Below are positions 1 through 64,000 of a stretch of 64,000 nucleotides of DNA, one piece after another. The position numbers were made by a program, and so were the translations under genes. Every line of letters begins with the position of its first letter. Within the stretch, counting starts at the first letter, position 1. Location of the stretch: positions 2,210,726 through 2,274,725 of the forward strand of contig NZ_LN890655.1 of NCBI RefSeq assembly GCF_900066015.1, written 5' to 3'. The notes under the pieces are model-generated. The model was not told the origin of the DNA and did no database searches. It worked only from the letters and a program-made list of their open reading frames with translations. The stretch comes from Candidatus Promineifilum breve (lineage in GTDB: Bacteria; Chloroflexota; Anaerolineae; Promineifilales; Promineifilaceae).

Positions 1-902
1 CGCGCCGCCGTATCGAAACCGACCACGAAGGTCGCCCCCGGATAGAGCCGCGACTTGGCGACGTAGGTCGGCGCGTTGCCGGCCACGGCCGCATAGCGCC
101 CGGCGAACTGGCTGAGCCGCTCCAGCAATACAGCCGGCTCCAACGGCGGCTTGTCCACGTTGACGGCCGACACCTCGAAGGCCACCGGCGCGCCCAGCAA
201 CGCCGCGGCCGTCTCGGCCAGGCCGATATGCCCAGCGTGGAGCGGGTTGAACGAGCCGGAGAGGACGGCCGCCGGCGGCTCGGTCAACAGGTCGCCGTCG
301 GGGGCGATGCCGAACCAGTCGATCGCTTCCCGTCGCAACTGCCCGGCCGCGGCGGCGAAATCGACGCTGGCCGCTTCCAGGCCGTCGCCGGGGCCGAGGG
401 GTAGAGTCGGGCGGTCGGCCACGCCGCAGGCCTCGCCCAGCGCGTCCAGCAGCAGGCGGCTGACCAAGCCCTCTTCGCCGGCCCGGTCGCGCGCCCCTTT
501 CTCCAGATGCAGCGTCCAGGCCGTCAGCCGGCCGGGCGACCAGGTCGCGACGTGGGCGCGGTGCTCCCCCTTCTTGGGCCGGTCGGTGACGATGGCCGCC
601 GTGGCGGCCAGGCCAACGATAGGGAACGTTTCCAATTCGCGTAGGTGATAGGCACGGGCCAGCGCCCGCCCGGCCATCCGCCGCCCGGTCTCGGCCGAGA
701 CGTATTGCTCCGGCGTCCGGCCCAGGAATTCATCGAACGAGTCGGCGGCGTAGGGGATGAGCGCCTCCAGCAACGTGCGCGACGCACCGGGCACACCCAG
801 CAGGTCGGCCAAAGACTGGCTGCCCGCCCCGGCGGCGGCGAAGACGGCGCGCGGTGGGCTGTCGTGGATAGACTGGATGAGGTGGCGGATGGCGTCGTCC
901 AT
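1..902 (-). CDS. CinA-like domain fused to HxGH nucleotidyltransferase (3' end outside window)
   Basis: The gene leaves the window on the left; about 300 codons are visible from an ATG at 902. Reading the minus strand, the N-terminal ~160 residues resemble the CinA C-terminal (NMN amidase-like) fold, with AGAGSQSLADLLG near residue 25. A second domain starts near residue 200 with SGSFNPLHAGHIG, the HxGH signature of cytidylyltransferase/NMN-adenylyltransferase folds. Known: CinA-C enzymes deamidate NMN and HxGH enzymes join nucleotides to phosphorylated substrates. Inference: a bifunctional pyridine-nucleotide salvage enzyme. The frame is open throughout. The substrate cannot be fixed because the C-terminus is missing. 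Confidence 0.7.
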   Translation of the reverse strand, partial: MDDAIRHLIQSIHDSPPRAVFAAAGAGSQSLADLLGVPGASRTLLEALIPYAADSFDEFLGRTPEQYVSAETGRRMAGRALARAYHLRELETFPIVGLAATAAIVTDRPKKGEHRAHVATWSPGRLTAWTLHLEKGARDRAGEEGLVSRLLLDALGEACGVADRPTLPLGPGDGLEAASVDFAAAAGQLRREAIDWFGIAPDGDLLTEPPAAVLSGSFNPLHAGHIGLAETAAALLGAPVAFEVSAVNVDKPPLEPAVLLERLSQFAGRYAAVAGNAPTYVAKSRLYPGATFVVGFDTAA

Positions 903-940
903 AAGAGAAGAGAATCAACAGATTACACAGATTTCCCCTG

Positions 941-1040
941 GAAACCGAGTTTCTTCTTGGAAACTCGGTTTCTAGAGCACGCGTTCGATTCTTTGTTCAT
1001 TCAGCTTAGAACCCCGGTTTCTCAGTGGAAACCGAGGTTT
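941..1040. repeat. Paired hairpins of the GAAACTCGGTTTC family
   Basis: Two neighbouring inverted repeats: GAAACCGAGTTTC (941-953) with GAAACTCGGTTTC (960-972), and a diverged pair at about 1011-1040. The right edge runs into the TGA stop of the exoribonuclease gene. The same word recurs singly at 38461 and 43399. Confidence 0.75.
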
Positions 1041-2053
1041 CAGGCGATATCCTCGTCCTCATACGGCCCGGCGACGCGACTGAAGCCATCGGGCCGGCGC
1101 AACTCGGTGCCGAACATCTCGCTGCGCTTGGTTGTCCAGGCCGCGCCGCTGCCGTCGTGGCCGACGTGATCCATAAAGCCGCCTACCCGGCTATCGAGCA
1201 GATCGATCTGGTGCAGCAGCACGGCCTCCAGCGTCTTGGGCACGATGGGCGATCCCCACTCCGTCGTGCCGTGGTGGGAGATGATCAGGTGGATGAGGTG
1301 TTGCAACTGGTCGGCCGGAAAGTCGAGTTCGGCCGCGGCCCGTTCGATGAGCACCACGCCGCGCACAATGTGGCCCACCAGGCGGCCGTCCTCGGAATAA
1401 GCGAAGCCCTCCTCCAGCGCGTATTCGTAGGCCTTGCCCATGTCGTGGAGCAGCGCGCCACACACCAGCAGGTCGGCGTCGACGTGGGGGTAATAGCCGG
1501 CCAGCAAGCGGGCCACGGCGACCATGCTGAGCGAATGCTCCAGCAAGCCGCCGATGAAGGCATGGTGCATACCGCGCGCCGCCGGAGCAGTGGCGTAGCG
1601 CTCGGCCAGTTCGCCCTCCAGCAACAGATGGGCGGCCAGCATCCGCCACGGTTCGGCCAGGCCGACAACCGCCGCGCGCAGCTCGGCGCGCATGGTCTCC
1701 AATGATCGGCGGCTGGCGGGCAGGAAGGCGGTCAGATCGAGGCCGGCGGCGCGGGTCATGTCGTTGACGCTGACCTGAATGGACTCCTTATAGAGATTGA
1801 CGCGCCCGGTGACCCGCACGGCCAACCCCGGCCGCGCCCATACGTCCACGGTCAGCGGCACGTCCCAGAAGACGCCGGCCACCTGCCCGGTGCGGTCGCG
1901 CAGGGTGAGGAGCAGGAACGGGCGGCCATCCTTCGATTGTCGCCGCACCACGTCGTGGAGCAGGAACGGCTCGCCTTGCAACTCCATGCCCGCTTTCAGA
2001 TCGCCGATGAACTTCGTTTTATCCGCCACACGCGCCCCCATTTTGGGTTTCAC
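1040..2053 (-). CDS. yhaM: YhaM-family 3'-5' exoribonuclease (OB fold + HD domain)
   Basis: 337 residues. Residues ~10-110 form an OB-fold nucleic-acid-binding domain (FLLLTLRDRTGQVAGVFWD). Residues ~140-310 are an HD phosphohydrolase with HHAFIGGLLEHSLSM, the LLHDMGK metal-binding HD pair and the later ISHHG. This order and length match YhaM/CBF1 proteins, Mn-dependent 3'-5' exonucleases that trim RNA ends in the cytoplasm. It is a single gene, divergent from ubiX across a hairpin repeat. Its TGA stop lies at the outer edge of the upstream-coordinate hairpin, so that repeat probably defines the last codons. Family assignment is firm; RNA versus DNA preference is inferred. Confidence 0.88.
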   Translation of the reverse strand: MKPKMGARVADKTKFIGDLKAGMELQGEPFLLHDVVRRQSKDGRPFLLLTLRDRTGQVAGVFWDVPLTVDVWARPGLAVRVTGRVNLYKESIQVSVNDMTRAAGLDLTAFLPASRRSLETMRAELRAAVVGLAEPWRMLAAHLLLEGELAERYATAPAARGMHHAFIGGLLEHSLSMVAVARLLAGYYPHVDADLLVCGALLHDMGKAYEYALEEGFAYSEDGRLVGHIVRGVVLIERAAAELDFPADQLQHLIHLIISHHGTTEWGSPIVPKTLEAVLLHQIDLLDSRVGGFMDHVGHDGSGAAWTTKRSEMFGTELRRPDGFSRVAGPYEDEDIA

Positions 2054-2114
2054 TATTCATATCTTACAATGTCCGCCAAGTATAGCAGGGAACGGACGTA
2101 AGACAGATAGGCGG

Positions 2115-2184
2115 AATGGCTACGGATGACCACGGACAAAACGGATTGAAAAATCCGTTTCTTCCGTCACAATCCGTAGCCATT
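2115..2184. repeat. Hairpin element, AATGGCTACGGAT family, copy 1
   Basis: Perfect 13-bp terminal inverted repeats, AATGGCTACGGAT (2115-2127) and its complement (2172-2184), enclose further complementary words (ACGGAtt/AATCCGT). It lies between the divergent starts of yhaM and ubiX. A second copy is at 3357-3424. Confidence 0.85.
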
Positions 2185-2204
2185 CGATACCAAGTGAGGC
2201 ATCT

Positions 2205-2789
2205 ATGAAGAAGATCATTGTCGGCCTGTCGGGGGCCAGCGGCGTTATCTATGGCATCCGGTTGCTGGAGATCATCCAGGCGCTACCCGACGTGGAATCC
2301 CACCTGGTGATGAGCACCGCCGCGGCCACGACCATCCCGCTGGAGACGACCTACACGCCGGAGGAGGTGCGGGCGCTGGCGACGGTCGATTACCGCTTCA
2401 AGGACATCGCCGCGGCCATCTCGTCCGGCTCCTTCCGCACCGACGGCATGATCGTGCTGCCCTGCTCGATGAAGACGCTGTCGGCCATCGCCTACTCCTA
2501 CAGCGACAATCTGCTGACACGGGCGGCCGACGTGGTGCTGAAGGAGCGGCGCAAGCTCATCCTCTGCCCGCGCGAGACGCCGCTGCACCTGGGTCACCTG
2601 CGGGCGATGACGCTGGCGGCCGAGATGGGGGCCGTCATCGCCCCGTCAATGCCCGCCTTCTACCACCGGCCGCAGACAGTGGACGACATCGTGAACCAGA
2701 CGGTCAACCGTGTCCTCGATCTGGTGGACGTGACGCTGCCGGAGGACTTGTTTCGGCGCTGGCAGGGGGGCGGGAGATTGAGAGATTGA
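2205..2789 (+). CDS. ubiX: Flavin prenyltransferase UbiX
   Basis: 194 residues, the usual UbiX size. It begins KKIIVGLSGASGVIYGIRLL, the FMN-binding glycine/serine loop; SSGSFRTDGMIVLPCSMKT and LCPRETPLHLGHLRAM carry the other conserved flavin and phosphate contacts. Known: UbiX attaches a dimethylallyl group to FMN, giving the prenyl-FMN cofactor of UbiD-type decarboxylases. No ubiD partner lies in the window, so the dependent decarboxylase must be elsewhere. The gene stands alone between two hairpin repeats; the next gene (PPOX fold) follows after ~100 bp on the same strand. Confidence 0.93.
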   Translation: MKKIIVGLSGASGVIYGIRLLEIIQALPDVESHLVMSTAAATTIPLETTYTPEEVRALATVDYRFKDIAAAISSGSFRTDGMIVLPCSMKTLSAIAYSYSDNLLTRAADVVLKERRKLILCPRETPLHLGHLRAMTLAAEMGAVIAPSMPAFYHRPQTVDDIVNQTVNRVLDLVDVTLPEDLFRRWQGGGRLRD

Positions 2790-2801
2790 TTGAGTGCGGC
2801 T

Positions 2802-2880
2802 GTCGTTATCGCCATCGCTGTCGCAATCGCAATCGTAATCGAAGACCGATAGCGATTGCGATTGCGATAGCGATAGCGAC
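2802..2880. repeat. Low-complexity inverted repeat (TATCGC/GCGATA words)
   Basis: Left arm (2802-2835) is built from tATCGC/CAATCG words and the right arm (2850-2880) from their complements, giving a long imperfect stem 12 nt after the ubiX stop. It could act as a terminator, but there is no U-run. Confidence 0.65.
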
Positions 2881-2892
2881 GGCCCCAGGAGA

Positions 2893-3354
2893 GTGAGACG
2901 CATGGACGACGCGGCGGAGCGGGCGCGGGCGTATCTGGCCGGGCATCGGGTGATGACGCTGGCGACGAGTGGGCCGGAGGGGGTGTGGGCGGCGGCCGTG
3001 TTCTACGTCAACGACGGCTGGCAGCTATACTTTCTTTCGGCTGGGCACACGCGCCACGCGCGAAATATGGCCGCGTCGCCACGGGTGGCGGCCACGATTC
3101 AGGAGGATTACGCCGATTGGGTGGAGATTAAGGGCATCCAGTTGGAGGGCACGGTCCGGCTGCTGGAGGGCGGGGCACGGGCCTTCGCTATTGTCCACTA
3201 TGCGCAAAAGTTTCCGTTTGTCAGACGGCCGGAGGCCACCATTGAGACGGCCTTGGCGCGGGTGAACTGGTATTGCCTGACGCCGGACAAGCTATACTTA
3301 GTTGATAACAGTCGCGGCTTTGGGCAGCGGGACGAGATCGATTTGGCGAAATGA
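2893..3354 (+). CDS. Pyridoxamine-phosphate-oxidase-fold (PPOX) FMN-binding protein
   Basis: 153 residues forming a split-barrel PPOX domain: VMTLATSGPEGVWAAAVFYV in the first strands, LYFLSAGHTRHARNM, then RVAATIQEDYADW and IKGIQLEGTVRLL. An alternative in-frame ATG lies at residue 4 (2902, MDDAAERARAYLAGH); preceding AGGAGAG supports the start region. Known: such proteins bind FMN, F420 or heme and include small general-stress proteins; they usually lack PdxH substrate residues. No PdxH C-terminal motif is seen, so a vitamin B6 role is unlikely. It ends 2 nt before a hairpin element. Confidence 0.8.
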   Translation: MRRMDDAAERARAYLAGHRVMTLATSGPEGVWAAAVFYVNDGWQLYFLSAGHTRHARNMAASPRVAATIQEDYADWVEIKGIQLEGTVRLLEGGARAFAIVHYAQKFPFVRRPEATIETALARVNWYCLTPDKLYLVDNSRGFGQRDEIDLAK

Positions 3355-3356
3355 AG

Positions 3357-3424
3357 AATGGCTACGGATTTAAACGGAAACAACGGATAAAAATCCGTCT
3401 TTTCCGTCTAAATCCGTAGCCATT
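3357..3424. repeat. Hairpin element, AATGGCTACGGAT family, copy 2
   Basis: Terminal arms AATGGCTACGGATTTA and complement, then inner ACGGAAA/TTTCCGT words. Same family as 2115-2184. It sits between the convergent stops of the PPOX and Nudix genes, 2 and 8 nt from them, so it could terminate both. Confidence 0.87.
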
Positions 3425-3432
3425 TCTTTTTA

Positions 3433-3870
3433 CTAAAGGGCCAATAGCTCTAACAAGCCTGTGGGATAGACCGGCGGCGCGGCCGGGTCGAGCGAATCAG
3501 CCAGGCTGACCCACACGGCGCGAAACGGATGGCCGCTGTCCTCGACGCCATCGATTGCGGCCTGGTCATAAAGGGCGCGGTCGGCGAACGCGCCATCGTA
3601 GATCATGACGATCTCGTGCCCCGGCCGGCCGTCGAAGGTGAAGACGTTCTCCAGCGCGCCGAGATAGCGCAGATCCACCACGGCCGCGCCTAACTCCTCG
3701 GTCAGTTCGCGGGCAATCGTGTCGGCGCTGTACTCGCCGAACTCAATGGCCCCGCCCAGTGGCCGGTAGAACGTCTGGCGCTTGAGCGGGTCGTAACCCT
3801 CGGCGACGAGGATGCGGCCGTTGTGCTGGAAGACACAGATGGCAATGGGGCGGATAACGTTGGGCTGCAT
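3433..3870 (-). CDS. Nudix hydrolase
   Basis: 145 residues. The Nudix box is complete: GGAIEFGEYSADTIAREL followed by TEELGA, matching GX5EX7REUXEEXGU. The N-terminus IRPIAICVFQHNGRILVAEG is the usual first beta strand. Known: Nudix enzymes cleave nucleoside diphosphates linked to a variable group, using Mg bound by the box glutamates. The substrate cannot be told from sequence. The gene is alone on its strand and ends next to a hairpin. A decayed, internally deleted copy of this gene lies at 4541-4684, beyond the Uma2 gene. Confidence 0.88.
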   Translation of the reverse strand: MQPNVIRPIAICVFQHNGRILVAEGYDPLKRQTFYRPLGGAIEFGEYSADTIARELTEELGAAVVDLRYLGALENVFTFDGRPGHEIVMIYDGAFADRALYDQAAIDGVEDSGHPFRAVWVSLADSLDPAAPPVYPTGLLELLAL

Positions 3871-3946
3871 GGCTTAAACAAGGTGGACTGATCGAAAATA
3901 AGGCTGACCGCAAGGTCGGCAATGAGCGTCGTGGTAGGAATTAGCG

Positions 3947-4519
3947 TTATCTACGCTCACTAATCATCTCATTCGCGTGCAAAACCACTTCGGGCAGATG
4001 CAGCGGGGCGAGCGTGTCACCCCGGCGCATGGTGCGCTTCTCGCCGTAGCCGTTTTCGCTGGGGGCGCGGTAGACTTCCACCACCTGTGGCAGCAGGGCC
4101 ACCAGCCACACCTCAACGATGCCCGCGGCCGCATAGAGCGGCAGTTTTACGTCGCGGTCGTAGGCCAGCGAGGACTCCGACACTTCGATGAGTAGCAGCA
4201 CGTCTTCCGGCTCCGGGTGCCCGCCGGCGTAGAAATCGTCGCGTGGTTGCAGAAGCGTGACGTCGGGTTGTGGCTGCGAATTCTCCCCAACCCGAATCGG
4301 GTTCTGAACGCGAACGATTGCCCGATCTTGTACCAGGCGTTGCAAGGTTTTATTCAAGCGATCGACGCACGCCGCGTGTTGCGGCCCCAACGCAGCCATT
4401 TTGACAATTTCCCCCTCCAGAAGCTCAAAGCGATCATCCTCACCGAGGATGCCGGTGGCAGCCATCTGTTGATACTCAACAACTGTGAAACGCTTGCGGA
4501 TAGCGGTTAGTGTATCCAT
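3947..4519 (-). CDS. Uma2-family (DUF820) PD-(D/E)XK nuclease-like protein
   Basis: 190 residues with the Uma2 layout: FTVVEYQQMAATGIL, then DRFELLEGEIVKM, NPIRVGENSQPQPDVTLL (active-site Asp), DVLLLIEVSESSLAYDRDVK (catalytic E..S..D..K) and LPLYAAAGIVEVWLV. The E, D and K of the nuclease core are all present. These proteins are abundant in Cyanobacteria and Chloroflexota; their targets are unknown. It is a single gene on the minus strand, sandwiched between an intact Nudix gene and the Nudix relic. Confidence 0.87.
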   Translation of the reverse strand: MDTLTAIRKRFTVVEYQQMAATGILGEDDRFELLEGEIVKMAALGPQHAACVDRLNKTLQRLVQDRAIVRVQNPIRVGENSQPQPDVTLLQPRDDFYAGGHPEPEDVLLLIEVSESSLAYDRDVKLPLYAAAGIVEVWLVALLPQVVEVYRAPSENGYGEKRTMRRGDTLAPLHLPEVVLHANEMISERR

Positions 4520-4540
4520 TGACCTAACTCCTGCGCTGCC

Positions 4541-4684
4541 TTATACACTCGGTCTCAGCCGCTCGGACAGCCTTTGTTCATTGAACGCCCCGTCGTAAAC
4601 GAGAACGGCCTCGTTCCCCGCTCGGCGGTCGGTACACGGCCGTTGTGTTGGAAACACAGATAGCGATAGGTCGGATGACGGCGG
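4541..4684 (-). pseudogene. Decayed Nudix hydrolase copy
   Basis: Reading the minus strand from ~4684, codons give VIRPIAICV, identical to the start of the intact Nudix protein, then a one-base deletion (gtgtttcca versus gtgtcttcca) breaks the frame. After a deletion of the Nudix-box region, GNEAVLVYDGAFNEQR continues, matching GHEIVMIYDGAFADR of the intact gene, and ends at a TAA at 4541. The relic is thus frameshifted and internally deleted, a remnant of a tandem duplication. Confidence 0.75.
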
Positions 4685-4706
4685 ATATCATCGAAGTTAA
4701 GGAATG

Positions 4707-4970
4707 CTAACTGAAGAACCTTCTATAGGCATCATGGCCGCCGATCCACAACCAGGTCATCGTGTCGCCTTCTACAATGCCCAATGCTCGATAATTGCGT
4801 GTTACACGTACTGACCAGATATTGTCCTGAACGTTGATACATTTGAAGTGAAGGGAAGGATGGTAAGGATTGTTTCGCCAGATGGAATAAGCCTTGCGAG
4901 TTTGACGTTTAATGGAAGGATCCAGATTCTCATATGCCTTCCAAAAGGATGGTAACGTTTTCGATTTCAC
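4707..4970 (-). CDS. RelE/ParE-family mRNA interferase-type toxin
   Basis: 87 residues with the RelE/HigB fold pattern: SFWKAYENLDPSIKRQTRKA (two helices), then NPYHPSLHFKCI, WSVRVTRNYRALGI and TMTWLWIGGHDAYRRFF at the C-terminus. RVTRNYRALG and the final HDAYRR are typical of this family, which cleaves mRNA at the ribosome or poisons gyrase. Its ATG overlaps the stop of the upstream antitoxin gene by 4 bp, so the two are translationally coupled. Confidence 0.83.
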   Translation of the reverse strand: MKSKTLPSFWKAYENLDPSIKRQTRKAYSIWRNNPYHPSLHFKCINVQDNIWSVRVTRNYRALGIVEGDTMTWLWIGGHDAYRRFFS

Positions 4971-5197
4971 AGGCGGTCGTAGTCCATTAACTCCGCTTTG
5001 CCTTCCTCGATCTCACGAAGTGCCTGGCGGGCAAAATCCTGTAACTGAGGTTGGGTCGCCGCGAAAAGTTCATCCCATTCGGCTTCATCTTCCAGATCGG
5101 CCAAATATTCTCGAACCAAATCAACAACTCTGTTTTGAGTCCATTCCGGAAGGGTCTCCATCATTTTGACCACTGTGTAGATAGCCGTTGTTTCCAT
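4967..5197 (-). CDS. Antitoxin partner of the RelE-like toxin
   Basis: 76 residues, acidic and mostly helical (VVDLVREYLADLEDEAEWDE; FARQALREIEEGKAELMDYD). The final GKAELMDYDRL is the kind of tail that threads into a RelE-type toxin. The start is supported by AGGAG six nt upstream. It precedes the toxin with a 4-bp overlap, the normal order for type II pairs. No clear DNA-binding domain is recognised in the first 40 residues, so autoregulation is not certain. Confidence 0.75.
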   Translation of the reverse strand: METTAIYTVVKMMETLPEWTQNRVVDLVREYLADLEDEAEWDELFAATQPQLQDFARQALREIEEGKAELMDYDRL

Positions 5198-5257
5198 TGG
5201 TAACTCCTCAGGCCTTAAGTTGAGACGAACGATCCAAATTATACCACTGCCAACAAA

Positions 5258-7348
5258 CTATGCGGAGGATTCAATGGATGTTTTCAGGCGCACCACCGAT
5301 CCCAATGCCCGCCACAACGGCCCATCCTGCCGCGCCCCGCGCCGGTCGAGGTCGCTCGTCGCCAGGATGACCCCCTCGCGGCAGCGCGCCGTCAGGCCGC
5401 GCACAATGCGCGTCAGCAGTTCGTTGCGCACGGCGAACTCCTCGTCCACCGTCCAGGGGATTTCCGGCGAGCGGCTTTGGGCCAGCACGAAGGCGTTGCT
5501 CAGCGGCTGGCGAGGGATGTCCCACCACCCCTGGGCGGCCGTCTCCAGCCACACCTGCACCCGCGCCGGCTCCCCGGCCAGCAGGTAGGCGTAGATGGTC
5601 GATAAGACGACGCCCTCCGGGTCGGGTGGCTCGCCCCAGTCGGGCGGGTTGGCCGTCACGAGGCCCTGATTGACGGCATCGATGAACGCCGCGCCCAGAT
5701 CGGCCTCGGTCAGCAGGCCCATCGCCGGGGCCGCCTTGCGCAAGCGGGCCGCCGAGCGCACCAGCCAATCGAGCACGGCCGCGCCGGCCACGTCCGGCTC
5801 CGGCTGGAACTCCGGCCGGGCCAGCAGGTCGTTGAACAGGCTATGGAGAAAAACGTCGATGGTGTCGCTATGGGCGCGCGCGGCCAGCCACAACCGCGCC
5901 TCTTCCACCAGGTGCGCGTCCTCGGCCCCTACGCGCTCGGCGATGCGCGCCGGCAGTTGTTCGATGGGCAGTAGTTCCGGCGCGGCCGGCCGGTAGAGAT
6001 TATCCACCAGCAGTTGGGCGCGGGCCGGGTCAAGGCTGTGGATGCTCAGCGTCAGCGCCTCGGCCACGTCGTAGGGCGCGGGATGGACGCCCCAGCCGGG
6101 GTGGGCCAGCGCCAGCCACGTCAGCCAGGCGCGGACGCGCGGCTCCTCGCGCGGGCTGGTGCGGCGGCGCAGCAGGCGGTAGGGCAGCCCGGCCTCGCGC
6201 AGCGCCCCGGTCAGCATATAGCGCAGCGCGCCATCCATGTAGGGCACGATGACGGCAATGTCACGCGCGGCCACGCCCCGGCCATAGACCAGTTCGTGGA
6301 GCACGGGGCCGAGGTTGGCGATCATCTCGCGCCGGTAGCGCCCGCCGACGACGGTCAGGACGCGCTCGGCCGCGCCCTCGGTCGGCAATGTAGTGTGCAG
6401 CAAGTGGTTTTCGACCTGGTTCGCCAGCGCGGTCATGTCGGCCGGGGCGACGAAGCTGTGGCTGAAGTCGAAGACGTGGGTGAAGCGCCCGCGCATGCCC
6501 TCCGCGCCGTGGGGGTCGGCGGCCAGGAAGCGCTTATAGCCGCCGCCGGCATCGACGGCCACGGCCGTGGTCTGCGTCTCGCCCATCAGCCCGGCGACGA
6601 AGTTTTGCCCGGCCGGGGTCTGCTCCTCCAGATTATCGACGATGAGGTGGCGGTAGCGCTCGCGGAAGTAGCGGTGGAATTCGGGGTGGCGCACCAGTTG
6701 GGTATCGAAAAGCTCAACCGTCAGCGACAGGTCGAGCAGGCTATCGGCCAGGCAGCGGCGGCGGAAGGCGCGGGCGGCCGTGGCCGCGTCGTCCAGGTGG
6801 AAGCGACGCTCCGGCTCGCCCGCCCAGGTGCGCGTCTGGCGGGCGATGGCCTCCTCCAGTGGCAGGGCGTTGAGCGCCGCCCGGTTGAGCGTGTCCAGCA
6901 GTTGGCTGACGATCTGTTGCGGCCGCAGGCGCAGATTGGCGAACGCCCCCTGGGCCAGCAGCGGCGTAACGATGCGCCACATGAGCACCTGGGCCTGGTC
7001 GTAGCTCAGGAACGTCGGCGGCACGTAGGGGCGCTCGAAGCCCGCGTCGCGGGCCACCAGCGGCCAGAACAGCGCGGCCATGCTCTGGGCCAGTCGCGAA
7101 TAGTTGGTGACGTTCAGTTCCGAATAGGGGCCGAGGCCGGAGGCGTGGACGGCGTCGAAGAAAGCGGCGCGGTGTTCCGGCTCGGCCACCAGCGCCAGCA
7201 CGGTATAGGCCGGCTCCTGGCGCAAGAGGCGGATGAGGCGCTGGTGGAGCGCGGTCGTCTTGCCCGTTCCGGCCGGGCCATAGAGGTAACTCGCGCCGCC
7301 GGCGTCAACGGCTTCACGCTGTAGGGGGGTCAGGTCTGGCATTGGCAT
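5258..7348 (-). CDS. UvrD/AddB-like superfamily 1 NTPase, short C-terminus
   Basis: 696 residues. Residues ~15-35 hold a Walker A loop, LYGPAGTGKTTALHQRL. Around residue 235, RHLIVDNLEEQTPAGQNF is the Walker B position of UvrD-type helicases (usually DExQD), followed by TTAVAVDAGGGYKRFLAADP, the sensor motif III region. VAARDIAVIVPYMDGALRYM with LREAGLPYRLLRR matches the start of helicase domain 2 (motif IV). The C-terminus stops soon after, without clear UvrD motifs V and VI or an AddB nuclease. It may be a degenerate helicase, a regulatory NTPase or half of a two-part recombinase. It is not in an operon. Confidence 0.65.
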   Translation of the reverse strand: MPMPDLTPLQREAVDAGGASYLYGPAGTGKTTALHQRLIRLLRQEPAYTVLALVAEPEHRAAFFDAVHASGLGPYSELNVTNYSRLAQSMAALFWPLVARDAGFERPYVPPTFLSYDQAQVLMWRIVTPLLAQGAFANLRLRPQQIVSQLLDTLNRAALNALPLEEAIARQTRTWAGEPERRFHLDDAATAARAFRRRCLADSLLDLSLTVELFDTQLVRHPEFHRYFRERYRHLIVDNLEEQTPAGQNFVAGLMGETQTTAVAVDAGGGYKRFLAADPHGAEGMRGRFTHVFDFSHSFVAPADMTALANQVENHLLHTTLPTEGAAERVLTVVGGRYRREMIANLGPVLHELVYGRGVAARDIAVIVPYMDGALRYMLTGALREAGLPYRLLRRRTSPREEPRVRAWLTWLALAHPGWGVHPAPYDVAEALTLSIHSLDPARAQLLVDNLYRPAAPELLPIEQLPARIAERVGAEDAHLVEEARLWLAARAHSDTIDVFLHSLFNDLLARPEFQPEPDVAGAAVLDWLVRSAARLRKAAPAMGLLTEADLGAAFIDAVNQGLVTANPPDWGEPPDPEGVVLSTIYAYLLAGEPARVQVWLETAAQGWWDIPRQPLSNAFVLAQSRSPEIPWTVDEEFAVRNELLTRIVRGLTARCREGVILATSDLDRRGARQDGPLWRALGSVVRLKTSIESSA

Positions 7349-7388
7349 GGATCAATTGTAGCGCAGGTTTCCTAACCTGCGGCGCGAA

Positions 7389-7459
7389 GTAGGTGGAACT
7401 TCCAGTTCCACACAAGCGGCGGGCGGAACTGAAAGGGCGGAACTGGAAGTTCCGCCTAC
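7389..7459. repeat. Hairpin element, GTAGGTGGAACTTCC family, copy 1
   Basis: Arms GTAGGTGGAACTTCCAGTTCC and GGAACTGGAAGTTCCGCCTAC pair almost perfectly. A short separate hairpin (GCAGGTT/AACCTGC, 7363-7380) lies beside it. The TAG stop of the next gene is the CTA at 7456-7458 inside the right arm. A second copy is at 33426-33484. Confidence 0.87.
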
Positions 7460-9294
7460 AACTGCCGATAGCGCAGCCGCACCGCCCCGAGTTGGATCTC
7501 GTCGCCGTCGCCCAGTTGCAGGCCATACTCGGGGACTTGGCGCTCGTTGACGTAGGTGCCGCTGGTGCTGCCGGCGTCGTAAATGCGGTACTGGTTGCCT
7601 TCCAGGCGCAGGACGGCATGGTAGCGGGAGACGGTGATGTCGTCACGGAAGGCGATCTGCGATTGGGCCGGCGAGCGGCCGATGCGCACCTCGGCATCGC
7701 CCAGCGTCAACTCTTCGGGCATCAGCGTCTGGGCATCGATCACTTCCAGATGGGCCATGACGAAGGATGGCTCATAGCCACCGGCCCCCATGAAATCGAC
7801 CGCGGCGCTGCCCTCGTCCAGCGGCTTCGACGCGGCCGGCTGGCCGGCCGGGGTGCGCGGCCGGCGGCGGCGCGACCCGCCCGCGGCGGGCGCGGCCGAG
7901 CCGGCGCGGCGACGCCACAGCCAATAGCCGGCAACGCCCAGCCCCGCCAGCGCCAACAACCACAGCAGCCACGTCCAGTTGAAGTTCAAACCCGCCGGTT
8001 GCAACTCTTCAGGAACCGACGATTCGGCCCCCTGGGTCACGGTGATGATAACCGGCGCGCTGGTCGAGATAAGCCCCTGGATATCCCTAGCCACAACTTC
8101 CAGCCGATTATCGCCGAAGGTGAGATTGGGGATGACGGCCGTGAACGAGGCCAGTTGATTGACCGGAATGTCGGCCACCTGCTGGCCGTTGACCAACAGT
8201 TCGGCCGAGGTCACCTCGCGCTGTTCGCCGTCGAGCCAGGTAACGGCGGTGGACAGTTGCAGTTCGACCGGCTCATCCAGATCGGGCAGGGTCAGGCTGC
8301 GGCTCTCGCGGGGGAGGTTGATGACCACGTTGGGCGCGGCGGTGGAGATGATGACCTCCGTCGTGGCCCGCACGTCGCGGTTGTTGAGCAGACTCACCTC
8401 GACCTGGGCCGGGCCGCCGGTGGCTTCGGGCACGGTGTAGCGGATCCACGAATGCTCGCGAAAGCCGGCGATGCGCGCCCAGACCGAGGCCACGCCGGCC
8501 GGATCGGCCAGTTCGGCGGCCACGCCGCGCGAGCCGGTGGAGAGGTCACGCAAATAGGTACGGCCCAGTTCCAGCCCCGCGCCGAGACCGGGATTTTCCA
8601 GGTGCAGGGTGTGGATGGGCACGCCAGCCTCCGCCGCCCGCGTGGTCACGTCGCCCGGTTGGGCCTGCGACGTGCCGGGGTCGGTGCCGTCGCTGATGAG
8701 GACGATGGACGCGGCCATGGCCGGGTTGGGCTTCATACCTTCGATCTCGCCGATCAAACTGATGACGCTGTCGTAGAGCGAGGTGGCCCCCTCTTCGGCC
8801 GTCAGTTGCGACGTATTGAACAGGTTGGCGACGCCGTTGAAGAAGGAGGTCGGGGCCAGGAGTTGTTGCGGCCCGTCGGCGCGAATCTGGTAGACGGCCA
8901 CGTGGTCGATCTGCTCCTGCATATTGCCGGCCGAGGCGTATTGCTGGATGGCAGCGATGATGGCCGGTATCTGCTCGCTCGTGCCGCCGGCGGCGTCGAT
9001 CAGAAAGACGGTCAACGTGCCCACGGGGGTTTTGCCGTCAAAGACGACCTCATCGACCGGGAAGCCGTTGTGGCTGGCGAACAGCGGTTCGGTGGCGAAA
9101 TCGAGCGGCGCGCCCTGGCCGTCCATACCGTAGACCTGGAGCCGGACGCTGGGGAAAGTATTGGTGTCGGAGTCAGTGATGTTGAGGCGGCCGATTTGGC
9201 CCGTCTCCTGCGCCCCGACCACGACTACCACGCTAAGAATCAGGCTGAGCGCGGCCAGCAGACCCCGCAAGATACGACTGTGGGCGTGTCCCAT
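7456..9294 (-). CDS. Membrane protein with VWA-like extracellular domain and cytoplasmic FHA domain
   Basis: 612 residues. A signal peptide/anchor (LRGLLAALSLILSVVVVVGA) is followed by a von Willebrand A-like region (~60-270; TLTVFLIDAAGGT, then ASIVLISDGTDPG). The MIDAS DxSxS is degenerate (DAAGGT), so metal binding is doubtful. Two Ig-like stretches follow (~290-430), then a transmembrane helix near 445-465, a basic linker, and an FHA domain (~515-610; VRIGRSPAQSQI, TVSRYHAVL, GSTSGTYVNE) that binds phosphothreonine. This is a plausible way to link an outside signal to Ser/Thr kinase signalling inside (inference). Divergent paralog at 9361. The stop codon is supplied by a repeat. Confidence 0.85.
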   Translation of the reverse strand: MGHAHSRILRGLLAALSLILSVVVVVGAQETGQIGRLNITDSDTNTFPSVRLQVYGMDGQGAPLDFATEPLFASHNGFPVDEVVFDGKTPVGTLTVFLIDAAGGTSEQIPAIIAAIQQYASAGNMQEQIDHVAVYQIRADGPQQLLAPTSFFNGVANLFNTSQLTAEEGATSLYDSVISLIGEIEGMKPNPAMAASIVLISDGTDPGTSQAQPGDVTTRAAEAGVPIHTLHLENPGLGAGLELGRTYLRDLSTGSRGVAAELADPAGVASVWARIAGFREHSWIRYTVPEATGGPAQVEVSLLNNRDVRATTEVIISTAAPNVVINLPRESRSLTLPDLDEPVELQLSTAVTWLDGEQREVTSAELLVNGQQVADIPVNQLASFTAVIPNLTFGDNRLEVVARDIQGLISTSAPVIITVTQGAESSVPEELQPAGLNFNWTWLLWLLALAGLGVAGYWLWRRRAGSAAPAAGGSRRRRPRTPAGQPAASKPLDEGSAAVDFMGAGGYEPSFVMAHLEVIDAQTLMPEELTLGDAEVRIGRSPAQSQIAFRDDITVSRYHAVLRLEGNQYRIYDAGSTSGTYVNERQVPEYGLQLGDGDEIQLGAVRLRYRQL

Positions 9295-9327
9295 GAGACT
9301 TACTCCCTGCCTTCCAAGTTATGTTGA

Positions 9328-9333
9328 TATAAT
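9328..9333 (+). promoter_or_regulatory. Extended -10 promoter element for the 9361 gene
   Basis: TGATATAAT in the 66-bp gap between the two divergent VWA-FHA genes: a perfect TATAAT with the upstream TGn of extended -10 promoters. No good -35 is seen. AGGAG and AAAGGA follow before the ATG at 9361. Confidence 0.5.
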
Positions 9334-9360
9334 ACCAGACGAGGAGAGGAAAGGAAACAG

Positions 9361-11217
9361 ATGATCATCCGGTGGGGAGCAAACCGTTCGCTTTTTTACG
9401 TGGCGCTTATCGGGCTGCTGCTGGCGGCGGGGCGGGCGGGGGTCGGCCCCGTCCTCGCCCAGCAGGTCGAGCGGGAGCGCGACGACGTGCGCATCACCGC
9501 CGTCACGACGTCGGCCTTCCCGACTGTCGCCGTGCGCGTGCTGACGACGGCCGCCGGCGGCGCGCCCATCGCCGATCTGTCGCGGCTGGTGCTGCGCGAG
9601 AACGGCGTGCCCATCCCCGACACGACTTTGGCCCGCACACCCGTCGGCGTCGATGTCGTCCTGGTGCTGGACGCCAACGCCGACTTCCTGCTGTTCGATG
9701 ACAACAGCGGGCTGAGCCGGCGCGACAAGGTGGCGGTCGGCATCGGCCGCTACACGGCGCAATTCATGGCCCCGTCCGGGCTGGATCGGGTGTCGATCAT
9801 CGTCCCCGACGCGGCCGGCGGCGCGGCTTTTCTGATCCAGGACGCCAACCGGCCCGACGAGGTGGCCGCGGCCATCGCCGCCTTCAACCCCACGCCGCAG
9901 GCCACGCCGCTCCAGGCGATGCTGGCCGCGGCCATCGACCATATGGCGGCGAATGACGACGGCCGTTTTCGGGCCGTCCTGCTCTATAGTGACGGGGCGC
10001 GCCTGGGTAACCAGCTCGATTATCCGGCGCTGGTCGAGGCGGCGCAGGCGGCGGCCATCCCGCTCTACGTCGCCATCCTGGGCGCGGCGGCGTCGCCCGA
10101 AGAGACGGCCAACGCCGACGGGCTGAGCGGGCCGACCAACGGCCTGAGCGTCCACGTGCCCGAGCCGGAAGCGGCCGACCCCATCTACGAGATTTTCCGG
10201 GCGCAGGGGCAACAGGCCGAGGTGGCCTACCAATCGGCGCTGCGCCAGAGCGGGATGCACGAGGTATCGGTCAGCGTGGGCAACGTGCGCGACGCGGCCG
10301 AGTTTGAATTGGCGCTGGCCACGCCGGAGGTGGCGCTGCACCTTTCGCAGACGACCATCCGCCGCGCGGGCAGCGCCGTCGATACGCCGCTGGCGCTGCT
10401 GCAACCGGCCGTGCTGCCGTTGACGGTGCAGGTGGCCTGGCCCGACGGCCTCCCGCGCGCCTTGACCGACGTCGCCTTCCAGGTGGATGGCGTGGCCCAA
10501 CCGCTGGCCGCCACGCCGGCGCTCGACGGCGCGGGCCAATTGACCCTGGCCTGGGACATCAGTGAGCGCGACGCGGGCATTTATCTGCTGGAGGTGGCGA
10601 TCGCCGACGCATTGGGCTTGCGGGCCACGGCCGCCCCGCTGGAGGTCACCATCGAGGTCGCCCGCCCCATTCCGCCCACGCCGACCGTGGCGCCCACGCG
10701 CACGCCGTCGCCGATCTTGAGCGCCGGCCGGAACGCGCCTTGGGGCGTCATCCTGCCGGCGGCGCTGCTCCTGGCCGGTCTGGTGGGGGCGGGCATTGTA
10801 CTGGCGCGGCGGCGGGCGCGGCGGGCCGCCCAGCCCGCGCCGCCCCCGCCGCGCATCATCCCGGCCACCGACCCGCCTGATGATCGCCACGTGGCCGTGC
10901 TGGAGCGGCTGACGGCCGAGGGGCACGCCGTGGAGGCCATCGAATTGACGGCGGCCGACGTGACGCTGGGCCGCGAGGCGGCGGCGGTGGAGATCGTCGT
11001 CGATGACCCCAGCGTGTCGCGCTTGCACGCCCGCATCCGGCGCAACCAGGCCGGGGAGTATTGGCTGTTCGATGAGGGCAGCGTGCAGGGGACAGCCCTT
11101 AATTTCGAGCCGTTGGGGTTGGCCCCGCGGCTGTTGCAGCATAATGACGTGATTCAAGTGGGGCGGGTGGCGTTGCGGTTTCGGTTGGAGATGCCGGAGA
11201 AAAGACCCTCTCCCTAG
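9361..11217 (+). CDS. Membrane protein with VWA-like domain and FHA domain (paralog)
   Basis: 618 residues with the same plan as its divergent neighbour: signal peptide (FYVALIGLLLAAGRAGVGPV), VWA-like domain (~70-300; VDVVLVLDANADFL, where MIDAS is again degenerate, and FRAVLLYSDGARLG), Ig-like part, Thr/Pro linker, transmembrane helix near 460-480 (VILPAALLLAGLVGAGIVLA), then a cytoplasmic FHA domain (~535-612; TLGREAAAVEIVV, PSVSRLHARI). The FHA GT-N motif is weaker (GTALN). The last residues and the TAG stop come from the first unit of a tandem repeat array, so the C-terminus has been altered by it. Divergent paralogs may answer different ligands. Confidence 0.83.
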   Translation: MIIRWGANRSLFYVALIGLLLAAGRAGVGPVLAQQVERERDDVRITAVTTSAFPTVAVRVLTTAAGGAPIADLSRLVLRENGVPIPDTTLARTPVGVDVVLVLDANADFLLFDDNSGLSRRDKVAVGIGRYTAQFMAPSGLDRVSIIVPDAAGGAAFLIQDANRPDEVAAAIAAFNPTPQATPLQAMLAAAIDHMAANDDGRFRAVLLYSDGARLGNQLDYPALVEAAQAAAIPLYVAILGAAASPEETANADGLSGPTNGLSVHVPEPEAADPIYEIFRAQGQQAEVAYQSALRQSGMHEVSVSVGNVRDAAEFELALATPEVALHLSQTTIRRAGSAVDTPLALLQPAVLPLTVQVAWPDGLPRALTDVAFQVDGVAQPLAATPALDGAGQLTLAWDISERDAGIYLLEVAIADALGLRATAAPLEVTIEVARPIPPTPTVAPTRTPSPILSAGRNAPWGVILPAALLLAGLVGAGIVLARRRARRAAQPAPPPPRIIPATDPPDDRHVAVLERLTAEGHAVEAIELTAADVTLGREAAAVEIVVDDPSVSRLHARIRRNQAGEYWLFDEGSVQGTALNFEPLGLAPRLLQHNDVIQVGRVALRFRLEMPEKRPSP

Positions 11218-11761
11218 CCCTCTCCCAAGGGGAGAGGGAACTGTCCCCCTCCCTCCGGGAGGGGTTAGGGGAGGGTCTGGGAGACGGATGAGGACAAAGA
11301 CCCTCTCCCTAGCCCTCTCCCAAGGGGAGAGGGGATCTTGTCCCCCTCCCTCCGGGAGGGGTTAGGGGAGGGTCTGGGAGATGGATGAGGACGAAGACCC
11401 TCTCCCTAGCCCTCTCCCAAGGGGAGAGGGAATCATGTCCCCCTCCCTCCGGGAGGGGTTAGGGGAGGGTCTGGGAGACGGATGAGGATGAAGACCCTCT
11501 CCCTAGCCCTCTCCCAAGGGGAGAGGGAACTTGTCCCCCTCCCTTCGGGAGGGGTTAGAGGAGGGTCTGGGTGACGGATGAGGATGAAGACCCTCTCCCT
11601 AACCCTCTCCCAAGGGGAGAGGGAACTTGTCCCCCTCCCTTCGGGAGGGGTTAGGGGAGGGCCTGGAAGGCGGATGAGGACGAAGACCCTCTCCCTAACC
11701 CTCTCCCAAGGGGAGAGGGAACTGTCCTCCCTCCCTTCGGGAGGGGTTAGGGGAGGGTTCC
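11204..11761. repeat. Six-unit tandem array of a 95-97-bp palindromic repeat
   Basis: Units start with GACCCTCTCCCT at 11204, 11299, 11396, 11493, 11589 and 11685. Each carries a CCCTCTCCC/GGGAGAGGG hairpin and a CCCCTCCCTCCGGGAGGGG hairpin, then TAGGGGAGGGTCTGGGAGACGG. The array fills the 567-bp gap after the 9361 gene and contains its stop codon. Apparent reading frames through the array are an artefact of the repeat. Related words occur in the coding sequence at 47282-47758. Confidence 0.93.
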
Positions 11762-11784
11762 GACGGGGGTTCAAAGGTGACGCA

Positions 11785-13227
11785 ATGAAGACGAGATTCT
11801 CAAATAAAATCCGGTTGGCGGCGCTGTGGCTGCCGCTGCTGCTGGGGGCGTGTGGCGGGTTCGATGTGGGGCAGATCGTCGCGCCGAGCGGCGAGGCGAC
11901 GGCCACGCCCGCGCCGGCGCTGACCATCATCACCGACGACGGGCCGACCCCCACCCCGGCGGCGCTGGGCGAGACGCCGCAACTGATGTGTACACCGCCG
12001 GCCTGCGCCCCCGGCGAGGGGTACGCCTGCCCCAGCGGCGACTGCCCCGGCGGCTGTGGCACGGTCTGTGTTGCCCCGACGGCCGTCTCCGGGCCGCTGG
12101 CCGCCGCGCCGACCGAGTGGGAGAATCTCGAAGGCTGGCTGGCAACGCTGTGGCGCGGCAATATGAACCCGGCGGCGGTGCGGGCCGCGCTGCAACAGTC
12201 GGGTATGCAGCGCTCGCCTGACGATTGGCGCGCCGCCGACTTTGACGGCGATTTGCAGGATGAGTGGGTTGTAGTGCTCTATGACCAGTCGTTGCCCGGC
12301 GTGCCCTTCGGCTCGCCCGGCGATCTGTGGGTTGTCAACGGCGACGGGGTCATCTTCCGCTATTACACCGCGCCCAGTAGCGACATCTACGAATTCCTGG
12401 CCCCGACGATTGTGGCCGTGGCCGACATGACCGGCGACGGCCTGCCCGAACTCATCGCCGACGCCCCCACCTGTGGCGCGCACACCTGCTTCAACAACTA
12501 CCGCATCATCGGCCTGCTGGACGGGCAATTGACCGACCGGCAATTTGTGGCCCCCCAGCCTTCGCCGGTGGAAGTCGATCCGACGCGGCCCACGCCGATC
12601 ACGATGAGCTTCGCCGACACACGGCTGGAGGACGTGAACGGCGACGGCTTGCCGGAGTTCCTGGTCCACGGCGGCATGATTGGCTCGGTAGGCGCGGGCG
12701 TCGTCCGGCCGCGCACCGAGGTGTGGGGCTGGGACGGGACGGCGGTCGTGCTCAGGGAGACGATTCTCGACCCGACGACCTCCCGCCACCACATCCTATA
12801 CGAGGCCAACGATCTCATGGACGCCGGCGATCTGGACGGAGCGCTGGCTCTCTACGAGACGGCTATCAACGACGGCGCGCTGGGCGACGATGGCTTCGCC
12901 CAATCGCCGGAGCAGGCGCGGGCCGACATCAACGCCTTCGCCGCTTTCCGGCTCATCCTGATCGACCTGCTACAGGGCAACGCCGAGCGGGCCAATAGCC
13001 GGCTGGCCTGGCTGGGGGCGACCTATCCGGCGTCGGCCGCGGCCGGGGCGGCGGCGACGCTCGTGGCCGAATGGACCGGGCCGGAGAACGCCAGCGCGCT
13101 GTGTGACCGCATCGAGACGAGCCTGTCGGCCGTCGCCAATCCGGCCGGGGCGTTAGCTGATATGGGCTATGGCAATCCTAGCTTGGGGGCGGGGGATTTT
13201 TGTCACAATCTACGTGGAAATGAGTGA
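11785..13227 (+). CDS. Lipoprotein with FG-GAP/VCBS-like repeats and TPR-like C-terminus
   Basis: 480 residues from ATG 11785; longer readings begin inside the repeat array and are rejected. A lipobox LPLLLGACGG follows a short hydrophobic stretch. A cysteine-rich segment (CTPPACAPGEGYACPSGDCP) sits near residue 75. Then come DFDGDLQDEWVV, DMTGDGLPELIA and DVNGDGLPEFLV, Asp-rich calcium-loop motifs of FG-GAP/VCBS beta propellers. The C-terminal third (DAGDLDGALALYETAI; NAFAAFRLILIDLLQGN) is TPR-like. It is probably an outer-surface protein with a carbohydrate or protein binding role; the exact function is unknown. Confidence 0.75.
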   Translation: MKTRFSNKIRLAALWLPLLLGACGGFDVGQIVAPSGEATATPAPALTIITDDGPTPTPAALGETPQLMCTPPACAPGEGYACPSGDCPGGCGTVCVAPTAVSGPLAAAPTEWENLEGWLATLWRGNMNPAAVRAALQQSGMQRSPDDWRAADFDGDLQDEWVVVLYDQSLPGVPFGSPGDLWVVNGDGVIFRYYTAPSSDIYEFLAPTIVAVADMTGDGLPELIADAPTCGAHTCFNNYRIIGLLDGQLTDRQFVAPQPSPVEVDPTRPTPITMSFADTRLEDVNGDGLPEFLVHGGMIGSVGAGVVRPRTEVWGWDGTAVVLRETILDPTTSRHHILYEANDLMDAGDLDGALALYETAINDGALGDDGFAQSPEQARADINAFAAFRLILIDLLQGNAERANSRLAWLGATYPASAAAGAAATLVAEWTGPENASALCDRIETSLSAVANPAGALADMGYGNPSLGAGDFCHNLRGNE

Positions 13228-13266
13228 CGGCCTGCATTGCCCTTCCGTTATTCACCTGGAATCGTC

Positions 13267-13272
13267 TATAAT
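13267..13272 (+). promoter_or_regulatory. -10 element very close to ATG (leaderless type)
   Basis: A perfect TATAAT ends 6 nt before the ATG at 13279, so transcription would start at or near the start codon. No Shine-Dalgarno sequence is present. Confidence 0.5.
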
Positions 13273-13278
13273 AGCCAT

Positions 13279-13668
13279 ATGGGTACAACAATCGTCCTCG
13301 AGTTACCGGAAAAGACTTATCGCCGGGCGCAGCGTTTGGCCGAATTGACCGAGCGCGAGGTGACGGAGGTATTGGCTGATGCGCTAACACTGTCGCTTCC
13401 GGCTTTCGATTCGGCCCAGAAAAGCGTCCAGCCGGTCAGCGAACTCTCCGACACAGCCGTGCTGGCGTTAGCGGACTCTACAATGGAGCCGTCCGACGAT
13501 TTGCGGCTTAGCGAGTTACTCTATCGGCAACAGGCGGAACTTTTGTCCGAGCCGGAACACGTGGAATTGGCCCGTCTCATGGAAGTCTATCAGGAAGGGC
13601 TGCTACTTAAAGCCGAGGGATTGGCAGAGGCCGTTCGCCGCGGGTTACGACTGCCACTCGTTTCATGA
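13279..13668 (+). CDS. Small protein upstream of HNH endonuclease (antitoxin-like)
   Basis: 129 residues from ATG 13279; the alternative upstream start at 13237 would include the promoter. The N-terminus [20 protein letters not shown] resembles the beta strand and helix of a ribbon-helix-helix protein. The rest is helical and acidic ([34 protein letters not shown]). Its stop overlaps the HNH start by 4 bp (ATGA), indicating coupling. I do not recognise a named family. The layout (small DNA-binding-like protein, then a nuclease) resembles toxin-antitoxin pairs, which is inference. Confidence 0.65.
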
Positions 13669-14084
13669 GTCAATCCAGTCGGGGCGATAGCGTACGTGCT
13701 CGCGTGCGGATGGAAGCTGGTGATCGGTGCGGGTATTGCCTCAGCCGTCAGGAATTTGTCTTTGCGCCGCTGGAAATCGAGCACATTGTGCCCACTTCGC
13801 GCGGCGGAAGCGATGAAGTAGAGAATCTATGGCTAGCTTGTCGCCTGTGCAACAGCTATAAAGGCACGCAGATCGAGGCCATCGATCCGGCAACGGGTGG
13901 CAGATACCGTCTTTTCAACCTACGTACCCAATCCTGGGCCGAGCATTTTCGTTGGAGCGCGGACGGAACGACAATCGAAGGCCTAACACCTTGCGGCCGG
14001 GCCACAGTATTGGCTCTGCAACTCAATAACCTATTGGCCGTTACTGTCCGGCGTTCGTGGGTACAGGTGGGTTGGCATCCTTAG
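13665..14084 (+). CDS. HNH endonuclease
   Basis: 139 residues. [24 protein letters not shown] contains the first zinc CxxC and the HNH catalytic [23 protein letters not shown] supplies the Asn, the second CxxC and the third element. All HNH residues are present, so activity is likely. The C-terminal ~60 residues ([27 protein letters not shown]) are conserved in a common small HNH group of Cyanobacteria and Chloroflexota. It is translated with the upstream small protein. It ends a few bases from the convergent membrane-protein gene. Confidence 0.87.
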
Positions 14085-15184
14085 TGATTATTATCCAGCG
14101 GCACAAACCCCTCACCGACCACTTCCTTAGCCGGGATGACCGTGATAAACGCATGGGGGTCTTCCTCGCCGACGATCAGCTTTAGTTGCTCGATCTCGGT
14201 CACGGTCAGGGCCACCAGTAGCACGTCGCGCTCCTGTTTCAGGAACATGCCGCGGCCGTGGAGAGCCGTCGCCCCGCGCTTCATCTCGGCGATGACCCGC
14301 GCCGCCACTTTGGCCGGGTCGGCGGCGACGATGAGGGCCATCACCTGTTGGCGGCGGCGGCTGCGGATACTGAGCCGCGACCAGGCCGAGCCGGTATCGG
14401 TCTCCCGCTCCCCGTGGCCCGGCCACAGATCGCCCAGGAAATCACCGATGTCGTATTTGGGCAATACCTCGCCGCTGGCCTCGTGCAGCCCGCGCGTGAT
14501 CAGCACCGTCAGCAACAGGATGCCCAGAAAGACGACGTGCGCCCCCAGCACCACACTGCCCGGCACCGGGCCGATTCCCGCCCGGCTCAGCAGCTCGGCC
14601 AGCGACCCGGCCTCGGTCGGGTGCAGGTAGAGCTTCATGATCACGGCGGCGAAGATGATGAAGAAGATGGACAGGTAATTGTTGCGCAGACGGCGGCCGA
14701 CAGCCTCCAGCCGCGAGATGGGAAACTCCGGCTGCAACAGCGACTCGGCCAGCGTCTCGTTCCATTCGGCGTGCGGGGCAAAGGGGGGCACGAGCATGGC
14801 GGCGAAGAAGTCGGTCTCCATGAGGCGGGCGCGCAGGCTCCACAATTCGTAGTAGCGGTAGCGGCGGGCCTCCATGAAGAGAAAGAGCAGCGTCAGCAGC
14901 ATGACCAGCAAGAAGACGCCCCAATGGTTGGCCGGCGCGGCGAAGACGAAGGTGATCGACGCGGCCACGGTGACCACCGCCCAGTTGGTAGTCGTGTCCA
15001 GCCGCGAGCGCCAGACGTTGGAGCGCTGAATCTCGGCCCGGTAGTAGTGGACCATGGCCGTGTTGAACTCCGACGGCCGCATCTTGTAGCCGCGAAAAGT
15101 CCAGACCGCTTCATAGGACGTGCCGCCCGCAGCCGGCTCCGCCGCGTCGAAGTGAGTGGTGTTCGGTTGCTCGTTTTCAGACAT
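14081..15184 (-). CDS. DUF2270-type integral membrane protein with DUF2179-like tail
   Basis: 367 residues from ATG 15184 ([13 protein letters not shown]); the longer upstream reading overlaps the neighbouring gene and is rejected. [20 protein letters not shown] and [15 protein letters not shown] begin a DUF2270 domain with paired helices (~75-115) and two more near 190-250. The last ~80 residues ([39 protein letters not shown]) resemble DUF2179, a small cytoplasmic ligand-binding-like domain found at the end of YitT proteins. The combination suggests a membrane protein with a regulatory sensor, but the transported substrate, if any, is unknown. It is followed upstream by a membrane glycosyltransferase gene. 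Confidence 0.75.
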
Positions 15185-15194
15185 TAATCCACCT

Positions 15195-16967
15195 CTACTG
15201 CTCCCAATCGATCCGCAAGATTTCCGGCGCGACCAGCGTGACCGGGCGACCCTGCCACAGGAAAGAATCGCCGGGGGCCATCGTCGCCGCCCGCTGCTCC
15301 CAGACACAGACCAGATTCTCGGCGATGGGCGACGGCAACACACCGGCCAGCCAGCCGCCGACGGCGCACCACTGGTTGGCGTGGACGTAGTCGGGCCGGG
15401 CGTCCAGGAAGTAGCGCTCGAAGTCGGGCACGCCGCTGGCCGGATCAACGTAAGTCAGGATGTCGGCCGAGGTGCGGCCGTCGAGGCTGAGCACCGTGAC
15501 CCGTTCATCCAGGAAGTAACGCAATTGCACCTCGGTGACGGCAATCGCCACGTCGCCGGTCGGTGGCGCGCCCAGGTCGGCCAGGAAACCATCGGTCAGC
15601 GCCGCGCGGGCGGGCGGCGCGGCCACGAGGAACGGGACGTTGGCGGCATAGTAGCGCCGATTGGCCGGGCCATAGATCACGTCCAGCGCCCGCTGTGGGG
15701 CATAGCGGCCGGGGCCGAGGCGACGGTAGGCGTCGAGCGCGCCGGTGGCGGCCAGGAAGAGGGCGGCGAGGGCGAGGAAGGCGACCGCCAACCGCCGATA
15801 GCCGAGCGCCGCCAGACGGTCATAGATTCGCACCAGACCAGTGACCCCGGCCAAAAAGAAGAAGGGGAAGAGGGGCAGGAAGTAGCGGCCGAACGCTTCA
15901 GCGCCGACGACGAAGGTGTAGAACACCACCCCGGCACTGACCAGCAGGACGGCGGCGACTTGCGGAAACTGTTCGCGGTAGAGCGTCAGGCGTGGCTTGG
16001 TAGGCCGGATGAAGCGCCCGGCCAACGCCCCGGCCGTCACCAGGAAGCCTGCTGCCAGCGGCAGGAAGGCCGTCGCCAGCGAGACGAGGGCCTTGGGGTG
16101 CAGGTAGAGCAGGCCGGGGACGAGCGGCAGCGCGCCCATGCGGCCGTTATAGAGCCGAGCTATGGAGGAATCGGTCAGGATGCTGCCGGTGAGGGCGTAC
16201 TGGTAGGCGAACCAGGGCAGGACGACGGCGGCAGCGACGAGAACGAGCAGGATGAGACCGCCGACGGCCGACCGACGGCCCCCAAGAGAGGGCCAGAGCA
16301 GCGGCAGCGCCAGCGCCACCAGCAGCAAAGCAAACAGGCCGCTATCCGGCCGCGTCAGCAGCGCCCAGCCCAACAATAAGCCGATGATGCCATAGCGCCG
16401 GGCAGTCGGCCAATCGTCAGGCAGGTGGTCGTCTGTCGTCGGTCGTCGGTCGTCGGTCAGCGTTCGCCCCGCCAGCGCGTAGTAGAGCAACAGCAGTTGC
16501 AACGCCGCGGCCACGTTCTCCAGCCCGCCCAGGGCGTTGGCGACGATGGTCGTATGGCCCAACCACAGCAGCACCACACCCCCCAGCGCCGCGCCGCGCA
16601 ACCCCCACAGGTCGCGCCCCGCCCGGTAGAGGACGTAGCCGGCGGCCAGCCAAAAGAGGACGGCGGTGAGGGCCAGCACAACCGGCGTCCACGCCCCGAC
16701 CAGCCGGAAGTAGAGGGCCAGCAACATCGTCCAGAACGGGCTGGTGGAAGCGACGACGATCTCGCCGCCGGGGTTGAACTGGAAGGGGCGGCCGGCGGCG
16801 AACGCCTCGGCAATCGCCAGATGCACCTGCGCGTCACCGGCCAGATTCAGCGCGAAGGGCGCGGCCAACAACAGCGCCGTCGCCCCGAGCAGCAGGAGCA
16901 GCGGACGCGCCCGGCCTTGCGATTGGCTTTCGGCCACGGCGGGCGCGGCGACGTGCCGTCCGGTCAA
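15195..16967 (-). CDS. Polytopic glycosyltransferase (ArnT/PMT-like, GT-C fold)
   Basis: 590 residues with about ten predicted membrane helices. The N-terminus LLLLGATALLLAAPFALNLAGDAQVHLAIAEAF carries the acidic residue of the first extracellular loop (GDAQ) that is catalytic in GT-C enzymes, followed by VVASTSPFWTMLLALYFRL. Such proteins move a sugar from a polyprenyl-phosphate to lipid or protein on the outer face. A low-complexity insertion (LTDDRRPTTDDHLPDD, near residue 175) comes from a repeat and is probably recent. The start overlaps the upstream gene by 4 bp, making a short operon. Confidence 0.75.
   Translation of the reverse strand: MTGRHVAAPAVAESQSQGRARPLLLLLGATALLLAAPFALNLAGDAQVHLAIAEAFAAGRPFQFNPGGEIVVASTSPFWTMLLALYFRLVGAWTPVVLALTAVLFWLAAGYVLYRAGRDLWGLRGAALGGVVLLWLGHTTIVANALGGLENVAAALQLLLLYYALAGRTLTDDRRPTTDDHLPDDWPTARRYGIIGLLLGWALLTRPDSGLFALLLVALALPLLWPSLGGRRSAVGGLILLVLVAAAVVLPWFAYQYALTGSILTDSSIARLYNGRMGALPLVPGLLYLHPKALVSLATAFLPLAAGFLVTAGALAGRFIRPTKPRLTLYREQFPQVAAVLLVSAGVVFYTFVVGAEAFGRYFLPLFPFFFLAGVTGLVRIYDRLAALGYRRLAVAFLALAALFLAATGALDAYRRLGPGRYAPQRALDVIYGPANRRYYAANVPFLVAAPPARAALTDGFLADLGAPPTGDVAIAVTEVQLRYFLDERVTVLSLDGRTSADILTYVDPASGVPDFERYFLDARPDYVHANQWCAVGGWLAGVLPSPIAENLVCVWEQRAATMAPGDSFLWQGRPVTLVAPEILRIDWEQ
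16425..16459. repeat. In-frame GTCGTCGGTCGTCGG repeat inside a coding region
   Basis: A short run of GTCGTCGGT words encodes the polar stretch DDRRPTTDD within a loop of the membrane glycosyltransferase. Its base composition is unlike the flanking coding sequence. Confidence 0.6.
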
Positions 16968-17641
16968 GCCCGTTTCTCCGGCGGGGCCAGACCGCCCTGG
17001 CGGGCGATCTCCTGCACCAGCGCCTCGGCCAGGGCCAGCAGCGCCTTGTCGTCGGCCGGCAGATCGCCGTAGGGCACGTTGACGCGGCCGTCGCGGGTGG
17101 GCACGGACAGGGCGAAAACGTGGGCCTCGTTGTGGACTTCCTCGTCGTCTACAGCGGCCACGCCCACCCGGTAATCGCGCTCGGCATGGACGCCGCGCTC
17201 CTTCAGGGTGCTATAGAGGCGATCGACGTAGAGGCCGCCCTCAATGAACAGGTCGTTGATCTCGGTGGCGTCCTGGAAGCGATCCCAGGTGGTGTGGATG
17301 AACGTGACCCGCCGCCAGCGCAGGCTGACGATGGGCTGGGCCAGCTTGTGGAGTTCTTCCAACTGCACCTTGTAGTAGATTTCGTCGGCGCGGGGGTGAT
17401 CGGGCTGGTCGGGCAACAGGTCACGGCGGCGGGCCAGTTCGTGGCCGGCGCGGCGGGCGTAGTAGTGGATGGCCCACTTCTCATCGCCGAACTTGCTGCC
17501 GAAGTAGAAGGCCAGATATTCGGCGTGCAGCCCCTTGGGCGCGAAACGCTGCGGGATGCGATACCAGCCCTCGCGGCGAATGATGTCGAAATCCGACGGC
17601 CGCGGGACGTAGGCGACTAGGACGCGGTCTTCCGGGTACAT
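16964..17641 (-). CDS. Conserved protein of unknown function
   Basis: 225 residues, soluble, no signal peptide. It opens RVLVAYVPRPSDFDIIRREG, then YRIPQRFAPKGLHAEYLAFY and WAIHYYARRAGHELARR, with a late WDRFQDATEINDLFIEGGLY segment. I do not recognise a named domain; the alternating beta strands and the basic/aromatic centre suggest a nucleic-acid-associated fold, which is speculation. It overlaps the downstream membrane glycosyltransferase by 4 bp. Its promoter region faces the DUF5678 gene across an 80-bp gap. Confidence 0.7.
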   Translation of the reverse strand: MYPEDRVLVAYVPRPSDFDIIRREGWYRIPQRFAPKGLHAEYLAFYFGSKFGDEKWAIHYYARRAGHELARRRDLLPDQPDHPRADEIYYKVQLEELHKLAQPIVSLRWRRVTFIHTTWDRFQDATEINDLFIEGGLYVDRLYSTLKERGVHAERDYRVGVAAVDDEEVHNEAHVFALSVPTRDGRVNVPYGDLPADDKALLALAEALVQEIARQGGLAPPEKRA

Positions 17642-17720
17642 GACATCTAGTTTACAGTGAAATGGGCTAATGTTCTATGTTGAACCCTTCGCCATGCTTC
17701 TAAATCAGGGCCGGGTTTGA

Positions 17721-17726
17721 TATAAT
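17721..17726 (+). promoter_or_regulatory. Extended -10 element directly upstream of the DUF5678 gene
   Basis: TGATATAAT at 17718-17726 ends 7 nt before the ATG at 17734. An upstream in-frame ATG at 17725 overlaps the -10 itself and cannot be the start. This again implies a leaderless mRNA. Confidence 0.55.
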
Positions 17727-17733
17727 GCCTTTG

Positions 17734-18099
17734 ATGTCGCTAACAATTGACGTAGCCCCCGAATTGATGAACCCGCTGCAACAATTAGCCACCGAACGTG
17801 GCGAATCGGTGAGCACGATTGTCGAGCAGTTGATCGCTGACTATTTGCGGGAGCAGCGCCATCGTTTGTTGCTAGATGAGATGGAACGTTTTCGTTCCCG
17901 GCACGCAGAGTTACGAACTCAATATGAAGGCGAATTTATCGCCATGCGCGCTGGGCATGTTCTCGACCACGATTATGACGGTAGCCGGTTGTACACTCGA
18001 ATGAGAGAACGGTTCGGTGATGTCCCGGTGCTCATCGTCGAAGTCACAGACCAGCCTGAACAACAATTTACTCGCTTGAGCCGGCAAGCCGTACAGTGA
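17734..18099 (+). CDS. DUF5678-type small protein
   Basis: 121 residues from ATG 17734. The N-terminus SLTIDVAPELMNPLQQLATERGESVSTIVEQLI is a ribbon-helix-helix-like segment. The C-terminal half (YEGEFIAMRAGHVLDHDYDG; MRERFGDVPVLIVEV) matches the DUF5678 pattern, where a short domain with conserved Y.G..vA...G.v.dhd precedes a beta strand. It overlaps the aspartyl-protease gene by 4 bp. A second family member without a protease partner is at 24614-25000. The pair may form a regulatory or TA-like module (inference). Confidence 0.75.
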   Translation: MSLTIDVAPELMNPLQQLATERGESVSTIVEQLIADYLREQRHRLLLDEMERFRSRHAELRTQYEGEFIAMRAGHVLDHDYDGSRLYTRMRERFGDVPVLIVEVTDQPEQQFTRLSRQAVQ

Positions 18100-18506
18100 A
18101 ACAACCCTACAATCACCAATATCGTCCACCGATCCCGGTGCTTTCCGTCCGTCTCTACTCGCCCATTAGTGATCGATTCACTCCCACAATCTCGGCGCTG
18201 GTCGATACCGGATCAGATGCTTCGCTTATCCCGTTAACTCACATCGACGAGCTTGGGGCCGAAGAAACCGCCCCCGGATGGTTGGTCGGAATTACCGGAG
18301 ATCGAAAACCGGTTTCGCTGTTCTTCGTGGACATCTACATCGGCGAGCAAGTCCTAGCGGGCATTCGCGTGATAGGTGACCCGGATGCCGACGAGGTGAT
18401 CCTGGGACGCGATGTGCTGAATAAATTGCCCGTCTTTTTGGATGGGCCACAAAAGGCATTAGTCATCCCTGACGATAAAACCATCAACCGTTTGCGCCGA
18501 GAGTAA
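18096..18506 (+). CDS. Retropepsin-like aspartyl protease (clan AA)
   Basis: 136 residues. ISALVDTGSDASLIPLTHI holds the catalytic DTGSD of retropepsins, and VILGRDVLNKLPVFLDG is the conserved ILGRD/flap-partner strand. A single-domain protease of this size must act as a homodimer, like retroviral enzymes. Bacterial relatives often accompany small DUF5678 or similar proteins. Its ATG lies inside the preceding stop (ATGA) and the gene runs 8 bp before mutM, so all three could be on one message. Confidence 0.82.
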   Translation: MKQPYNHQYRPPIPVLSVRLYSPISDRFTPTISALVDTGSDASLIPLTHIDELGAEETAPGWLVGITGDRKPVSLFFVDIYIGEQVLAGIRVIGDPDADEVILGRDVLNKLPVFLDGPQKALVIPDDKTINRLRRE

Positions 18507-18514
18507 GACAAACA

Positions 18515-19327
18515 ATGCCCGAATTACCCGAAGTCGAAACCTTCGTCCGCGCTTTGCGCCGGCCGCTCGTAGGCCGAACGATCACCGGGGCGCGCAACGA
18601 CTGGCCGCGCCACGTGGTTGTGCCGCGGCCGGATGAACTGCGCGAGCGCGTCACCGGCCGCCGTATCGAGGCCATCGACCGCCGTGGCAAATACCTGGTC
18701 TTCAGCCTCAGCGACGACGAGACGCTCATCATCCACCTCAAGATGACCGGCCACCTGTCGGTCGTGCCGGCCCACACGCCGCCCGACCCCTATGCCCACA
18801 CCGTGTTCGAGCTGGACGACGGCCACGAACTGCGCTTCCGCGACCCGCGCAAATTCGGCCGCGTCTATCTGGTGCATGACCCGGCCGACGTGCTGGCCCC
18901 ACTCGGCCCGGAGCCGCTGCCCGACGAATTCACCGCCGGCGAACTGGCCGCGCGTCTGGCCGGGCGCAAGCGGGTGCTCAAGCCGCTGCTGCTCGACCAG
19001 ACGTTCATCGCCGGCATCGGCAATATCTACGCCGACGAGGCGCTCCACGACGCCCGGCTGCTGCCCACCCGGCGCAGCGACACGCTGACGGCCGAGGAAA
19101 TAGTCGCCCTCCACGCCGCCATCCGGAACGTATTGGCTCTGGGCATCGACCGCGAGGGGGCCAGCATCAGCAGCTACGTGAAGGCCGACGGCGAAAAGGG
19201 GGACATGCAGAACGCCGTGGCCGTCTTTCGCCGCACGGGGCAGTCGTGCTATACCTGTGGCGGGCCGATTGAGCGCATTGTGTTGGGCGGGCGGAGTACG
19301 CATTTCTGCCCCAATTGCCAGCGGTAA
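18515..19327 (+). CDS. mutM: Formamidopyrimidine-DNA glycosylase (MutM/Fpg)
   Basis: 270 residues, normal length. The start PELPEVETFVRAL gives the mature Pro nucleophile and catalytic Glu. RRGKYLVFSLSDDETLIIHL holds the conserved Lys; RFRDPRKFG is the DNA-binding loop; AGIGNIYADEALHDA is the H2TH motif. The C-terminal zinc finger CYTCGGPIERI...CPNCQR is complete. It removes 8-oxoguanine and ring-opened purines in base-excision repair. It lies downstream of the DUF5678-protease pair. No unusual substitution seen. Confidence 0.96.
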   Translation: MPELPEVETFVRALRRPLVGRTITGARNDWPRHVVVPRPDELRERVTGRRIEAIDRRGKYLVFSLSDDETLIIHLKMTGHLSVVPAHTPPDPYAHTVFELDDGHELRFRDPRKFGRVYLVHDPADVLAPLGPEPLPDEFTAGELAARLAGRKRVLKPLLLDQTFIAGIGNIYADEALHDARLLPTRRSDTLTAEEIVALHAAIRNVLALGIDREGASISSYVKADGEKGDMQNAVAVFRRTGQSCYTCGGPIERIVLGGRSTHFCPNCQR

Positions 19328-19466
19328 AGAACCGGCCGCAGTGCAGACCCGGCAGTGGCTTTAGAGGCTAATCTACCAGCGGCTCGCGCCAGGGGTGAGT
19401 CATATCTTTTAGGCCGGTGTATTCCCGCGGACTGTTGCGGCCCACCCCACGGCCGCGGTCAACCTG

Positions 19467-20477
19467 TCACTCAAACGCGATACGACGGGCTCTGTAGGGT
19501 AATTCGATATTCTCGTGGTTCATTTGGGATGGGTTGCTGTCGCTGGTCGTGTCCGGCGGGGTTGTGTTGGTGGCGTAGGGGCCGGCGTGGGGGCCTGCCT
19601 GACCATCGCCGTTGTCGCCCCAGCATTCAACCGCGCCAGTGGACTTCAGGGCGCAGGTGTGGAATCCGCCGGCGCTAACCTGGATATAGGGGCCGGGCTT
19701 ATTGGCCGCCTGGCCATTGCTCTTGCTGCCCCAGCACTCGACCGCCCCGCTCGGCGTCAGGGCGCAGGTATGGAATCCGCCGGCGCTAACGTGCGTGTAG
19801 GGGCCGGGCCGGTCGGCCGCCTGGAGGTCGGCGTTTTCGCCCCAGCACTCGACCGCCCCGCTCGGCGTCAGGGCGCAGGTGTGGAATCCGCCGGTGCTAA
19901 CTTGCGTGTAGGGGCCGGGCCGGTCGGCCGCCTGGCCGTCCCCGTTGTCGCCCCAGCATTCAACCGCGCCGGCCGGCGTCAGGGCGCAGGTGTGGAATCT
20001 GCCGGCGTTGACCTGGGTATAGGGGCCGGCCTGGTCGGTCGCCTGGCCGTCCCCGTTGCCGCCCCAGCAATCGACCGCGCCACTCGGTGTCAGGGCGCAG
20101 GTATGGTATTCGCCGGCGCTAACCTGGGTGTAGGAACCGGTCTGGCCGGCCGCCTGGCCGTCGGTGTTGGCGCCCCAGCAGTCAATTGTGCCGGCCGGCG
20201 TCAGGGCACAGGCGTGGATTTCACCGGCGCTAAGCTGGGTGTAGGGGCCGGTCTGGTCGGTCGCCTGGCCGTCCCCGTTGCCGCCCCAACAATCGACCGC
20301 GCCGCTCGGCATCAGGGCGCAGGTAAAGTGCTTGCCGGCGCTGACGATCTCCGTTGGGCCGGTGAGGGCGTTGGTAAGCGCCGTCAGCCGCGCGCCGAAC
20401 AGCAGCAGCGTCAGAAGGACGAGAGCGATAGCTGAAAGGATAGGGCGCCGCGGAGTCGCCACGTTGGATGAGCCCAT
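19467..20477 (-). CDS. RCC1/BLIP-II-type tandem repeat protein
   Basis: 336 residues from ATG 20477 (MGSSNVATPRRP). A hydrophobic anchor (ILSAIALVLLTLLLFGARL) precedes seven near-identical 37-residue repeats of the form GPYTQVSAGGFHTCALTPSG then AVECWGDNGDGQA, each with two cysteines. Such repeats form a seven-bladed beta propeller in RCC1-like proteins; seven is also the canonical blade number. The protein is likely surface-exposed and disulfide-rich, with an unknown ligand. The 111-bp DNA repeats are similar enough to recombine and change number. The last ~38 residues (NPSQMNHENIELPYRARR) are non-repeat. Confidence 0.85.
   Translation of the reverse strand: MGSSNVATPRRPILSAIALVLLTLLLFGARLTALTNALTGPTEIVSAGKHFTCALMPSGAVDCWGGNGDGQATDQTGPYTQLSAGEIHACALTPAGTIDCWGANTDGQAAGQTGSYTQVSAGEYHTCALTPSGAVDCWGGNGDGQATDQAGPYTQVNAGRFHTCALTPAGAVECWGDNGDGQAADRPGPYTQVSTGGFHTCALTPSGAVECWGENADLQAADRPGPYTHVSAGGFHTCALTPSGAVECWGSKSNGQAANKPGPYIQVSAGGFHTCALKSTGAVECWGDNGDGQAGPHAGPYATNTTPPDTTSDSNPSQMNHENIELPYRARRIAFE
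19500..20400. repeat. Tandem 111-bp coding repeats (seven units)
   Basis: The minus-strand RCC1-type gene contains seven 111-bp units with words such as GGGCGCAGGTGTGGAATCCG recurring about every 111 bp. The central units are the most alike. Confidence 0.85.
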
Positions 20478-20812
20478 GGATACCAACCCTCTTGAGCAAT
20501 AAGCTCGATGACCACACCCAGCAGAACGTAAAAAGGGAGTGGTTAAAATGAATCGCTGCTCTTCACTGGCAATGAACATTATACGCATGCCGGGGGGCGT
20601 GTCAACGTGCAGGGCTTTTCAAAAGTCACCCTGGGGACACAGAGTACACAGAGGAGTCACAGAGATTCACAGAGAAAGCGCCTTCTTTGCTCCGTGATCT
20701 CTGTGACTCCTCCGTGATCTCTGTGTACGCTTTTGACAACTGAAAAGCCCTGGTCAACGTGAGGGATGATGTGCAGACGTGCTATACTTGACATGGAGAC
20801 ACTGCTATCGAT
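20478..20812. other. Intergenic region (335 bp) between RCC1-type and AlkZ-like genes
   Basis: Divergent gap. It contains the MITE at 20610-20752 with its target duplication and, nearer the AlkZ-like gene, TATACT at about 20779. No other feature recognised. Confidence 0.6.
20610..20752. mobile_element. 143-bp MITE (CACAGAG family) with 9-bp target duplication
   Basis: Perfect 12-bp terminal inverted repeats CAGGGCTTTTCA (20610-20621) and TGAAAAGCCCTG (20741-20752) enclose arms rich in CACAGAG/CTCTGTG. The element is flanked by GTCAACGTG at 20601-20609 and again at 20753-20761, a 9-bp target-site duplication. No reading frame inside. A diverged copy is at 31235-31366. Confidence 0.9.
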
Positions 20813-21913
20813 ATGAACCTGGATGATATTGCCCATAGCCGCCTCCATAACTTGCAGCTATCGCGCCCGGAACTGGGCACGCCGGCCGAGATGGTGGGCT
20901 GGCTGGGGGCGGCGCAGGCCCAGGATTTCGCCGGGGCCAAGTGGTCGCTGGGGCTGCGCCTGCGGCCGACGCATGACGCGGCCATCGAACAAGCCTTCAA
21001 CGACGGCCAAATCCTGCGGACGCACATGATGCGGCCGACGTGGCACTTCGTCACCCCGGCCGACATTCGCTGGATACTGGCCCTCACCTCGCCGCGCGTC
21101 CACCAACTGAATCGCTCCATGTACCGCCAACTGGAGTTGGATGGCGACACATTGGCCCGTTGCGCCACCGTGATTACGGATGCGCTGGGCGGCGGCCGGC
21201 AACTGACCCGCAACGAAGCGGGGCAGGCGCTGGAAGGCGCGGGAATCCGCGTCCCTGGCGGCCCGGATCGCGGCGGGCAGCGGCTGGCCTACATCATGAT
21301 GTGGGCCGAACTGGAAGGGCTGATCTGTAGCGGGCCGCGGCGGGGCAAGCAGTTCACCTACATGCTGCTGGACGAGCGCGCGCCCAATGCGACCACGCTA
21401 TCACGCGATGAGGCGCTGGCCGAACTCACGCGGCGCTACTTTCGCAGCCACGGCCCGGCCATGGCGGCCGACTTCGCCCGCTGGTCGGGGCTGACGTTGA
21501 CCGACGCGCGCGCCGGGCTGGCGGCGGTGGCCGCCGAGTTGCAGCAGGCAGTCATCGAGGGCCAAGCCTACTGGTTTGCCGGCGACCCCCGGCCGCCGCG
21601 CGACCCGTCGCCCACCGCCTACCTGGTGTCGATCTACGACGAATACACCATCGGCTACAAGGATGGTCGCGCCATCGGCAGCGCGGCCGTGGGCGAGATC
21701 TTGGCCGGGATGGGCAACGCGTTGCAGAATGTGATTATTCTGGATGGGCAGATTGTGGGGACGTGGCGGCGGGCCATTAAAAGCGGCTCTGTGATGATCG
21801 CGCTACACCCGCTGCAACGGTTGACGGAGCGTGAAAACGCGGCCGTCGTCCGGGCCGCGGGGCTGTATGGGGAATTTGTCGGTTTGCCGGTAGAGTTCAC
21901 CTATGAAGCATAA
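20813..21913 (+). CDS. AlkZ-like winged-helix DNA glycosylase (HTH_42/DUF1006)
   Basis: 366 residues. LGAAQAQDFAGAKWSLGLRL contains the QxQ (QAQ) motif that is catalytic in AlkZ/YcaQ DNA glycosylases, followed by LRTHMMRPTWHFVTPADI and repeated winged-helix units (LTRNEAGQALEGAGI; RDEALAELTRRYFRSHGPA). AlkZ enzymes unhook interstrand crosslinks or excise bulky adducts. The C-terminal LVSIYDEYTIGYKDGR is typical. A TATACT is seen about 30 bp upstream. The stop overlaps the next lipoprotein gene by 11 bp. Substrate not known. Confidence 0.88.
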   Translation: MNLDDIAHSRLHNLQLSRPELGTPAEMVGWLGAAQAQDFAGAKWSLGLRLRPTHDAAIEQAFNDGQILRTHMMRPTWHFVTPADIRWILALTSPRVHQLNRSMYRQLELDGDTLARCATVITDALGGGRQLTRNEAGQALEGAGIRVPGGPDRGGQRLAYIMMWAELEGLICSGPRRGKQFTYMLLDERAPNATTLSRDEALAELTRRYFRSHGPAMAADFARWSGLTLTDARAGLAAVAAELQQAVIEGQAYWFAGDPRPPRDPSPTAYLVSIYDEYTIGYKDGRAIGSAAVGEILAGMGNALQNVIILDGQIVGTWRRAIKSGSVMIALHPLQRLTERENAAVVRAAGLYGEFVGLPVEFTYEA

Positions 21914-23066
21914 AGCTCTTTATTGCATTCATAGCACCCATTCAGCTTGTCTTCTGCTTCTCGCTCTATTGTTCCTGCTGATCGCCTGCACACGTGTCGA
22001 CGGCGGCGGGACGACTCAGCCTACTGGGCCGGCGACGCCTGTGGCGGCCACATCGACAGCCGCAGTCGATACACAGCCCGGTTTCTACCTGCTCTATCAA
22101 GCCGGGCAAGGTGGGCCGGAGCAACAGGAGATATACCGATTTGACTTTGCCGAAAGCCGGCCGGTGGCACCGGGGGATCTCGTGCCCGGACAACCGCTCT
22201 CTCCGGACCAAAAACGCATCGTCATTACCACCAGGCCCACCTCCAGGACAGACCACACTCGCTCCCATGCCGTACTCGATCTGGAGCAAGGTACGATGGA
22301 ACCCTTGCCGTTGATCGCTCCGTCGCCCCATCTCTTCTGGTCGCCGGATGGCCGGCAATTGATGTATGCCAGCTACCCGGAAGATACGGGCCAATTGGTC
22401 GTCTATGACTTCGAGAAGGGCGAAAACATCGTACTTTTCGACGACCACTCTGTCTGGAGCACGGCGGGCTGGTCGGCTGACGGCAAGTTGGCCGCCTTTG
22501 TCGCCGTGACCGACGGCCAATATGACCTCTACGTTCTCGAAATGGACACCCTCGCCGTGCGCCGTCTGACGGACACGACAGATATCGAGACAGGCACGGT
22601 CTGGTCGCCGGTGAGCGACGAGTTGCTCGTTGGCACGACTGTCTACACCGAGCACGCCTTTGAGTTATGGCCTTATGCTGTTGACAGCTTGGCTATCATC
22701 AGTAGCGACGGGCAGGAACGCGATCTCGGCCGCTATGACTATTTGCAATCATCATCGCTGGCCTGGTCAGTCGATGGGGAGAGTGTTGCTTACTCTGAAA
22801 AAGGCAAGTTGTGTATGCTGTCGCTCGGCAATGGTCAGCGGGATTGTCCATTGGTAGACCTTGAGCCTTACGGCACGTACTTCGCGTCTTTTGGTGAGCC
22901 GCCGGTATGGTCGCCCGATAATCGCTGGCTGGCCTTCCGCGCCACCGGATATCGAGACCGCGGTTGTGATGATGGGGTCTATGCGCTTGAGCTGGCAACG
23001 AAGAAGGTAGTCGTTGTCGACGAAGGGGGTTGTAACACTGGCCCTCTATACTGGGTTGGGCAATAG
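21903..23066 (+). CDS. Lipoprotein with TolB/WD40-like beta propeller
   Basis: 387 residues. LLLLALLFLLIACTRVD is a lipoprotein signal with lipobox Cys. After a Thr/Ala linker come propeller blades with the repeating LSPDQKRIVITTRP, FWSPDGRQLMYASYP, GWSADGKLAAFVAV, VWSPVSDELLVGT, AWSVDGESVAYSEK and VWSPDNRWLAFRAT, at least six TolB-like WSPDG blades. The ATG lies in the last codons of the AlkZ-like gene, implying translational coupling. It likely acts on the outer face of the membrane as a binding scaffold; the ligand is unknown. Related to the next gene. Confidence 0.82.
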   Translation: MKHKALYCIHSTHSACLLLLALLFLLIACTRVDGGGTTQPTGPATPVAATSTAAVDTQPGFYLLYQAGQGGPEQQEIYRFDFAESRPVAPGDLVPGQPLSPDQKRIVITTRPTSRTDHTRSHAVLDLEQGTMEPLPLIAPSPHLFWSPDGRQLMYASYPEDTGQLVVYDFEKGENIVLFDDHSVWSTAGWSADGKLAAFVAVTDGQYDLYVLEMDTLAVRRLTDTTDIETGTVWSPVSDELLVGTTVYTEHAFELWPYAVDSLAIISSDGQERDLGRYDYLQSSSLAWSVDGESVAYSEKGKLCMLSLGNGQRDCPLVDLEPYGTYFASFGEPPVWSPDNRWLAFRATGYRDRGCDDGVYALELATKKVVVVDEGGCNTGPLYWVGQ

Positions 23067-23124
23067 CGTTTATAGCGCGCGGAGAATCTAGACGGCAAGT
23101 CAAGTAAAGTAATGGAGTAGCGGA

Positions 23125-24495
23125 ATGCAATCGTTAAAAGTGGCAAGAGCGATCTACTCCCTCATTGGCCTTCTGTTGGCCTGTGTCGCGTGCTCAGTTG
23201 ATACAACACAGCTTCCTGCTATTGATGAATCTACTCATGTAGTGGATGCTTCTGCAGTATCAGAGGCTCAGCCCTCCCCAGTTGTTGAACAGACTCATCG
23301 AGTTACGCTTACTGCCACGGTGCAGAATCCCACCTCCTCTGTTCAACAACTGGCAACCGCAACAGGGGAATCAACAGGTACGCCTTCACCTGGTTTGGTG
23401 GAATTGACCGGGCCTCTAGCGTTGCTCGTAGCTGAATCGGCACAGCCCCCCTATTTCAGTGCATCAATCTTTGATTTTGGCACAGTCAGTATCCAGGATT
23501 TTGTTTTTCAAGACGATCGACCAATCGCAGCACAATGGCTGGGCGACGGCTGTCAACTTTACCTTAATGGCGATGTATATGATTTGGATGGCAATATGGT
23601 CTGGCAAGTACCATTGCCAATCAAGACCAGATTAGGCTCTCTATATACAGCGCGACTCTCCCCACAGAAGAATTGGCTGGCTTCCCCGATTTTCTCCGGC
23701 CCCGAAACATTCGATAGTAATGAGTTCGTCGATGTGGAAACTGCATCGCTCTTGTCTCCATTTCCATCCTATAGGCTTACACAGCGAGGTGGCGCTGAGT
23801 CTGGAACATTTGTCTGGAGTCCTGATGAGCAATGGGTGTATTACAGTGATTATGACGCGAATGGAACGCTTCAGATCTTTCGCGCATCGCCTGATGGACA
23901 CATTCAGGAGCAACTGACAAAGCATGAGGGAGTCCTTGGCACTGTCGATAGCCTGGCGATATCACCTAATGGGCAGTACCTCGCCTATGGAATCACAAAC
24001 CTGCTGTTTACGACGGCCCCGTACCAGTATGAGGAGTCTGATGAAGGCTGGGTTAGCATCATCGATTTGGATGAGGGTTCTATCACACAGATCAGTCTCC
24101 CTAAGTTTGGTGGAGTCTTCGACGAGGATGGGTTGTGGTGGAGTGCGACAGGTAGTGAACTTCTTGTTTTCGGTGATAGCTTGCCGATTTCGCCAACGGA
24201 TCCTCTACATGGAAACCAGATCCACTGGATCCGTGTTGATGAAGGTGCAGTTCCCTTTCACTCAGTTTATGACGTGGAAGTGCCTGGCGGCTCAATAGAG
24301 TGGGTGATGCCCTTTTCAACAGACTTGAATACACTCTTTCTAAAGACACGAACAGGCTATTTTTTGCTTGAGGAAGGGATATTCAGCCCATATCAAGGAG
24401 CGGAATTGCTAGAGGAAGTCGAAACCAATAACAGAATAATTGGCTTCATACCCGGGCCGATCAATTTTCATGGCGAGGCAGTATGTCAAAAGTAG
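23125..24495 (+). CDS. Lipoprotein with WD40-like propeller (less G+C-rich)
   Basis: 456 residues. LIGLLLACVACSVDT is the lipobox. A Thr/Ser linker follows, then blades with RLSPQKNWLASP, VWSPDEQWVYYSDYD, AISPNGQYLAYGIT and WWSATGSELLVFGD. Its base composition differs from neighbours: 31 of 60 bases are G or C in 23281-23340, against 37 of 60 in a stretch of aceA. Together with codon use (many AAT, GAT, ATT), this suggests a gene acquired separately from its propeller-lipoprotein neighbour. Same strand, 58 bp downstream of it. Confidence 0.8.
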   Translation: MQSLKVARAIYSLIGLLLACVACSVDTTQLPAIDESTHVVDASAVSEAQPSPVVEQTHRVTLTATVQNPTSSVQQLATATGESTGTPSPGLVELTGPLALLVAESAQPPYFSASIFDFGTVSIQDFVFQDDRPIAAQWLGDGCQLYLNGDVYDLDGNMVWQVPLPIKTRLGSLYTARLSPQKNWLASPIFSGPETFDSNEFVDVETASLLSPFPSYRLTQRGGAESGTFVWSPDEQWVYYSDYDANGTLQIFRASPDGHIQEQLTKHEGVLGTVDSLAISPNGQYLAYGITNLLFTTAPYQYEESDEGWVSIIDLDEGSITQISLPKFGGVFDEDGLWWSATGSELLVFGDSLPISPTDPLHGNQIHWIRVDEGAVPFHSVYDVEVPGGSIEWVMPFSTDLNTLFLKTRTGYFLLEEGIFSPYQGAELLEEVETNNRIIGFIPGPINFHGEAVCQK

Positions 24496-24613
24496 CCTAA
24501 TTGATTACAGCAGAGTGGGCTGGTAGAAGCAGTAACCAGTGTGATCCAATCCGAATTTCCAGAACCGGGAAGGCGGGCAAGTAATTGCGATCATAATCGA
24601 AAGACAGCTTCAT

Positions 24614-25000
24614 TTAATCAGCCGCCCATCGAATCGACCGATGCTCATACACGATCTCCGCCTCATCTCGAATCGGGCGAATAAGGACGAACGTGTCGGG
24701 ATAGTGGACATTGATCCGCTCCAGCAACGGCCCGAAGGCCGCATCGTGGTCGATCAGCCGGCCTTGATAGACGGCCACGTATTGCCCGGTATATTCGGCG
24801 CGCCAGGTCGGGTACATCCGCGCGAATGCGTCGGCCTCCGCTTCCCAACCGGTGGGCATGTCGGGTATCTCCAGCAGCGGCAAACCGCGTTCCACGGCTT
24901 CGGCCATCACATCGTCAAGCGAGCGAGCCTGACGTTTCGCGAGACGGCGGACGCGCTCAATCAAATTCGGCGGCAGCGCAAAACCAGGGCCGGAATTCAT
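24614..25000 (-). CDS. DUF5678-type small protein, second copy
   Basis: 128 residues. The RHH-like start FALPPNLIERVRRLAKRQ with SLDDVMAEAVERGL is followed by the DUF5678 pattern YTGQYVAVYQGRLIDHDAAF and LERINVHYPDTFVLIRPI. It has the same architecture as the 17734 gene (RYxxEYxGxxVAxxxGxxxDHD), but no protease gene is attached here. Single gene, downstream of secA's terminator in reverse order. Confidence 0.75.
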   Translation of the reverse strand: MNSGPGFALPPNLIERVRRLAKRQARSLDDVMAEAVERGLPLLEIPDMPTGWEAEADAFARMYPTWRAEYTGQYVAVYQGRLIDHDAAFGPLLERINVHYPDTFVLIRPIRDEAEIVYEHRSIRWAAD

Positions 25001-25044
25001 AGACAGTATTATAACGCAAAATTGGGTGTCCGGGGCCGACTAAA

Positions 25045-25079
25045 AAGACCTCAGAGGTTTCGGAAACCTCTGAGGTCTT
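25045..25079 (-). terminator. Rho-independent terminator of secA
   Basis: 17-bp arms AAGACCTCAGAGGTTTC and complement form an almost perfect palindrome, followed on the minus strand by a TTT run. It starts 3 nt after the secA stop. Confidence 0.85.
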
Positions 25080-25082
25080 ATC

Positions 25083-29024
<3,942 letters not shown>

Positions 29025-29034
29025 GGCGGTACCT

Positions 29035-29040
29035 ATTATA
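29035..29040 (-). promoter_or_regulatory. -10 element for secA, near-leaderless
   Basis: TATAAT on the minus strand, 10 nt before the secA ATG, implies a leader of only a few bases. No Shine-Dalgarno is seen. Confidence 0.45.
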
Positions 29041-29089
29041 GCCGGTCAAACGCGGGGTGGCTTGGCGCGCTATTCATTCGTTAAACTCC

Positions 29090-29169
29090 CAGGTGCGATG
29101 CAGGTGCGACGCAGGTGCGATTAAGGTGCAACGCACTTCGGAAAGTGCGTCGCACCTGCGTTGCACCTG
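29090..29169. repeat. Hairpin element built from CAGGTGCGA words, with flanking duplication
   Basis: Left arm CAGGTGCGATGCAGGTGCGA and right arm its diverged complement. ATTCGTTAAAC occurs on both sides (29076-29086 and 29174-29184), resembling an 11-bp target duplication of the 3' end of prs. Imperfect spacing means the exact ends are unclear. Confidence 0.75.
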
Positions 29170-29171
29170 AT

Positions 29172-30113
29172 TTATTCGTTAAACAACTCGCCCACGCTGC
29201 GCCCCTCGTGGGAGCGCATGATGACCTCGCCCAGCAGTTCGGCCACGGTCAGGACGGTCATATTGGGCAGGCGGTGGTCGGGATCGAGCGGCAGGGTGTC
29301 GGTGGTGACGATCTCCTTGATGTCCAGCCCGGCCAGCCGTTCCAGCGCCGGCGGCGAGAGCACGGCGTGGGTGAAGGCCAGATACACGTCGCGCGCGCCG
29401 TTGGCCCGCACGACCTCGACCGCCTGCTGCACCGACCCGGCCGTGTCCACCAGGTCATCGACGATCAGCACGTCCTTGCCGGCCACGCTGCCGATGAGGG
29501 TCAACGCCTCGCGGCCGACCTCATTGCCCACCCGCCGCTTCTCGACGAAGGCCAAGGAAAAGCCCAGCGCGGCGGCGTAATTCCGGCCGCCCTTGGCATA
29601 CCCCAGGTCGGTGGTCACCACGGTGGCGTCCAGATTCTTGCGCCGGACGTAGTTGCAGATGATGTGGAACGCGGTCAGCGAGTCGCCGGGAATCTTGTAG
29701 AAGCCCTGAATCTGCCCGGCGTGGAGGTCGATGGTGATCCAGCGGTCGGCCCCGGCCACCTCGATCATGTCGGCCAGCAGGCGGGCGGTGATGGGCACGC
29801 GCGGCTGGTCTTTCTTGTCGCTCTGCGAGTAGGACATGTAGGGGATGACCACCGTCACCCGCCCGGCCGAGTCGCGCTTGAAGCAGTCGATGGCGATGAG
29901 CATCTCCATGATGTTGTCGTGAACCGGCCGGTTGTGGGTCTGAATGAGATACACGTCCTGGCCGCGCACGCTGCTGTTGAGGCGGATGAAGATATTCTCG
30001 TTGGGAAAGGTGATAATCTCCCAGCGGCTGAGGCGAATGCCGATGTAATCGGCCACGCGCTGGGCCAGTTCCGGACAGGCCGACCCGGCATAGAGCTTGA
30101 TGTTACCGTACAT
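29172..30113 (-). CDS. prs: Ribose-phosphate pyrophosphokinase
   Basis: 313 residues from ATG 30113, matching the usual size; the longer upstream reading overlaps the meaB stop. FPNENIFIRLNSSVRGQDVY and IPYMSYSQSDKKDQPR hold the ATP-binding residues, ITIDLHAGQIQGFY the flexible region, VTTDLGYAKGGRNYA and VLIVDDLVDTAGSVQQA the PRPP-binding loop. It makes PRPP for purine, pyrimidine, histidine and NAD synthesis in the cytoplasm. It lies 20 bp after meaB on the same strand, probably co-transcribed. Its last codons have been duplicated beyond the hairpin downstream. Confidence 0.95.
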   Translation of the reverse strand: MYGNIKLYAGSACPELAQRVADYIGIRLSRWEIITFPNENIFIRLNSSVRGQDVYLIQTHNRPVHDNIMEMLIAIDCFKRDSAGRVTVVIPYMSYSQSDKKDQPRVPITARLLADMIEVAGADRWITIDLHAGQIQGFYKIPGDSLTAFHIICNYVRRKNLDATVVTTDLGYAKGGRNYAAALGFSLAFVEKRRVGNEVGREALTLIGSVAGKDVLIVDDLVDTAGSVQQAVEVVRANGARDVYLAFTHAVLSPPALERLAGLDIKEIVTTDTLPLDPDHRLPNMTVLTVAELLGEVIMRSHEGRSVGELFNE

Positions 30114-30132
30114 GAACGCTCCCGGATTACTC

Positions 30133-31182
30133 CTAGGCTGATGATGGGCTGCCTTGCGCCGCCGTAAACAGGCGGTCGGCGGCCGAATAGGGGTCCAATT
30201 GGCGGGCCACGACGGCCTCGAGCAGCGCGGCGCGCTCAACGGACGGCACGCGAGCCGTTAGCGCGTCAAGCAGCCGGTCGCGTAGCAGATGATCGATCTC
30301 GGCCCGGCTGCGCGCCCGTTCGCGCGCCGCCCAGCCGCCGCCGGCCCGCAAGTGATCGCGGTGGCGGTCGATGGTCGCCAACAGTTCGGCCACGCCCGCG
30401 CCGGAAGTGGCCGTGGTCTGCAAGACGGGCACCGCCCAGCCCGTGGGCGGAGCGGCCGTCTCATGGCCGTCGGGCGCGGCGCTTGCGGGCGCATGATGGC
30501 CGTCGTCTTGGGGCGGGACATCGGGCAGGGCCAGATGGAGCATCATCTCCAGCGATTTGACCGTCCGCCCCGCGCCGGGCTGGTCGGCCTTGTTGACCAC
30601 CAGGATGTCGGCGATCTCCAGGATGCCGGCCTTGATCGATTGCACGTCGTCGCCCATGCCCGGCGCTTCCAGCACGATGGTCGTGTGGGCGGCGGCGGCG
30701 ATATCGACCTCGGCCTGCCCGGCGCCGACGGTCTCGATCAGGATGACGCCATAGCCGGCGGCGTCGAGCACCTTGACCACGGCCGCCGTGCTGCGGGCTA
30801 GGCCGCCCAGACTGCCGCGCGAGGCCATCGAACGGACGAAGATGCCCGTGTCGCCCGCCAGATCGCGCATCCGCACCCGGTCGCCCAGCAGCGCGCCGCC
30901 GGTGAAGGGGCTGCTGGGGTCAACGGCGACGATGCCCACTCGCCGGCCGTCGCGCCGGATGGCTTTAGCCAGTTCGTTGACCAGGCTGCTCTTGCCGGAG
31001 CCGGGCGGGCCGGTGATGCCGACAACGTGGGCCTGGCCGGTGTGGGGGTAGAGCGCGCCGACCACAAGACGCGCGGCGACGGCGCTGCTCTCCACCTGGG
31101 TGATGAGTCGCGCGATGGCCCGCGCCTTTCCCTGCCGCGCGGCGGCAAGCTGATCTGCTGTAATGTTTTCCGCAAGCACCAC
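30133..31182 (-). CDS. meaB: MeaB/ArgK-type G protein chaperone
   Basis: 349 residues starting at GTG 31182. HVVGITGPPGSGKSSLVNEL is the P-loop; VAVDPSSPFTGGALLGDRVR is MeaB-specific switch region; DVLIIE is present as VILIETVGAGQAEVDIA; VVNKADQPGAGR is the G4 specificity motif. MeaB loads and protects adenosylcobalamin in methylmalonyl-CoA mutase, the enzyme that takes propionyl units to succinyl-CoA. No mutase gene lies here. A proline/alanine-rich insertion near residue 230 looks recent. TATAAT lies 5 nt before the GTG. Confidence 0.93.
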   Translation of the reverse strand: MVLAENITADQLAAARQGKARAIARLITQVESSAVAARLVVGALYPHTGQAHVVGITGPPGSGKSSLVNELAKAIRRDGRRVGIVAVDPSSPFTGGALLGDRVRMRDLAGDTGIFVRSMASRGSLGGLARSTAAVVKVLDAAGYGVILIETVGAGQAEVDIAAAAHTTIVLEAPGMGDDVQSIKAGILEIADILVVNKADQPGAGRTVKSLEMMLHLALPDVPPQDDGHHAPASAAPDGHETAAPPTGWAVPVLQTTATSGAGVAELLATIDRHRDHLRAGGGWAARERARSRAEIDHLLRDRLLDALTARVPSVERAALLEAVVARQLDPYSAADRLFTAAQGSPSSA

Positions 31183-31187
31183 GGATT

Positions 31188-31193
31188 ATTATA
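31188..31193 (-). promoter_or_regulatory. -10 element 5 nt before the meaB GTG
   Basis: Perfect TATAAT on the minus strand with only 5 nt to the start codon, which makes a leaderless mRNA likely. Confidence 0.5.
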
Positions 31194-31234
31194 ACGATGG
31201 GCCGCCCGTTTTACGAACGGTGGCACGGGTGAAA

Positions 31235-31366
31235 CAGGACGCGAAGAGTGACACAGAGGGCACAGAGGGCCACAGAGTTACACAGAGGGTTAAGAGAAAT
31301 CGTCTTCTCTCGGTGCGCTCTGTGACTCTCTGTGAACTCTGTGTCCGCTTTCGCCAGCAGGCCCTG
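31235..31366. mobile_element. CACAGAG-family MITE, diverged second copy
   Basis: Ends CAGGAC and GGCCCTG match the ends of the 20610 element (CAGGGC...GCCCTG), and inner arms share GACACAGAGG and CTCTGTGTCCGCTTT. The flanks show no exact target duplication, so this is probably the older of the two. Confidence 0.75.
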
Positions 31367-31493
31367 TCGGTTGTGAAAATTGTGATCATAATGGCCGCTG
31401 AGCCTTGTCGGCGCGGCGGGTTCGCCCTTATACTGAATAGGTGCGGGTTTGGCAGTACCGATAAACCCCCAGATAGGAATGACCGGTTCTGCC

Positions 31494-32936
31494 ATGAGAA
31501 AAACATCCTTCCCACGTCCCAATCCCAAAGTCGCTTTATTTTTGGTCGTCTGCGCCGCGCTGGTGGCGCTGGGGCTGCACGGCTCGCGGCGCAGCCAGGC
31601 CCAGACCGGCCCCGCGCCCCTGCCGGCCGGCGTGTCGGCCGCGGCCCGCGTCAGCGCCAGCTCGCTCAACCTGCGCACCGGCCCCCACGTCAGCTATACG
31701 GCCGTAGCCTACCTGATGGAAGGGGAGCAGGTGCAGCTGGTGGGGCGCAATCGCATCGGTTCCTGGGTGCAGATCGCCCTGTATAACGGCTATCGCGGCT
31801 GGGTCAACGCCAGCTACATCCGGCCGACAGTCGACATCGCCGCCCTGCCCATCGCCGACGTGGCCCTGTTGGGCATCACCGCCTTCGTCACCAATGACCC
31901 GGTGCCGGTCTACGCCGGGGCCGACCGTGGCTACGCGCTGGTGGGCCGGGCGCGGCCGGGCGAAGTGCTGGCCCTCAACGGCCGCAACGACGCGGCGACC
32001 TGGGTCCACGTCTATCTGCCCGACGGCCGGGCCGGTTGGGCCGCGGCCGATAGCTCCTTCCTGCCCTCGGCCTCGCTCAACGACCTGCCCATCCTGACGC
32101 CGTTCCTCGACGCGCCGCCGCCCGATCTGGCCCCGTTCTTCCTGGTCTACACCGGCCCCGGCTTCCTCTATGAGCCGGTCGATAGCGTGGACGAGGGGCA
32201 GACGCTGGCCATCCTGGGCCGCACCGACGATGCGCGCTGGGTGCTGGTGCGGCTGCCTTCCGGCCGCGAGGGGTGGATTGCGGCCGAGATCATCCACATC
32301 GACGCCGCGCTGACCAACGTGCCGGTCGTGACCGGCATCGCCCCGCCCCAGGTAGTTGGCTGGCAGAGCAGCGGCGGGCAGACCGGCGGCAGCGGGAAAC
32401 CGGCGGCCACGGCCACCGGGCCAAGCACGGGCGGCGGCAAGCAGCCGGTATCGCCCACGACCGCGGCCACGGAAGCGCCCGCGACAGCCACCGACGCCCC
32501 GCCTACGGCTACCACCATGCCGGCGACAGCCACAATCGCGGCCACCGCCACGGCCGAACCGACGACCGCGGCCACGACCGCGCCGACCAGAGCGGCCACG
32601 GCCACGCCACCAGCCAGCCCAACCGCCGCCCCCACGACCGTAGCCGCTTCGCCCACGCCCCGCGCCACGGCAACCGCCGCGGCCACGGATACACCGGGCA
32701 CCAGCGGCGACGCCACCCCGCCGGGCCTGGCTATCGTCTACGTCTACGCCACGCCCGACGACAACGCCGAGCCGATCCTGCGCGTCGTCCCCGGCCAGAG
32801 CGTGGTGCTCATCGGCCGCACCGCCGACGCGCTGTGGATCAAAATCTGGTTGCCGGGCGGCCAGGAAGGCTGGGTGCGCACCGAGGCGCTGCAACTGGAG
32901 ATCGACGTGACGGTCTTGCCGGTGGTAGAGCCTTAG
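31494..32936 (+). CDS. Exported protein with four SH3b domains
   Basis: 480 residues from ATG 31494 (MRKTSFPRPNP), giving a signal anchor KVALFLVVCAALVALGL. Three SH3b domains follow (SASSLNLRTGPHVSYTAVAY; DPVPVYAGADRGYALVGRA; VYTGPGFLYEPVDSVDEGQ), then a long Thr/Ala/Pro linker and a fourth SH3b domain (VYVYATPDDNAEPILRVVPG...WLPGGQEGWVR). Such SH3b chains bind cell-wall peptides or polysaccharide. An alternative ATG at 31479 is possible. Probably surface-displayed. TATACT lies about 60 bp upstream. Confidence 0.85.
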   Translation: MRKTSFPRPNPKVALFLVVCAALVALGLHGSRRSQAQTGPAPLPAGVSAAARVSASSLNLRTGPHVSYTAVAYLMEGEQVQLVGRNRIGSWVQIALYNGYRGWVNASYIRPTVDIAALPIADVALLGITAFVTNDPVPVYAGADRGYALVGRARPGEVLALNGRNDAATWVHVYLPDGRAGWAAADSSFLPSASLNDLPILTPFLDAPPPDLAPFFLVYTGPGFLYEPVDSVDEGQTLAILGRTDDARWVLVRLPSGREGWIAAEIIHIDAALTNVPVVTGIAPPQVVGWQSSGGQTGGSGKPAATATGPSTGGGKQPVSPTTAATEAPATATDAPPTATTMPATATIAATATAEPTTAATTAPTRAATATPPASPTAAPTTVAASPTPRATATAAATDTPGTSGDATPPGLAIVYVYATPDDNAEPILRVVPGQSVVLIGRTADALWIKIWLPGGQEGWVRTEALQLEIDVTVLPVVEP

Positions 32937-33081
32937 CCCACAATTGGCCGTGCCGGCAAAGCTCAGTCGTTTGCCGGCACGGCTATCGCGCTGATCCCCG
33001 AAGATCAAGAAAAGAATTTATCCCCTGAGTACTCCTTCTCCATCTTTCTTATTAGTAGTACGTAGTAGGGCCTGGGGAAAC

Positions 33082-33393
33082 GTGGATAACCGGCGGCGGG
33101 GCCTATATGTGGGGGGCAACCGGCGGTTCCAGCTACATAGTACCCTGATTTGCCGGGCTGTGTCCGGGCCGCCTGTGTACCGCCTGGGGGCGGTTTCCGG
33201 CAAACTCTGACGGCCCTTACCGGCGTATCTAGGCCGCTTTTCCCCCTTGACAAGTCTCACCCCCCACATATGGGAGCATCCATGTCGAATGAGGCCAGAT
33301 AAAGATTAATTCGCCCCGGACGGCCAAGCGGGATTGAGTCCAGATTTCCCCAATCCATACCCCTTTTCCACAGCTATCACCTACTTATCCACA
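33082..33393. other. Cluster of DnaA-box-like sequences
   Basis: TTATCCACA at 33385-33393 is a perfect consensus DnaA box; TTTTCCACA at 33364-33372 has one mismatch and TTATCCACG (minus strand, 33082-33090) has one mismatch. Three in ~310 bp is suggestive but not proof of an origin, and dnaA is not in the window. Confidence 0.35.
33105..33271. repeat. Nested inverted repeats, possible structured RNA or MITE
   Basis: Outer arms ATATGTGGGGGG (33105-33116) and CCCCCCACATAT (33260-33271) are perfectly complementary. Inside them, TTTGCCGG (33149-33156) pairs with CCGGCAAA (33197-33204), and ACCGCC-TGGG-GGCGGT (33179-33194) forms a tight hairpin. There is no reading frame. Confidence 0.55.
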
Positions 33394-33425
33394 GAAATAG
33401 AGCTTAAGAAGCGTCATGTAGGTGC

Positions 33426-33484
33426 GTAGGTGGAGCTTCCAGCTCCACGTTCCCCTAGTGGGCGGAACTGGAAGTTCCGCCTAC
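33426..33484. repeat. Hairpin element, GTAGGTGGAACTTCC family, copy 2
   Basis: Arms GTAGGTGGAGCTTCCAGCTCC and GGAACTGGAAGTTCCGCCTAC match the 7389 element. It ends 9 nt from the stop of the XRE regulator gene and could terminate it. Confidence 0.85.
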
Positions 33485-33493
33485 AGGCGTGGA

Positions 33494-35011
33494 TTAATCC
33501 GCTCTATTGTGATGTACTTTCAATTGGCTCAGGGCCATTTTGCGGGCCAGTTGCTCCCGCCGGGCGTTGAGAATGGTAGGCGGCGCGGCGCGGACGGCGC
33601 ACTGTTCGGGCCGCAGCGGGCAGCGCTCGCACGTCTCGTGGATGATGGTGCGCGGGATGTCGGGGTCGTCGAGGAACTGGATCGTCTTGCGCAGTTCGGC
33701 ATCGACGCGGAAGCCGACGATGACGCTGCTGGAGACGTTGGGCGATAGCACCATCCGCCGGCCGAAGCCGAGACACAGAAACTTTTCCTGCGTCTCCAGG
33801 AACTCCGAGACCTGCGCCCCGACCGGCAGCGGGTCGTTGGCCGCGGCGCGCCCGGCCGGAGCCTCGTCGGCCAGCAGCCGGATGGACAGCCAGCGCCGGC
33901 AGTGGTGCTCCGACAGGCCGATGCCGCTGGGCACGAGCAACTGGTTCATGTTCAGATGGCGCACCAGTTGGTAGTCGTCGCTGCCGGCGGTGTGGTGGAA
34001 GCGCAGAAAGTGGAGCTTGAAGCCGAAGAACTGGGGGATCAGTTCGCTGAAGCGATAGAGCAGCATCTCCGGCGTCACGTCATAGGTGGTCAGCATGGCC
34101 GAAAAGGGGGTCGGGTCCCAGGTGGGCAGGCCGAAGAAATCTTCCAGATCGGCCAGCAGACGGCCGCGCGGCATGAGCACCGCCCCGGCGAAGTAGGCGG
34201 CGCGGGCATCGTTGAGCAACTGCTGGAAGGAATCCACGTCGTCGGCCGTGGACGTGAACGAGCGCTCCTTGAGGCCCAGATAGCGATAGCCGATCTCGCG
34301 GGCCAGGATGTAGCGCACCTGCCGGGCATAAAGGCGGTCATTGATGAACAGTTGCGGCCGGCGGCCGGGCAACAGCAGCGAGCGGTAATGGCGCAGCTCG
34401 GCCGTGGCGGCGATGGCCGTGTCGTCGATAGCATAATCGTACTCGTCGCGCAGGATGGTTTGCAGCGTGGACAACGGGATTTGGGTGTCGGCGTTCAACT
34501 CATAGCGCGTGGCAAACTCGGCCAGGAAGGTCTCGGCCGCGTCTTCCAGATCGGGGAAGTAGTTCTCGTGAATCTCCTGATAGGAGCGCAAGGCGGCGCG
34601 CAGGAACTCCTCTTCCTTCAAATCATAGTGGCGGGCGATCTCGACGATGGCGTGGAGCAGCGCCCCGGCCCGGTCCGGCTCGCGCGTCACCAGCCCCAGC
34701 ACGTCGGCCGGTTCCAGGCCAAACTCCTCAAACGGGAAGCGGCGCACGGTGGACGACGACAGCGTACTCTCCAGGTAGCGCCAGGAGGGGGCCATCTTGA
34801 TCGACACCAGGTCATCATACTGCTTGCCCAGCGCCCCGGCCATCTTGACGATCTTATCGGCGCGCGGGTATTTGCGCCCCTTCTCGATTTCGGTCAGATA
34901 GGAGGGCGAAAGCTCGCTATGCCGGGCCAGGTCGGAGAGGGTCAGACCCGCCTCCAGCCGCGCCTGACGGACTTTCATGCCGAAGATGATGTTGATCAGA
35001 TCGAGGCTCAT
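33494..35011 (-). CDS. RamB/ScfR-type XRE transcriptional regulator of the glyoxylate shunt
   Basis: 505 residues. VRQARLEAGLTLSDLARHSELSPSYLTEIEKGR is an XRE helix-turn-helix (~12-55). A central IrrE-like region follows, but its zinc HExxH is replaced (LAREIGYRYLG), so it should not be a protease. The C-terminus ends with cysteine-rich CERCPLRPEQC and RKMALSQLKV. This three-part layout is that of RamB/ScfR regulators, which sense short-chain acyl-CoA and control aceA/aceB in actinobacteria. The gene is divergent from malate synthase, which strongly supports the same role. Palindromes in the shared gap are likely operators. Confidence 0.83.
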   Translation of the reverse strand: MSLDLINIIFGMKVRQARLEAGLTLSDLARHSELSPSYLTEIEKGRKYPRADKIVKMAGALGKQYDDLVSIKMAPSWRYLESTLSSSTVRRFPFEEFGLEPADVLGLVTREPDRAGALLHAIVEIARHYDLKEEEFLRAALRSYQEIHENYFPDLEDAAETFLAEFATRYELNADTQIPLSTLQTILRDEYDYAIDDTAIAATAELRHYRSLLLPGRRPQLFINDRLYARQVRYILAREIGYRYLGLKERSFTSTADDVDSFQQLLNDARAAYFAGAVLMPRGRLLADLEDFFGLPTWDPTPFSAMLTTYDVTPEMLLYRFSELIPQFFGFKLHFLRFHHTAGSDDYQLVRHLNMNQLLVPSGIGLSEHHCRRWLSIRLLADEAPAGRAAANDPLPVGAQVSEFLETQEKFLCLGFGRRMVLSPNVSSSVIVGFRVDAELRKTIQFLDDPDIPRTIIHETCERCPLRPEQCAVRAAPPTILNARREQLARKMALSQLKVHHNRAD

Positions 35012-35098
35012 GGGCGAACTCCGGCCGGTCGATGCCGAGGAACCGGCGTCACGGCAATGGGCTAGGCAGCCGCCGTCACGTCCGGTTCGGCAAAATCA

Positions 35099-35112
35099 GT
35101 GACATCTGTCAC
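35099..35112. promoter_or_regulatory. Inverted repeat GTGACA-TC-TGTCAC
   Basis: Six-bp perfect arms separated by 2 bp, about 90 bp upstream of the regulator's start codon. Could be an autoregulatory site; the sequence differs from the aceB-side palindromes. Confidence 0.4.
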
Positions 35113-35188
35113 TTTACAACCATTGACTCAATACGTTATAATGACGCAATGCGTTAGGTGGCTTACCTGCCAAATCTAACGTCTATTG

Positions 35189-35204
35189 TAGCGAATATTC
35201 GCTA
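35189..35204. promoter_or_regulatory. Operator candidate 1, palindrome TAGCGAATATTCGCTA
   Basis: Perfect 16-bp palindrome, 25 bp upstream of the aceB -35. The 14-bp core AGCGAATATTCGCT occurs again at 35272, 82 bp away (about eight helical turns). Confidence 0.7.
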
Positions 35205-35228
35205 GGAGCCAAACATCGCCGCGACTTG

Positions 35229-35258
35229 TTGACAAATCAGGTCTATCACCACTATACT
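35229..35258 (+). promoter_or_regulatory. aceB promoter (TTGACA-18-TATACT)
   Basis: TTGACA at 35229-35234 and TATACT at 35253-35258 with an 18-bp spacer form a near-consensus housekeeping promoter. It lies exactly between the two palindromes, with transcription expected near 35265. Confidence 0.7.
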
Positions 35259-35271
35259 TACCGAATCAGCC

Positions 35272-35285
35272 AGCGAATATTCGCT
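35272..35285. promoter_or_regulatory. Operator candidate 2, palindrome AGCGAATATTCGCT
   Basis: A perfect 14-bp palindrome just downstream of the predicted aceB transcription start. Binding here would block clearance of the promoter; together with the upstream copy a DNA loop is possible. Confidence 0.7.
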
Positions 35286-35326
35286 ATGAGTGAATGTTAT
35301 CAATCACCATTCAGGAGTTGAACACA

Positions 35327-36913
35327 ATGGCGCCGGACGGAATCGAGATCCGTGGCGAAATAACGCCCGAATTTGCCGAAATCCTTACGCCTGAGGCGTT
35401 GGCTTTTGTGGCCGGTCTACAGCGGGCCGGCAACAGCCGTCGCCTGGAGCTATTGCAGCGGCGCGCCGAGCGCCAGCAGGCCATCAACGACGGGGTCATG
35501 CCCGACTTTTTGCCCGAAACGGCCGACATCCGCGCTGCCGAGTGGACGGTGGCCCCCATTCCCCAAGACTTGCAGGATCGCCGGGTGGAGATCACCGGCC
35601 CGGTCGACCGCAAGATGGTCATTAACGCCCTCAACTCCGGGGCCAGCGTCTTCATGGCCGACTTCGAGGACGCCCACTCCCCCACCTGGGCGGCGACCAT
35701 CGAGGGGCAGATCAACGTGCGCGACGCCGCCAACCGGAGCATCACCTTCACCAGCCCGGAAGGCAAAGCGTACAAGCTCAATGAGCAGACGGCCGTGTTG
35801 CTCGTCCGGCCGCGCGGCTGGCATCTGGACGAGAAGCACGTCCTGGTCGACGGCGCGCAGATGTCGGGGTCGCTGTTCGACTTCGGCCTCTACTTCTTCC
35901 ACAACGCCCGCAATCTCATCGCCCGCGGCACCGGCCCCTACTTCTATTTGCCCAAGCTGGAGAGCCACCACGAGGCCCGCCTGTGGAACGACGTGTTCGT
36001 CATGGCCCAGGAGCAGTTGGGCTTGCCGGTGGGCACGATTCGGGCCACGGTGCTAATCGAGAATATCCTGGCGACGTTCGAGATGGACGAAATCCTCTGG
36101 GAACTGCGCGATCACTCGGCCGGGTTGAACTGTGGCCGCTGGGACTACATCTTCAGCGCCATCCGCAAATTCCAGAAGCACCCCGAATTTTACCTGCCCG
36201 ATCGGGCGCAGGTGACCATGACCACGCCCTTCATGCGTGCCTATTCGCAACTGGTCATCAAGACCTGCCACCGCCGCAACATCCACGCCATGGGCGGCAT
36301 GGCGGCCCAGATCCCGATCAAGAACGACCCGCAGGCCAACGAAGAAGCACTGGCCAAGGTGCGGGCCGACAAGGAGCGCGAGGCCAAGGACGGCCACGAC
36401 GGCACGTGGGTGGCCCATCCCGGTCTGGTGGGCATCGCCCGCGAGATGTTCGACAAATACATGCCCACGCCCAACCAGATTCACCGCAAGCGGGAGGACG
36501 TGCACGTGACGGCCGCCGAGCTGCTGGCGATTCCCACCGGCACGATTACCCCGGCCGGCTTGCGCACCAACGTCGACGTGGGCATCCGCTACATGGCCGC
36601 CTGGCTCAGCGGCAACGGCTGCGTGCCGATCTACAACCTGATGGAAGACGCGGCCACGGCCGAAATCTCGCGCTCGCAGATTTGGCAATGGTTGCACAAC
36701 GGCAACGCCAAACTGGACGACGGCCGGGCGATTACCGTCGATCTGTTCCGCAATATGACCGCCGACGTGCTGGCGACGCTGAAGGCCCAGGTGGGCGAGG
36801 CCGAATTCGCCGCCGGACACTATGAACTGGCCGCCCGCCTGTTCGACGAGATCAGCGTGGCCGAGCGGTTCACCGATTTTCTGACGTTGAAGGCGTATGA
36901 GTATCTGAATTGA
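35327..36913 (+). CDS. aceB: Malate synthase A
   Basis: 528 residues from ATG 35327, chosen because AGGAG lies 9 nt upstream; the earlier in-frame ATG at 35294 lacks one. [20 protein letters not shown] and [16 protein letters not shown] carry Mg/glyoxylate-binding residues, and [18 protein letters not shown] is the malate synthase A signature. It condenses glyoxylate with acetyl-CoA to malate. Divergent from the regulator and upstream of aceA. Residues look intact and length is standard. Confidence 0.95.
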
Positions 36914-36915
36914 CC

Positions 36916-36984
36916 TTGTAGGGCGGGTTGGCAACCCGACTCTTGGACGCAATTAAGGCGGCGGGTTGCCAACCCGCCCTACAA
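36916..36984. repeat. Hairpin element with GTAGGGCGGGTTGGCAACC arms
   Basis: Perfect 23-bp inverted arms (36916-36938 and 36962-36984) between aceB and aceA, starting 2 nt after the aceB stop. A half copy is at 38402-38424. It may attenuate aceA relative to aceB. Confidence 0.87.
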
Positions 36985-37006
36985 TAATTGAAATGGAGGC
37001 AGTGGG

Positions 37007-38311
<1,305 letters not shown>

Positions 38312-38366
38312 TCGGGCCTGAGGCCACGAGCCGCCATCGGCGACTCCATTTCATTTCTCCTTCAGT

Positions 38367-38398
38367 GAAAGGGGGCGGCCGCCCGGTCGCCCTCTTTC
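38367..38398 (+). terminator. Likely terminator after aceA
   Basis: GAAAGGGGGCG (38367-38377) pairs with CGCCCTCTTTC (38388-38398). Strong stem without a U-run. Confidence 0.55.
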
Positions 38399-38401
38399 GC
38401 G

Positions 38402-38424
38402 TTGTAGGGCGGGTTGGCAACCCG
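38402..38424. repeat. Half copy of the GTAGGGCGGGTTGGCAACC element
   Basis: Identical to the left arm of 36916-36938; the right arm is missing. Possibly the remnant of a second insertion. Confidence 0.75.
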
Positions 38425-38460
38425 CCTCTTCGGTGCTAGGCTAGGATACCGTGCTATCTC

Positions 38461-38480
38461 TGAGATACTCGGTTTCTAAG
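38461..38480 (+). repeat. Direct repeat, left of the AT-rich cassette
   Basis: TGAGATACTCGGTTTCTAAG, 19 of 20 bases identical to 43399-43418 (TGAGAAACTCGGTTTCTAAG). The same core is also seen in the hairpin at 941-972, so it is a dispersed word. Confidence 0.7.
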
Positions 38481-38494
38481 ATCAACCGGAGGCC

Positions 38495-39139
38495 ATGATG
38501 ACCTGTTGCCCCCACTGCCAGGGCGCGGACCGATTCTTCAACCAGCGCATCGCCGCGGCCGACCTGCGTGACTACCGGCGCCACGGCCCCAGCGGCACGA
38601 CGAAGCGGCTGCTGGACGCGCTCCAGGCCGGCGGCGTGGCCGGGCTGACGCTGCTCGACATCGGCGGCGGCATCGGCGTCATCCAGCACGAATTGCGCGC
38701 CGCCGGGGTGAGCGCCATCACCGGCGTCGATGCCTCGCGGGCCTATCTGGCGCTGGCCCGGCAGGAGGCCGAAAAGCGGGGCTACGCCGACAACGTGCAC
38801 TACGTTCATGGCGATTTCGTGGCCCTGGCCGAGCGGATTGAGCCGGCCGACATCGTGACCCTGGATCGCGTTGTCTGTTGCTACCCCGACATGGCGGCAC
38901 TGATGACCAACGCCGCCGCCAGGACACAGCGTTTCCTGGGCCTGGTCTATCCGCGCGATGGCTGGTGGACGAAGCTGGGGGTGCGCATGCTCAACCTTTA
39001 CCCCCGCTTGCGGGGCGATGCCTTTCGGACGTTCGTCCATCCCACGGCGGCGGTGGAGGGGATCATTGCCGACCACAAGTTACGCAGGATCGTTCACCAT
39101 GAGGGGGCGCTATGGCAGGTGGCGGTGTTTGCGCGATGA
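38495..39139 (+). CDS. Class I SAM-dependent methyltransferase
   Basis: 214 residues. After an N-terminal CCPHCQG cysteine cluster, TLLDIGGGIGVIQHELRAAG is the SAM-binding motif I, ITGVDASRAYLALARQEAEK motif II, HGDFVALAERIEPADIVTLD motif IV and VVCCYPDMAALM a later strand. The fold is clear; the methyl acceptor is unknown (some relatives act on small molecules or tetrapyrroles). Its base composition is that of the host, unlike the AT-rich genes that follow on the other strand. It sits inside the pair of direct repeats, but probably predates the cassette. Confidence 0.8.
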   Translation: MMTCCPHCQGADRFFNQRIAAADLRDYRRHGPSGTTKRLLDALQAGGVAGLTLLDIGGGIGVIQHELRAAGVSAITGVDASRAYLALARQEAEKRGYADNVHYVHGDFVALAERIEPADIVTLDRVVCCYPDMAALMTNAAARTQRFLGLVYPRDGWWTKLGVRMLNLYPRLRGDAFRTFVHPTAAVEGIIADHKLRRIVHHEGALWQVAVFAR

Positions 39140-39216
39140 TCTTTTAAACCCGGATAAGAATGGGTCTTTATCGCACAAATTTTCGCTTGGTATCTCCAGA
39201 AGATAACCTCGCCATG

Positions 39217-40437
39217 CTAATTTATTCTAAAATCATGTGGTTCGAAACTTAATACTTGTCGTTTTATATTTGGATTATTTCTTCGCATTTTTAACCAACG
39301 TTCGCGCCAATACGACACTAATTCAGCCATTGGATAATTTTTATACACTGGTTGGTTATCTGTGCCATTCAAGAATTCTTTGTAGTTTTTTGCCAAGGGC
39401 ACAGCATATATTTGTCTTTTGAAAGAGTGGCGTAACAAGAAATCAGCATCAAAACCTAATAATTCAGCCGCCGTACGCATTACCCTCATACGCCAAATGG
39501 GACCATCACCGAATCTGTTTGTGACATCTATTCCTTTTTCTAGAAGAATAGACCTCATTGCACGAAATGTCTCATCAGTCAGATGTAGAGTTCCGTAACC
39601 TTTAGTGTGTCCAATTGGTAAGTAAAGCGGGTTAGCTTGGTAATTGAGGCGGTTATATTGTGAGCTTTTGCCGAACAAACTTGTGGTGAATAAACAAACC
39701 AAGTCGCTTGCTGTGCGTTGGGAAATTGATGTTATGCGGTCACTATACTTTTTTCTGAATATCTCTCGAACTTCGTTGGATGCAAGAATATAGGACATCA
39801 GCTTTCCACCAAGCAAGTGATTGTATGGTGGTAATGCTCCTAACACATATGCGTCCATTGCATAGATAAGGTTCCGAGTTCTTGTCGGCACATCCCAGCC
39901 TACCCAGACATCTCGTTCTGGAATATGTATTATTGAGCTACCAAGAGCTGCTATCCCAATAATCGGCTTTCCTGGTATTGCTCCATCTCGCACTATCAAT
40001 TTAATCCGCCTGCCAACATATTCGCTGTAAGGTGAAGACCAATAGAACCGTAGAAATCGAAAAATATCAAACTGCTTTTGAGTCTCGCAGACTTCAATTT
40101 CGGGATCCACATCTGATTTCCAGATAGTGCTTCCCTTGGCTAGATTGTTTTGTGGAACATCGGCGTGCTTTTGAAGCCATTTGTTGTGGATAGCAATGAG
40201 TTCTTGGCGCTTAATCTCCATAGAGTCTCTTATTATTTTTTTGTCGTAATAAGCTGGTGGAATTAGGCTGACACCATCTCGTGTAAGAGACATTTCCCAA
40301 CCAAGTCGCATGAGATCACGCAAGATTAATAAACGAACTCTCTCTTCCGAGGAATCAACTTCCACAAAACCCAAGTCAGGACTTCGTGTTAATACATGCT
40401 CAATATGAGCATGGTGCTCAATTTTGAAATTCAGCAT
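39217..40437 (-). CDS. DUF4338 (DruA-like) protein
   Basis: 406 residues. The central part matches DUF4338/DruA: FLRFYWSSPYSEYVGRRIKL, KPIIGIAALGSSIIHIPERD with VWVGWD, ALPPYNHLLGGKLMSYILAS and TSLFGKSSQYNRLNY, then GYGTLHLTDETFRAMRSILL. DruA is the DUF4338 component of the Druantia anti-phage system; its biochemical role is not established. Here it is third in an AT-rich operon after nurA and herA, 11 bp downstream of herA. No Druantia partner (such as DruE) is present. Base composition differs strongly from the host. Start codon without a strong Shine-Dalgarno, so coupling is likely. Confidence 0.8.
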   Translation of the reverse strand: MLNFKIEHHAHIEHVLTRSPDLGFVEVDSSEERVRLLILRDLMRLGWEMSLTRDGVSLIPPAYYDKKIIRDSMEIKRQELIAIHNKWLQKHADVPQNNLAKGSTIWKSDVDPEIEVCETQKQFDIFRFLRFYWSSPYSEYVGRRIKLIVRDGAIPGKPIIGIAALGSSIIHIPERDVWVGWDVPTRTRNLIYAMDAYVLGALPPYNHLLGGKLMSYILASNEVREIFRKKYSDRITSISQRTASDLVCLFTTSLFGKSSQYNRLNYQANPLYLPIGHTKGYGTLHLTDETFRAMRSILLEKGIDVTNRFGDGPIWRMRVMRTAAELLGFDADFLLRHSFKRQIYAVPLAKNYKEFLNGTDNQPVYKNYPMAELVSYWRERWLKMRRNNPNIKRQVLSFEPHDFRIN

Positions 40438-40448
40438 CGGCTCAGTTC

Positions 40449-42107
40449 TTAGAATTTTAGATTGGGGTACACATCTTTAGCAACCAGCTTCTCGAACTCA
40501 TCCACGCGAACTGGTAAAGCAAAAGCCTGGTCTGACGAAACCATATATAGATTACCAGGTATCGTTTCTCGCTGAATAAAGCTCGAAATCACCCCATCGT
40601 AATTAATGTTAGACCTGACAAGTGCTTTAATATCATCAGAGTTTCCCATGTGAAATGCGAAGAAGTTCTCTGCCTGTGTTCTAATCTCCTCCGAAATAGC
40701 TGACGGTCTCTGGGTGATAGCCACTAATCCAAGACCAAATTTTCGCCCTTCTTTGGCAACTCTGACGAATGGGTTTGCATTGGATCGTACAAATTCGTCT
40801 GAAAGAACATTTTGAGCTTCTTCAACAAATATTACAGCGTTAATTACTTTTTCAGGTTGGTTCGATGTGAACTCTCGCTTGTTACCTTCGAAAAGCCCCC
40901 GAACAAGTAACGTTGAGACAATACTGGCGGCGGCGTTATCTTTTAGGGACAGATCAATAATTACAGTTTTCCCTTTCTTCAAGGCTTCGGACACATCCTC
41001 GACTAGCTTGGATGTTGCCGAATGTAAACCTTTGCCTTCATCGATCAAATACTTAACACGTTTTCGAATCGCTGCGACCGTTTTCGAGGCGCTTGCATCC
41101 ACCTCGTTTTTCTTATTTAGTGCCCAGAAATCAGGGTATTGTACATGTAGTAGTTGCGGATTTTTCACGTATTCGTCGATCCGTTTAATAAAGTCTGTTA
41201 CACCTTCTTCGTCAAGGTATAGCAAGAATGACTTCATTACCTCCGAAAACCCAGCGCCAAAATTTAGAATATCACCAACGGTTAGGTGGGTAACCATATC
41301 AAGTTCGACTTTACCTTTATAATCAAAGGATGCTTCTGCGCTCCTATAAAAGGTCGGAATGTCCTTATCAGAATAAACTACTAAGTTTGAACGAATATTG
41401 TCTTCGTTAATATCGGCTAAACCATAGGTTTTGGCTTCGGTACTTCTTAATACATATTCCCCATTTAGATCAAAAATCAGCTTCCCATAGCTGGTATTCT
41501 TAACCATGTGATATAGCAAAACCTTGACCAAGTTAGTCTTGCCAAAACCAGATTGAGCAAACACCATTGTCCGCTTACTACGAAGCTTATCTATATTGAA
41601 AAGTATCGGTCCCTTGTCCGTGAAGATGTTTTCGCCCACACAAAGGTACCCAATTTTCACTCCGTTTTCGTTTGTCTTATTAAGGATGTTTTCTATTTCA
41701 CGCTTGTTAACGTGCCGTGCAATATACGAAACGGATGGTAGTTTCCTAACTGCGGTTGTAAATGAAAGTGAAGCTCCAGTATCTGTAAACGTGCCAAGGA
41801 TTCGTACTTTGTAGGTGTAACTGAACATTTTTTGCTTATCGCGCTCTGATAGCTCGCGTTCAGCAATCCGGGCATAATGGACAGCAATAAGAGTTTTATC
41901 TTGCGACCTAAAAATAGGATCTTCGTCGTAAATTTCTGCCTCGACACGCGCAAGATACTTCGTCCCACCCTCATCCTTAGGAGTTAGGATAATGAAATCA
42001 CCAGTTTGTGGACTGGCCTTAGCATCCTCGTAGGAGGAATATATTAATAGCGCATCTTCGGTGGTCTTCTGACCGTACAAGACGCCGAAATCAACCTTAG
42101 TGCTCAT
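40449..42107 (-). CDS. herA: HerA-type hexameric ATPase/translocase
   Basis: 552 residues. An N-terminal HAS-barrel-like region (~1-120) is followed by Walker A AQSGFGKTN (~184-192), Walker B AVIFVEEAQN (~424-433), RVAKEGRKFGLGLVAITQRP with the arginine-finger/sensor region (~449-470) and a conserved C-terminal tail. HerA forms a hexameric ring that pumps DNA into NurA during end processing. AGGAG lies 5 nt before the ATG. Sandwiched between nurA (8 bp upstream) and the DUF4338 gene. 24 of 60 bases in 41101-41160 are G or C, far below the neighbourhood. Confidence 0.92.
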   Translation of the reverse strand: MSTKVDFGVLYGQKTTEDALLIYSSYEDAKASPQTGDFIILTPKDEGGTKYLARVEAEIYDEDPIFRSQDKTLIAVHYARIAERELSERDKQKMFSYTYKVRILGTFTDTGASLSFTTAVRKLPSVSYIARHVNKREIENILNKTNENGVKIGYLCVGENIFTDKGPILFNIDKLRSKRTMVFAQSGFGKTNLVKVLLYHMVKNTSYGKLIFDLNGEYVLRSTEAKTYGLADINEDNIRSNLVVYSDKDIPTFYRSAEASFDYKGKVELDMVTHLTVGDILNFGAGFSEVMKSFLLYLDEEGVTDFIKRIDEYVKNPQLLHVQYPDFWALNKKNEVDASASKTVAAIRKRVKYLIDEGKGLHSATSKLVEDVSEALKKGKTVIIDLSLKDNAAASIVSTLLVRGLFEGNKREFTSNQPEKVINAVIFVEEAQNVLSDEFVRSNANPFVRVAKEGRKFGLGLVAITQRPSAISEEIRTQAENFFAFHMGNSDDIKALVRSNINYDGVISSFIQRETIPGNLYMVSSDQAFALPVRVDEFEKLVAKDVYPNLKF

Positions 42108-42115
42108 AAAATCTC

Positions 42116-43348
42116 CTAAAATCTATCGTGCATATCGAGGAAAAGATTCTCGATGTCAACGTTATCCATATGTTGATCTTTGTAAAGTGAGTACTTGACC
42201 CTGCTAATGATCACATCTTTGAAGTCACGGCGCAGTGTCACAAAGTTATGCACTTCTGCTAAAGGGTATGGGTAACCAAGAATGTAGTGCTCTTGTGTAA
42301 GCCTTGTTAGCTCTAGAAATATCTCCTGAAGTACCTGTCTATCACGAAAGAATTGGCCGTTTTCGATTTGAGGTACGGCATTAAAAATGTTCACATCAAC
42401 AATTAGCCAGTCGTAGTTCTGAAGCTTTTCTACATAATCTAGACGGGCAGCAGTGAAGAGCCCAAAACCACGTCCCCCTTTGATATTTTTCCTAGCGTAC
42501 ATATCTCCACTATAGGACTCAATCAATACTGAATCAGGGACTTCAAACCAGCAACACAACTTCTGCCGTTTAGGGTCTTGTTCGTTAAAAGGATATTTTG
42601 GCTTTAGGCGATCCTGCAAATAGTTATCTATCTGCTTAAGTGTGTAGGCGAGTTCCATCTTAATAGGAGATTGTTTGGTGACACCAACAATAACGATCCC
42701 CTTTCCATAGAGGTGTTTTCCTAAGAGAACGAGTGCTTGTTGCTTTATTTGAAGAGATCGAAGCGTTCCGTCTCGGAGAATGAAGTCGCCCGCTACTATC
42801 TCGGGCCGCTCAGATATTTCATATACGAGAGAATATTCAAGAATCTCTTGGCAAAACCCAAGTAGTGTCGATAGATTGACGCAAACCTGTTCCTTTGTAT
42901 AAGCAAATACCCGATCAAGTGGTAACTGTAAGAAGGATAGGAACTTAGCAACTGGAGGCATCATCAGAAGTTCATCATAAATCGCCAACAAATGGGTTTC
43001 GTTAGCCACCAAAATGTTCTGAGGAAGGTATGCTTGGCCTAGTATTACTGGATCATCCAAATCATTCTGACGAAGCTGTTTGCCTTCACAATAGCAAATA
43101 TACCCTGCTGTATACATTCCAATAGATAAGCCATTGTAAAACTGCTCGCTGTTGTAACTCCCATCAACTGCATAGAATTTCCGTTTTGTGTCGTCAATTT
43201 TGTCAAATGGCAATATTTCAAAAATCTGCGGCGTTTCGAGATTGTTTTGATGGCCTAATACAGGTATCCCATAGTGTTTGTTGTGACGTTGGTTAATGAA
43301 TTGTGCAACCGTCTCTATTGCGCTATCGGGGATATCTGAGTGTGACAT
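42116..43348 (-). CDS. nurA: NurA-family DNA end-processing nuclease
   Basis: 410 residues. FYAVDGSYNS near residue 60 has the first catalytic Asp; FILRDGTLRS near residue 193 the second acidic residue; YPYPLAEVHN near residue 360 the C-terminal NurA signature with its histidine. NurA is a Mn-dependent 5'-3' exo- and endonuclease that dimerises on the HerA ring. It starts the operon (AGGAAG nine nt upstream of ATG). Bacterial nurA-herA pairs are often found in defence islands; here DUF4338 is the third gene. Confidence 0.9.
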   Translation of the reverse strand: MSHSDIPDSAIETVAQFINQRHNKHYGIPVLGHQNNLETPQIFEILPFDKIDDTKRKFYAVDGSYNSEQFYNGLSIGMYTAGYICYCEGKQLRQNDLDDPVILGQAYLPQNILVANETHLLAIYDELLMMPPVAKFLSFLQLPLDRVFAYTKEQVCVNLSTLLGFCQEILEYSLVYEISERPEIVAGDFILRDGTLRSLQIKQQALVLLGKHLYGKGIVIVGVTKQSPIKMELAYTLKQIDNYLQDRLKPKYPFNEQDPKRQKLCCWFEVPDSVLIESYSGDMYARKNIKGGRGFGLFTAARLDYVEKLQNYDWLIVDVNIFNAVPQIENGQFFRDRQVLQEIFLELTRLTQEHYILGYPYPLAEVHNFVTLRRDFKDVIISRVKYSLYKDQHMDNVDIENLFLDMHDRF

Positions 43349-43398
43349 ACTGAAAAACTTCCTGGATTAGGAACATCATATGAACTGTCTGTTTCTTC

Positions 43399-43418
43399 TG
43401 AGAAACTCGGTTTCTAAG
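43399..43418 (+). repeat. Direct repeat, right of the AT-rich cassette
   Basis: TGAGAAACTCGGTTTCTAAG, 4,938 bp from its partner at 38461. Sits between the nurA start and the end of the RHH antitoxin gene. Confidence 0.7.
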
Positions 43419-43420
43419 TA

Positions 43421-43666
43421 CTACTCCAGCCGGTCGCGCTCGTCGGGCGGTTCAACGTCGGCCACCTTCGCCAGCGCCGCCTCGAATTTTGCTCGATCGC
43501 CGCGCGCCGCGCGTTGTTCCAGATAACTCTCTGTGGCCAAAGCTGAAACTTTCTCGGCCAGGGCCAGCGTGATCAACTGGTTCATGGAGATGCCCTCGTC
43601 GTGGGCCAGTTCGCGGGCGATTTTGTGGAGGGAGTCGGATAATCGCAAGCTGATGGCGGTCATCAT
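43421..43666 (-). CDS. RHH-type (HicB/CopG-like) antitoxin without a partner
   Basis: 81 residues. TAISLRLSDSLHKIARELAHDEGISMNQLITLALAEKV is a typical ribbon-helix-helix segment of HicB/CopG antitoxins; the rest (EQRAARGDRAKFEAALAKV) is the toxin-binding tail. A toxin gene would normally follow it downstream, but the downstream side here is the direct repeat and then nurA of the AT-rich cassette. The toxin may have been displaced by the insertion. G+C-rich, unlike the cassette. Confidence 0.72.
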   Translation of the reverse strand: MMTAISLRLSDSLHKIARELAHDEGISMNQLITLALAEKVSALATESYLEQRAARGDRAKFEAALAKVADVEPPDERDRLE

Positions 43667-43744
43667 AAGTTGTCCTGTTTGTTTATAATACCAAATTATA
43701 CGTCAATGATTGAAATGTTGGACTTTAACGACAGGAGTATGAAA

Positions 43745-44347
43745 ATGCCAACCTCCTTTGATTCGCTCGCGATGGTCTTTGAAGGCTGGGAAGGCTATCG
43801 CCGGAGTATCACCCACGCCGTCGCCCCTTTGACTCCCGAACAATTGACGTGGCGTCCGGCGGCGCAGCTGCGTTCCGTCGGTGAACTCGCGCGGCATATC
43901 GCCCTGGGGCCGATTGGCTGGTTCCTCTGGATGGGCGCGCCCGGCAGCCGCGAATTGGCCGGACGGATTACCGCCTGGGAAGATGACGCCGACGGCAACC
44001 GGTACGTGATTGAGACGGCGATTGATTTGGCCGATCAAGCCGGCCAGTTGGTCGAGTGGCTCGACGCCTCCGGCAAAATGATCGCCGATACGTTACGGCT
44101 CTGGACGGTGGCGGACCTTCAGAAGACCTACCTTCATACCTGGAATGGGGACACGTACGCCATCTCTAGACAATGGACGCTCTGGCGCATCATGGCCCAC
44201 GACCTGCATCACGGCGGCGAGTTGGCGATCTTGTTGGGGATGCAGGGGTTGGAGAACTTCGAGCTTGGCCATTTAGGTGGGCATATTGTTTTGCCGCCGT
44301 TGGCCGATCAAGCTGATGAGGATGGCAGCATGCCATCTATCCCTTAA
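43745..44347 (+). CDS. DinB-family metal-dependent protein
   Basis: 200 residues from ATG 43745, supported by AGGAG 8 nt upstream; the longer reading from 43670 would include the promoter region. Four-helix bundle layout with SVGELARHIALGPIGWFLWM (first metal His) and LWRIMAHDLHHGGELAILLG (HxxxH pair), the DinB/YfiT metal site. Related enzymes are thiol-S-transferases using bacillithiol, mycothiol or other small thiols. TATAAT is at about 43683. The partner thiol is not known. Confidence 0.83.
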   Translation: MPTSFDSLAMVFEGWEGYRRSITHAVAPLTPEQLTWRPAAQLRSVGELARHIALGPIGWFLWMGAPGSRELAGRITAWEDDADGNRYVIETAIDLADQAGQLVEWLDASGKMIADTLRLWTVADLQKTYLHTWNGDTYAISRQWTLWRIMAHDLHHGGELAILLGMQGLENFELGHLGGHIVLPPLADQADEDGSMPSIP

Positions 44348-44386
44348 AGGATCGACAGATAGGCCGGGTGATTACCATTGAGCAAG

Positions 44387-44392
44387 TATAAT
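44387..44392 (+). promoter_or_regulatory. -10 element close to the ATG at 44400
   Basis: TATAAT ends 7 nt before ATG, with no Shine-Dalgarno. Another leaderless-type start. Confidence 0.5.
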
Positions 44393-44399
44393 TCGGCCG

Positions 44400-45773
44400 A
44401 TGTATCGCTTAATCGGGCTTATCTTCACCACCTTATTCCTTCTCACCGCTTGCCAAAGCCAGTCACCGGCCGCCCCGACGGCAACTTTTTTGGCCGTGAC
44501 GTCCGAGCCGACCAGCGACCGGCCAACGTCCGCCTTGCTCACAACGACGCCCGGCAGCCAGGTGTTTGTCCCCGTCGCCCCCAACGAGGGGACGCCGACG
44601 GGTGATGGCCGGACGGCCGAACCAGCGCTCGTCTACCCCGCTCCGCCCACCCCGACCGACACCCCCGCCCCACCCACGGCCACCTCCGAACCGGACTTTC
44701 CGGTCTATACCGGCCCACCTCTCGACCGCGACGAGGTTGGCCTGCAGCTCTATCTCCACCGCCAGGACGTGCGCGACTTGCTGCGCCACCTGGAAGCGCT
44801 CGACGCCGGGTGGGTGAAGGTGCAGGTATCGTGGAAGCTCCACGAGCCGCAACCGGGCCAATACAACGAGGAACTGTTCGGCGAACTGGATCAATTGATC
44901 GCCGGAGCCAATGGGCAGGGGGTCAAGGTGCTGCTGAGCGTGAGCAAGGCCCCGGAGTGGAGCCGGCCGGTAACGGAGATGGACGGCCCGCCGGGCGACG
45001 ATGCCCTGTTCGAGGGCTTTATGCGCTATGTGGCGACGCGCTACGCCGGGCAGGTGGCGGCCTATGAACTGTGGAACGAGCCGAATTTGCAGCGGGAGTG
45101 GAACGGCTCGCCGCTCAGCGCGGCCGATCTGGTGGAATTGATGCGGCGCGGGGCGGCCGGCGTCCGCGCCGTCGATCCGGCGGCCCAGATCATCGCCGCC
45201 GCGCCGGCCACGACGGGCATCAACGACGGCGTGAACGCCATCGACGACCGGGTCTACTTCGGGGCGATGCTGGCCGCGGGCGCGGCCGAGGTCGTCGATG
45301 GCTTCGGCGTGCATCCCTACGGCTGGGCCAACCCGCCCGACAGCCGCGCCGCCGACGCCACGCAGGTCTCCTCGAGCCACAACAATCACCCCAGCTTCTT
45401 CTTCGCCGACACGCTGGAGGATTATCGCGCGATGCTGGTGGCCGCCGGGGCAGATGACAAACAATTGTGGCCGACTGAGTTCGGCTGGGGCACGTTCGAG
45501 GGCATCGTCAACGACGAGGGCCAGCCGGTGTCGCCGCCGGCCGGCTCCGAGTTCATGGCCGACAACAGCGAGTGGCAGCAGGCGGTCTACACCCTGCGCG
45601 CCTACGAGATGGCCCACGAGTGGGAGTGGGTGGGGCCGATGTTCCTGTGGAATCTCAACTTCACCAAAGCGCTGGGGCCGGAGTTCCAGGAAGTGGGCTA
45701 TAGCCTGCTGCGGCATGATGATAGCCGGCGGCCGGTGTATCGGGCGTTGGAGAATCGGGGTGGCGGGTCGTAG
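44400..45773 (+). CDS. Lipoprotein glycoside hydrolase, clan GH-A (GH5/GH39-like)
   Basis: 457 residues. LIFTTLFLLTACQSQ is the lipobox; a Thr/Pro linker (PTPTDTPAPPTATSEP) reaches a TIM-barrel. GWVKVQVSWKLHEPQPGQYN is the first barrel segment, AAYELWNEPNLQREW holds the acid/base Glu of the NEP motif, and QLWPTEFGWGTFEG holds the nucleophile Glu. HPYGWANP is a typical substrate-side motif. It is a surface-anchored enzyme; xylan or beta-glucan are possible substrates. The stop abuts the convergent PIN gene with no gap. Confidence 0.83.
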   Translation: MYRLIGLIFTTLFLLTACQSQSPAAPTATFLAVTSEPTSDRPTSALLTTTPGSQVFVPVAPNEGTPTGDGRTAEPALVYPAPPTPTDTPAPPTATSEPDFPVYTGPPLDRDEVGLQLYLHRQDVRDLLRHLEALDAGWVKVQVSWKLHEPQPGQYNEELFGELDQLIAGANGQGVKVLLSVSKAPEWSRPVTEMDGPPGDDALFEGFMRYVATRYAGQVAAYELWNEPNLQREWNGSPLSAADLVELMRRGAAGVRAVDPAAQIIAAAPATTGINDGVNAIDDRVYFGAMLAAGAAEVVDGFGVHPYGWANPPDSRAADATQVSSSHNNHPSFFFADTLEDYRAMLVAAGADDKQLWPTEFGWGTFEGIVNDEGQPVSPPAGSEFMADNSEWQQAVYTLRAYEMAHEWEWVGPMFLWNLNFTKALGPEFQEVGYSLLRHDDSRRPVYRALENRGGGS

Positions 45774-46199
45774 TTATGTAGCGAGCCAATTCACCGTCTC
45801 CACCCCCTCGAAATTCGCAAAATCGGCTGTGTTAGCCGTCACCAACGTCAAGCCCTGAACGGCGGCAATAGCGGCGATCTGCCCATCAGCGAAGGCCGGC
45901 GACCGCCCTATTTGCGTAAGTCGCGCGCGCTCGGCCGCGTGCCACTGCGCCGCCGCAGCGTCATAGGGCAGAATCGGCATTGTCGTCCGCACTACGTCGA
46001 ACAAGTATCGCTCAATGGCGTTGCGCCGCTTGGACGCCGGCAGGCGCCAGCAGCCGTAAAGGAGTTCGTGCCAGACGACTGCGGCGATGGCGATCCGCCC
46101 TTCGTTCTCTTGAATCCGGTTCAGGAACTGCTGGTTAGGTGAGGGGCGCAGCGGCTCCGATATGGCGTTAGTATCCAAAAGAAAAGTAGCGTTCACCAC
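45774..46199 (-). CDS. PIN-domain toxin (VapC-like)
   Basis: 141 residues. FLLDTNAISEPL holds the first PIN Asp; IAAVVWHELLYG the Glu; PAFADGQIAAIAAVQGLTLV the third acidic residue; TANTADFANFEGV the last. All four acidic residues are present, so RNase activity is likely, with tRNA or mRNA as a typical target. The ATG overlaps the upstream Phd/YefM-type antitoxin gene by 7 bp. Convergent with the glycoside-hydrolase gene. Confidence 0.87.
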   Translation of the reverse strand: MVNATFLLDTNAISEPLRPSPNQQFLNRIQENEGRIAIAAVVWHELLYGCWRLPASKRRNAIERYLFDVVRTTMPILPYDAAAAQWHAAERARLTQIGRSPAFADGQIAAIAAVQGLTLVTANTADFANFEGVETVNWLAT

Positions 46200-46507
46200 G
46201 GCGGCTCCCGTCCCGGGTCGGTATCGCGGATGCCCGCGAATAACTTCGGTCCCAGATCGAGTTCGTCCAAATTGACTTCTTCCCGAAACCGGGCCACCGC
46301 CGCCGAAAATGATTCGGTAGGCGCTGACAAGCGGCGATATTCATCTATTGAAACGATGACCGCCACCGGTTTGCCCCGCCGGGTCAGCTCGACAGCCGTC
46401 ATCATCTCCACGTCGCGGACGATGGCGGTCAAATGATCGCGCGCCTCGGCCAGGGAGTAACTTGGCAAATGGTTTACTAGAGCACTATCCTTTAGGTTCA
46501 TAGCCAT
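46193..46507 (-). CDS. Phd/YefM-family antitoxin
   Basis: 104 residues. SYSLAEARDHLTAIVRDVEM and VELTRRGKPVAVIVSIDEYR are the Phd/YefM DNA-binding fold; the C-terminal DELDLGPKLFAGIRDTDPG tail would neutralise the PIN toxin. TATACT lies 12 nt upstream of the ATG on the same strand, a short leader. Overlaps the toxin gene by 7 bp. Confidence 0.87.
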   Translation of the reverse strand: MAMNLKDSALVNHLPSYSLAEARDHLTAIVRDVEMMTAVELTRRGKPVAVIVSIDEYRRLSAPTESFSAAVARFREEVNLDELDLGPKLFAGIRDTDPGREPPW

Positions 46508-46597
46508 TTAGATAGCCATAGTATAGCGTTGGTTTGGTGGATGACAAGCGTGTGTTTTGTTTACTCCATCCGGTTATAATTCCCGCTTCCGGACGCC

Positions 46598-48412
46598 ATG
46601 ATCCCGACCAACTCCGATCTACGCCAGTTTATCATCCAGTTCTTCAGCGATGAAGAGTTAGAAACACTCGCCTTTGACTACTTCCCGGAAGCAGCCAACG
46701 ACTTTGGCAGTGGGATGAGCAAGGGGCGTAAGGTCATCGCTCTCATCGGCCACTGCGAGCGGCGCGGCCGGTTGGACGACCGGCATGCCGCTGTGGGGCG
46801 CGAGCGGGCGGCGGCGTGGAACCAGCAATTCACCACGCCGTCCGTAGAGACGTTCCGCCGGCACGTCTCTACAATGCCCACCGCGCGCGATCCGCGCCAA
46901 ATCTTCCTCAGCCACGCCACGGCCGACGCCGCCTTCGCCTACACACTGGCCGATGACTTGCGGGCCGAGGGCTGGCGGGTGTGGATCGCGCCGGAGAGCA
47001 TCCGGCCGGGGGAGAAGTGGGTGGAGGCGATTGATCGCGGGCTGGAGACGTGTGGGGTGTTTGTGGTGGCGCTGACGCCGGATGCGGTCACTTCGCGCTG
47101 GGTCAGAACCGAGACAAATGCGGCCGTGGCGCTAGAGCATAAGGATCGTATCCGTTTCTTGCCGCTCGACGTGACGCAGTGCGAACCGCCCTTGTTGTGG
47201 AGCGGGTACCAATTTGTCCCTTTTCGTGGAAGCTATGAGGTTGGACTGGATGCGCTGCTAAGACGATTAGATGATCAACCTCCGGCGAACCCTCTCTCTG
47301 ACCCTCTACCGGAGAGAGAGGGAGCGCGCATCCCTTCTCCCCCGCTCCCCAGCACCCCTGCTCCCCCGCCCCGCGAGCGCCACGTCAAGGAAGAACAATG
47401 GCGGCAACTGCAAGCGTTGGCCCACGAGATTGCCACCGTACTGGGCAAGCAGAGCGGCGACGATGAGTTGCGTGAGGTGTACCGGCGGTTCAATCGCCAT
47501 TTTGGGTTGACGACGTATAAGAAGTTGCCGCGCAAGCGGTTTGATGAGGGGTTGGCCTTCTTTACGGAGTGGCGAGATGAGGTAGTGGCGTCGTCGGCCG
47601 AGACTCAAGACCATCTCCCACAGGCAGAGGGGGTTCTGGTTCCTTCTCCCGGAGGGAGAGGGTTAGGGAGAGGGGACAATTGGTCACAGGGGGAAGAAGA
47701 CCCTCTCCCCAACCCTCTCCCACAGGGAGAGGGGGCGCAGAGCGCGTTGCCAACCGGCGTTACAAGGCGTATCCATGAGAAGACGGGGATTGAATTGATT
47801 CGGATACCGGCGGGGGCGTTTCTATACGGTGATGATAGGCGGACGATCGACCTGCCGGAATTTTGGATCGGGCGCTATCCGGTGACCAATGCCCAGTACA
47901 AACGATTCGTGGACGAGACTGGCTATGAACCCCCATCCCATTGGAAAGGGAAGAACCCGCCGACGGATAAACTTGATCATCCGGTGGTTTATATCAACTG
48001 GGACGACGCCCAAGAGTTCTCCGAATGGGCCGGGCTGGCGTTGCCAACCGAACAGGAGTGGGAAAAGGCGGCGCGAGGCACAGACGGCCGCCGTTATCCG
48101 TGGGGCGATGATTGGGCCGACGGCCACTGCAATACTATGGAGGCCAGAGTGGGCGGAACTACGGCAGTTGGGCAATATTCACCGCAGGGAGACAGCCTCT
48201 ATGGCTGCGCCGACATGGCCGGCAATGTGTGGGAGTGGACGGCGTCGTGGTACGATGATACGCAGGCGCGGCGCGTGGTGCGCGGCGGCTCGTGGAACCA
48301 CGACCGTAACTTCGCTCGCGCGGCCGCTCGCAACTTGTACCTCGGTCCGGGCGGTCGCGGCGACCTCCTTGGCTGTCGGCTGGTGCGCCGTCCCCCATCT
48401 CAGGCGCTCTGA
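46598..48412 (+). CDS. EAD1-TIR-helical-FGE-sulfatase multidomain protein
   Basis: 604 residues. Residues 1-85 match an effector-associated death-like domain EAD1 (LRQFIIQFFSDEELETLAFD; GRKVIALIGHCERRGRLDD). Residues 98-225 are a TIR domain (QIFLSHATADAAFAYTLADD; GWRVWIAPESIRPGEKWVEA). Residues 265-332 resemble the ORF6C helical domain (VYRRFNRHFGLTTYKKLPRK). Residues 395-600 are an FGE-sulfatase/C-lectin fold (GIELIRIPAGAFLYG; NVWEWTASWYDD; VVRGGSWNHDRNFARAAARN). Known: bacterial EAD/TIR proteins act in NAD-depleting immune networks, and this C-lectin fold is the usual diversity-generating retroelement target. The two interdomain linkers are encoded by CTCTCCC-type repeats. No reverse transcriptase is in the window. 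Confidence 0.87.
   Translation: MIPTNSDLRQFIIQFFSDEELETLAFDYFPEAANDFGSGMSKGRKVIALIGHCERRGRLDDRHAAVGRERAAAWNQQFTTPSVETFRRHVSTMPTARDPRQIFLSHATADAAFAYTLADDLRAEGWRVWIAPESIRPGEKWVEAIDRGLETCGVFVVALTPDAVTSRWVRTETNAAVALEHKDRIRFLPLDVTQCEPPLLWSGYQFVPFRGSYEVGLDALLRRLDDQPPANPLSDPLPEREGARIPSPPLPSTPAPPPRERHVKEEQWRQLQALAHEIATVLGKQSGDDELREVYRRFNRHFGLTTYKKLPRKRFDEGLAFFTEWRDEVVASSAETQDHLPQAEGVLVPSPGGRGLGRGDNWSQGEEDPLPNPLPQGEGAQSALPTGVTRRIHEKTGIELIRIPAGAFLYGDDRRTIDLPEFWIGRYPVTNAQYKRFVDETGYEPPSHWKGKNPPTDKLDHPVVYINWDDAQEFSEWAGLALPTEQEWEKAARGTDGRRYPWGDDWADGHCNTMEARVGGTTAVGQYSPQGDSLYGCADMAGNVWEWTASWYDDTQARRVVRGGSWNHDRNFARAAARNLYLGPGGRGDLLGCRLVRRPPSQAL
47282..47383. repeat. Low-complexity repeat encoding linker 1 of the TIR protein
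   Basis: CCTCTCTCTGACCCTCTACC and GAGAGAGAGGGAG words followed by CCCCCGCTCCCCAGCACCCC encode NPLSDPLPEREG and PSPPLPSTPAPPP. Same word family as the array at 11204-11761. Confidence 0.8.
47609..47758. repeat. Repeat encoding linker 2 of the TIR protein
   Basis: GGAGGGAGAGGGTTAGGGAG and CCCTCTCCCCAACCCTCTCC with CACAGGGAGAGGG form a hairpin inside the gene and encode SPGGRGLGRG and DPLPNPLPQGEG. Clearly the same repeat family as the 11.2-kb array, in frame. Confidence 0.85.
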
Positions 48413-48490
48413 TCGCTGTTCTTGGCGCGCGAGCGGTTCATGGGATCGGGATCGGGTTCCTGTGGTTGGCTTGGCGTCTTGTTCATCTGC

Positions 48491-49681
48491 CTAACCCATC
48501 TGCTCCCCCAACCACGCCAAAATCACCGCCACCGTCTCCGGGTCAAGCACCCGGCCGGCGGCATTATACGTCGCGCTGTCGGCCGAGGTCAGTTCCTCGG
48601 CCGCCTTCTCCTCCAGCTTCAACACGTGGTTGGCGTTGGCCGGGTAGCTGAAGGTGACGTTGTCCCCGGCGGCCGCTTCCAGGGCCGCGCCATCGACGCG
48701 CCAATCGCTCTGGATGTCCTTTTGACCGATGATGACCAGTGCCGGCGCGGTGGTCGCCGCCAGCAGATCGGCCGGTCGGGCGTCCATGAACTCGGCCATG
48801 AACGGCTGGTTGGCCGGCGCGACCAGAGCCGACCACATCGCCTGGGCGTCGCCGGGCAGGGCCGGGTCGAGTTCGGCCGCCTCCCCGGCGATGAACGCGG
48901 CCATGGCCTCATCCCATAGGCCCAGGAGTTCGTCGCGGTTCGGATCGGCGCTCAACACGTCCCGGTCGATCTGGCGGCGCACCACGTCGGCGATCGGCTG
49001 GCCGGGCGCGCCGGTCAGGATCAGCCCGGCAAAGGGCAGAGCCGGGTCGGAAGCCTGATAGTTCATGGCATGGAGCGTGCCCTCGCTATTGGCCAGGACG
49101 AAGAGGCGGGCCGGGTCGATGCCCGGTTGGGTCGCCAGGTAATCGACGGCGCTGGACAGTTCATCCAGATGGCTCTGGAAACTGATGTTGCCCGACATCG
49201 CGGCCATATTCTGCTGGGCAAATTGGCCGGTGAAGCGCTTGTCATAGCGCAGCGTGACGTAACCGGCGCGGGTCAATGCGTCGGCCAGCAGGGCGGCGCT
49301 GCCGTTGCGGCCGGGAAACTGCGCCGAGTTCCAGTCGCGATCGGCCGGGCCACCGCCGGCGACAAAGACGACCGCCGGGAATGGGCCGTCGCCCGCCGGT
49401 CGGGTCACTGTGGCGGCCATTGTGGTGTCGTCCAGCGCCCAGGTGACTTCCTCGGCCGTTTGGCCGTCGTTGGGCGTTGCATCCACCGGCAAGGTGTTCT
49501 CGTCCGTTGCTTCGGCCGTTGGCGCGGCCGTGTTGGTCGGCACGACGGCCGCCGTGGGTAGCGCCGGTTCGGGAACCGTGGTGGCCGGTGGCGGGCTCTC
49601 GGCCGGGGCGCTCTCGGCCGGGGCGCGATTGCAGGCAGCCAGTAGCAGGATCAGGAGTAGCAGATGCAAGCGACGCAACAT
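48491..49681 (-). CDS. Lipoprotein alpha/beta hydrolase, copy 1
   Basis: 396 residues. LLLLILLLAACNRAPAES is the lipobox, followed by a Thr/Pro-rich linker. The hydrolase begins WALDDTTMAATVTRPAGDGP; FVAGGGPADRDWNS is the oxyanion region; RLFVLANSEGTLHAMNYQ holds the nucleophile Ser (NSEG); IIGQKDIQSDW the Asp and NANHVLKLEE the His of the triad. Its C-terminal ~320 residues are a close paralog of the 50516 gene; the region between the two holds a TA pair. Probably an exported esterase; substrate unknown. Confidence 0.83.
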   Translation of the reverse strand: MLRRLHLLLLILLLAACNRAPAESAPAESPPPATTVPEPALPTAAVVPTNTAAPTAEATDENTLPVDATPNDGQTAEEVTWALDDTTMAATVTRPAGDGPFPAVVFVAGGGPADRDWNSAQFPGRNGSAALLADALTRAGYVTLRYDKRFTGQFAQQNMAAMSGNISFQSHLDELSSAVDYLATQPGIDPARLFVLANSEGTLHAMNYQASDPALPFAGLILTGAPGQPIADVVRRQIDRDVLSADPNRDELLGLWDEAMAAFIAGEAAELDPALPGDAQAMWSALVAPANQPFMAEFMDARPADLLAATTAPALVIIGQKDIQSDWRVDGAALEAAAGDNVTFSYPANANHVLKLEEKAAEELTSADSATYNAAGRVLDPETVAVILAWLGEQMG

Positions 49682-49771
49682 AACACACTCACCTCACTGT
49701 ATTACACAGTCATTTCAGCCATTATAACAACCGCAACCATATCAGGTGTCAGCCGATAACGCTAAGGCTTG

Positions 49772-49799
49772 TAGTGTACACTATTCTCGTGTACACTAT
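49772..49799. promoter_or_regulatory. Operator-like repeats GTGTACACTAT of the RHH-PIN pair
   Basis: TAGTGTACACTA (49772-49783) is a perfect 12-bp palindrome and GTGTACAC (49789-49796) an 8-bp one; both share GTGTACACTAT, spaced 15 bp, just before the ATG at 49804. Typical of TA autoregulation. Confidence 0.65.
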
Positions 49800-49803
49800 A
49801 TCT

Positions 49804-50046
49804 ATGCTCAAGAATATCACCCTCTCGGCCGACGAGGCCCTAATTGGCGCGGCGCGGCGGCAGGCTGCGCTGCAGAATACGACGTTGAACGTCTTATTTC
49901 GGCAATGGTTGGAACGTTTCGTCACTCAACAGGACGTTGAGGCGCGGCAGCAAGCGGCCGCGCGCTACGATGAGTTAATGCGCCGGCTGTCCCATGTCGA
50001 TGCCGGACGAAAGTTCACTCGCGAGGAGTTGAATGAACGTCACTGA
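49804..50046 (+). CDS. RHH-type antitoxin
   Basis: 80 residues from ATG 49804; the earlier in-frame ATG at 49774 overlaps the operator repeats. MLKNITLSADEALIGAARRQ with TTLNVLFRQWLERFV is a ribbon-helix-helix domain, followed by a toxin-binding tail (RRLSHVDAGRKFTREEL). Overlaps the PIN toxin gene by 14 bp. Inserted, together with its toxin, between two paralogous hydrolase genes. Confidence 0.82.
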   Translation: MLKNITLSADEALIGAARRQAALQNTTLNVLFRQWLERFVTQQDVEARQQAAARYDELMRRLSHVDAGRKFTREELNERH

Positions 50047-50473
50047 GATGGAAGGATTCTTCTTTCTGGATACCAACATCCTCATTTATGCCCATGACAA
50101 GACCGAACCGGAAAAACAAGAGATCGCCATACAATTAGTACGTAACGCCTTGTTAACCGGCCGGGGAATTATTAGCACCCAGGTTGTCCAGGAATTCCTG
50201 CATGCCGCACGGCGAAAATTCAGGCAGCCAATGTCCTTCGAGGAATGCCACAAGCACTTGCAGGACGTGCTACAACCCCTTTGCGCCTACTTCCCATCAA
50301 TTTCAACGTATGACCGCGCCCTGTTGATCGTCGAGGAAACCGGGTTCCATTTCTACGACGCGCTGATCGTGGCCGCGGCCGTGGAGAGCGGTTGCGGCGT
50401 ACTCTTGACCGAAGACCTTCAACACGGCCGCAAAATTGGCAACCTGACGATCCTGAATCCCTTCGCCGAATAG
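50033..50473 (+). CDS. PIN-domain toxin
   Basis: 146 residues. GFFFLDTNILIYAHDK has the first Asp; ISTQVVQEFLHAARRKF the Glu; GFHFYDALIVAAAVESGCG the third acidic residue; LLTEDLQHGRKIGNL the last. AGGAG is 4 nt before ATG 50033; ATG 50048 (MEGFFFLDTN) is an alternative. Its TAG stop is the first three bases of the hairpin element at 50471. Tightly coupled to the RHH antitoxin, so a bona fide type II pair. Confidence 0.88.
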   Translation: MNVTEMEGFFFLDTNILIYAHDKTEPEKQEIAIQLVRNALLTGRGIISTQVVQEFLHAARRKFRQPMSFEECHKHLQDVLQPLCAYFPSISTYDRALLIVEETGFHFYDALIVAAAVESGCGVLLTEDLQHGRKIGNLTILNPFAE

Positions 50474-50506
50474 GTGCGACCCACTTTCCGAAGTGGGTTG
50501 CACCTA
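50471..50506. repeat. Hairpin element TAGGTGCGACCCACTT
   Basis: TAGGTGCGACCCACTT (50471-50486) and AAGTGGGTTGCACCTA (50491-50506) pair nearly perfectly around TCCG. The first three bases are the stop codon of the PIN toxin. Shares AGGTGCGA with the element at 29090. Confidence 0.85.
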
Positions 50507-50515
50507 CTCACCTAT

Positions 50516-51988
50516 CTACCCAGTCTGCTCCGCCAGCCAATCAAGTATTACCTGAACCGTCTCCGGATCCAGCACCCGATCCGGCGCGTTATAGCTTACG
50601 CCACCGGCCGCGGTCAATTCCTCGACCGGCGTCTCCTCCAGCTTCAGCACGTGGTTGGCATTGGCCGGGAAGCTGAATGTCACGTTGTCGCCGGCGGCCG
50701 CCTCCAGCACCGCGCCGTCGGCTTCCCAGTCGATCTGGATGTCCTTCTGGCCGATGATGACCAGCACCGGCGCGTCGACCGCCGCCAGCAGTTCGGCGGG
50801 CTGGACGGCCAATAGCTCGGCGCTGAACGGCTGGTTGGCCGGGGCCACCAGCCCCGCCCACAGCTGTTGGACGCTCTCCGGCAGCGACGGGTCCAGTTCG
50901 GCCGCCTCGCCGGCCACGAAGGCGGCGATGGCCTCATCCCATAAGATCAGCAGTTCGTCCCGGTTCGGCTCGGCGCTCAGCACGTTCTCGCGTATCTGCT
51001 GGTGCAACACCTCGGTCATCGGCCGGCCGGGCGTGCCGGTCAGGATCAGCCCGGCGAAGGGCGTGGCCGGGTCGGAATTCTGGTAATTCATGGCGTGGAG
51101 CGTGCCCTCGCTGTTGCCCAGCACGAACAGTTGCGCCATGTCGATGCCTGGTTGGGCCGCCAGGAAGTCAACCGCGCTGGTCAGTTCGTCCAGATGGCTC
51201 TGGAAGCTGATGTTGCCCAGCAGTTTGGGCATGTTCTCCTGGGCAAAGGGGCCGGTGAAGCGCTTGTCGTAGCGCAGTGTGGCGAAGCCGGCGCGGGTCA
51301 ATTCGTCGGCCAGCAGCGCGGCGCTGCCGTTGCGGCCCGGCAACAGCGGCGAGTTCCAGTCGCGGTCGGTGGGGCCGCTGCCGGCCACGAACAGTACCGC
51401 CGGGAAGGGGCCTTCGCCTTCGGGTCGGGTCAGGGTGGCCGACACGGTGGTATCGTCCAGCGCCCAGGTGACCTCCTCGACCACGTAGGGCGGGACGGGT
51501 GTGGCCGTGGCCGCGACGAGGTCGCCGGTGCGGGTCAACTTAAATGTGCCCGTCGCGCCGGACTGGGCGAAGTCGCCGCCGATCGTTTCGCCGTCGACCG
51601 TGCCGTCGAATACCGCCCCGGCCGAGCCGATAGTGAAGTGAACCGCGTCGCCGTCGAGGCTTACCTCATCCAGCGGCAAATCGAAAGCGCCCTGCTGCGG
51701 GATGTCGATGGTCGCCGTCAGCGCGCCGCTGCTGGCATCGAACTTGACGATGATGTCGAGTTGTTGGCCGGCGATGGTGATGGCCCCTTCCCATTGGCCG
51801 TCCAGGGGCGTGGCATCGACCGGCAGAGCGGTCTCGGCTGTGGGTTCGGGCGGGTCGGTGGGCATCACGGTCTCCGTGGGCGACGCCGCTTCGGGCGCGG
51901 CGGTCGCCGGCACTTCACTCTCCGCCGGCGTACGATTGCAGGCAGCTATGAACAGCAGCAGAACAAACAAGGATGCTTTACGAAGCAT
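50516..51988 (-). CDS. Lipoprotein alpha/beta hydrolase, copy 2 with extra N-terminal domain
   Basis: 490 residues. FVLLLFIAACNRTPAES lipobox; an additional beta-rich domain of ~100 residues (WEGAITIAGQQLDIIVKFDA; IDIPQQGAFDLPLDEV) precedes the hydrolase, giving the longer protein. The catalytic parts match copy 1 (FVLGNSEGTLHAMNYQ; IIGQKDIQIDWEADG; NANHVLKLEE). Same strand as copy 1 and separated from it by a TA pair and a hairpin. Copy 1 probably lost, or never had, the N-terminal domain. Confidence 0.83.
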   Translation of the reverse strand: MLRKASLFVLLLFIAACNRTPAESEVPATAAPEAASPTETVMPTDPPEPTAETALPVDATPLDGQWEGAITIAGQQLDIIVKFDASSGALTATIDIPQQGAFDLPLDEVSLDGDAVHFTIGSAGAVFDGTVDGETIGGDFAQSGATGTFKLTRTGDLVAATATPVPPYVVEEVTWALDDTTVSATLTRPEGEGPFPAVLFVAGSGPTDRDWNSPLLPGRNGSAALLADELTRAGFATLRYDKRFTGPFAQENMPKLLGNISFQSHLDELTSAVDFLAAQPGIDMAQLFVLGNSEGTLHAMNYQNSDPATPFAGLILTGTPGRPMTEVLHQQIRENVLSAEPNRDELLILWDEAIAAFVAGEAAELDPSLPESVQQLWAGLVAPANQPFSAELLAVQPAELLAAVDAPVLVIIGQKDIQIDWEADGAVLEAAAGDNVTFSFPANANHVLKLEETPVEELTAAGGVSYNAPDRVLDPETVQVILDWLAEQTG

Positions 51989-52065
51989 GGGTTACTCTCC
52001 TTACTGTCCTCCAGTATAGCACAACGCAACAGAGGAGAGCGGGCTTTACGGTGGGCTGCCCCATA

Positions 52066-52112
52066 AAAAGCCCCCCGGAAGGCGACGGAAGCCGCCCAGG
52101 TTGTCCGGGCGG
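52066..52112 (-). terminator. Candidate terminator of the sulfatase gene
   Basis: CCGCCC (52092-52097) pairs with GGGCGG (52107-52112), and on the minus strand the sequence continues to a CTTTTTA run near 52066. The spacing from stem to U-run is long, so this is weak. Confidence 0.3.
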
Positions 52113-52151
52113 TGCCTGGAACAGAATGGCAGTCCCGTACTTCCTGACCGC

Positions 52152-53684
52152 TTATGACGGTTGAACACCATTGGCGGCCACGAAGGCCAACCGCTCGGCC
52201 AGGAGCAGTTGAATGGCGGCATACTCCGGCTGGCCGGCGACGTTTTGCATCTGGTAAGGATCGGCGCTCAGGTCATACAGTTCGGTTTCGCCCGTCGCCG
52301 GATACTCGACGTAGGAGAAGCGGCCGATCCCGTCTCCCCCTGTCCTGAGACCCCGATAGACCGGCCGCTTCTCGCTGCCGTGGCCTTCCAGATAGACGAT
52401 TCCCTCCCAGGCTGCCTGTGGCCCGGCCATAAGGGGCGCCAGGCTGCGGCCCAGCGGCGGACGTCCAGCCTGGGCATCGGCCAGATCAACGATAGTCGCC
52501 GTGACATCGACCATCGACACCACGCGCTCCTCGGCGCGGTTCTCAGCCAGCCAGGGCAACCGGATCATCAGCGGCACGTGGCTGGCTTCCTCATACGCGG
52601 TATCCTTCGACGTTAGCCGGTGGCTGCCGTAGGACATGCCGTTGTCGCTCAGGAAAACGATGACCGTATTGTCCCACTGGCCCGCCTGCTGCAGCGCGTC
52701 GAAGACCTGTTCGATGCCGTCATCAACGCCCAGCAGGGAGCGAATCACCAATGAGCGCCGGCCGTTCATCGAGCCGGCCCGCTGCGGCCAGCCTCTGAGG
52801 CGCTGAATCCAGAGCGGCTTGTCGCTGACGTCGGCCTCAGCAAAGTTGGGCGGTATGTCGGCCAGGTTCAGGTTATAGCGCTTATACTGCTCGTTCAGTT
52901 GGATCGGGTCGTGCACCTCGGTGGGACACAAGAACAGAGCAAACGGTTTGTCGGGATGAGAAGACACCTGTCCCTGGATATAGTCTATACCCTTGGTGAA
53001 GACCGTCGTGGCGCGGCCTCCCAGGTCGAAGTTCGTCCAGCCGGGGGGCGTCTCCATTCCCCTATGATCACTGAAGCTGTACTTGCCGAACAGGCTGCAC
53101 TCGTAGCCTTCCGCTGCCAGCCAGACGGGGAGGGTGTTGCCGTCATCCAGACGTGGAATCTCGCCGTTATGGGTGACGCCATGTCCGTTCGGCGTGCCCG
53201 CGGCCACGCCGGTCAGCATACTGGCGCGGGATGGGGCGCAGATCGCACCGACGCAATAGGCGCTGTCGAAAGAGGTCCAGCCCGCGCCCGGCCGCGATTG
53301 GAGAAACGACATCGGCAGCTCGGTGACGATCGTACCATCGGGGTTATAGTACGGCCGGTGGCGCCGATCCAGCGGGGTGAATCGCTGTGCCCACGAACGG
53401 TAATCGAGATCATCCATGACGATGAACAAGAAGTTCGGCCGTTGTCCCGGCTCCGGCGTGGCCGTTGGGCTGGGCGTTCCTGTCGGCTCAGAGGTACCCG
53501 TCGCCGTAGGCGTGAGGGTTGGCGTCACGTCCGGCCCGGGGGTCTGCGTGGGAGTTGGGGTTGGCGTTGGCGTTAACTTGACCGTTTCTGCCTCTACTTC
53601 CCCTTTCCCCTTTAAGACGGCAAGGACGGCCGCCGCGGCCGTGACCTCGACCAGGAACTGTCGCCTGTTGATTTTTCGATCCAT
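52152..53684 (-). CDS. Tat-exported sulfatase
   Basis: 510 residues from ATG 53684, supported by GGGAGG six nt upstream. KINRRQFLVEVTAAAAVLAV is a twin-arginine signal; a TPTPTPTQTPG linker follows. FLFIVMDDLDYRSWA holds the metal Asp pair and AICAPSRASMLTGVA the CxPSR motif whose Cys becomes formylglycine. FLSDNGMSYGSHRLTSKDT supplies the later metal Asp/Asn. Substrate (sulfated glycan) unknown. It needs a formylglycine-generating enzyme, which is not evident here: the FGE-like domain at 46598 belongs to a TIR protein and is probably not catalytic. Confidence 0.92.
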   Translation of the reverse strand: MDRKINRRQFLVEVTAAAAVLAVLKGKGEVEAETVKLTPTPTPTPTQTPGPDVTPTLTPTATGTSEPTGTPSPTATPEPGQRPNFLFIVMDDLDYRSWAQRFTPLDRRHRPYYNPDGTIVTELPMSFLQSRPGAGWTSFDSAYCVGAICAPSRASMLTGVAAGTPNGHGVTHNGEIPRLDDGNTLPVWLAAEGYECSLFGKYSFSDHRGMETPPGWTNFDLGGRATTVFTKGIDYIQGQVSSHPDKPFALFLCPTEVHDPIQLNEQYKRYNLNLADIPPNFAEADVSDKPLWIQRLRGWPQRAGSMNGRRSLVIRSLLGVDDGIEQVFDALQQAGQWDNTVIVFLSDNGMSYGSHRLTSKDTAYEEASHVPLMIRLPWLAENRAEERVVSMVDVTATIVDLADAQAGRPPLGRSLAPLMAGPQAAWEGIVYLEGHGSEKRPVYRGLRTGGDGIGRFSYVEYPATGETELYDLSADPYQMQNVAGQPEYAAIQLLLAERLAFVAANGVQPS

Positions 53685-53905
53685 AGCAACCTCCCACCAG
53701 ATACAACCAGATGCCATTCACGACTGTTCACACAACCTCAAATGATAGCGATCCTACCTTACAACCAGGCTAACGTTGTGCGCTTCAAATAAAAGAAACG
53801 CTTCGAAGACGACCGCGGTTCGCGCCGGCGCGATGCGCTTCAGAAAGCGCCTATCCGGCGCGGTGGGTTGACAGCCGCCCCGGATGCGGGCAGAATCCCA
53901 CCCTT

Positions 53906-54517
53906 GTGAATTGGCTCCCCCTCATCGCCCTGGGCGTCACCGCCTTTGCCGCCACCAACGTGGATGACAGCCTGCTCCTTCTGCTGCTCTTTGGCGATCG
54001 CCGCTTTCGCGCGCGCCACGTGTTCGTCGGGCAGGCTGTGGGCATTGGCTTGCTGGTGCTCATCAGTCTGCTTGTGGCTCTCCTGGCGCTGGCGATTCCG
54101 GGGCGCTTGATCGGGCTGCTGGGGCTGTTACCCATTCTGATCGGCGGGCGCGAATTGCTGGCCCGGCGGGACGGCGGGCCAGAGGAAGCTGCCCCGTCCG
54201 CTACGGCTGTCACCCGCGCCACGCCCGGCTGGCGGCGGGCCGCGTCGGTGGCCGGCCTCACCCTGGCTAACGGCGGCGACAATATCGGCGTCTATGCGCC
54301 CCTCTTCGCCGCCCGGCCGCCGGCGCAGACGGGGTTACTGTTGGTCGTGTTGGCCGTGATGTTGGTTGGCTGGTTGTTTGGGGCGTTCTATCTGGCGCGA
54401 TACTCACCGATCGCGCCACGCATGCGACGCGTCGGTACAACTCTGGCTCCGTGGGCCTTTATCATTTTGGGAATGGTTATATTTGCTGAAGCGTTCTTGC
54501 TGCCTGTGTTATACTAA
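53906..54517 (+). CDS. CadD-family transporter
   Basis: 203 residues, about six helices. ALGVTAFAATNVDDSLLLLL is the first helix with the N-V-D-D polar motif, and GLTLANGGDNIGVYAPLF the symmetric N-G-G-D-N motif of CadD/LysE-like cadmium-resistance proteins. The middle charged loop (LLARRDGGPEEAAPSATA) is cytoplasmic. It is presumed to export divalent or heavy-metal ions. Standalone gene; no regulator such as CadC or MerR is next to it. Confidence 0.8.
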   Translation: MNWLPLIALGVTAFAATNVDDSLLLLLLFGDRRFRARHVFVGQAVGIGLLVLISLLVALLALAIPGRLIGLLGLLPILIGGRELLARRDGGPEEAAPSATAVTRATPGWRRAASVAGLTLANGGDNIGVYAPLFAARPPAQTGLLLVVLAVMLVGWLFGAFYLARYSPIAPRMRRVGTTLAPWAFIILGMVIFAEAFLLPVLY

Positions 54518-54568
54518 AATCTGTTGGTCACAATGGTCTCAGGCTACATTAAGTGTGGAGAAGTTACA

Positions 54569-54766
54569 ATGGACTGGCAGGAACGTATAACGGTAGATCC
54601 AAAAGTTCTGGTCGGCAAGCCGGTCGTTCACGGCACAAGACTCTCGGTTGAATTCATTGTGGATTTACTCGCGCAAGGTTGGCCGGAGAGTGAATTATTG
54701 CGTAACTATCCGGGGCTAGAGCCGGAGGATATTCGCGCGTGTCTGGCCTACGCGGCGTCAGAATGA
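54569..54766 (+). CDS. DUF433-family antitoxin, toxin lost
   Basis: 65 residues from ATG 54569. ITVDPKVLVGKPVVHGTRLS and EFIVDLLAQGWPESELLRNY are the DUF433 helix-turn-helix signature, then YPGLEPEDIRACLAYAASE. Its stop overlaps an ATG (ATGACTCGCC) exactly where a DUF5615 PIN-like toxin normally begins, but that frame hits TAA after six codons (MTRLPG). The partner is therefore gone. Confidence 0.8.
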   Translation: MDWQERITVDPKVLVGKPVVHGTRLSVEFIVDLLAQGWPESELLRNYPGLEPEDIRACLAYAASE

Positions 54767-54779
54767 CTCGCCTACCAGG

Positions 54780-55967
54780 TTAATCACCTGCATAAGTCGC
54801 TTCTACTATCGCCGCCAATCCCTCCCACCCAAACCGCGCCACCACATCCGCCCGCGCCTCGCGCCCTCTCTCCCCTGCTCCCCTGCCCCCCTGCACCCCT
54901 GCTTCTGAGATCAAAGCCACCACCGCCGCCACCATCCCCCCCACATCCCCCGTCACACACAACGCCCCCGTCCGCCCATCGCGCACGTATTCTCCCACCT
55001 GCCCCACCGCCTCGGCCACGACGGGCACGCCGGCGGCCAGCATGTCGGCCAGCTTCACCGGGCACTTGGCGCGATTGAGCAGCGTGTCGTCCATCAGGTA
55101 GAGGCCCACGTCGGCCGCGGCCAGCGTCGCCGGCAGCTCGGTCAGTTCGACCCAGCCCACGTCAATGATCGCTTCGACCAGCCCCGCCCCGGCCAACTGC
55201 GCGCGGAAACGGGCGCTATCGGCGGCATACAGCCCCGCGCCGACCAGCAACACGGCCACGTCGGGCACGGCGGCGCGCACCCCGGCCAGCACCGCCACCA
55301 GCCGCGCCGTGTCAAACTCGAACAGGCGGCTAAAGACCAGCACCGTCGGCCGCGCCCCCAGGCCCAAGCGCTCACGGGCGGCATCTCGTTCCGCGGGTGT
55401 GATTTGCCGCAACGGGATCCCCGGCCCATTGGGCAGATAGATGACGCGCTCCGGCGGCACGCCCAGGCTCCACGTCAGGCTTTCCAGCGTGCGGCTGGCG
55501 ACGGTGACGGCGTGGGCATGGGTCAGGCCATACCGTTCCTGGCGGGCGAAGAAACGCTTTTGCAGCGGCGAATAGGGGGCCACGTCGTTCCAGCCGCCCG
55601 CGCCCTCCCAATCGTCGCTGTCCATGATCAGGCGCGTCCGGCTGCGATGGAAGCGCCACAGCCATTCGGCGGCCAGCCCGCTATACCCCTTGGGCTTGAA
55701 GCAGTGGATGACGTCGGGCCGCCAGGCCAGCGCCTCACGCGCCAGCCGCCGGGCGATGCCGGGCGCGCCGCCACCCAGGGGCACGTAGCGCAGTTCAACG
55801 CCATCTTCCGACCACGTCCGGCCGGCGTCGGCCGGCGTCTCCCAGGGCGGCATGATCAGCCGCACGGCATGGCCGCGCCCCACCAGCGGCCGGGCCAACC
55901 CCAACGCCCGGCTGCGCATGGTTTGCTTGGGGTGTAGCCCAAATGGGCCGATCATGGCAATACGCAT
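54780..55967 (-). CDS. Glycosyltransferase family 4-like
   Basis: 395 residues from ATG 55967 (MRIAMIGPFGLHPK). GT-B fold: ALGLARPLVGRGHAVRLIM and WRPDVIHCFKPKGYSGLAA in the N-domain; VTVASRTLESLTWSLGVPPE, RPTVLVFSRLFEFDTARLVA (donor-side), and KLADMLAAGVPVVAEAVGQV with EYVRDGRTGALC at the nucleotide-sugar site. Near the C-terminus, EAGVQGGRGAGERGREARAD is encoded by a repeat-type insertion. Probably acts in exopolysaccharide or glycolipid assembly. Alone on its strand. Confidence 0.82.
   Translation of the reverse strand: MRIAMIGPFGLHPKQTMRSRALGLARPLVGRGHAVRLIMPPWETPADAGRTWSEDGVELRYVPLGGGAPGIARRLAREALAWRPDVIHCFKPKGYSGLAAEWLWRFHRSRTRLIMDSDDWEGAGGWNDVAPYSPLQKRFFARQERYGLTHAHAVTVASRTLESLTWSLGVPPERVIYLPNGPGIPLRQITPAERDAARERLGLGARPTVLVFSRLFEFDTARLVAVLAGVRAAVPDVAVLLVGAGLYAADSARFRAQLAGAGLVEAIIDVGWVELTELPATLAAADVGLYLMDDTLLNRAKCPVKLADMLAAGVPVVAEAVGQVGEYVRDGRTGALCVTGDVGGMVAAVVALISEAGVQGGRGAGERGREARADVVARFGWEGLAAIVEATYAGD
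54853..54908. repeat. In-frame CCCCTGCTCCCCTGCCCCCC repeat
   Basis: Low-complexity C/T-rich words encode the Gly/Arg-rich stretch near the end of the glycosyltransferase; the same word type is found in linker 1 of the TIR protein. Confidence 0.65.
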
Positions 55968-56010
55968 ACAGTGAATAATACTAATAATCGTGGGCAAAGA
56001 AGAATATGAG

Positions 56011-56079
56011 CCGCAGATTACGCAGATTACGCAGATTTTAAGAAAATTTCTTAATCTGCGTAATCTGCGTAATCTGTGG
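56011..56079. repeat. Hairpin element built from CGCAGATTA words
   Basis: CCGCAGATTACGCAGATTAC in the left arm pairs with its complement on the right (to 56079). It lies between the glycosyltransferase start and the PlsC-like stop. Confidence 0.85.
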
Positions 56080-56091
56080 ATTCCTTTCTTG

Positions 56092-56808
56092 CTACGCGGC
56101 CAGGAGATGTTTGTCTTCGGCGAAGGGGCTGCCCTGCTCCCGTAGCAACTCGATCAGGCGGGGGTGGTCGGCATAGACGCCGCGATGACTGGGCGGCAGC
56201 AGGGCGGCGATGCGGCACATCAATTCGTCGGTCTGGGCTTGCAGCCATTCGTCACGGCCGGCGCGGGGCATGGGCGGCAGATGGAAGGGTTGGCCGATGC
56301 GGGCGGTGATGTCCAGCCGTTGCAGCCGCTTCAGTCTATACTTCACCACGCGATCCTCGGTGCCGGTGACGCCGATGGGAATGAGCGGCAGCCCTGACTT
56401 GGCCGCCAGATAGACCGCGCCGGGCCGGCCGGGTAACAGCGCTTCGGTCGGGCTGCGCGTGCCCTCCGGGGCCACGGCCATCACCTCGCCCTGCTCCAGC
56501 CGCTTGAGGACCACCCGCAGCGCGGCGAAGTCGGCCTCGAAGCGGTTGATCCAGATGGCATCGACCTTGCGGGCCACGTAGCGCCAAAAGGCGTACTGCT
56601 TGTACTTCTCGGCCAGAATCAGGATGATGTCATCCCGGTTAGCCAGCAGCATGACGAGGAAAGCCTCCAGGCGGCCGACGTGGTTGCCGGCGATGATAAA
56701 GCCGCTATTCTGGAAATCGAGGCTGCCGATGATCTCAATCCGGGCGATGATGCCCAGGACGACGCGGGCGATGGCGCGGATGAGGCGCAGGAATGTATGT
56801 TTGCTCAT
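56092..56808 (-). CDS. PlsC-like acyltransferase with H-X4-E
   Basis: 238 residues. IIAGNHVGRLEAFLVMLLAN is motif I, but the acidic residue of HX4D is Glu (H-VGRL-E). MAVAPEGTRSPTEALL is motif III (EGTRS), and LIPIGVTGTEDRVVKYRL motif IV. This family transfers acyl groups from acyl-CoA or acyl-ACP to lysophosphatidic acid on the membrane. The conservative D-to-E change might lower activity or mark a subgroup. Probably in an operon with the penicillin-acylase gene on the same strand, across a repeat. Confidence 0.8.
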   Translation of the reverse strand: MSKHTFLRLIRAIARVVLGIIARIEIIGSLDFQNSGFIIAGNHVGRLEAFLVMLLANRDDIILILAEKYKQYAFWRYVARKVDAIWINRFEADFAALRVVLKRLEQGEVMAVAPEGTRSPTEALLPGRPGAVYLAAKSGLPLIPIGVTGTEDRVVKYRLKRLQRLDITARIGQPFHLPPMPRAGRDEWLQAQTDELMCRIAALLPPSHRGVYADHPRLIELLREQGSPFAEDKHLLAA

Positions 56809-56856
56809 TGAACTGTGAATTGTAGACGAGTGGGTGGGAGAGGGGTAGGGATAAAG

Positions 56857-56972
56857 GGTGGCGGGTGGCGAGTTGCGAGTGGCGGGTGGCGGGTGGCGGG
56901 TGGCGCACGATTTGCTACCCGCTACCCGCTACTTGCCACTCGCTACTCGCTACTTGCTACTCGCCACCCGCC
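56857..56972. repeat. Inverted repeat of GGCGGGTGGCGAGT words
   Basis: GGGTGGCGGGTGGCGAGTTG on the left and CTCGCTACTCGC...GCCACCCGCC on the right. The TAG stop of the penicillin acylase family gene (56957-56959) lies within the right arm and its last codons are repeat-derived. Confidence 0.85.
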
Positions 56973-59395
56973 GGCTCCAGCCGCCACGTGCCTCGCGCCA
57001 CGGCCAGCACCTTGTCGCGGGAGAAGAGCAGCGGGAAATATTGCCCGTCGCGCCATTCGGGCAGACGATCGTGGTAGTGGGGGCTGGCCGGATGGCCCGA
57101 CTGGCCGCCGGGCAGCGCCGCCAGACTCTCATCCCACGCGCCGACGTCGATGATGAGCCGGCAACTGGCGATGATGGTCGCTGGGTCGGGCGGGAAGTGG
57201 GGCGTCGTGTCGCACTGGTTGATGGTGTAGCCGTCGCCGGCGGCGGGCAGGCTGCGGGGCCGCCACAGACGGCCGAGGGCCGGCAGCCGCGTCATCTCGT
57301 GCTCCAACGACACGCGATGGACGCGCCCCCACGTCCAGGTCGCTGGGTCAGGCCCGATCGCGCGGCGCAATGCGTCCAGGGTTTGGTTAAGCGCCGGCAG
57401 CAACAAAGGCCCCACGTCGCCCACCCAGGCCGGGCCGCTGCCTTCCAGCCAGCGCAAGGCCAACTCATAGCCGATCTCGTAGAACGGCATGAACGGGAAA
57501 CCGACCTTGTCCCCCTTCGCCAGCAGCGTTTCCATCCGCGCCACGCCCACCGCCTGGGCCACGGCGGCGCGGGTGAAATGCACCAGCCAGCCGAAGTAGA
57601 GCGTCGCCGGCACGCTATCGACGGCCATGTCGCCATCCCAGGCCGCCAGCCGGTTCAGGGCATCACCGGCGGCCGGGTCGAGATGGGGCGCAGCAACCGT
57701 CAGGGGCAGCGCCGCGGCCAGAAAGCGCCGCGCCATGAGCGACACCGCATCGTTCTGGATGCGCCGCTGGTCGTCGAGCGTCAATTTCGGCCGCGCCGCC
57801 AGCAGCTCGCGGATGCGCCGCAGCCGATAATCGGGCAACCACTCGCCGGTCAACAGGTAAGGGTAGCTGTCGCCGGCCATGCAGTTGTTGGCCGTGGCGA
57901 TAAACCCCTCCGGTGGGTTGACATAAACAGGTAGCTCCTCGAAAGGGATGAACCCATCCCAACCGTACTCATCCGTCCAGCCGGGCACCGGCAGCAGCCC
58001 ATCCCCCTTGCGCCGCCGGGGCACGAGGCCGGGCATCAGGTAGGCGATGATGCCATCGGTGCCGGCGTAAACCACGTTCTGGCTGGGGAAGGACCAGTCG
58101 CGCAGACTTTCGCGGAAGCTCGCCCAATCGTTGGCCCGGTTGGAAGCCAGCACGGCCCGCAGATGATTGCGGCCATGGCGCGCGGTGTGGAACAGTGTCC
58201 AGTCATAGCTCAGATCGGCGTGACTACCCGGCAGCGCGTCGGAAAAAACCGGGCCGTGGTGGGTCTGGCGCACCGTCAGCCGCACAGGCCGCCCGCCGCG
58301 CACCCGGATGACTTCTTCGGCCACGTCGGCCGCCCGCCATTCACCGTCCACCTCATAGCGGTTGGGGTCGTCGGGGTGAAAGCGCTCGATGTAGACATCC
58401 TGCGCGTCAGGAAAGGCGTTGGTGATGCCCCAGGCGCAATGGTCGTTGTGGCCGATGATCACGCCGGGCACACCGGGCAGGGTGAAGCCGGTCACGTGGT
58501 AGCCGCCGCCGCTCAGGTGGTTGGCATACCAGATGGTGGGCGACACGGGCGGCAAATGGGGATCATTGGCCAACTGCGGCCGCCCGGAGGCGGTGCGCGC
58601 CCCGCTGACGACCCAGTTGTTGCTGCCCAGCCCCTGCCCAAAGACCGGCGCGCCGACCGGGCCATGGACGGCCGTCTCGTGGAAGGCGTTCAGCAGCCCT
58701 TCGGCCAGCCGCCGGCCGATCAGCTCGTCGGGCAGCGTCGTGGCGTAGCCGGCGGCGTAGGTCGGGGTCAGGTCGGCCGCCCGTTCGGGGCCTAGCTCGT
58801 CGAGCAACCAGGCGCGCATCAGTTCCGTCTCCCAATTGCACGACAGCCCCCAGGCCAGCACGATGCCCCAGGCGCCCGTCGCCAGCGCGTCCCACGGCTG
58901 GGGGCGATAGGCCAGCAGCTTGAACTCGGCCGGCAGCGGCTGCGTGGCGATGAAGGCATTGACCCCGGCGGCATAGGCGGTGATCACCGCTGCCGTGTCG
59001 GGGTCGGTGGCGTCCACCTGAATTTGGGCGGCGCGCGGCCAGCCCAGATAGCGGGCGAACTTGTCCAGCGGCAGGCTGGCCGGGCCGGTCACTTCCGACA
59101 GGCGGCCGAGACCCAGCCGCCGGTAGAGATCCATCTGGAAGAGGCGATCCTGGGCGTGGGCAAAGCCCTGGGTGAAGAAGAGATCATGTTCGTTTTCGGC
59201 ATAGATGTGGGGCACGCCCCACGTATCGCGGATGATCTCGACCGGGGCGCGCAGCCCGGTGGCGGACAGGCGGCCGTTCAACGGTGGCGCTGCCCGGCGC
59301 ATGACCCGCCGTAGGGCCACGCCCGCGCCCAAGGCCCCGGCGGCCCCGGCCACCGGCAGCGCCAGCCAGCTTCTAGACCGGTTCCTTGAAGTCAT
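56957..59395 (-). CDS. Penicillin acylase family (Ntn hydrolase) protein
   Basis: 812 residues from ATG 59395 (MTSRNRSRSWLALP). A membrane anchor (LALPVAGAAGALGAGVAL) precedes the alpha chain (VEIIRDTWGVPHIYAENEHD, FFTQGFAHAQDRLFQMD). Autocleavage would occur at GLGSNNWVVSG, exposing the nucleophile Ser at about residue 258; the Asn of the oxyanion site follows in NNWVVSG. The beta chain has GVIIGHNDHCAWGITN. Known relatives hydrolyse amides, including acylhomoserine lactones (quorum quenching) and penicillin G. Last codons come from a repeat. The start overlaps the upstream methyltransferase stop by 23 nt. Confidence 0.9.
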   Translation of the reverse strand: MTSRNRSRSWLALPVAGAAGALGAGVALRRVMRRAAPPLNGRLSATGLRAPVEIIRDTWGVPHIYAENEHDLFFTQGFAHAQDRLFQMDLYRRLGLGRLSEVTGPASLPLDKFARYLGWPRAAQIQVDATDPDTAAVITAYAAGVNAFIATQPLPAEFKLLAYRPQPWDALATGAWGIVLAWGLSCNWETELMRAWLLDELGPERAADLTPTYAAGYATTLPDELIGRRLAEGLLNAFHETAVHGPVGAPVFGQGLGSNNWVVSGARTASGRPQLANDPHLPPVSPTIWYANHLSGGGYHVTGFTLPGVPGVIIGHNDHCAWGITNAFPDAQDVYIERFHPDDPNRYEVDGEWRAADVAEEVIRVRGGRPVRLTVRQTHHGPVFSDALPGSHADLSYDWTLFHTARHGRNHLRAVLASNRANDWASFRESLRDWSFPSQNVVYAGTDGIIAYLMPGLVPRRRKGDGLLPVPGWTDEYGWDGFIPFEELPVYVNPPEGFIATANNCMAGDSYPYLLTGEWLPDYRLRRIRELLAARPKLTLDDQRRIQNDAVSLMARRFLAAALPLTVAAPHLDPAAGDALNRLAAWDGDMAVDSVPATLYFGWLVHFTRAAVAQAVGVARMETLLAKGDKVGFPFMPFYEIGYELALRWLEGSGPAWVGDVGPLLLPALNQTLDALRRAIGPDPATWTWGRVHRVSLEHEMTRLPALGRLWRPRSLPAAGDGYTINQCDTTPHFPPDPATIIASCRLIIDVGAWDESLAALPGGQSGHPASPHYHDRLPEWRDGQYFPLLFSRDKVLAVARGTWRLEPAGGE

Positions 59396-60269
59396 ACAGG
59401 CCGTTCTCGACGCGCCACGCCCGGCCACAGGCCGGATTGGCGCAGGTCAACCGCTCGGCCGCCGGCTCGCCCAACGGCGTGCGACAGACAGGACAGGCGA
59501 AGAAGGCAGCGGGCGGCGCGGCCGGGGCGTTGTCGCTGTGGCGGCTATGGACGAAGACGCTGGGCGTCAATTGCCACCACGCGCCGGTGCGCTGGATGGC
59601 GCTATCGGCGGCCACCAGCCAACCGGTCGGGATCAGGCGTTTGACGGGCGCAAAGCGGAAATGGGAGGTGGTCAACTGCTCGGCGGGCGCGAAGCCGGTG
59701 GCGGCCAACTGCTGGCGGATCCAGGCCGGGTGGAAGTCGAAGTTGAGCGCGACGAACTCCACCGGGGCGCGGTCGTAGGGCGACCACGTCTGGCGGCCCA
59801 GTCCGTAACGTAGCATGGCCTTCAGGTTGTGCTTGCTGGCGAATTCGAGGACGTAATCCGCTCCCGGCCGGGCCACGCGGCTCAACTCGCGGAAGAGAGC
59901 CGGCGCGTCGGCGGCGTGGTGGAGGGTGCGCACCTGGACGAGCGTGGCGAATAGCCCAGCGACGAACGGCAGCTCGTACCAGTTGCCGGCCACGAATAGA
60001 TAGCGCGGGTCGTCGCCCAAGTGCTCGCGGGCCTCGCGCAGCAGCGAGCGCGAGTAATCGAACAGGACGACGCGCCGGTAGCCCCGGTATTCATCGGCCA
60101 GACGGCCGAAGCCCGCGCCCACGTCGAGCAACGTATCGCCGGCCGGCGGCATCAAGCGGCGCAGGGCGACGCGCTCCGCCCGGTCTTCGTAGTCGCGCCC
60201 CTGGTTTTGCCAGAAGCGGGCGCGATAGTCGGAGCCTTCGTAGTCGCAGATGGGAGGGGATTCGGCCAT
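59373..60269 (-). CDS. SAM methyltransferase with C-terminal zinc ribbon
   Basis: 298 residues from ATG 60269 (MAESPPICDYEG); longer starts are possible. TLLDVGAGFGRLADEYRGYR is motif I, RVVLFDYSRSLLREAREHLG motif II, VRTLHHAADAPALFRELSRV the substrate side. The C-terminal CPVCRTPLGEPAAERLTCANPACGRAW is a four-cysteine zinc ribbon like that of Trm112 proteins, which partner with methyltransferases; here it is fused. Substrate unknown. Overlaps the penicillin acylase gene. Confidence 0.82.
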   Translation of the reverse strand: MAESPPICDYEGSDYRARFWQNQGRDYEDRAERVALRRLMPPAGDTLLDVGAGFGRLADEYRGYRRVVLFDYSRSLLREAREHLGDDPRYLFVAGNWYELPFVAGLFATLVQVRTLHHAADAPALFRELSRVARPGADYVLEFASKHNLKAMLRYGLGRQTWSPYDRAPVEFVALNFDFHPAWIRQQLAATGFAPAEQLTTSHFRFAPVKRLIPTGWLVAADSAIQRTGAWWQLTPSVFVHSRHSDNAPAAPPAAFFACPVCRTPLGEPAAERLTCANPACGRAWRVENGLYDFKEPV

Positions 60270-60316
60270 ATGGGGCATACTACCAAGAACCGCCGGGGAT
60301 GCCAAACGGCCGGGTC

Positions 60317-60360
60317 ATGTTTCCCGGGAAACATCGAAAACCATGTTTCCCGGGAAACAT
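60317..60360. promoter_or_regulatory. Two tandem parS-like palindromes ATGTTTCCCGGGAAACAT
   Basis: Two perfect 18-bp palindromes at 60317-60334 and 60343-60360, period 26 bp. The core TGTTTCCCGGGAAACA differs from the usual parS TGTTTCACGTGAAACA only in two symmetric central bases. They could be ParB sites or operators for the NYN gene 126 bp downstream. Confidence 0.55.
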
Positions 60361-60486
60361 AAAAGAATTGCGCCGCTTTGCCGTTGCGAGTTAGCCCAAA
60401 TCCGTTAGAATCTCTTGAGAACTTTAAGGACCGAACGGGTAGATACGTAACGATTTCTCTCCGCGGCCACCATCGGGGATCAACAC

Positions 60487-61689
60487 ATGGCCAATGACAT
60501 CGCCATCTTTCTCGACCTGGATAATCTGGTCATCGGCGCGCGCGACGCCAATCTAAATTTCGACGTCAACCTCATCATCGACCGGGTGAAGCAGAGCACC
60601 GGCGGCCGAGTCGTCCTGCGGCGGGCCTACTCCGGCAACCTGCGTCAGGATCAAAAGCTGATGAAGGAATTGGCTACGTCCGGTTTCACCATGCAGTCGG
60701 CCGTGCCGCTCAACAACTTCGGCAAAAACCTGATCGATATGTACATGGTCGTCGATACCATGGACACCCTCGTCGACGGCCAGGAGTATAGCACCTACGT
60801 CCTCGTCACCGGCGACCGCGACTTTGTGCCCCTCATCCACGCCCTGCGCCGCCGGGGCAAGCACGTCATCGGCGTGGGGCTGAAGCACACCACCAGTGAA
60901 AACCTGATGGGCCTGTGCGATGAGTACATCTATTACGAGGATATGCTGCCCGCCCCGCCGCTGACCGAGTCGGAGGCCGAGGCGCTGCTGGGCAAGGCCG
61001 TTGATAGCCTGCTGGCCGGCGACGAACGGGTGCGGGCCAGCGTGGTCAAGGAACGGATGATCGAGTTGAGCGGCGGACAATTCGGCCGCCTGCAATACTC
61101 CGACACCACCTTCAGCAAGTTCCTCAGCCGCCATCTCAACCGCATCGCCCTGGAGAAAGACGGCACGACAACCTACGTGCGGCGCGCCGCCGGGCAAAAC
61201 GCCCCGGCCGAACTCCACCGGCGCTATCGTAGCGCGCTGAAGAAGCAGAAATTACGCGTCATCCCGCCCCGGCTGCGGCTCGTGTTGCTGAAGGAACTGA
61301 TCGAGATCATGCAGGTCGAGGAAAACCTGGAGTGGCGCGACCTCATCGACCGGCTGGCGGCGCTTCATCCCGGCGAAGAGGACGGCGAGGCGTCGCGCAA
61401 TCTGATCAACGCCCTGATTGTCCTGGCCCGCCGCGCCGGCGTGGTGCGCACGCTGAAGGGCAAGACCCTGGCCACCGCGCCGGTGCTGCTGGCGATTGAC
61501 GGGCCGAAAATCTATCAGGAAGCGGTCATCCGCTGCGATATGGCCTATCTGGAAGCCATTCGCGCGCTGTCGGAGCCGTTTGACCTGAATGAGGCGGCGC
61601 TGGCGCTCTATGATCGCACCGATTACGCGCCGTACCTGAAGCAACTCGTCGGCCGCCTCGACGCGGCCCGCTTCAACGGCGCGGCCTGA
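60487..61689 (+). CDS. NYN-domain ribonuclease with LOTUS/OST-HTH domain
   Basis: 400 residues. The NYN/PIN-like domain (~1-150): IAIFLDLDNLVIGARDANLN (first Asp pair), FTMQSAVPLNNFGKNLIDMY, and YVLVTGDRDFVPLIHALRRR (catalytic GDRDF). A winged-helix OST-HTH/LOTUS region (~165-245): EALLGKAVDSLLAGDERVRA and SDTTFSKFLSRHLNRI. The C-terminal ~150 residues are helical and unknown. NYN proteins are Mg-dependent RNases; LOTUS domains bind RNA (G-rich or G4). A strong bidirectional terminator follows. Two parS-like palindromes lie upstream. Confidence 0.87.
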   Translation: MANDIAIFLDLDNLVIGARDANLNFDVNLIIDRVKQSTGGRVVLRRAYSGNLRQDQKLMKELATSGFTMQSAVPLNNFGKNLIDMYMVVDTMDTLVDGQEYSTYVLVTGDRDFVPLIHALRRRGKHVIGVGLKHTTSENLMGLCDEYIYYEDMLPAPPLTESEAEALLGKAVDSLLAGDERVRASVVKERMIELSGGQFGRLQYSDTTFSKFLSRHLNRIALEKDGTTTYVRRAAGQNAPAELHRRYRSALKKQKLRVIPPRLRLVLLKELIEIMQVEENLEWRDLIDRLAALHPGEEDGEASRNLINALIVLARRAGVVRTLKGKTLATAPVLLAIDGPKIYQEAVIRCDMAYLEAIRALSEPFDLNEAALALYDRTDYAPYLKQLVGRLDAARFNGAA

Positions 61690-61719
61690 TCGTCGCCGAC
61701 GGCCGCCACCCCCAAATAA

Positions 61720-61751
61720 AAAGAGCGCCCGCCGGAAGACGGGCGCTCTTT
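61720..61751. terminator. Bidirectional rho-independent terminator
   Basis: Perfect 12-bp stem AAAGAGCGCCCG/CGGGCGCTCTTT with an eight-base loop. A T-rich run on the plus strand and a TTT on the minus strand let it end both the NYN gene and fadD. Confidence 0.92.
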
Positions 61752-61772
61752 CATTTTATTGGCGCGTTGGGC

Positions 61773-63494
61773 TTAGGCCGCGGCCTTCTGCCCGTTGGCC
61801 TTCTCCTTGTGCTCGCGCACCAACTCGCGCTTGAGCACCTTGCCGACGGTCGTCTTGGGCAGTTGATCGCGGAATTCGATGTAGCGCGGATACTTGTAGG
61901 CCGCCAACTCACCCTTGCTCCAGGTGATGATCTCTTCCTCGGTCACGGTTTCGTTGCCGGGGCGCTTCACCACCCAGGCCTTGACCGTCTCGCCGCGCCT
62001 GGCATCGGTGATGCCAGCCACGCTGACTTCCATGACGGCCGGATGGCGCGACAGCACTTCCTCGACCTCGCGCGGATAGACGTTGTAGCCACCGCAGATG
62101 ATCAGGTCCTTCTTGCGGTCTTCGATGTAGAAGAATCCCTCTTCGTCCATGCGGGCGATGTCGCCGGTGTAGAGCCAGCCGTCGCGCAGCGTGTTGGTCG
62201 TCTCATTGGGCATATTCCAGTAACCCTGCATGATCGTCGGGCCGCGCATGATCAGTTCGCCGATCTCGCCGACGGCCAATTCCTTGTCCCCCTCGACCGG
62301 ATCGACGATACGCGCCTCGACGCCGGGCAGCGGCAGGCCGATGGAGCCGGGCGGGTTCTTGCCGAAGATGGGGTTGGCATGGGTGGCAACGTGGGATTCG
62401 GTCAGCCCGTACCCTTCCACCAGCTTGCCGCCGGTCAACTTCTCGAACTTTTGCTTGGTATCGACTAGCAGGGGAGCCGAGCCGGAAATGCAGGCGCGGA
62501 TGGAGCGCACGTCGTATTTGCCGGCGGCCACGTCCTTGTTGTTGTTGATCGCCACGTACATGGCCGGTACGCCGGGGAAGTAGGCCGGCTTTTCCTTGTT
62601 AATGGTGCTCAGCAGATAATCCAGATCGCGCGGGTTGGGCACGATGAGCAGCCGGCCGCCGATGGCGAAAGTGAAAATCACGGCCGTCACCATGCCGTAG
62701 GAATGGAAGAACGGGATGGCCCCCAGCAGCGTGTCCTGGCCGTATTGCCAATCGGTGATCCATTTGGACACCATGACCGCGTTGGCGACCAGGTTGCGAT
62801 GCAGGCCGATGGCCCCCTTGGAGAGGCCGGTCGTGCCGCCGGTGTATTGCAACAGGGCGATGTCGTCGCCGCTGACCTTCACGTTGGCCTTGGGGCTGCG
62901 CGCGCCGAGGGCGATGAAGTTTTGCAGCAGCATATCGCCCTGCTCCACGTCAACGCGGTCGCCTTCCTTCTTCTCCTTCAACAAGCCATAGAGCAACCCT
63001 TTGACTCCCGGCAGGTACTCCTTGATGTAGGTGACGATGATGCGCTTGACTTTCGTCTCGCCGCTCTTCTGCACCTTTTTCAGCAGCGGGTAGTAGCGGC
63101 TGAGGACAAAGACCGTCTCCGCGCCGCAATCCTTCAGTTGGTGTTGCAGCTCGCGCTCGGTATAGAGCGGGTTGGTGGCGATGACGATGCCGCCCGCCTT
63201 CAGGATGCCGTAGTAGATGATGACAAACTGCGGCAGGTTGGGCATGTAGATGACGGCCCGGTCGCCCTTCTTGAAGCCATTGGCTACCAGACCGGCGGCG
63301 ATGGCGTCGGCCGCGCTGTTCAACTCGGCATACTTGATCGCTTTACCCTGGAACACCATGGCGACGTTATTGGGCACGCGGCGCGCGGCTTCTTCCAGGA
63401 AGTGCTGGATGGGGTGAGTGGGCACCTCAACCGTTGCCGGTACGCCTTTATCATACTGCTTCGTCCAGGGCTTGTCTGAGTATTGCAGGCTCAT
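61773..63494 (-). CDS. fadD: Long-chain acyl-CoA synthetase
   Basis: 573 residues, normal for FadD. ALLQYTGGTTGLSKGAIGLH is the AMP-binding P-loop; VEGYGLTESH motif A5; DGWLYTGDIARMDEEGFFYI A7; EDRKKDLIICGGYNVYPREV A8; PKTTVGKVLKREL the catalytic Lys. It activates fatty acids for beta-oxidation; with the glyoxylate shunt in this window, fatty acids and acetate could serve as carbon source. Monocistronic, convergent with the NYN gene and divergent from pheA. Confidence 0.95.
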   Translation of the reverse strand: MSLQYSDKPWTKQYDKGVPATVEVPTHPIQHFLEEAARRVPNNVAMVFQGKAIKYAELNSAADAIAAGLVANGFKKGDRAVIYMPNLPQFVIIYYGILKAGGIVIATNPLYTERELQHQLKDCGAETVFVLSRYYPLLKKVQKSGETKVKRIIVTYIKEYLPGVKGLLYGLLKEKKEGDRVDVEQGDMLLQNFIALGARSPKANVKVSGDDIALLQYTGGTTGLSKGAIGLHRNLVANAVMVSKWITDWQYGQDTLLGAIPFFHSYGMVTAVIFTFAIGGRLLIVPNPRDLDYLLSTINKEKPAYFPGVPAMYVAINNNKDVAAGKYDVRSIRACISGSAPLLVDTKQKFEKLTGGKLVEGYGLTESHVATHANPIFGKNPPGSIGLPLPGVEARIVDPVEGDKELAVGEIGELIMRGPTIMQGYWNMPNETTNTLRDGWLYTGDIARMDEEGFFYIEDRKKDLIICGGYNVYPREVEEVLSRHPAVMEVSVAGITDARRGETVKAWVVKRPGNETVTEEEIITWSKGELAAYKYPRYIEFRDQLPKTTVGKVLKRELVREHKEKANGQKAAA

Positions 63495-63794
63495 TGGATC
63501 TCTCCTTCGCTATGCGTTTGATCTATCCTTATGACGGCCGGCCGACGGGCATCCCCTGGCCTTGACCGGCGCGGTAGTGGGTCACTATCTTGCGTCCGGG
63601 ATAACCCCGCGCAACCGGGCAGGATCGAATAATCGAACGGTGCCCGCTGACTATAATAATAAACGCTAACCGTCATCTGATCTAGTTGCATTTGGTATGT
63701 CTTGGGGGTGATCTTTGTCAGGTATGCGGCTACACTTTTGGGCAGGAGGAAGAAAAACGCGAAGGCGCCAAGGCGCAAAGGAAAAAGGTCTTCA
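63495..63794. other. Intergenic region (300 bp) between fadD and pheA
   Basis: Divergent gap. TATAAT is visible at about 63653 on the plus strand, but without a clear -35. GGCGCCAAGGCGCAAAGG (about 63765-63782) is a short low-complexity word. No reading frame credible. Confidence 0.45.
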
Positions 63795-64000
63795 ATGTCA
63801 GGCGATAAAACGGTGGTGGCATTCCAGGGAGAGCAAGGCGCGTATTCGGAGCAGGCCATCCGGCAGCATTTCGGGCCGGGCGTGACGACCCTGCCCTGCC
63901 GCACCTTCCTGGCAATTACCGACGCCTTGCAGGACGGCCGCGCCCACTATGGCATGTTGCCGGTCGAGAATTCACTGGCCGGCACGGTCATTGCCGCCTA
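63795..64000 (+). CDS. pheA: Prephenate dehydratase, 5' part
   Basis: 68 codons visible from ATG 63795 to the window end. VAFQGEQGAYSEQAIRQHFG is the characteristic start of the PDT domain, and ITDALQDGRAHYGMLPVENS with LAGTVIAAY continues the substrate-binding site. It converts prephenate to phenylpyruvate for phenylalanine synthesis. A C-terminal ACT domain for feedback control would be expected beyond the window. Confidence 0.9.
   Translation, partial: MSGDKTVVAFQGEQGAYSEQAIRQHFGPGVTTLPCRTFLAITDALQDGRAHYGMLPVENSLAGTVIAA

Follow-up and report, generated by a model that had tools for sequence, protein, structure and literature searches.

In the three-gene TdpABC system, TdpA and TdpB make up the restriction arm and TdpC is the modifying enzyme. 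The system, which An et al. are said to have described in Nat Chem Biol in 2025, is reportedly based on DNA phosphorothioation. The anti-phage systems HerA-SIR2 (Nezha) and HerA-DUF4297 couple a HerA hexamer to an effector, and Druantia type I (DruABCDE) contains DruA, a DUF4338 protein for which we know of no established role within Druantia. We likewise know of no DruA partner for the HerA-NurA pairs of archaea and Deinococcus, for which a role in repair or in defence is debated. These pairs have been described as end-resection complexes (PMC9960219).

Here we analyzed a window of 64,000 nucleotides from Candidatus Promineifilum breve (contig NZ_LN890655.1, positions 2,210,726 to 2,274,725), in which the genes for NurA, HerA and DruA (hereafter, the trio) lie on the minus strand at 39217-43348 as a single AT-rich operon. 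A sequence-only reading of this DNA had described three minus-strand genes spaced by 8 and 11 bp and bearing the motifs AVDGSYNS, AQSGFGKTN and PPYNHLLGGKL; the open reading frames, both intergenic distances and all three motifs were recovered from the window (Table 1). A promoter scan of the operon gave a result no better than that for shuffled sequence. The trio shares DruA with Druantia type I but is without DruB-D and the large DruE helicase, and has HerA and NurA; no ORF for a DruE-type large helicase or for DruB-D was found at 34-49 kb of the window. The locus is thus not a plain Druantia system, because the operon contains no Druantia partner genes.

Table 1. Features of the NurA-HerA-DruA locus (window coordinates)
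Feature	Position	Strand	Basis
NurA/TdpB-like nuclease, 410 aa, operon gene 1	42116..43348	-	Pfam NurA, PDB profile match TdpB, AF2 model
DGS motif of the NurA active site (residues 62-64; Asp62 binds metal)	43157..43165	-	Invariant in 39/39 relatives
HerA/TdpA-like ATPase, predicted hexameric translocase, 552 aa	40449..42107	-	Pfam DUF87, PDB profile match TdpA
HerA Walker A AQSGFGKT, residues 184-191	41535..41558	-	Conserved K190, T191
DruA (DUF4338), GNAT fold, 406 aa; proposed DNA-modifying subunit	39217..40437	-	Pfam, PADLOC, AF2 model
DruA PPYN motif, residues 203-206; begins predicted GNAT cofactor loop PPYNHLLGGKL	39820..39831	-	Conservation and model placement
Inserted block, 4.6 kb, absent from same-genus relatives	39141..43731	.	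Contiguous flanks in G306 (L082), 13 nt apart

HerA and NurA of the trio are closest to TdpA and TdpB

The HerA protein matched Pfam PF01935 (DUF87; E 1.5e-16), and its profile found TdpA as the best match in the PDB (E 2e-29) ahead of archaeal HerA (E 8e-19), although the C-terminal part shares only some 34% of its residues with TdpA. Within the family, K190 was invariant (37/37) and T191 was present in 36 of 37 sequences. NurA alone fell narrowly short of the Pfam cut-off for PF09376 (E 0.001), but the same model matched all 33 NurA family members scanned (best E 1.6e-12). The best PDB match of the NurA profile was TdpB (E 7e-5), and the AF2 model (pLDDT 82.7) resembled TdpB (Z 23.8; Foldseek E 6.6e-13) more closely than archaeal NurA (Z 17.3). 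Residues D62, G63, S64, D193 and H367 were invariant in 39/39 NurA sequences, and we take Asp62 to correspond to Asp49 of T. kodakarensis NurA, which is required for activity (PMC12977600). TdpA and TdpB are therefore the nearest solved relatives of the trio HerA and NurA; the archaeal and Deinococcus pairs share the same two-protein pump-nuclease architecture but are further away by sequence and structure, and HerA-SIR2 and HerA-DUF4297 have a more distant HerA, a different effector and no modification-like partner. By homology, HerA is very probably a hexameric DNA translocase on which NurA would dock as the nuclease, and the two would run along and degrade double-stranded DNA, as TdpAB and archaeal HerA-NurA do.

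Like the trio, TdpABC is a three-gene operon of a nuclease, an ATPase and a third enzyme. It differs in gene order, which is NurA-HerA-DruA in the trio, and in its third gene, which in the trio encodes a GNAT-fold DruA and not the PP-loop PAPS-reductase protein that is the TdpC candidate. The comparison could be made within one genome, G064, which carries the trio and, elsewhere, a TdpABC-like operon. The HerA of that operon shares 59% identity with published TdpA across 157 residues; its other products are a TdpB-like protein and a PP-loop protein of the PAPS-reductase type, the presumed TdpC. On the strength of this protein at the TdpC place, the idea that TdpC is itself a DUF4338 protein was rejected; no TdpC homologue was found in the window's own genome. 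Overall, DruA occupies the place that TdpC holds in the sister system TdpABC, which thereby gains a relative that carries another candidate marking enzyme.

The trio is a conserved cassette

A scan with NurA returned 42 loci, of which 39 were used for linkage counts after exclusion of loci cut by a contig end. The complete trio was present in 36 of the 39, in the order NurA-HerA-DruA in 35, with mostly short or overlapping gaps between genes, and the loci were distributed over about ten named phyla and further candidate groups. Cultivated carriers include Planktothrix rubescens PCC7821, Anabaena lutea FACHB-196 and Mucilaginibacter roseus. Co-occurrence of DUF4338 with adjacent HerA and NurA, which the sequence-only reading had put forward as a check on its proposal, is therefore retained well beyond the window. 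No intact HerA-NurA pair without DruA was seen among the NurA loci, and three decayed loci had lost or broken both arms, a pattern that fits protection of the host by DruA and also any obligate three-part complex. Viewed from the DruA side, 19 of 301 Chloroflexota genomes contained DUF4338: 2 had the trio, 10 more had a DruA-NurA-HerA operon with distant HerA-NurA, and only 2 were Druantia-like. In Druantia-like loci, hypothetical genes and a DEAD/DEAH helicase lie after DruA. Thus, a second, separate lineage of DruA-NurA-HerA operons exists and, together with the 36 complete loci, rules out chance gene neighbours. The trio DruAs formed clades apart from the sampled Druantia DruAs. The earlier view of a trio without the usual Druantia genes is supported, and the cassette is self-contained. 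That the trio is undescribed also holds within the open-access PMC literature searched, in which we found no description of a NurA-HerA-DUF4338 trio. Enrichment in defence islands, a further check that had been proposed, was weak: among 104 proteins flanking trio loci, considered with no control set, 3 were type IIG restriction enzymes, 4 matched a MADS model and 2 had a resolvase domain.

DruA is a GNAT-fold protein with a proposed distant kinship to Mom

DruA of the window matched Pfam PF14236 (E 1.5e-59) and the PADLOC DruA model (E 1.9e-80), and its AF2 model (pLDDT 88.7, pTM 0.87) had a GNAT fold, in agreement with the classification of DUF4338 as a GNAT by Rakesh et al., who suggested protein acetylation for a DndF-fused DUF4338 domain (PMC10853773). 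In the model, PPYN follows the strand formed by residues 193-201, and P204 and Y205 were invariant among 35 trio DruAs. At about 27% identity between DruAs, the polar residues R143, R144, D151, R175, D176, Y205, K212, R263, H285 and R318 were also invariant. A HerA translocase is likewise paired with a GNAT, and with a TGT, in the BREX-related capture (BRC) systems, in which the GNAT has been proposed to modify DNA; unlike the trio, these additionally contain PglZ, BrxC-like and STAND proteins, and NurA and DUF4338 are unmentioned (PMC12839542).

The first-ranked structural match of DruA was the DNA adenine modification protein Mom of phage Mu (8bv8; Z 9.6 over 164 residues), a score tied with those of other GNATs, including ordinary small-molecule acetyltransferases. 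Direct profile homology was not detected, as the window DruA and Mom profiles aligned with an hhalign probability of 0.3%. A sequence bridge was provided by DruA relatives of the second lineage, whose profile matched phage Mom proteins with 95.8% probability and the trio DruA profile with 55.5% probability (E 1.2e-4); one bridge protein, L095, matched PF14236 at E 3.6e-32. Similarly, PHROG 1384 ("Mom-like DNA modification protein") was matched by a second-lineage member of the DruA family (E 2e-5) and by a DruA relative without HerA-NurA (E 3e-7). The His-Tyr pair that is invariant in Mom proteins (H58 and Y59 of Mu Mom) is kept in the bridge proteins but is Trp-Ser in the trio DruAs, so that the chemistry may differ or DruA may only bind. 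Further, Mom protects a phage, whereas DruA belongs to a bacterial operon. Taken together, the model and the bridge make DruA, as a probable distant relative of Mom, a candidate DNA-modifying enzyme.

DruA is exchanged over a constant HerA-NurA

Across loci, pairwise identities of HerA and NurA were correlated (0.70) far more closely than those of HerA and DruA (0.24), and in one pair of loci HerA, NurA and DruA were 85, 75 and 27% identical, respectively. At least five switches between DruA types I and II were placed on the HerA tree. These results show that DruA has repeatedly been replaced by distant DruA types while HerA-NurA stayed constant.

On balance, we favor the view that the trio works much as restriction-modification does: host DNA would be marked by DruA, and DNA without the mark would be degraded by HerA-NurA. 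DruA would add a chemical group to target sites in host DNA, as its fold, its distant kinship with Mom and its TdpC-like place suggest; by analogy with TdpABC, the mark would block or stall HerA-NurA, such that only unmarked phage or plasmid DNA would be destroyed. A DruA swap would then alter the sequence or the kind of mark and leave the degrading machine as it is. The sequence-only reading had proposed that DruA recognizes or marks invader DNA, which HerA-NurA destroys. Its marking part is favored because DruA has a GNAT fold close to that of Mom, but the invader as the target is not, because the TdpABC comparison favors marking of self DNA. The defence role of the trio and DNA modification by DruA are both inferred.

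More tentatively, the trio may represent an undescribed and widespread class of immunity in which a constant HerA-NurA is combined with exchangeable DruAs of the Mom superfamily, each making its own, perhaps new, DNA modification, and DruA of Druantia type I may likewise be a modifier. The trio links DruA, HerA-NurA and TdpABC; if the favored view is right, carriers hold a DNA modification not yet known, and DruA exchange over a constant machine amounts to a natural experiment on the signal that HerA-NurA detects.

The same exchange would also be expected if DruA were a sensor binding a DNA structure, a modification or a protein of the invader and recruiting or activating HerA-NurA without any self-modification, in which case swapping the third subunit would provide a new target. 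This is the best of the alternatives, although we consider it rather unlikely. The missing Mom His-Tyr pair suits it, and Druantia, DruA's other system, is to our knowledge not one known for DNA modification. However, the polar residues that stay invariant between such divergent DruAs suggest conserved chemistry and not a drifting binding surface, and the GNAT/Mom fold and the role of TdpC as the modifying enzyme of the sister system also argue against a sensor.

Less probable still is that DruA acts upon infection by modifying invader DNA, a host tRNA or a protein, with HerA-NurA either degrading the tagged DNA or serving as a separate effector. GNATs can acylate proteins, RNA and small molecules, a range that would accommodate such tagging or toxic transfer. 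The DndF-fused DUF4338 domain has moreover been proposed to be a suicidal co-effector (PMC10853773). Against this, DruA relatives also stand alone in phages, for example in Pelagibacter phage Mosig, where protective DNA modification is the better fit, and the TdpABC parallel points away from it.

The trio moves horizontally and was inserted in Promineifilum

The G+C content was 0.41-0.44 across 39-43 kb of the window and 0.60-0.65 in the surroundings, as expected from the earlier description of an AT-rich block in a high-G+C genome. In the same-genus genome G306, the genes flanking the trio abut, with window positions 39140 and 43732 corresponding to positions 3572 and 3586 of L082, and the trio was also missing at the corresponding site in two further same-genus genomes. 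The block was therefore acquired by insertion, as had been claimed; that this was recent holds only in a relative sense, because at all loci measured the cassette exceeded its flanks in AT content and AT-richness, being a trait of the cassette, does not date the transfer. The trio is a cassette that moves horizontally between very distant bacteria. A viral or plasmid origin was rejected, as the NurA query had zero matches in two viral_contigs scans and one plasmid search.

These observations bear on two readings other than defence. That the trio serves in DNA repair, with an acetyltransferase accessory to the HerA-NurA pair, would accord with the end-resection role of the archaeal and Deinococcus complexes (PMC9960219), but it is improbable given the patchy occurrence over distant phyla, the empty site in close relatives, the AT-richness of the cassette in all measured loci and a nearer relationship to the restriction enzymes TdpAB than to archaeal HerA-NurA; in addition, Mre11-Rad50 was found neither among the ORFs around the window trio nor among the commonest flank families elsewhere. 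An aid to the transfer or competition of plasmids or integrative elements, with a superficial likeness to defence, is very improbable: the cassette is mobile and HerA-type pumps are found in conjugation, but no relaxase, integrase or transfer gene was constantly linked to the trio in the flanks of the loci, and NurA was unmatched in the plasmid and viral collections. The inserted block of the window also contains a small HicB-like ORF at 43421-43666.

Results

We confirmed in the window sequence the three ORFs of the NurA-HerA-DruA operon (the trio), together with the spacing, motifs and AT-richness claimed for them by the sequence-only reading. The proposed acquisition of the block also held: because the flanking upstream methyltransferase and downstream DinB genes, 4.6 kb apart in the window, nearly abut (13 nt) in the same-genus genome G306, and the trio is absent from the same site in two further same-genus genomes, the block is an insertion. 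The near-palindromic repeat GAGAAACTCGGTTTCT, which may be a dispersed genomic repeat, occurs in four copies in the window compared with 0.01 expected, and two copies bracket the trio plus one neighbouring gene.

Coordinates of the trio, surrounding features and the candidate TdpABC operon
Feature	Location	Remark
NurA	window 42116-43348	minus strand
HerA	window 40449-42107	minus strand
DruA (DUF4338, PF14236)	window 39217-40437	minus strand
Protein with EAD7 (effector-associated), TIR and FGE-sulfatase domains	window 46598-48412	3 kb from trio
VapBC-like pair	window 45774-46507	
HicB-like ORF	window 43421-43666	
Near-palindromic repeat GAGAAACTCGGTTTCT	window 38462-38477, 43400-43415, 940-973	
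Candidate TdpABC operon (PP-loop TdpC, TdpB-like nuclease, TdpA)	L116 (G064:C19:36000-52000), 7302-11245	

A profile search of genome contigs, with an alignment of two NurAs as the query, returned 42 loci spread over Cyanobacteriota, Chloroflexota, Ignavibacteriota, Calditrichota, Planctomycetota, Nitrospirota, Bacteroidota, Acidobacteriota, Spirochaetota and several candidate phyla. All three genes were found together in 36 of these, bearing out the suggested co-occurrence of DUF4338 with HerA and NurA; three loci are cut where the contig stops or close to that point (L011, L013 and L046) and three are decayed, by a NurA frameshift, a shortened HerA and a missing DruA (L034), by a DruA frameshift with an HNH gene in the expected place of HerA (L047) or by a deletion that took away the end of HerA and the greater part of DruA (L052). 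The L047 HNH endonuclease gene lies between NurA and the frameshifted DruA (11307-12152). The order is NurA-HerA-DruA everywhere except in L032, where DruA comes first. At each locus where G+C was measured (31 rows, including one locus twice), the cassette is poorer in G+C than its flanks. Because the neighbouring genes vary by locus, with no family in more than a few, the trio alone is the unit. In two distant phyla, similar genes of ∼340 aa with no Pfam match lie between NurA and HerA (L035:1634-2665 and L050:11293-12312).

Seen from the DruA side, DUF4338 is present in 19 of 301 Chloroflexota genomes. The trio accounts for two (the window genome and G064); ten carry a DruA-NurA-HerA operon whose HerA-NurA is far more distant (L083-L086, L090-L093, L095 and L096), its NurA identified with Pfam, in some cases under the cut-off, or with a local profile. 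L087 combines DUF4338 with HerA and a partner without family assignment, and two of the 19 resemble Druantia (DruA plus an 1820-residue protein), as do DruAs on Nitrosococcus, Meiothermus and Pseudomonas plasmids. Because DUF4338 is united with HerA-NurA in two lineages of differing gene order, a functional tie is likely. A NERD-nuclease protein follows one second-lineage operon (L093:4507-5589).

The window NurA matches Pfam NurA weakly for a single protein (E 0.001), but the family assignment is firm, since 33 of 33 members match, TdpB is the best PDB match of the NurA profile, and the AF2 model aligns with TdpB (Z 23.8 over 334 residues) and Sulfolobus NurA (Z 17.3). Similarly, TdpA is nearest to the HerA profile (E 2e-29; archaeal HerA, E 8e-19). 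G064, a Chloroflexota genome with the trio on contig C18, encodes on C19 a HerA with 59% identity to published TdpA over the last 157 residues. Next to it are a TdpB-like gene and a gene for a PP-loop protein of the PAPS-reductase type, which has an SGGKDS motif and which we take to be TdpC; this operon is likely TdpABC, a system that the title of its paper describes as phosphorothioation-based. The trio has DruA as its third gene where the G064 operon has the PP-loop protein, and a search of the genome that holds the window yielded no TdpC homologue.

The AF2 model of DruA (pLDDT 88.7, pTM 0.87) has a GNAT fold, to which DUF4338 was previously assigned (PMC10853773). Phage Mu Mom ranked first among solved structures (Z 9.6 over 164 residues), in effect a tie, with many acetyltransferases within one Z unit. 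Sequence comparison suggests a bridge from DruA to Mom through the PF14236 relatives L095 (E 3.6e-32), L096 and L097. The first two belong to DruA-NurA-HerA operons; no HerA or NurA was recognised with L097. PHROG 1384, "Mom-like DNA modification protein", is matched by L095 (E 2.2e-5) and L097 (E 2.7e-7), L097 matches Pfam Mom weakly, under the cut-off, and the profile of these relatives reached 95.8% probability when aligned to nine Mom proteins of phages. That DruA and Mom share the same chemistry is offered only as a hypothesis, since the trio DruA profile reached no match to Mom and trio DruAs lack Mom's His-Tyr pair.

Trio DruAs form deep clades on long branches (type I, n=22, including the window; type II, n=12; L032; L039/L044), with Druantia DruAs as an additional clade apart. 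Types I and II intermingle on the HerA tree, requiring at least five changes compared with 7 to 12 in 60 label shuffles; the number of exchanges is approximate because the trees were built quickly and have unresolved forks. Pairwise identities correlate at 0.70 for HerA-NurA and 0.24 for HerA-DruA; L025 and L049 share 85% identity in HerA, 75% in NurA and 27% in DruA.

Discussion

The analysis establishes the operon, how widely it is conserved, that it is mobile, how its parts are related to known proteins and that DruA has been exchanged. TdpC reportedly modifies DNA, and TdpAB is said to degrade unmodified DNA. The trio probably works like TdpABC, and the best-supported reading is that DruA would mark self DNA and HerA-NurA, as putative translocase and nuclease, would destroy DNA without the mark, giving protection and a presumed role in defence. 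If the third subunit defines the identity signal, one would expect it to be replaceable while the degrading machine stays constant. The main rival casts DruA as a sensor. Membership of TdpABC itself is rejected as TdpC is absent, and the trio is not Druantia, whose partners are missing, as the sequence-only reading had stated. No prior description of the trio was found in the literature covered, which was mainly open-access full text, so its novelty is provisional.

DUF4338 also occurs in other settings. A 1247-residue protein fuses a split DruA domain to an ATPase-like region (L099:5896-9639), and single DruA relatives are found in Pelagibacter phages, among them a lone gene of phage Mosig close to 2OG-Fe(II) oxygenase genes (L126:3644-4942).
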